Assembly (NCBI GenBank): GCA_902775835.1
Contig: CACYNZ010000038.1
Location: 1-15,930 of the forward strand
From: an uncultured Eubacteriales bacterium
GTDB lineage: Bacteria > Bacillota_A > Clostridia > Christensenellales > Aristaeellaceae
Length of the DNA stretch: 15,930 nt
Direction of reading: 5' to 3'
The first letter of the stretch is position 1, and the number at the start of each line of letters is the position of its first letter. The position numbers and the translations under genes are program-made. Shown here piece after piece: positions 1 through 15,930 of the stretch. Below the pieces are notes generated by a model. That model was not told the origin of the DNA and ran no database searches. It was given only the letters and a program-made list of their open reading frames with translations.

Positions 1-2771
1 GCGGAATGGTCAAAATCGTCAAAGCAGGCATTCCAGGCGTCCACGGCGTCCCGGACTGCTGTGCTCTGGGTCTTTTCCCGGTAGGAAAGAAGCTGCTCCC
101 GCACTCCCTGGCGCTGCTGGCGGATGGACAATGCCATGCCCAGGCTGAACTCAGCATTGTTTTCAAACAGGGAATTAGACCAGGCAGGCCCGTGTCCCTG
201 CTGATTGACGGTGTAAGGGATACCCGGCATGGCCGAGCCCCAGGCCTGAGAACATCCGGTGGCGTTGGCCCAGAACACCCTGTCCCCGTAAAGCTGGGTC
301 AGAAGCTTGGCATACGGAGTTTCCCCGCAGCCGGCGCATGCGGCAGAGAATTCCAGCAACGGCCGGCGGAACTGACTGCCCTTGACAGTGTGGGGATCGA
401 ACAGGTCCTTTTTCTCCGGCAGGGAAAGAGCGTATTCCCAGGCGGCGGAAGTATCCGTCGCACTGGCCGCCGGCGTCATCTCCAGTGCCTTTTCCCTGGC
501 AGGGCAGACGTTCTGGCAGCTGCCACAGCCGGTACAGTCCGCCTGGCTGATCTGGAGAGTAAAGAACAGACCCGCGGCCTGCTTCCCCCTGGCAGGAACA
601 ACCTGCATGCCCTCGGGCATAGCTGCGGTTTCCTCCTCTGTCAGCAGATAGGGCCGGATGACGGCATGGGGACAGACATAGCTGCAGCGGTTGCACTGCA
701 GACATGCATCGTTCTTCCATACAGGGACACGCTGGGCAATGCCGCGCTTTTCATAGGCGGTCAGACCCATGTCCATAATGCCGTCCTTGTATTTCATCAG
801 GCGGCTGACGGGCAGATCGTCACCTTTCTGGGCATTCAGGGGTTCCAGGATCTCCGTGACCACCGCGGGCACGTTTCTGCGAGGCGATGCCGCTTCCTGT
901 ACGTCCGCCCATGCCGCCGGGACCGGCACTTCCCGGACGGAAGCAATCCCGGCATCGATGGCTGCCAGATTCCGCCGGACTACCTCCTCACCCTTGGCAA
1001 AGTAGGTTTTTTCCGCCGCGGCCTTCATAAAGCTCACCGCGTCCTCTTCCGGGATGACAGGCATCAGGTGGAAGAACGCCGCCTGCAGCACCATGTTGAA
1101 ATGGCCTCCAAGGCCCAGTTCACGCGCGGCCCGGGCCGCGTCAATGACATAAAACCGGATATGCCGGCGTGCAATTTCCCGCTTGACGGCGGCCGGCAGA
1201 CGGCTTTCAAGCTCCTCACCTTCCCATGGACAGTTCAGCAGGAAGATGCCGCCCTCCTTGATCTCGGATACGATATCGTACCGTTCGATATAGGTGGGAT
1301 TGTGGCAGGCAATGAAATCTGCCGATTTGACATAATAGGAGGAACGGATCGGCTGGTCAGCGAAGCGCAGATGGCTCTTGGTGACCCCATAGGATTTTTT
1401 GGCGTCATATTCAAAATATGCCTGAGCGAACCGGGATGTGTGGGAATTGATGATTTCCACGGTATTTTTGTTTGCGCCGACAGTACCATCGGACCCGAGC
1501 CCCCAGAACTTACAGCTGACAAGCCCCTTTGCTTCGGGGCGGACACTTTTATCCTCCGTCAGCGAAAGGTGCGTTACGTCGTCCTCGATGCCGATGGTGA
1601 AGGAATTCAGGGGTGAGGCTTTTTTCAGGTTTTCAAACACCGCGGCAATCTGGCCGGGAGTCGTGTCTTTGGATGACAGTCCGTAGCGGCCGCCCACCAG
1701 GGTGATTTCCGGCCTGGCACGCAGGGCACTGCAGACGTCCAGGTACAAAGGATCCCCGGCGCTGCCCATCTCCTTGGTGCGGTCCAGTACAGCCACGGAC
1801 CGGCAGGAGTCAGGAATGGCATCCACGAAACGACAGATGTCAAAGGGTCGGTATAGGTGGACCTGAACAAAGCCTGTCTTTTCTCCCCGTGCGTTGAGAT
1901 AATCCACGGTTTCCCGGATGCAGCCGGAGACGGAGCCCATGGCGACGATTACCCGATCGGCATCCGGTGCGCCGTAATAGTTGAACAGGTGGTACTCCCT
2001 GCCCGTCAGGCTGGAAATGCGGTTCATGTAATCTTCCACGATCCCGGGCAGGGCAGCATAATCGCCGTTGTTGGCCTCCCGGACCTGGAAGTAGATGTCC
2101 GGATTCTGGACCGTTGCCCGGATCATCGGATGCTCGGGATTCAGAGCCTGAGCCCGGAAGGCGTCCAGGGCGTCCATATCCACCAGATCCCGGAGGGCGG
2201 CGTAGTCCATTTCCTCCACCTTGTTGATTTCGTGGGATGTGCGGAAGCCGTCAAAGAAATGTATGAATGGAATCCGGGCCCTGATGGCCGCCAGATGGGC
2301 GACGCCTGCCAGGTCCATCACTTCCTGCACGTCTCCGGTGGAAAGCATGGCAAAGCCGGTCTGCCGGCAGTTCATCACGTCGGAATGGTCCCCGAAAATG
2401 GACAGGGCATGGGTCCCCACCGTGCGGCTGGCCACATGAAGCACGCCTGGCAGACGTTCCCCCGCAATGCGGTGCATGGTGGGGATCATCAGCATCAGTC
2501 CCTGGGAGGATGTAAAGCTGGAGGCCAGCGCGCCGGTTTCCAGTGCGCCGTGGACGGCGGCAATGGCGCCGGATTCCGCCTGCATTTCCACCAGACGGAC
2601 CGGCTGTCCGAAAATGTTCTTTTTCCCCTTGGCAGACCAGACGTCGGTCTTGCCGGCCATGGGAGAAGAAGGGGTAATGGGATAGATGGCGGCGATTTCC
2701 GTAAAGGCATAGGCGATATAGGCCGCGGCTTCATTGCCGTCCATGGTGACATATTTGCGCTGTTCAGACAT
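1..2771 (-). CDS. nifJ: Pyruvate:ferredoxin (flavodoxin) oxidoreductase, C-terminus beyond left edge
   Basis: Interconverts pyruvate and CoA with acetyl-CoA and CO2, using ferredoxin as electron carrier, in the cytoplasm. My translation gives 923 residues, and about 250 of the usual 1,170-1,190 are missing off the window. Seen: YPITPSSPMA near residue 30; VEMQAESGA near 62 (the thiamine-activating Glu); the ALSIFGDHSDVM block typical of NifJ; two [4Fe-4S] ferredoxin motifs, CLQCNRCSYVCP (about 689-700) and CTGCGSCQNVCP (about 745-756); the cysteine-rich CAGCGETPY of the thiamine-diphosphate domain near 811; and GPAWSNSLFENNAEF near the edge. The ATG is 9 nt after GGGAGG (2781-2786). It overlaps the previous gene's stop by 8 nt, so the two are probably translationally coupled. 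Last visible gene of the T-box operon. The family call is firm, but the in vivo substrate (pyruvate or another 2-oxo acid) and direction are not settled by sequence. Confidence 0.95.
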   Translation of the reverse strand, partial: MSEQRKYVTMDGNEAAAYIAYAFTEIAAIYPITPSSPMAGKTDVWSAKGKKNIFGQPVRLVEMQAESGAIAAVHGALETGALASSFTSSQGLMLMIPTMHRIAGERLPGVLHVASRTVGTHALSIFGDHSDVMNCRQTGFAMLSTGDVQEVMDLAGVAHLAAIRARIPFIHFFDGFRTSHEINKVEEMDYAALRDLVDMDALDAFRAQALNPEHPMIRATVQNPDIYFQVREANNGDYAALPGIVEDYMNRISSLTGREYHLFNYYGAPDADRVIVAMGSVSGCIRETVDYLNARGEKTGFVQVHLYRPFDICRFVDAIPDSCRSVAVLDRTKEMGSAGDPLYLDVCSALRARPEITLVGGRYGLSSKDTTPGQIAAVFENLKKASPLNSFTIGIEDDVTHLSLTEDKSVRPEAKGLVSCKFWGLGSDGTVGANKNTVEIINSHTSRFAQAYFEYDAKKSYGVTKSHLRFADQPIRSSYYVKSADFIACHNPTYIERYDIVSEIKEGGIFLLNCPWEGEELESRLPAAVKREIARRHIRFYVIDAARAARELGLGGHFNMVLQAAFFHLMPVIPEEDAVSFMKAAAEKTYFAKGEEVVRRNLAAIDAGIASVREVPVPAAWADVQEAASPRRNVPAVVTEILEPLNAQKGDDLPVSRLMKYKDGIMDMGLTAYEKRGIAQRVPVWKNDACLQCNRCSYVCPHAVIRPYLLTEEETAAMPEGMQVVPARGKQAAGLFFTLQISQADCTGCGSCQNVCPAREKALEMTPAASATDTSAAWEYALSLPEKKDLFDPHTVKGSQFRRPLLEFSAACAGCGETPYAKLLTQLYGDRVFWANATGCSQAWGSAMPGIPYTVNQQGHGPAWSNSLFENNAEFSLGMALSIRQQRQGVREQLLSYREKTQSTAVRDAVDAWNACFDDFDHS

Positions 2772-3597
2772 CTGAAGAGTCCTCCCTGTCGTCAAAGGAT
2801 AATTGATACAGATCCGCACAGTTCCTCCACAGGATCTTTTCCCGCTCCTCCTCCGTCAGGGGAAGGGCATTGAGAAAATCCAGATCCGTTCCCTGGGGCC
2901 ACATGGGATAGTCGGTCCCGAACAGAACCCTGTCCGCCCCGAAAGCCCGGATGATTTCCATGGCCCGTTCCGGCTTCAGCCAGTAAAAGGAGGAAGACGT
3001 GTCCACCATCAGATTCGGGAACTCCGGAAGCAGCCTCTCGGCCCGGTCCCATACGCTCCAGCCGCCGAAATGCGCCCCGATCATTTTCAGCTTCGGGAAG
3101 GATTTCAGCACCCGGGCAATCCGCTCCGGATTGGAATAATCGTAACGGTGGTCCCCGGTATGCACCAGGATCGGCATACCGTATTCCTCGCAGAGTTCGT
3201 AAATGGCGCAGGCCTTTGGGCTGTCCGCTTCAAAGCGCTGGAAGTCCGGGTGGATCTTGATGCCGTGCAGCCCCAGGGCCCGGATCTCCTCCAGGTCTGC
3301 CCGGAGGCAGGGAGATTCCGGATGCAGCGCCCCAAGGCCGATAAACGCGCCCTGTGCGCCGCGCTGCGCGTCCGCGATGAAAGTGTTTATGGAATGTACC
3401 TGAGCGGGAGTGGTGGCGACGGAGTGCACCACGAAGTGCGTCACCCCTGCTTTCCGCCCGGCAGAAAGCAGCGTGGCGACTGTGCCGTCATAATGATCTT
3501 CCGGCAGGCCTTCGTAAAACCGGTCCACCGTCGAAACCGCCTTCCGGGCGATTTTTTCCGGGTAGATATGACAGTGGCTGTCAATAATTCTCGTCAT
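2764..3597 (-). CDS. Amidohydrolase-2 family metal-dependent hydrolase or decarboxylase
   Basis: A 277-residue TIM-barrel protein of the amidohydrolase-2 group, whose members are metal-dependent hydrolases or non-oxidative decarboxylases of small acids. Visible ligand candidates: H8 and H10 in DSHCH, K114/H116 in GIKIHPDF, H146 in ILVHTGDH, H176 in GAHFGG and D229 in LFGTDYPMW. The C-terminus has the usual helix ending in WRNCADLYQL. The frame stays open upstream to 3714, but that stretch lies inside the preceding gene. The ATG at 3597 starts the conserved MTRIIDSHCH and has a modest AAAGG about 12 nt upstream. The gene lies 28 nt after the acyl-CoA synthetase fusion and overlaps the oxidoreductase start by 8 nt. 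Full length for the family. Substrate unknown; a role on an acid or acid derivative handled by the same operon is inference. Confidence 0.85.
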   Translation of the reverse strand: MTRIIDSHCHIYPEKIARKAVSTVDRFYEGLPEDHYDGTVATLLSAGRKAGVTHFVVHSVATTPAQVHSINTFIADAQRGAQGAFIGLGALHPESPCLRADLEEIRALGLHGIKIHPDFQRFEADSPKACAIYELCEEYGMPILVHTGDHRYDYSNPERIARVLKSFPKLKMIGAHFGGWSVWDRAERLLPEFPNLMVDTSSSFYWLKPERAMEIIRAFGADRVLFGTDYPMWPQGTDLDFLNALPLTEEEREKILWRNCADLYQLSFDDREDSSDV

Positions 3598-3625
3598 GTG
3601 TCCGATGCCTTTCGCTAAAGGGCCC

Positions 3626-6124
3626 TCAGGCCGTTTCGATACCTGCCGCCTTTTCCAGACCCAGCTTTTTGATGGCTTCCTCCCGCATTTTGTATTTCTG
3701 AATCTTGCCCGCATCGTTCATGGGGAATCCCTTGACAAATTCGATGTATTTGGGCACCTTGTGCTTGGCCATATGGTCCAGGATGTATTTTTTCATTTCG
3801 TCGGCCGTCATGGTCTCGTCTTCCTTCAGGATGATGCAGGCCATGATTTCCTCGCCCATTGCCTGGTCCGGCACACCGATGACCTGTACATCGCTGACCT
3901 TGGGATGCGTATAGATAAATTCTTCGATTTCCTTGGGGTAAATGTTCTCGCCGCCGCGGATGATCATGTCCTTCAGGCGGCCGGTGATCCGGTAGTTGCC
4001 CTCGGGCGTGCGGCAGGCCAGGTCGCCGGTGTGCAGCCAGCCATCCTTGTCGATGGCAGCCGCGGTGGCTTTGGGCATCTTGTAATACCCCTTCATGATG
4101 TTGTAACCCCGGGCCACAAATTCGCCGATCACCTCGTCCGGACAGTCCTCACCGGTTTCGGGGTCCACGATTTTGCATTCCACATCGGGGAAAGCGCTGC
4201 CGACAGTGGACACACGCACCTCCAGGGGGTCGGTGGTCCGGCTCATGGTACAGCCGGGAGAGGCTTCGGTCTGTCCGTAGACGATGACGATTTCAGGCAT
4301 GTGCATTTTTTCCACCACATCCCGCATAACGGCGATAGGGCAAGGACTGCCGGCCATGATACCGGTGCGCATGTGACTGAAGTCCGTCTTGGGGAAGTCC
4401 GGATGGGACAGCATGGCGATAAACATGGTGGGAACGCCGTGGAATGCGGTGATGTGCTCCCGGTGGATGCAGGCCAGGGATGACTTGGGCGAAAAATACG
4501 GGATGGGCAGGATGGTGCCGCCGTGTGTCATGGTGGCGGTCATGGCCAGCACCATGCCAAAGCAGTGGAACATGGGCACCTGGATCATCATCCGGTCCTC
4601 GGTGGACAGGTCCATGCCATCCCCGATACTTTTGCCGTCGTTGACGATGTTGTAATGCGTCAGCATGACACCCTTGGGAAAGCCGGTGGTGCCGGAAGTG
4701 TACTGCATGTTGCATACGTCGTTGACGTTGACGGCGGCTGCCAGACGGCGGATCTCCTCGACAGGGGTCCGGGATGCACAGGCCAGCGCATCATTCCAGG
4801 TAAGGCCGCCCTTCATCCGGAAGCCCACAGTAATCACGTTGCGCAGGAACGGGAGTCTGCGGGCATGCAGAGGTTCGCCGGGCTTGCGGTCCGCAAGTTC
4901 CGGACAGAGCTCTTCGATGATGCCCTTATAGTCGGAATCCCGGTAGCCATCGATCATGACCAGGGTATGGGTATCCGACTGGCGCAGAAGGTATTCGGCC
5001 TCATGGATTTTATAGGCAGTGTTCATGGTCACCAGGATCGCGCCGATTTTGGTGGTGGCCCAGAAGGTCAGGAACCACTGGGGCACGTTGGTAGCCCAGA
5101 TGGTCACTTTGGACCCCGGCTTCACGCCCAGTGAGACCAGGGCACGGGCAAATTCGTCCACATCGTCCCGGAACTGGCTGTAGGTCCGGGTGTAATCCAG
5201 GGTTGTATAGCGGATCGCCGTCTGGTCGGGGAAATTTTCCACCATGGTGTCCAGCACCTGAGAGAATGTTTTGTCAATCAGGACACCTTTTTTCCACACA
5301 TAGCGGCCCTTGTGCCGGTTGCTCCAGTACAGGTGATGGTGGCCGCGCTTGGTGTTGATATAGGCTTTCATGGTGTTTTCATAATGGGTCAGGATGATTT
5401 CGGGATCCTCCAGACCTGCGATCCAGTCCGGGTTCCACAGAAGGGAAACGAACCCGTCATAGTTGACGCTCCGCAGAGCGTTCATCAGATCGCCCAGGGG
5501 CAGATCCCCGTCGCCGATCAGCTCGGGGCAGAGGACTCCGTCCTTCATCCGGCCGTCCCGGATCTGCACATGCCGTACATAGGCCCCCAGGTTTGTGATG
5601 GTCTTTTCCGGGTCCTCCCCGGCCAGGAAGCAGGTATGATCCATCTTCCACATGGCTGCCAGGCGGTCATCCGCGAAGCGGTTCAGCATATCCCGCAGGC
5701 GCGAGGTGTCCGCATAGGGGGCGCAGGTCTCCACAAGGAGGGTCACCGGGCGCTCCCGGGTCCTCTCCAGCAGTCCCGAAAGGACGCGCGCGTTTTCCTC
5801 ATCATCGTCTGCTGCGGCATGGACGCTGACGCAGGGGATACCCAGATTCATCGCAGTCTCCAGGCATTCATCAAATTCCCAGAGAAAACCGGGCTCCGTC
5901 AGCCCAAGAACCGTGCTGATGCAGGGAATTTCAAGCCCCAGGCTGATCAGGTTTCTGCGGACACCGGCAGCCCGGTCCGGATTGGCGGGACTGCTTTTGC
6001 CCTGAAAAACCGAGCTCTTGATATCGTACAGCTCGATACCCTGCATCCGCGTTCCTTCCGCCACAGCGCAGAATTCATCCCACCCGAGTCGGTTCCAGTT
6101 CTGGATCGAAAAAGAAAGCTTCAC
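3626..6124 (-). CDS. Fusion: sugar-isomerase-like TIM barrel plus medium-chain-type acyl-CoA synthetase
   Basis: An 832-residue two-domain protein. Residues 1 to about 255 form an AP-endonuclease-2/sugar phosphate isomerase TIM barrel, with candidate ligands E132 (LLVETCAP), D162 (KMDHT) and H185 (VRHVQIRD). The expected late Glu appears to be Leu229 (VSLLWNPDW). Residues about 270-832 are an adenylate-forming acyl-CoA synthetase close to B. subtilis YngI and ACSF2: A3 YTSGTTGFPKG (475-485), A5 YGQTEASPG (616-624), TGD (699-701), the hinge block RITGRLKDMIIRGGEN (712-727) and catalytic-type Lys807 in GKIQK. All core motifs are intact, so ATP-dependent formation of acyl-AMP then acyl-CoA is expected. 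The start is GTG, with GGGGAGG (6134-6140) 9 nt upstream; the next Met is residue 27. It lies 20 nt after the preceding gene. No frame break joins the domains, so the fusion is real in this sequence. The acid substrate is unknown. Confidence 0.93.
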   Translation of the reverse strand: MKLSFSIQNWNRLGWDEFCAVAEGTRMQGIELYDIKSSVFQGKSSPANPDRAAGVRRNLISLGLEIPCISTVLGLTEPGFLWEFDECLETAMNLGIPCVSVHAAADDDEENARVLSGLLERTRERPVTLLVETCAPYADTSRLRDMLNRFADDRLAAMWKMDHTCFLAGEDPEKTITNLGAYVRHVQIRDGRMKDGVLCPELIGDGDLPLGDLMNALRSVNYDGFVSLLWNPDWIAGLEDPEIILTHYENTMKAYINTKRGHHHLYWSNRHKGRYVWKKGVLIDKTFSQVLDTMVENFPDQTAIRYTTLDYTRTYSQFRDDVDEFARALVSLGVKPGSKVTIWATNVPQWFLTFWATTKIGAILVTMNTAYKIHEAEYLLRQSDTHTLVMIDGYRDSDYKGIIEELCPELADRKPGEPLHARRLPFLRNVITVGFRMKGGLTWNDALACASRTPVEEIRRLAAAVNVNDVCNMQYTSGTTGFPKGVMLTHYNIVNDGKSIGDGMDLSTEDRMMIQVPMFHCFGMVLAMTATMTHGGTILPIPYFSPKSSLACIHREHITAFHGVPTMFIAMLSHPDFPKTDFSHMRTGIMAGSPCPIAVMRDVVEKMHMPEIVIVYGQTEASPGCTMSRTTDPLEVRVSTVGSAFPDVECKIVDPETGEDCPDEVIGEFVARGYNIMKGYYKMPKATAAAIDKDGWLHTGDLACRTPEGNYRITGRLKDMIIRGGENIYPKEIEEFIYTHPKVSDVQVIGVPDQAMGEEIMACIILKEDETMTADEMKKYILDHMAKHKVPKYIEFVKGFPMNDAGKIQKYKMREEAIKKLGLEKAAGIETA

Positions 6125-6133
6125 GGTTGTATA

Positions 6134-6140
6134 CCTCCCC
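6134..6140 (-). promoter_or_regulatory. Ribosome binding site fixing a GTG start
   Basis: On the minus strand GGGGAGG lies 9 nt before GTG at 6124-6122. No ATG is close, so this site supports the GTG start of the fusion gene and a full-length TIM-barrel domain. Confidence 0.8.
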
Positions 6141-6144
6141 TGGA

Positions 6145-7539
6145 TCAGGTTTCCTCATAGGCGATTTTGTTCAAGGCGCTGATGTATGCGCGGATGGACG
6201 CGCCGATGATATCCGTGGAAATGCCATTGCCGGAATAGACTCTTCCGCCGGAGCGGAGCTTGACAATGGCGCTTCCCATTGCATCGCGTCCCTCGGTGAC
6301 CGTCTGGATCTGGAAATCGTCCAGCTCGTAATGGTGTCCGATGATCTTCTCGATTGCCTGGAAAGCGGCATCAATGGGGCCGTCCCCGATGCCGACTCCC
6401 CTCATCTGGATACCGTCCTTTTCTATCAGGATATTGGCGGTGGCGGTGATGATATTTCCGCTGTTGATGACGTAATTCTGGATTTTATAGGTAGAGGGCA
6501 CCTGCATGGCTGCGGAAGCGATAATGGCGTCCAGTTCCTTGGTGCCGACAAAATGCTTCTTTTCCGCCACCCGGCGGAAGGCCTCGTACACCCGGGCATT
6601 GTCCTCCTCGCTCAGGTCGTAGCCCAGCTGGTGGACCACCTGGATCACCTCGGAGATGGAGTCACTGCTGTCCAGACACACGCCGGGGGCGTCGTCCAGG
6701 CCAACGCTGTTGAAGCGGGAAGGCGTCTCTTCCGGCTGGAGGATCTTGCCGATCTGGACGATGCCCTGGTGCAGCTCCGTCATGCGCAGCCCGGAGTAAA
6801 TGTCCAGGTCATTGCCCTTGGCCTCCAGAAACCTGGCGGCGGCTTCCAGGGTTGGGAACCCGGCGGCGTGCGCGGTGCACTTGATACCGCAGGCACCTTC
6901 TCTGACGGCGGACGCCGCGCATGCCAGGCCCATGGACAGGGCATCGCTTACCTGTACATACAGATCTGTTTCAGCCAGTTTCGGCACACGCGCCTTCAGC
7001 TCACGCACGAAAGTGCCAAATTCATCCGCCAGCATAATGCCTGCGGTATCGCACAGTGTGACGGCGCAGGCGCCGCCTTCGATGGCCGTGGAAATCATGC
7101 TTGCCAGGAAATCGATTTCAGCCCGGGTCGCGTCCACGGCGGTAACCTCCACCCGTTCACTGTAGAACCGGGCCTGGCGCACCTGACGGTCCACTTCCTC
7201 GAGTATCGCGGGAGCTTTTTTATGGCAGGAATATTCCATCAGCACGGTCGAAACCGGGCAAAGCAGATTCAGGGAGGGGATTTTCGCCCCGCGGATGCTC
7301 TCCCATGTTTCTTCAATATTTCCTTCGGAAAGCTCCACCGCGGCGCTGATCCGGCAGGAAATCATGGATGCTATGGTCCGGTTGGCCAGCTGGTCCGCCT
7401 TGCTTCCGGAAATGGGAGGAACCTCCAGGGCATCCACCTTCAGCCGGTCCAGGCTCCGTGCGATTTCCAGCTTTTCCTTAAAGGTCATTTCCCTGTTTTC
7501 CTGGCGCAGCGTCATATCGATCAGTTGCAGTTTCTTCAT
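6145..7539 (-). CDS. 2-isopropylmalate synthase-like protein with regulatory domain but without the metal ligands
   Basis: A 464-residue protein built like alpha-isopropylmalate/homocitrate/citramalate synthases: an HMGL-like TIM barrel (about 1-265), a linker, and a LeuA-type C-terminal dimer/regulatory domain (about 345-460; VTEGRDAMGSAIVKL, GNGISTDIIGASIRAY). CDTAG (163-167) of the barrel is kept. The signature DTTLRDGEQ reads DMTLRQEN (8-15), so the metal-binding Asp is Gln13. The HxHND block reads VQVSDA (195-200), so both His are Val. The late Asn of the ERAGN block also seems lost. It is therefore probably not an ordinary synthase; it may be a pseudoenzyme, an effector-binding partner, or an enzyme with changed chemistry. 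ATG at 7539 follows AAAGGAG (7547-7553) by 7 nt. The frame is open upstream, but that part is the T-box terminator. First gene of the operon. Confidence 0.85.
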   Translation of the reverse strand: MKKLQLIDMTLRQENREMTFKEKLEIARSLDRLKVDALEVPPISGSKADQLANRTIASMISCRISAAVELSEGNIEETWESIRGAKIPSLNLLCPVSTVLMEYSCHKKAPAILEEVDRQVRQARFYSERVEVTAVDATRAEIDFLASMISTAIEGGACAVTLCDTAGIMLADEFGTFVRELKARVPKLAETDLYVQVSDALSMGLACAASAVREGACGIKCTAHAAGFPTLEAAARFLEAKGNDLDIYSGLRMTELHQGIVQIGKILQPEETPSRFNSVGLDDAPGVCLDSSDSISEVIQVVHQLGYDLSEEDNARVYEAFRRVAEKKHFVGTKELDAIIASAAMQVPSTYKIQNYVINSGNIITATANILIEKDGIQMRGVGIGDGPIDAAFQAIEKIIGHHYELDDFQIQTVTEGRDAMGSAIVKLRSGGRVYSGNGISTDIIGASIRAYISALNKIAYEET

Positions 7540-7600
7540 CGTGATTCTCCTTTTTCCGGAGCCGCAGCTCCTGTTTCTTTGAGACGTCCCGGCCTGAATG

Positions 7601-7640
7601 AAAAAATCCCGGAGACCCATGACAGCATGGATCTCCGGGA
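7601..7640 (-). terminator. T-box regulated intrinsic terminator
   Basis: A 15-bp stem (7640-7626 with 7621-7607, one G-U pair) closes a 4-nt loop and is followed by six T residues on the minus strand (7606-7601). It ends 61 nt before the first start codon, as expected for the attenuator of a T-box leader. Confidence 0.93.
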
Positions 7641-7893
7641 CGATCAGACCTGAAACAGATTCTTTTTCGCGGTACCACCCGGCTTGCCGCTTACGCGGCC
7701 GCTCAGCAGTGCTCCATCAAGCACCTGACCATGATTACGGGGTCAGCCGGATCTCCATACACAACCATAGGCCTTCCGGAGATCTGCTCGGGCAGGAGAC
7801 TGCGTTTTGCACACACACCGGCTCGCACCGTCCGCCGGCTCTCTTCAGTGGTTGACAATCCGCATGGTGCCGTCAAAGCATTTCTATGAAATT
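7601..7893 (-). ncRNA. T-box leader (tRNA-sensing riboswitch)
   Basis: Minus-strand leader between the promoter and the first gene. The T-box core GGGTGGTACCGCG lies at 7680-7668. Upstream are AGAGAG and the GGTGCGAGCC segment of the stem I distal region (about 7822-7846), a GATCTCC/GGAGATC stem, a GTGCT/AGCAC stem and CCGC-GTAA-GCGG just before the T-box. The segment CCGGG next to the T-box can pair with CCCGG in the 5' arm of the terminator, the expected antiterminator switch. Uncharged cognate tRNA should favour read-through. I could not fix the specifier codon: in the stretch 7787-7806 CGC, GCA or GTC can be read depending on how stem I is folded, so the amino acid is open. Confidence 0.9.
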
Positions 7894-7900
7894 AAAATGG

Positions 7901-7929
7901 ACTTTACTCGAAGCGTGAGAATTTGTCAA
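7901..7929 (-). promoter_or_regulatory. Promoter of the T-box operon
   Basis: Minus-strand TTGACA (7929-7924), a 17-nt spacer and TAAAGT (7906-7901). Transcription would start near 7893, leaving about 350 nt of leader before the first gene. The -35 matches consensus fully and the -10 matches 4 of 6. Confidence 0.75.
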
Positions 7930-7978
7930 GCATTTTTAGGGCTCCATCCAAGCAGCTGAAGTGTGTCCATCATGTAAT

Positions 7979-8008
7979 TTGACAAAAAAACGCTCCGTTT
8001 GTTACAAT
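7979..8008 (+). promoter_or_regulatory. Promoter facing the membrane-protein genes
   Basis: TTGACA (7979-7984), an 18-nt spacer and TACAAT (8003-8008). It is divergent from the T-box operon promoter, with 49 bp between the two -35 boxes, so a bound regulator could affect both. The predicted start is near 8015, leaving about 225 nt before the first membrane-protein gene. Confidence 0.75.
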
Positions 8009-8014
8009 GCTTAA

Positions 8015-8189
8015 CGGTCGTGAGACTTCCGGTTTTTTCTCAAAAATCGGTGGTGCTCCCCTCCCTCTACGGTTTCGGTATATTCGGTTTTCCGGATCAT
8101 GTGATATTGACAAGTGTGCCAACCTGTGTCATAGATTTAGCTTGTTGACGTCACCTTGGAGCCGAACCAGAAGGTTCAGCTTCTTTTTT
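8015..8189 (+). ncRNA. Possible leader RNA or small RNA, class not recognised
   Basis: The stretch from the predicted transcription start to a terminator-like hairpin is about 175 nt and holds no convincing reading frame. It could be an attenuated leader of the downstream membrane-protein genes or an independent small RNA. I compared it by eye with common riboswitch cores (TPP, SAM, FMN, lysine, purine, guanidine, cyclic-di-GMP) and with 6S RNA and matched none. An 8-bp palindrome TGACGTCA lies at 8146-8153, just before the hairpin. Confidence 0.35.
8158..8189 (+). terminator. Terminator-like hairpin inside the leader
   Basis: GAACC (8164-8168), loop AGAA and GGTTC (8173-8177), extended outward by AGC/GCT across one mismatch, followed by a T-rich tract to 8189. 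It lies upstream of the first membrane-protein gene, so it would act as an attenuator or as the end of a small RNA. Confidence 0.6.
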
Positions 8190-8240
8190 ATGTTTATTTT
8201 ATGTTTTGCTTTACATTTGCAAAGAACGTGAGGATCCATC

Positions 8241-8957
8241 ATGTCATTCAGCCCTAAAATGCAGATAACTGATTATCTGGCGGCCTTCAGCCGCCGTTAC
8301 CAGAGAAAAAAGATGACCAATCTGGCAGTCTCTGCCCTGATCACCTTTCTTGGGATCAGCTCGTTCCTTTACGGACTCCAGCTGGAGCCGATTCCCACAA
8401 TTTTCCGCTGGATGACGGTGGATGGAACACTGTTTACTACATTCGGTGCAGTTTTCTTCATTGTCGTCAACATCGTGGAAATGGTGCGAAAAACGGAGCT
8501 GACGCGGGTATCGGTGTATTATATCCGCCTTTCTTCCGCAGTGGCGGAATCGGTCATTATTTCCGTTGTATTGGTTAGTCAGTTTTCATTTTTCCCGGAG
8601 CATCTTCCCCTCTTTGACCGTTATGATTCCTTCGTAATGCATGTACTTGTTCCCCTGCTGGGCATTCTGTCCTTCATGATCAACGATTCTCCCATCGGCA
8701 GGCTGCGCCCCCTGAGTTACTGGCGCGGCACCTGGTTTGTGACCTGCTACGGTGTGGTCATTCTGTCGCTGATCGGGACAGGCAGGCTCCCTTCCGAGTC
8801 CATCCCTTATCCCTTCCTCAACTATAAGGATAACGGCTGGCTGATGTTTTTCTTGGCCTTTGTGTTTATCTACGGCTGCGGCTATCTGATGGCCCGGGGT
8901 ATTTCCAATGGAAATCGCAGACTCTCATGGCTGTGGTTCGCTGGAATCACACGCTGA
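8241..8957 (+). CDS. Six-helix integral membrane protein, tentatively Pr6Pr/FAR-17a-like
   Basis: A 238-residue hydrophobic protein of unknown function. I see six likely membrane segments, near residues 26-46, 62-82, 98-118, 131-149, 162-181 and 199-219, with a basic N-terminus (RRYQRKK) and a basic end. The order of features resembles the Pr6Pr/FAR-17a-like membrane family: a DG...F..FGAVFFIVVN segment, H134 with P138 in MHVLVPLL, an Asp after that helix (D149), a W...Y segment and IPYPFLNY near 188-195. This match is from memory of the pattern and is tentative. ATG at 8241 follows GTGAGGAT. It lies 27 nt before the YwaF-like gene, so the two probably form an operon behind the 7979-8008 promoter. 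Confidence 0.75.
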   Translation: MSFSPKMQITDYLAAFSRRYQRKKMTNLAVSALITFLGISSFLYGLQLEPIPTIFRWMTVDGTLFTTFGAVFFIVVNIVEMVRKTELTRVSVYYIRLSSAVAESVIISVVLVSQFSFFPEHLPLFDRYDSFVMHVLVPLLGILSFMINDSPIGRLRPLSYWRGTWFVTCYGVVILSLIGTGRLPSESIPYPFLNYKDNGWLMFFLAFVFIYGCGYLMARGISNGNRRLSWLWFAGITR

Positions 8958-8984
8958 GCAACAACCTGAGCAAGGAGGGGTACC

Positions 8985-9797
8985 ATGTTTTCTACCGGAC
9001 ATCTGTTATGGATCGGCATCTCTTTCGCGCTGATTGCTGCTGGGACACTGGCATGCTTTCGCTTCCGGCCGTCGGAGGATCGTCTTGTGAAGACCTGCCT
9101 GGCTTTAGGAGCTCTTTCTGAAGCGATAAAGCTTTTCAGCGTCATGCGCATTCTTCCAATGGTGGATATCGCTGTGAACGGCACTGCTCTTGATTATACC
9201 TATGCCGGACAGTATACACCCTATCTGGAAATGGCTGACCTTCCTCTGGAACTCTGCTCACTGCAGATTCTGTTCATGGCATCGATGCTGCTCCTCAAAA
9301 AGCCGGAGGCGAAATCCCGCATGCGGGCTCTGATGTTCGTAACAGGAACCATCGGGGGTGTGCTGGGCATCGCGCTGGCCGAGGTAACCGTGGACTATTC
9401 CACAGTACGCGATTATTTCGCATCGCCCCGCATTTATCAGTTTTTCCTGTATCATTCGATGATTGTCATGCTGGGAATCTATCTGGGATTCAGAAAAGAC
9501 AGCGGTGTCTCTCTTCGCAACTATAAGGAAACCATGCTGATGATGCTTGCTATGGACCTTCCCACGTTTTATCTTAACTCCGTGTTTTCACAGCCTGTAT
9601 ATGTTGCCGGCAAACCCACAGGAATCCTCTATCGGACGAATTTCTTTTCTTCCTATGTCAACCCGCTTGGCCTTGTTCTAACGGAACGCTGGCAATGGCT
9701 GGCTTACCTGGTCATACGTATGATCATTGCCGCAGGTGTGATTGCTTTCCTGCTCCTGCTGACAACGCGCTGGCATGCAAAGTCCAAGAAAGCATAA
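8985..9797 (+). CDS. YwaF/TMEM164-like integral membrane protein
   Basis: A 270-residue membrane protein with about seven hydrophobic segments (roughly 7-24, 36-54, 88-104, 115-133, 151-168, 185-200 and 238-260). LPLELCSLQ (86-94, Cys91) and FFLYHSMIV (153-161, His157) match the pattern of the bacterial YwaF family, related to animal TMEM164. Human TMEM164 has been reported as a cysteine-dependent acyltransferase of ether lipids, and Cys91/His157 would be the matching pair, but the bacterial role is unknown and I do not assign one. ATG at 8985 has AAGGAGG about 6 nt upstream. It is the second gene of a two-gene unit and is followed directly by a strong terminator. Confidence 0.8.
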   Translation: MFSTGHLLWIGISFALIAAGTLACFRFRPSEDRLVKTCLALGALSEAIKLFSVMRILPMVDIAVNGTALDYTYAGQYTPYLEMADLPLELCSLQILFMASMLLLKKPEAKSRMRALMFVTGTIGGVLGIALAEVTVDYSTVRDYFASPRIYQFFLYHSMIVMLGIYLGFRKDSGVSLRNYKETMLMMLAMDLPTFYLNSVFSQPVYVAGKPTGILYRTNFFSSYVNPLGLVLTERWQWLAYLVIRMIIAAGVIAFLLLLTTRWHAKSKKA

Positions 9798-9803
9798 GAA
9801 TAC

Positions 9804-9834
9804 GGCAGGCGTTCAAACTGACGCCTGCCTTTTT
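9804..9834 (+). terminator. Intrinsic terminator after the membrane-protein pair
   Basis: A perfect 9-bp stem GGCAGGCGT (9804-9812) / ACGCCTGCC (9821-9829) with an 8-nt loop, followed by five T residues (9830-9834). It starts 7 nt after the stop codon. Confidence 0.93.
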
Positions 9835-10261
9835 GCTGCTTCCGTATCTCATGAGCATTCCAGAATATATCTTCGGCATCAGCCGCACCCTTGAGGCTGA
9901 TGGATTCCCCTGCGCCTGAAATGGAACAAGAAATCATCCGGATACCCGCCAGGTGCACATGGTCCTGGACACAAAAATGGGACAGCATTTGATATGCCAT
10001 TCCGACAATCTCCGCCATCCCATTACAGGCCCCAAGCCTGTAAGTACAATATACTTCTTTCAGTGCCATTCAGTCAATAATTTCTCCGAAAAAGTCTGTT
10101 CAATTCATTTCATGCTGCTGTTTATTGTAGTTTTATCCTGTTTCGCCTAAGTTATTCATAACACATCCCTCAGAACACATATTCAAAGACGCACAATGGA
10201 AAAGCATCAGCCCAGCGATCAGCTGACTGGCAGCGGCCACAACAGCATTCAGGCTGAAATC
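9835..10261. other. Intergenic stretch without a convincing gene
   Basis: About 430 bp between two terminators. Frames here are short, lack good ribosome binding sites or run into neighbouring genes on the opposite strand. The only structured spot is on the minus strand, a promoter-like pair (10048-10077) followed at once by a TTACAGGC/GCCTGTAA-type hairpin (about 10025-10043). Nothing else stands out. Confidence 0.5.
10048..10077 (-). promoter_or_regulatory. Promoter-like sequence in the intergenic stretch
   Basis: Minus-strand TTGACT (10077-10072), an 18-nt spacer and TATATT (10053-10048). The predicted start falls at a short hairpin near 10041. No clear gene follows, so this may be chance or may drive a small RNA. 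Confidence 0.3.
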
Positions 10262-10322
10262 AAAAACGCAGATTCATGCAACGAGCAGAGAATGGTTTTC
10301 CCTGCCCATGCATTTGTCTGCG
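10262..10322 (-). terminator. Likely terminator of the GH78-like gene
   Basis: A long imperfect hairpin: outer stem CGCAGA/TCTGCG (10322-10317 with 10272-10267), an inner ATGCA/TGCAT pair and a GCAG/CTGC pair, followed on the minus strand by five T residues (10266-10262). It begins about 20 nt after the stop codon at 10342. A T run on the plus-strand side (10324-10328) could make it bidirectional. Confidence 0.55.
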
Positions 10323-10341
10323 CTTTTTCATCTGCTGTTGT

Positions 10342-12480
10342 TCAGACAGAAGCCGGCACCGGCTTTGTTCTGATGACGCAGCGGATTCCATCCGGACACT
10401 GAATATGCGGCTCCTCTCCCCTGCGAAGGTCACAGGTGAGAAGGCCGTGCGGTGTAATAAGCTCCACATGTGCCTGCTGCAGCCCCAGAAGTGAAGGGGA
10501 CAGGGCAAGGCCTTTCATCCCGGGCTCGATGATCTCAAGTCCCAGAAGAGCCTTCGGCAGTGAATACAGCGGTGTTCCGCCCCAGGCATGACTGTGGTCA
10601 AACTGATAACCTGGCTCCGGTTTGACAAACCCCTCCGGAAGGCCTTTCGGAAAAGCAGCAACCGGCGCTTTCCAGCGTTCAAGGAGCGGCAGCGTGTACG
10701 TTTCCCGAAGCCCCAGCCGGAATATGGCCTCGAACAGAAAATGCAGAAAATAGGGCTGCACAGGTCCTTCGATTTCATCCAGCATGACCCGTTTCACAAG
10801 TTCCCGTCCCAGAGCTTCATCACATATGCCCACACAGGCAGCCAGTATATTGCTGTGCTTCAGGCAGTAGCGCTTCTCCACGTTCCGCGGCATCCACTGA
10901 CCGAGAAGGGATTCCGGGGTCGGCGTGTTCAGTCCTTCAATGTAGGCTCCCCGTCCGGGATCAAACAGAAGACTGTTGACTGCCTGCCGAAGCGTTTTCG
11001 CACGGGACGCGCATCTGACGGCTTCCGCGTCCAGGGAGAGGATGGAAAAGATTTCGCCTGCCGCTTTCAATGCGTCATAATAGAACAGATTCAGGCATGT
11101 CTGCCCCAGGGCTTTCGGCGGATGATGCAGGGAAATGCCGTCAATATAGATCCAGTCCACGAACATATAATCCGGCGGTGTTTCAAGAAGATCATTGCTT
11201 CCCAGATATCCGGAAAACCGTTTCAGCAGCAGACGCAGAGCAGGCAGGCATCGTACCAGAAGCGATGCATTTCCCGTCATCCAGTACAGATCCCGAAGCA
11301 TCCGCACCCATATAAGACTGTAGGAGGTATGAAACATCCGCCCGTTTTCGCGTTCGAGGGATACCGCCGTCCTCTCCACATCGAATGCTGCCAGACGCAG
11401 ATCCCCGAAGGAAAAAGGCGTCATAAGGCTCTGTATATAGTAATCGCCCGTACACGCAAGCGGTTCGCAGTGCCGGGGGCTGTCCAGATGATGGGTCTGC
11501 CGGCAGATGCGCAGCGTCCCGCGGCACACCGAAAGAACCTGTGTGAGCTGCGCATCATCGACCGTGGTCTTTGCCTCCCGGGATACGGGATAGCAGGTTT
11601 CTATAAACCGGATTTCAATCCTTGCCGGAAACTGGGATCGGTTATGCCAGGATACAGCCAGGTTTCCGGCACTGTGAAGGGTAAAGCCGCGATACGCTCC
11701 GCTGCCGGAAAAGGTCATGTCCTCCCGTGTTCCCTTCTCCTCCTGTTCCCGGCACTGCACCGTAACTGCCACCTCGCCCTCCGCCTCAGCACGCACCGAA
11801 ACAAAGCCTGCCATTATGCGCTCCATCTCAAGGACCATGCTGCCCTGTTCGCCGGGCATAAGCACAAGGTCTGAGCCTTCCGGTGCCACCATATGCTCCT
11901 CACGGACCGGAATCGGTGCACTGCGGGCCTGCCATATATCCGGAACCACTTCCGACGGAATGTACGGCTCCGGAAGAATCCGGCCGTCATACATGCAGGG
12001 CGTACAGTAGGCTCCATTCATGCGGCACATCCAGGTACTGTCCGTGCCAAATCGCATTATGCTTCCATCCGGCATCACGGCCTCACCCCGCATCATGAAA
12101 CCGCCATGTCCTCTGGAATACTCACAGATCTGCACAGGCATCATCCGCACACGTGCCAGAAACGTGACTGTTTTCTCAGCGCAGTCCAGCTCCGTTTCAT
12201 AGGCATACTGCTCCCTGGCTGTCTCATTGCCGATAAAATCCCCGCCGGCGCAGGGCGGTCCGGATATGACGGCCTGGCCATTCAGGAAAAGCTGAAAGGC
12301 AGTATCCCCGCTGACACGAAGACGTATTCCTGCGGGAGCCTGTTCCAGATGATAGGTACGCATGAATTCGGCAACCGTATAATGCCCGCAGGACTGGTCT
12401 GCAAGCGCGCTGTAAACCGTGGTCTGGTGTCCGGGATACATCGAGTGCGGAATCCAGATCCATGTGTCTGTATCGTACAT
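10342..12480 (-). CDS. GH78-like (alpha-L-rhamnosidase-related) glycoside hydrolase
   Basis: A 712-residue protein with beta-rich N-terminal domains (about 1-305) and an (alpha/alpha)6-barrel-like catalytic domain (about 310-640), then a short beta domain. D333, E339 and D346 in the DSPRHCEPLACTGD block line up with the catalytic block of GH78 (typically DCPxRDERLGWTGD), and HSHAWGG (629-635) followed by LGLEI..PG...LALSP matches the family's C-terminal pattern. Family differences: His337 replaces the usual Arg and Cys343 the usual Trp, so the substrate may differ from plain rhamnosides. No signal peptide is seen, so it is probably cytoplasmic and acts on imported glycosides. Two ATGs lie 6 nt apart. 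I chose 12480 because AAAGGAG is 7 nt from it but only 1 nt from 12486. It is divergent from the GH3 gene. Confidence 0.82.
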   Translation of the reverse strand: MYDTDTWIWIPHSMYPGHQTTVYSALADQSCGHYTVAEFMRTYHLEQAPAGIRLRVSGDTAFQLFLNGQAVISGPPCAGGDFIGNETAREQYAYETELDCAEKTVTFLARVRMMPVQICEYSRGHGGFMMRGEAVMPDGSIMRFGTDSTWMCRMNGAYCTPCMYDGRILPEPYIPSEVVPDIWQARSAPIPVREEHMVAPEGSDLVLMPGEQGSMVLEMERIMAGFVSVRAEAEGEVAVTVQCREQEEKGTREDMTFSGSGAYRGFTLHSAGNLAVSWHNRSQFPARIEIRFIETCYPVSREAKTTVDDAQLTQVLSVCRGTLRICRQTHHLDSPRHCEPLACTGDYYIQSLMTPFSFGDLRLAAFDVERTAVSLERENGRMFHTSYSLIWVRMLRDLYWMTGNASLLVRCLPALRLLLKRFSGYLGSNDLLETPPDYMFVDWIYIDGISLHHPPKALGQTCLNLFYYDALKAAGEIFSILSLDAEAVRCASRAKTLRQAVNSLLFDPGRGAYIEGLNTPTPESLLGQWMPRNVEKRYCLKHSNILAACVGICDEALGRELVKRVMLDEIEGPVQPYFLHFLFEAIFRLGLRETYTLPLLERWKAPVAAFPKGLPEGFVKPEPGYQFDHSHAWGGTPLYSLPKALLGLEIIEPGMKGLALSPSLLGLQQAHVELITPHGLLTCDLRRGEEPHIQCPDGIRCVIRTKPVPASV

Positions 12481-12487
12481 GTCCATT

Positions 12488-12494
12488 CTCCTTT
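12488..12494 (-). promoter_or_regulatory. Ribosome binding site deciding between two ATGs
   Basis: Minus-strand AAAGGAG. It is 7 nt before the ATG at 12480 but only 1 nt before the ATG at 12486, so the downstream ATG is the better start. Confidence 0.75.
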
Positions 12495-12536
12495 CTGGAC
12501 ATTCATTTCTCGTTCGCATGAAAGATCGTTTCCCTG

Positions 12537-12566
12537 ATTGTATACATTCCTGTCCGCCTGAGTCAA
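12537..12566 (-). promoter_or_regulatory. Promoter of the GH78-like gene
   Basis: Minus-strand TTGACT (12566-12561), an 18-nt spacer and TACAAT (12542-12537). The -35 box lies between the arms of an inverted repeat (12549-12583), so repression by a bound regulator is plausible. Confidence 0.65.
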
Positions 12567-12583
12567 CGGTCTTTCCGGACAGG
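12549..12583. promoter_or_regulatory. Inverted repeat, candidate operator
   Basis: CCTGTCCG (12549-12556) and CGGACAGG (12576-12583) are exact inverse complements, 19 nt apart, and bracket the -35 box of the minus-strand promoter. The placement suits an operator in the divergent GH78-like/GH3 intergenic region. The regulator is not in the window. Confidence 0.4.
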
Positions 12584-12752
12584 CATATGCTTTCTGCAGG
12601 CATCCGGCAGTATTCCGTCTGTTTCCAGCATGCCGCGCCCCGCTATTTCTTTCATCCGTCGAAGGAAAAGCCGCATTACCGGCGAAAAAGAACAAAGCGC
12701 TCTGCGCATCCTGCAATGCAGGCAGCTGCACTGCCGCCTGAACAATTCTCAC

Positions 12753-12760
12753 AAAGGAGG
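12753..12760 (+). promoter_or_regulatory. Ribosome binding site of the GH3 gene
   Basis: AAAGGAGG is 8 nt before the ATG at 12769. An out-of-frame ATG at 12765 is only 4 nt away and opens an unrelated short frame, so 12769 is the start. I found no clear sigma-A promoter upstream of it. Confidence 0.8.
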
Positions 12761-12768
12761 ACCCATGG

Positions 12769-15177
12769 ATGGAACGCTGGACAAGAGCCAATTACCTGCC
12801 CGGACTGCCTCTGGGGCGCGACGGCAGGCGTGTGACCGCCAGTCCCGAGCACATCTCCATCGCCAGGGAAGCAGCCAAAGAAGGCATGGTGCTTCTCAAG
12901 AATGAAAACCATACCCTTCCCCTGCAGAAGGGCACCCGTATCGCGCTGTTCGGAAAAGCCACCTTCGACTATGTCAAGGGCGGCGGAGGAAGCGGGGACG
13001 TATACGTGCCGTTCATGCATAATATTCATGACGGATTTATGCAGACGGCTGATCCCTGCACCATCTTTGACGGTACGGTCCGCTATTACCGTGATTACGT
13101 TGACGCACAGTATGCCGCGGGCAGCATGCCGGGCCTGCTTGCAGAACCTGAGCTTCCCGACACGCTTGTGCACGACGCAAGGGCGTTTGCTGACACGGCC
13201 GTTATCTCCATTTCCCGCTATTCCGGCGAAGGGTGGGACCGGAAGACCAGCACCACCCCGCCGCTTGATCCTTCCAGTGACCGCCATCCTGTGGTGGCCG
13301 CCTCCTATGCCATTTTTGAAGACGGTGATTTCTACTTCACATCCGCTGAACGCGCCATGATGGACAAGGTCATTGCCGCGTTCCCCAAAGTCGTCGTTGT
13401 GCTGAATGTAGGCGGCATGGTGGAAACCGAATGGCTGAAACAGAATCAGGGCGTCGGAGCAGTGCTTCTGGCCTGGAACGGGGGCATGGAAGGCGGACTC
13501 GCCGAAGCCGAGCTGATTCTGGGACTGGCCAATCCTTCGGGCAAGCTGTCCGATACCTTTGCCCGGCGCCTGGAAGACTATCCCAGTGCGGACACCTTCT
13601 ATGACTCAGACGACTATGTGGATTACTTTGAAGATATCTATGTCGGATACCGGTATTTCGAGACCATCCCCGGAGCAGCGGAAAAAGTGGTCTATCCGTT
13701 CGGTTACGGTATGTCCTATACAAGTTTTGAGCTGACCGGACAGAAACTGGAGATTCGCAATGATGAAGTGCACGCATCCGTATGCGTGACCAATACCGGT
13801 GCCATGGCCGGCAAGGAAGTGGTGCAGGTCTACTATGAAGCACCACAGGGCCGCCTCGGCAAGCCGGCAAGAGTGCTTGGCGGATACCGGAAAACCCGTC
13901 TGCTCGCGCCCGGGGAAAGCCAGATGATCCATATCTCCTTCCCTGTCAGTCAGATGGCTTCCTATGATGATCTTGGAAAGGTCTGCCGCTCCGCATGGAT
14001 TCTGGAAAAAGGCACCTACCGCTTTCATCTGGGCACCAGTGTCAGGGATACCGCCGTATGCGGCAATGGGCTCACCCTGGATGAAGACAGGATTGTCGAG
14101 CAGCTCACGGCCAGGATGGTTCCCACTTCCCTTTCCCGCCGCATGCTCGCCGACGGCAGTTTTGAGCCCCTGCCCCAGTCCGCTCCCAACAACCCTGCCT
14201 ATACCGCGCTGACTCCTCTGAGTGAGAAGGAGATGCAGGGCCAGATACCGCCAACCCGTGAGGTTCCCCGCCGGACCAGGAGAGTCATAGACCGTCCGCA
14301 GCTGATCGATGTGGCGGAAGGCAGAATGACGCTGGATGCGTTCGTAAGCGCCATGCCTGACGAGGACATTGTCTGGCTCCTGGGCGGTCAGCCGAATACC
14401 GGCCTGGCCAATACCTATGGCTATGGAAACAACGTGCTCTGGGGCATTCCCAACATCATGAGCGCTGACGGGCCTGCGGGCGTCCGCTTTCTGCCCGCCA
14501 CCGGCGTCACCACCACAGCGTTTCCGGTGGAAACGCTTCTGGCCTGTACGTGGGACCCGGACATCTGCTACAGAGTCGGAGCAGCAGGTGCCCTGGAATG
14601 CAAGGAAAACAATATCGGAGCCTGGCTCACGCCTGCTGTGTGCATTCACCGCAATCCCATCTGCGGCCGCAATTTTGAGTATTTCTCCGAAGATCCGCTT
14701 CTGACCGGCAAACAGGCCGCCGCTCTGGTGCGCGGCATTCAGAGCGAACATATCGCCGCAACAGCCAAGCATTTTGCTCTGAACAACAAGGAAAGGAACC
14801 GCAAGAACAGCGATTCCCGGGCTTCCGAACGTGCCATCCGCGAAATCTATCTCAAGCAGTTTGAGATCATCGTGAAAGAATCGGATCCCTGGAGTATCAT
14901 GTCCTCCTACAATATCATCAACGGCCACAGGGCCTCGGAAAACCATGATCTGCTCACAGGCATCCTGCGTGAGGAATGGCATTACGAAGGTATGGTCACC
15001 ACAGACTGGTGGACCAACGGGGAGCACTACAAGGAAGTCATGGCCGGCAATGATATCAAGCTCGGCACCGGTTTCCCGGAGCGCCTGCTCGAAGCAATGG
15101 AAAAGGGCCTGGTGACCCGTGAAGCCATGAACACGGCGGCCAGACATATTCTCGGGCTTATCCTGCATATCGACTGA
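12769..15177 (+). CDS. GH3 beta-glucosidase with swapped domain order
   Basis: An 802-residue retaining beta-glycosidase, expected to release glucose (or a related sugar) from beta-glycosides. The domain order is the reverse of most GH3 enzymes. The alpha/beta sandwich comes first (about 20-310; GMVLLKNENHTLPL, then YPFGYGMSYTSF near 305-317), then a fibronectin-III-like domain (about 320-430), and the TIM barrel comes last (about 515-802). Barrel motifs: SADGPAGVR with D567, R634 and E637 in CGRNFEYFSEDP, K667-H668 in AKHFALNN, and the nucleophile-type D746 in GMVTTDWW. The same layout is known from Ruminococcus albus and Butyrivibrio fibrisolvens enzymes. No signal peptide is seen, so it is probably cytoplasmic. 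Full length and intact. Divergent from the GH78-like gene; ends at a shared terminator. Confidence 0.95.
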   Translation: MERWTRANYLPGLPLGRDGRRVTASPEHISIAREAAKEGMVLLKNENHTLPLQKGTRIALFGKATFDYVKGGGGSGDVYVPFMHNIHDGFMQTADPCTIFDGTVRYYRDYVDAQYAAGSMPGLLAEPELPDTLVHDARAFADTAVISISRYSGEGWDRKTSTTPPLDPSSDRHPVVAASYAIFEDGDFYFTSAERAMMDKVIAAFPKVVVVLNVGGMVETEWLKQNQGVGAVLLAWNGGMEGGLAEAELILGLANPSGKLSDTFARRLEDYPSADTFYDSDDYVDYFEDIYVGYRYFETIPGAAEKVVYPFGYGMSYTSFELTGQKLEIRNDEVHASVCVTNTGAMAGKEVVQVYYEAPQGRLGKPARVLGGYRKTRLLAPGESQMIHISFPVSQMASYDDLGKVCRSAWILEKGTYRFHLGTSVRDTAVCGNGLTLDEDRIVEQLTARMVPTSLSRRMLADGSFEPLPQSAPNNPAYTALTPLSEKEMQGQIPPTREVPRRTRRVIDRPQLIDVAEGRMTLDAFVSAMPDEDIVWLLGGQPNTGLANTYGYGNNVLWGIPNIMSADGPAGVRFLPATGVTTTAFPVETLLACTWDPDICYRVGAAGALECKENNIGAWLTPAVCIHRNPICGRNFEYFSEDPLLTGKQAAALVRGIQSEHIAATAKHFALNNKERNRKNSDSRASERAIREIYLKQFEIIVKESDPWSIMSSYNIINGHRASENHDLLTGILREEWHYEGMVTTDWWTNGEHYKEVMAGNDIKLGTGFPERLLEAMEKGLVTREAMNTAARHILGLILHID

Positions 15178-15203
15178 GGTCCGGATTCACGCATGTGAAA
15201 CGG

Positions 15204-15237
15204 AAAAAGCAGCAGAGGAAAAATCTGCTGCTTTTTT
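15204..15237. terminator. Bidirectional terminator between converging genes
   Basis: Stem GCAGCAG (15209-15215) / CTGCTGC (15225-15231), flanked by A5 on the left and T6 on the right. It can therefore end transcription of the GH3 gene on the plus strand and of the alpha/beta hydrolase gene on the minus strand, whose stop is only about 8 nt from the hairpin. Confidence 0.88.
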
Positions 15238-15244
15238 CAGTGGT

Positions 15245-15925
15245 CTACAGGTTCTCCGGAGCATAGCCGTGATCCGCGAAAAAGCGGATCAGGTAGTCAC
15301 CCATGACCTCACTCCCCGCCACATAGCTTCCGTGATCGGCCCCCTGCACGGTGATAAGCTCGGCATGCTTCAGGGCGGAAACAAGACGCTTTGTCTCGGA
15401 AGACAGAATCAGATCGTGCTCGCCCACGGTCACCAGCACGGGTATCTCAATGTTTCTGAGGGCTTCCGGCGAAATATCCGGTTCGGTCAGCATCAGCGTA
15501 ATCAGCGGATTCGGGGATGCCGCATTGATGTTCGTGAACTCCTCCACAAAGCCCGGCTCCAGGCCTGCCGGCGACAGATTGGTTCCGCTGACAGCCATGA
15601 TGCCCAGAGTTCCCGGATGCATGATTTCCAGCATCAGGCCAATAATCCCGCCATCGCTGTGCCCGTAATACGCCGGCTTTTCCAGACCCATGGCACGGAT
15701 AAACTGATACATATCCTCAGCCATATCCGCATAATGGTATTCGTCAAGAGGAATGTTTGCGCCATGCCCTCTGGAATCCGGCGCAAATACACGATACCCC
15801 GCCCGGGTCAGCTGCCGGATTTCCACATCAAACAGGTGATGGTCCTCACCGTTTCCATGCACAAGCACTACAGGCCGTCCGTTCCCCATGACTGCATAAT
15901 GCAGACATACGCCGTTGACCTCCAC
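15245..15925 (-). CDS. Alpha/beta hydrolase; true start probably beyond right edge
   Basis: At least 226 residues of a single-domain alpha/beta-fold hydrolase. Seen: the oxyanion-side LVHGNGED (21-28), the nucleophile elbow GHSDGG with Ser90, Asp171 in TVGEHDLIL and His198 in GADHGS, which form a complete catalytic triad. The cap region is short. No signal peptide is seen, so it is probably a cytoplasmic esterase or similar hydrolase. The first start codon inside the window is GTG at 15925, but the frame is still open at the edge and these proteins usually have a few residues before VNGVCLHY, so I treat the N-terminus as possibly incomplete. It converges on the GH3 gene. Acting as a deacylase for glycosides used by the neighbouring glycosidases is possible, but nothing in the sequence proves it. 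Confidence 0.88.
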   Translation of the reverse strand: MEVNGVCLHYAVMGNGRPVVLVHGNGEDHHLFDVEIRQLTRAGYRVFAPDSRGHGANIPLDEYHYADMAEDMYQFIRAMGLEKPAYYGHSDGGIIGLMLEIMHPGTLGIMAVSGTNLSPAGLEPGFVEEFTNINAASPNPLITLMLTEPDISPEALRNIEIPVLVTVGEHDLILSSETKRLVSALKHAELITVQGADHGSYVAGSEVMGDYLIRFFADHGYAPENL

Positions 15926-15930
15926 GGTTT

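Follow-up and report, generated by a model that had tools for sequence, protein, structure and literature searches.

The operon and its leader

The window, the whole stretch of 15,930 nucleotides that was analysed, comes from an uncultured Eubacteriales bacterium (contig CACYNZ010000038.1). An earlier note had described a promoter, a T-box leader and four closely spaced genes on the minus strand (1-7929), and this arrangement was confirmed by consensus scan, Rfam match, folding and gene calls, giving the following features:

1..2771, minus strand: PFOR-type 2-oxoacid:ferredoxin oxidoreductase, cut off by the window edge; a reductive carboxylase of isovaleryl-CoA is proposed
2764..3597, minus strand: amidohydrolase, PF04909 (domain match)
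3626..6124, minus strand: fusion of a xylose-isomerase-like TIM barrel and an acyl-CoA synthetase (TIM-ACS); proposed isovalerate-CoA ligase
6145..7539, minus strand: LeuA-like probable pseudoenzyme, 464 aa, with an HMGL-like barrel and a LeuA_dimer leucine-binding domain
7606..7641, minus strand: intrinsic terminator, 16 bp followed by a U run (folding)
7633..7885, minus strand: T-box leader from stem I to antiterminator (Rfam RF00230, 85.4 bits, E 5.4e-19)
7668..7680, minus strand: T-box sequence GGGUGGUACCGCG of the antiterminator (sequence, Rfam alignment)
7796..7798, minus strand: specifier codon CUC, leucine (sequence and alignment register)
7901..7929, minus strand: promoter TTGACA - 17 nt - TAAAGT (consensus scan, 10/12)

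In the direction of transcription, gaps of 20 nt and then 28 nt separate the first three genes, and the last two overlap by 8 nt. The amidohydrolase start at 3597 is our choice, the longest frame starting at 3714, and the ATG at 7620 is unlikely to start the LeuA-like gene because it lies inside the terminator. In the 801-base region the consensus scan found 4 promoter-like sites against 0.8 expected.

T-box leaders usually precede synthetase, biosynthesis or transport genes, and uncharged tRNA pairs with the specifier to prevent termination. The window leader shares with the RF00230 T-boxes a stem I with specifier loop, the T-box sequence of the antiterminator and a terminator ahead of the downstream gene. 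It differs in preceding what appears to be an acid-salvage operon and in scoring below the Rfam gathering score of 93 bits; the match covers the full model length under permissive settings, and the default scan listed nothing. The terminator hairpin (7641-7606) folds at -29.5 kcal/mol with a z of -7.1 against 200 shuffles, and the antiterminator stretch folded alone is no better than its shuffles (z -0.3). Reading stem I with the covariance model, a check that the earlier note had proposed, gave CUC, placed 1 nt before the helix strand UGCC (7794-7791) that pairs with GGCA (7871-7868). This register was taken from the Rfam alignment and from compensatory changes of the UGCC/GGCA helix in relatives.

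The same amino acid is specified across the relatives. Among 92 leaders examined, 67 T-boxes were found, and the script read 62 of these as leucine (54 CUC, 8 CUG); the remaining five (L023-L027) were misplaced by the script and were read by eye, with a later check, as CUC. A later specifier script misplaced 6 of the 54 leaders upstream of the LeuA-like gene. Of 89 leaders for which the upstream sequence reached 300 nt or more, 22 lacked the T-box motif, and in L089 and L107 a leucine T-box is located further upstream. Locus L097, which has no T-box, carries an apparent Ile-rich leader peptide.

The LeuA-like protein

The first gene encodes a protein that shares the HMGL-like barrel and the LeuA_dimer domain (107.4 bits, cut-off 24.9) with 2-isopropylmalate synthase LeuA. 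However, it scores 264.5 bits against NCBIfam LeuA, its best LeuA model, under the cut-off of 532, and it lacks the active-site metal ligands. We take the RDG Asp, the HxH motif and an Asn to be the metal site of LeuA, and the Asp, both His and the Asn are all lost in the window protein. Over 91 rows (the window and 90 loci; L037, whose LeuA-like frame is broken in two, was left out), the first His is kept in none, the second His in one (L057), the RDG Asp in one (L021) and the Asn in none. With the metal site lost but for these single exceptions, a working isopropylmalate or citramalate synthase was rejected, and judged from its sequence the protein is most likely catalytically dead. Neither the active-site loss nor the CUC specifier appears in the earlier note.

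The protein might instead be active with a new chemistry other than the metal-dependent aldol condensation, so that the pathway would exceed ligation and carboxylation. In keeping with this, three barrel residues (Asp8, Asp136, Arg139) do not vary across the 91 rows and the barrel fold is intact, with 2.0 Å to IPMS barrels and LeuA-type structures as top folds. Besides the metal ligands, however, the NGIGER loop is deleted in at least 88 of the 91 rows and the best conserved part is the C-terminal leucine-binding domain, and we regard an active enzyme as unlikely. A dead protein may retain its putative leucine site and through it exert feedback on the ligase as a sensor, a role for which we judge the odds to be even. 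Full-length fold matches to M. tuberculosis LeuA gave an rmsd of 16-22 Å and a TM of about 0.5, which supports the single domains and not their arrangement.

Conservation of the gene order

Recurrence of the gene order in other genomes, which the earlier note had raised as a check, holds in part. In every one of the 91 related loci the gene after the LeuA-like one is the TIM-ACS fusion, three of the loci being cut by a contig end, whereas the full four-gene order is rarer. These loci belong mostly to gut and rumen Clostridia, and the relatives profiled are the best 80 of at least 589 matches. The amidohydrolase is present in 29 of the 91 loci, PFOR in 20 and at least one OFOR subunit in 28, and PFOR and OFOR occur together in none. 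Neither is found nearby in 43 loci, on contigs of which many, not all, end there.

One could regard the genes as chance neighbours under a T-box with no joint pathway, and the amidohydrolase, unexplained and in less than a third of the loci, would suit such a view. For the first two genes it is refuted by their pairing in every locus at identities down to 42%, and by their distribution among 41 relatives, in which all 11 carriers have TIM-ACS, two of them on broken contigs, whereas among the 30 non-carriers it occurs only in G035 and on a stray contig in G001. The probability of mere chance is close to nil. The contig in question, C193 (3990 bases), is 99% identical to window positions 1211-5200 and is probably stray because G001 has 8% contamination; the other nine G001 matches to the window have identities of 63-74% across 119-1542 bases or of 80-89% across 35-55 bases. 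G001 was accordingly rejected as the source genome of the window, and kinship reckoned round it may not hold for the window.

LeuB and ilvC in the carrier genomes

LeuB scored over its cut-off in 2 of 32 chosen carrier genomes, several genomes being incomplete. Within the genus, all 18 non-carriers have LeuB, as does 1 of the 7 carriers (p 4e-5); for the order the figures are 91 of 219 non-carriers and 1 of 28 carriers (p 2e-5), the other 128 non-carriers also being without it. For the order count G070 was not treated as a carrier, its match covering only residues 304-461 beside leuB; with G070 retained, 2 of 29 carriers have LeuB (p 1.5e-4). The contig-edge fragment in G095 was counted as a carrier. 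In three genomes (G008, G049 and G278) LeuB coexists with the LeuA-like gene. A further four carriers give LeuB-like matches at 255-265 bits, short of the cut-off, and weaker LeuA-type matches persist in several carriers. The gene ilvC is kept in 16 of the 32 chosen carriers, among them all 7 from the same genus, one with a partial copy.

The oxidoreductase

The window holds 923 of the roughly 1170 residues of the PFOR-type enzyme, whose operon counterparts in L112-L114 are complete. The window enzyme shares the domain set of pyruvate:ferredoxin oxidoreductase TIGR02176 and exceeds its curated cut-off (1358.7 bits against 911). Nevertheless, the operon PFORs form a separate clade in the tree (18 rows against 32) and differ in the substrate pocket. 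Residues Ile843 and Ala219 are described as lining the pyruvate pocket of D. africanus PFOR (PMC5020499), and the changes Ile843Ala and Ala219Val are found in 18 of 18 operon PFORs. By contrast, Thr31 and Arg114, which bind the carboxylate, are unchanged in all 50 PFOR rows. Leu121 is Leu in 11 operon PFORs and Met in 7, and Asn996 is found in 17 of the 17 in which the position is present; over these four positions (Leu121, Ala219, Ile843, Asn996) the pyruvate methyl pocket is not retained in the operon PFOR. Residue numbers were placed by motif and then checked on alignments to the solved PFOR chains 1b0p and 7plm. The Ala219Val change alone would narrow a pocket and not widen it.

Sixteen genomes that carry an operon PFOR at the locus were searched for a second fused PFOR, and 14 of them have one, in some cases as fragments. 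Together with the separate clade, these second copies led us to reject the operon PFOR as the housekeeping copy. In related clusters PFOR is replaced by VOR (2-oxoisovalerate ferredoxin oxidoreductase; VorB, NF005507), which, unlike PFOR, is multi-subunit and is absent from the window. In L087, the sole such cluster scanned, the OFOR alpha subunit matches VorB at 541 bits (399 needed), and the OFOR subunits are followed by a branched-chain aminotransferase (397 bits, 250 needed).

These findings bear on acetate salvage, by which acetate would be converted to acetyl-CoA and then to pyruvate by an ordinary PFOR, the T-box merely tying it to leucine synthesis from pyruvate. The TIGR02176 score and the conserved Thr31, Arg114 and Asn996 would agree with it. 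However, the second PFOR copies, the two altered pocket residues, the VorB and aminotransferase that L087 has instead of PFOR, and the scarcity of LeuB among the chosen carriers all speak against acetate, which we consider very unlikely.

The ligases

The fusion protein consists of the TIM barrel (about residues 1-265) and the acyl-CoA synthetase (about 280-820). An active isomerase was rejected for the TIM domain: of 76 full-length fusions, 23 have all four expected metal ligands, placed by eye, and the window copy of the site is degenerate, so no catalytic role was assigned to the domain.

OFOR clusters contain extra CoA ligases with T-boxes of their own. Of 26 such T-boxes directly upstream of a ligase, 24 were resolved, with 9 specifying isoleucine (AUC) and 15 valine (13 GUA, 2 GUC). 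With a further 8 T-boxes whose next gene was unassigned taken in, 30 ligases were long enough for a tree, in which the 12 Ile-type and 18 Val-type rows each lie on one side of a branch. The ligase clades thus match the specifiers, leaving TIM-ACS as the leucine ligase in the OFOR clusters.

It might be argued that the ligase and the oxidoreductase each handle a range of branched (Val, Ile, Leu) or aryl acids, with leucine merely as the signal. Alongside leucine from isovalerate, the formation of valine from isobutyrate and phenylalanine from phenylacetic acid is also cited (PMC7356843), the OFOR clusters also hold the Ile and Val ligases, and the leader peptide of L097 is rich in Ile. Yet the match of clades and specifiers leaves leucine to TIM-ACS in the OFOR clusters, and ilvC is kept in half of the chosen carriers, whereas LeuB is mostly missing. 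Such a broad role is in our view rather unlikely.

Proposed pathway

By family, a CoA ligase and a ferredoxin-dependent 2-oxoacid oxidoreductase lie in one operon. The earlier note's proposal, that an acid is salvaged to an amino-acid precursor by this pair of enzymes, is supported, and the leucine specifier fits isovalerate and 2-oxoisocaproate as acid and 2-oxo acid. The identity of the acid and the amino acid had been left open there; the sequence evidence points to isovalerate and leucine. We therefore propose, with a probability of roughly 0.8, that the operon is induced by leucine starvation and makes leucine from isovalerate. Uncharged tRNA-Leu would pair with CUC in the T-box, preventing termination. 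The acyl-CoA synthetase would then convert isovalerate to isovaleryl-CoA, and the PFOR-type enzyme (the VOR-type in relatives) would carboxylate this to 2-oxoisocaproate with reduced ferredoxin. A branched-chain aminotransferase, whose gene lies beside the operon in some relatives and is presumably encoded elsewhere in the window genome, would complete the synthesis of leucine. Less firmly, the LeuA-like protein, no longer catalytic, might restrain the ligase through its leucine site, and the amidohydrolase would be accessory.

A wider proposal seems to us about as probable as its contrary: many gut and rumen Clostridia may have dropped the isopropylmalate pathway and now build leucine from branched-chain volatile acids, as some lineages would also build valine and isoleucine. 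Every such acid would have its own CoA ligase behind a matched T-box, the oxidoreductase and aminotransferase would be shared, and LeuA, the first enzyme of the old pathway, would persist as a dead leucine sensor that restrains the ligase. Growth and labelling work on leucine from isovalerate was reportedly carried out by Allison in 1962-66. Branched-chain volatile acids are described as growth factors of rumen bacteria studied since the 1960s (PMC7356843), and the isovalerate carboxylation route to leucine as occurring in rumen bacteria and methanogens (PMC7356843, PMC10658910), although the introduction of a 2020 paper calls the conversion of branched acids to branched-chain amino acids still unproven (PMC7709123). 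The operon has the same proposed substrate, chemistry and habitat as this route, to which it adds a proposed gene set, its proposed regulation and a proposed pseudo-LeuA. No paper on the gene set was found among the open-access matches listed, with preprints and most subscription journals outside that search. The operon looks like the missing genetic basis for the rebuilding of leucine from the waste acid isovalerate in gut and rumen bacteria, and its T-box probably switches it on when leucine is short. A gene set with matched T-boxes makes the old branched-acid question directly testable, could account for the leucine auxotrophy that uncultured gut bacteria seem to show, and is relevant to ruminant nitrogen economy and gut cross-feeding; it may also exemplify a biosynthetic enzyme turned sensor.

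The nearest family of the one Ile/Val-type ligase scanned, which bears HTH and cupin domains, is MbcS, at a score of 443 against the 850 needed. S. aureus MbcS is described as activating 2-methylbutyrate and isobutyrate, and isovalerate hardly (PMC10026030). Scavenging of short branched acids as CoA esters is common to MbcS, as described there, and to the ligases considered here, as proposed; unlike the role proposed for the Ile/Val-type ligases, that of MbcS is described as feeding fatty acid synthesis (PMC10026030).

Organization and recurrence of the operon

We propose, with a probability of roughly 80%, that the operon as a whole makes leucine from isovalerate and is induced by uncharged tRNA-Leu. 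It consists of the following features.

7929-7901, minus strand: promoter
7885-7633, minus strand: T-box leader (Rfam 85.4 bits, E 5.4e-19)
7641-7606, minus strand: strong terminator
7539-6145, minus strand: LeuA-like protein gene
6124-3626, minus strand: xylose-isomerase-like TIM barrel/acyl-CoA synthetase fusion gene (TIM-ACS)
3597-2764, minus strand: amidohydrolase gene
2771-1, minus strand: PFOR gene, continuing past the window edge

A default Rfam scan of the window listed no T-box, because the score of 85.4 bits is below the Rfam gathering score of 93.

Genome contigs were scanned with an alignment of 18 sequences, which gave at least 589 relatives, the best 80 of which were kept; by record title all are Clostridia except one Lentisphaeria (L110), and many bear rumen or gut isolate names. 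Together with 11 loci from further genomes they give 91 loci (best 80 of at least 589 plus 11), among which the gene order described in the earlier note recurs only in part. The TIM domain follows the LeuA-like gene in 91 of 91, whereas the amidohydrolase is found in only 29 and the operon PFOR in only 20. The synthetase part is also present in 88, the other three (L044, L065 and L099) stopping at a contig edge. In L057 the two genes are separated by a gap holding another frame, and the LeuA-like frame of L037 is broken. In two further loci (L178 and L180) the gene of the synthetase adjoins that of the xylose-isomerase-like TIM protein without being fused to it, perhaps the ancestral state. 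A complete fusion (L177) also occurs in G035, which has LeuB and lacks a close homologue of the LeuA-like protein.

The specifier codon

The Rfam alignment places CAGUCUCC on the 3' side of the specifier loop, ahead of the helix strand UGCC, which pairs with GGCA. The specifier, which the earlier note had left to be read from stem I, is the leucine codon CUC in the window, one base 5' of the helix. In relatives the bounding helix varies on both strands (GGCA/UGCC 19, GGAA/UUCC 21, GAUA/UAUC 4, GAUG/CAUC 3, GGUA/UACC 2, GGCG/CGCC 2 and GGUG/CACC 1, among further types), with the codon constant at CUC or CUG. These two-sided changes support the predicted codon register.

Leaders were compared for the window and the 91 loci. 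The T-box motif was found in 67 of the 92, with 54 CUC and 8 CUG read by script; the other five (L023-L027), in which the script misplaced the codon, are CUC by eye. The motif is absent from 22 of the 89 leaders with at least 300 nt upstream, which counts against a leucine role. A CUC T-box heads a whole series of genes in L089 and L107: those for the oxidoreductase, the aminotransferase, the LeuA-like protein, TIM-ACS and the amidohydrolase. Genome G041, without the LeuA-like gene, has a lone acyl-CoA synthetase with a T-box motif (one mismatch), its codon being CUG by eye.

Two loci without a T-box carry short frames starting about 215 nt 5' of the LeuA-like gene. That of L067 (29 codons, 8 leucines) suggests ribosome-mediated leucine attenuation of the same operon. 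The frame of L097 (35 codons, 9 isoleucines), an apparent isoleucine-rich leader peptide, speaks against a role restricted to leucine in this lineage.

The LeuA-like protein

Both LeuA domains are present, with a score half of the LeuA cut-off. The predicted fold (pLDDT 84.6, pTM 0.59) matches LeuA barrels at 2.0 Å. Superposition of the full-length fold on M. tuberculosis LeuA, leucine-bound form included, gave an RMSD of 16-22 Å; therefore the fold match supports the single domains but not their arrangement. Residues were counted in 91 proteins (window and 90 loci), with five intact LeuA sequences from the order as reference. Of the positions that we take to be the metal ligands of LeuA, the first His is kept in 0/91, the second His in 1/91 (L057), the RDG Asp in 1/91 (L021) and the Asn in 0/91. 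Deletion of the NGIGER loop is seen in 88-91 of the 91 proteins; the EDAxR Asp and Arg are retained in 91/91. The leucine-binding domain is the best-conserved region. We infer that the protein is most likely catalytically dead and may act as a sensor.

Probable loss of the isopropylmalate pathway

LeuB was searched in 32 picked genomes carrying the LeuA-like gene, with 14 of 14 control genomes matched, 9 over the cut-off. Only two of the 32 carriers exceeded the cut-off, with four more below it at 255-265 bits; several genomes are incomplete. Among 25 genomes of the same genus LeuB is present in 1/7 carriers versus 18/18 non-carriers (Fisher p 4e-5), and among 247 of the order in 1/28 versus 91/219 (p 2e-5); these p values assume independent genomes, an assumption that relatives violate, and both sets are centred on G001, perhaps not kin of the window. 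The few carriers that retain LeuB count against the leucine reading. LeuA proper is over the cut-off in 1/32 carriers, with weaker LeuA-type matches in, for example, G008, G018, G023, G043 and G049. IlvC is over the cut-off in 16/32, including 7/7 of the same genus (one partial), and in these carriers the gap lies in the leucine branch.

The G001 contig C193 (L167, 3990 bases) is 99% identical to window positions 1211-5200, the rest of the window missing from G001; it is probably mis-binned.

The operon PFOR

The operon PFOR (66-79% identical) is present in all 16 genomes picked for a locus with it, and a second fused PFOR (49-64%), partly as fragments, in 14. Among 41 relatives the operon type occurs in six carriers and the stray G001 contig and is absent from the remaining genomes. 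A 50-row tree places it on one side of a branch (18 versus 32, SH-aLRT 100).

For D. africanus PFOR, a paper on 2-oxoacid oxidoreductases (PMC5020499) places Leu121, Ala219, Ile843, Asn996 and Met1202 around the pyruvate methyl group and assigns carboxylate binding to Thr31 and Arg114. Our numbering is consistent with the PFOR structures 7plm and 1b0p. Thr31 and Arg114 are conserved in 50/50 rows, and Asn996 is also conserved. Position 843 is Ala in 18/18 operon enzymes versus Ile in 32/32 others, and position 219 is Val in 18/18 versus Ala in 31/32. Judged from the residues, Ile843Ala would make space for a bigger side chain, whereas Ala219Val would have the opposite effect on the pocket.

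Wider clusters and extra ligases

One or more subunits of a multi-subunit oxidoreductase lie nearby in 28/91 loci, none of which has the operon PFOR; neither type is nearby in 43/91, which also counts against leucine synthesis. The alpha subunit of L087 is VorB (541 bits versus a cut-off of 399); genes for the beta and gamma subunits come next, and then one for a branched-chain aminotransferase (397 versus 250 bits). Within the best 80 of at least 589 relatives plus 11, the aminotransferase cluster is found in 19/91 and extra CoA ligases in 28/91. The only ligase scanned (L087, 2709-5000) has HTH and cupin domains, and its nearest family is MbcS, below the MbcS cut-off. A CbiA/ParA-type P-loop ATPase (L087, 5030-5695, and homologues) occurs in 22/91 loci, often 5' of the oxidoreductase subunits.

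Of 26 T-boxes directly 5' of extra ligases, 24 were resolved: 9 AUC (Ile), 13 GUA and 2 GUC (Val). Nine with an unassigned next gene gave 4 AUC, 4 GUA and one unresolved. In all, 31 of 32 resolved Ile/Val T-boxes precede an extra CoA ligase. In a tree of the 30 ligases of sufficient length, 12 Ile-type and 18 Val-type rows separate without mixing. S. aureus MbcS activates 2-methylbutyrate and isobutyrate, and isovalerate hardly (PMC10026030); the first two acids match isoleucine and valine, the specifiers of the extra ligases, with isovalerate left over. By analogy, this leaves isovalerate as the likely substrate of the leucine-controlled TIM-ACS.

Proposed mechanism

The comparisons establish the operon's anatomy, its codon and conservation, the clade and pocket differences of the PFOR, the co-occurrence and the scarcity of LeuB; we infer all reactions and their direction as follows. 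Upon leucine scarcity, uncharged tRNA-Leu would switch the operon on. Isovalerate would be converted to isovaleryl-CoA; carboxylation of this ester, using reduced ferredoxin, would give 2-oxoisocaproate, and transamination would then yield leucine. PMC7356843 attributes the isovalerate route of rumen bacteria to work by Allison and colleagues from 1962 and 1966, the route is also described in methanogens (PMC10658910), and according to the introduction of a paper from 2020 the reverse reaction was "not proven yet" (PMC7709123). Among the open-access matches listed, there was no description of the gene set, the matched T-boxes or the LeuA pseudoenzyme.

Other genes in the window

Two genes at 8241-9797 (plus strand) adjoin the operon divergently; the first has no Pfam match and the second is TMEM164-like. 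A promoter match (11/12) at 7979-8008 (plus strand) would imply a leader of about 230 nt, which has no Rfam match at the gathering score. The large protein at 10342-12603 (minus strand) has a rhamnosidase-type hairpin as its sole match, below the cut-off. At 12769-15177 (plus strand) lies a GH3-type glycosidase with a swapped Pfam order: the C-terminal domain (40-317), an Fn3-like domain, then the N-terminal domain (559-795).
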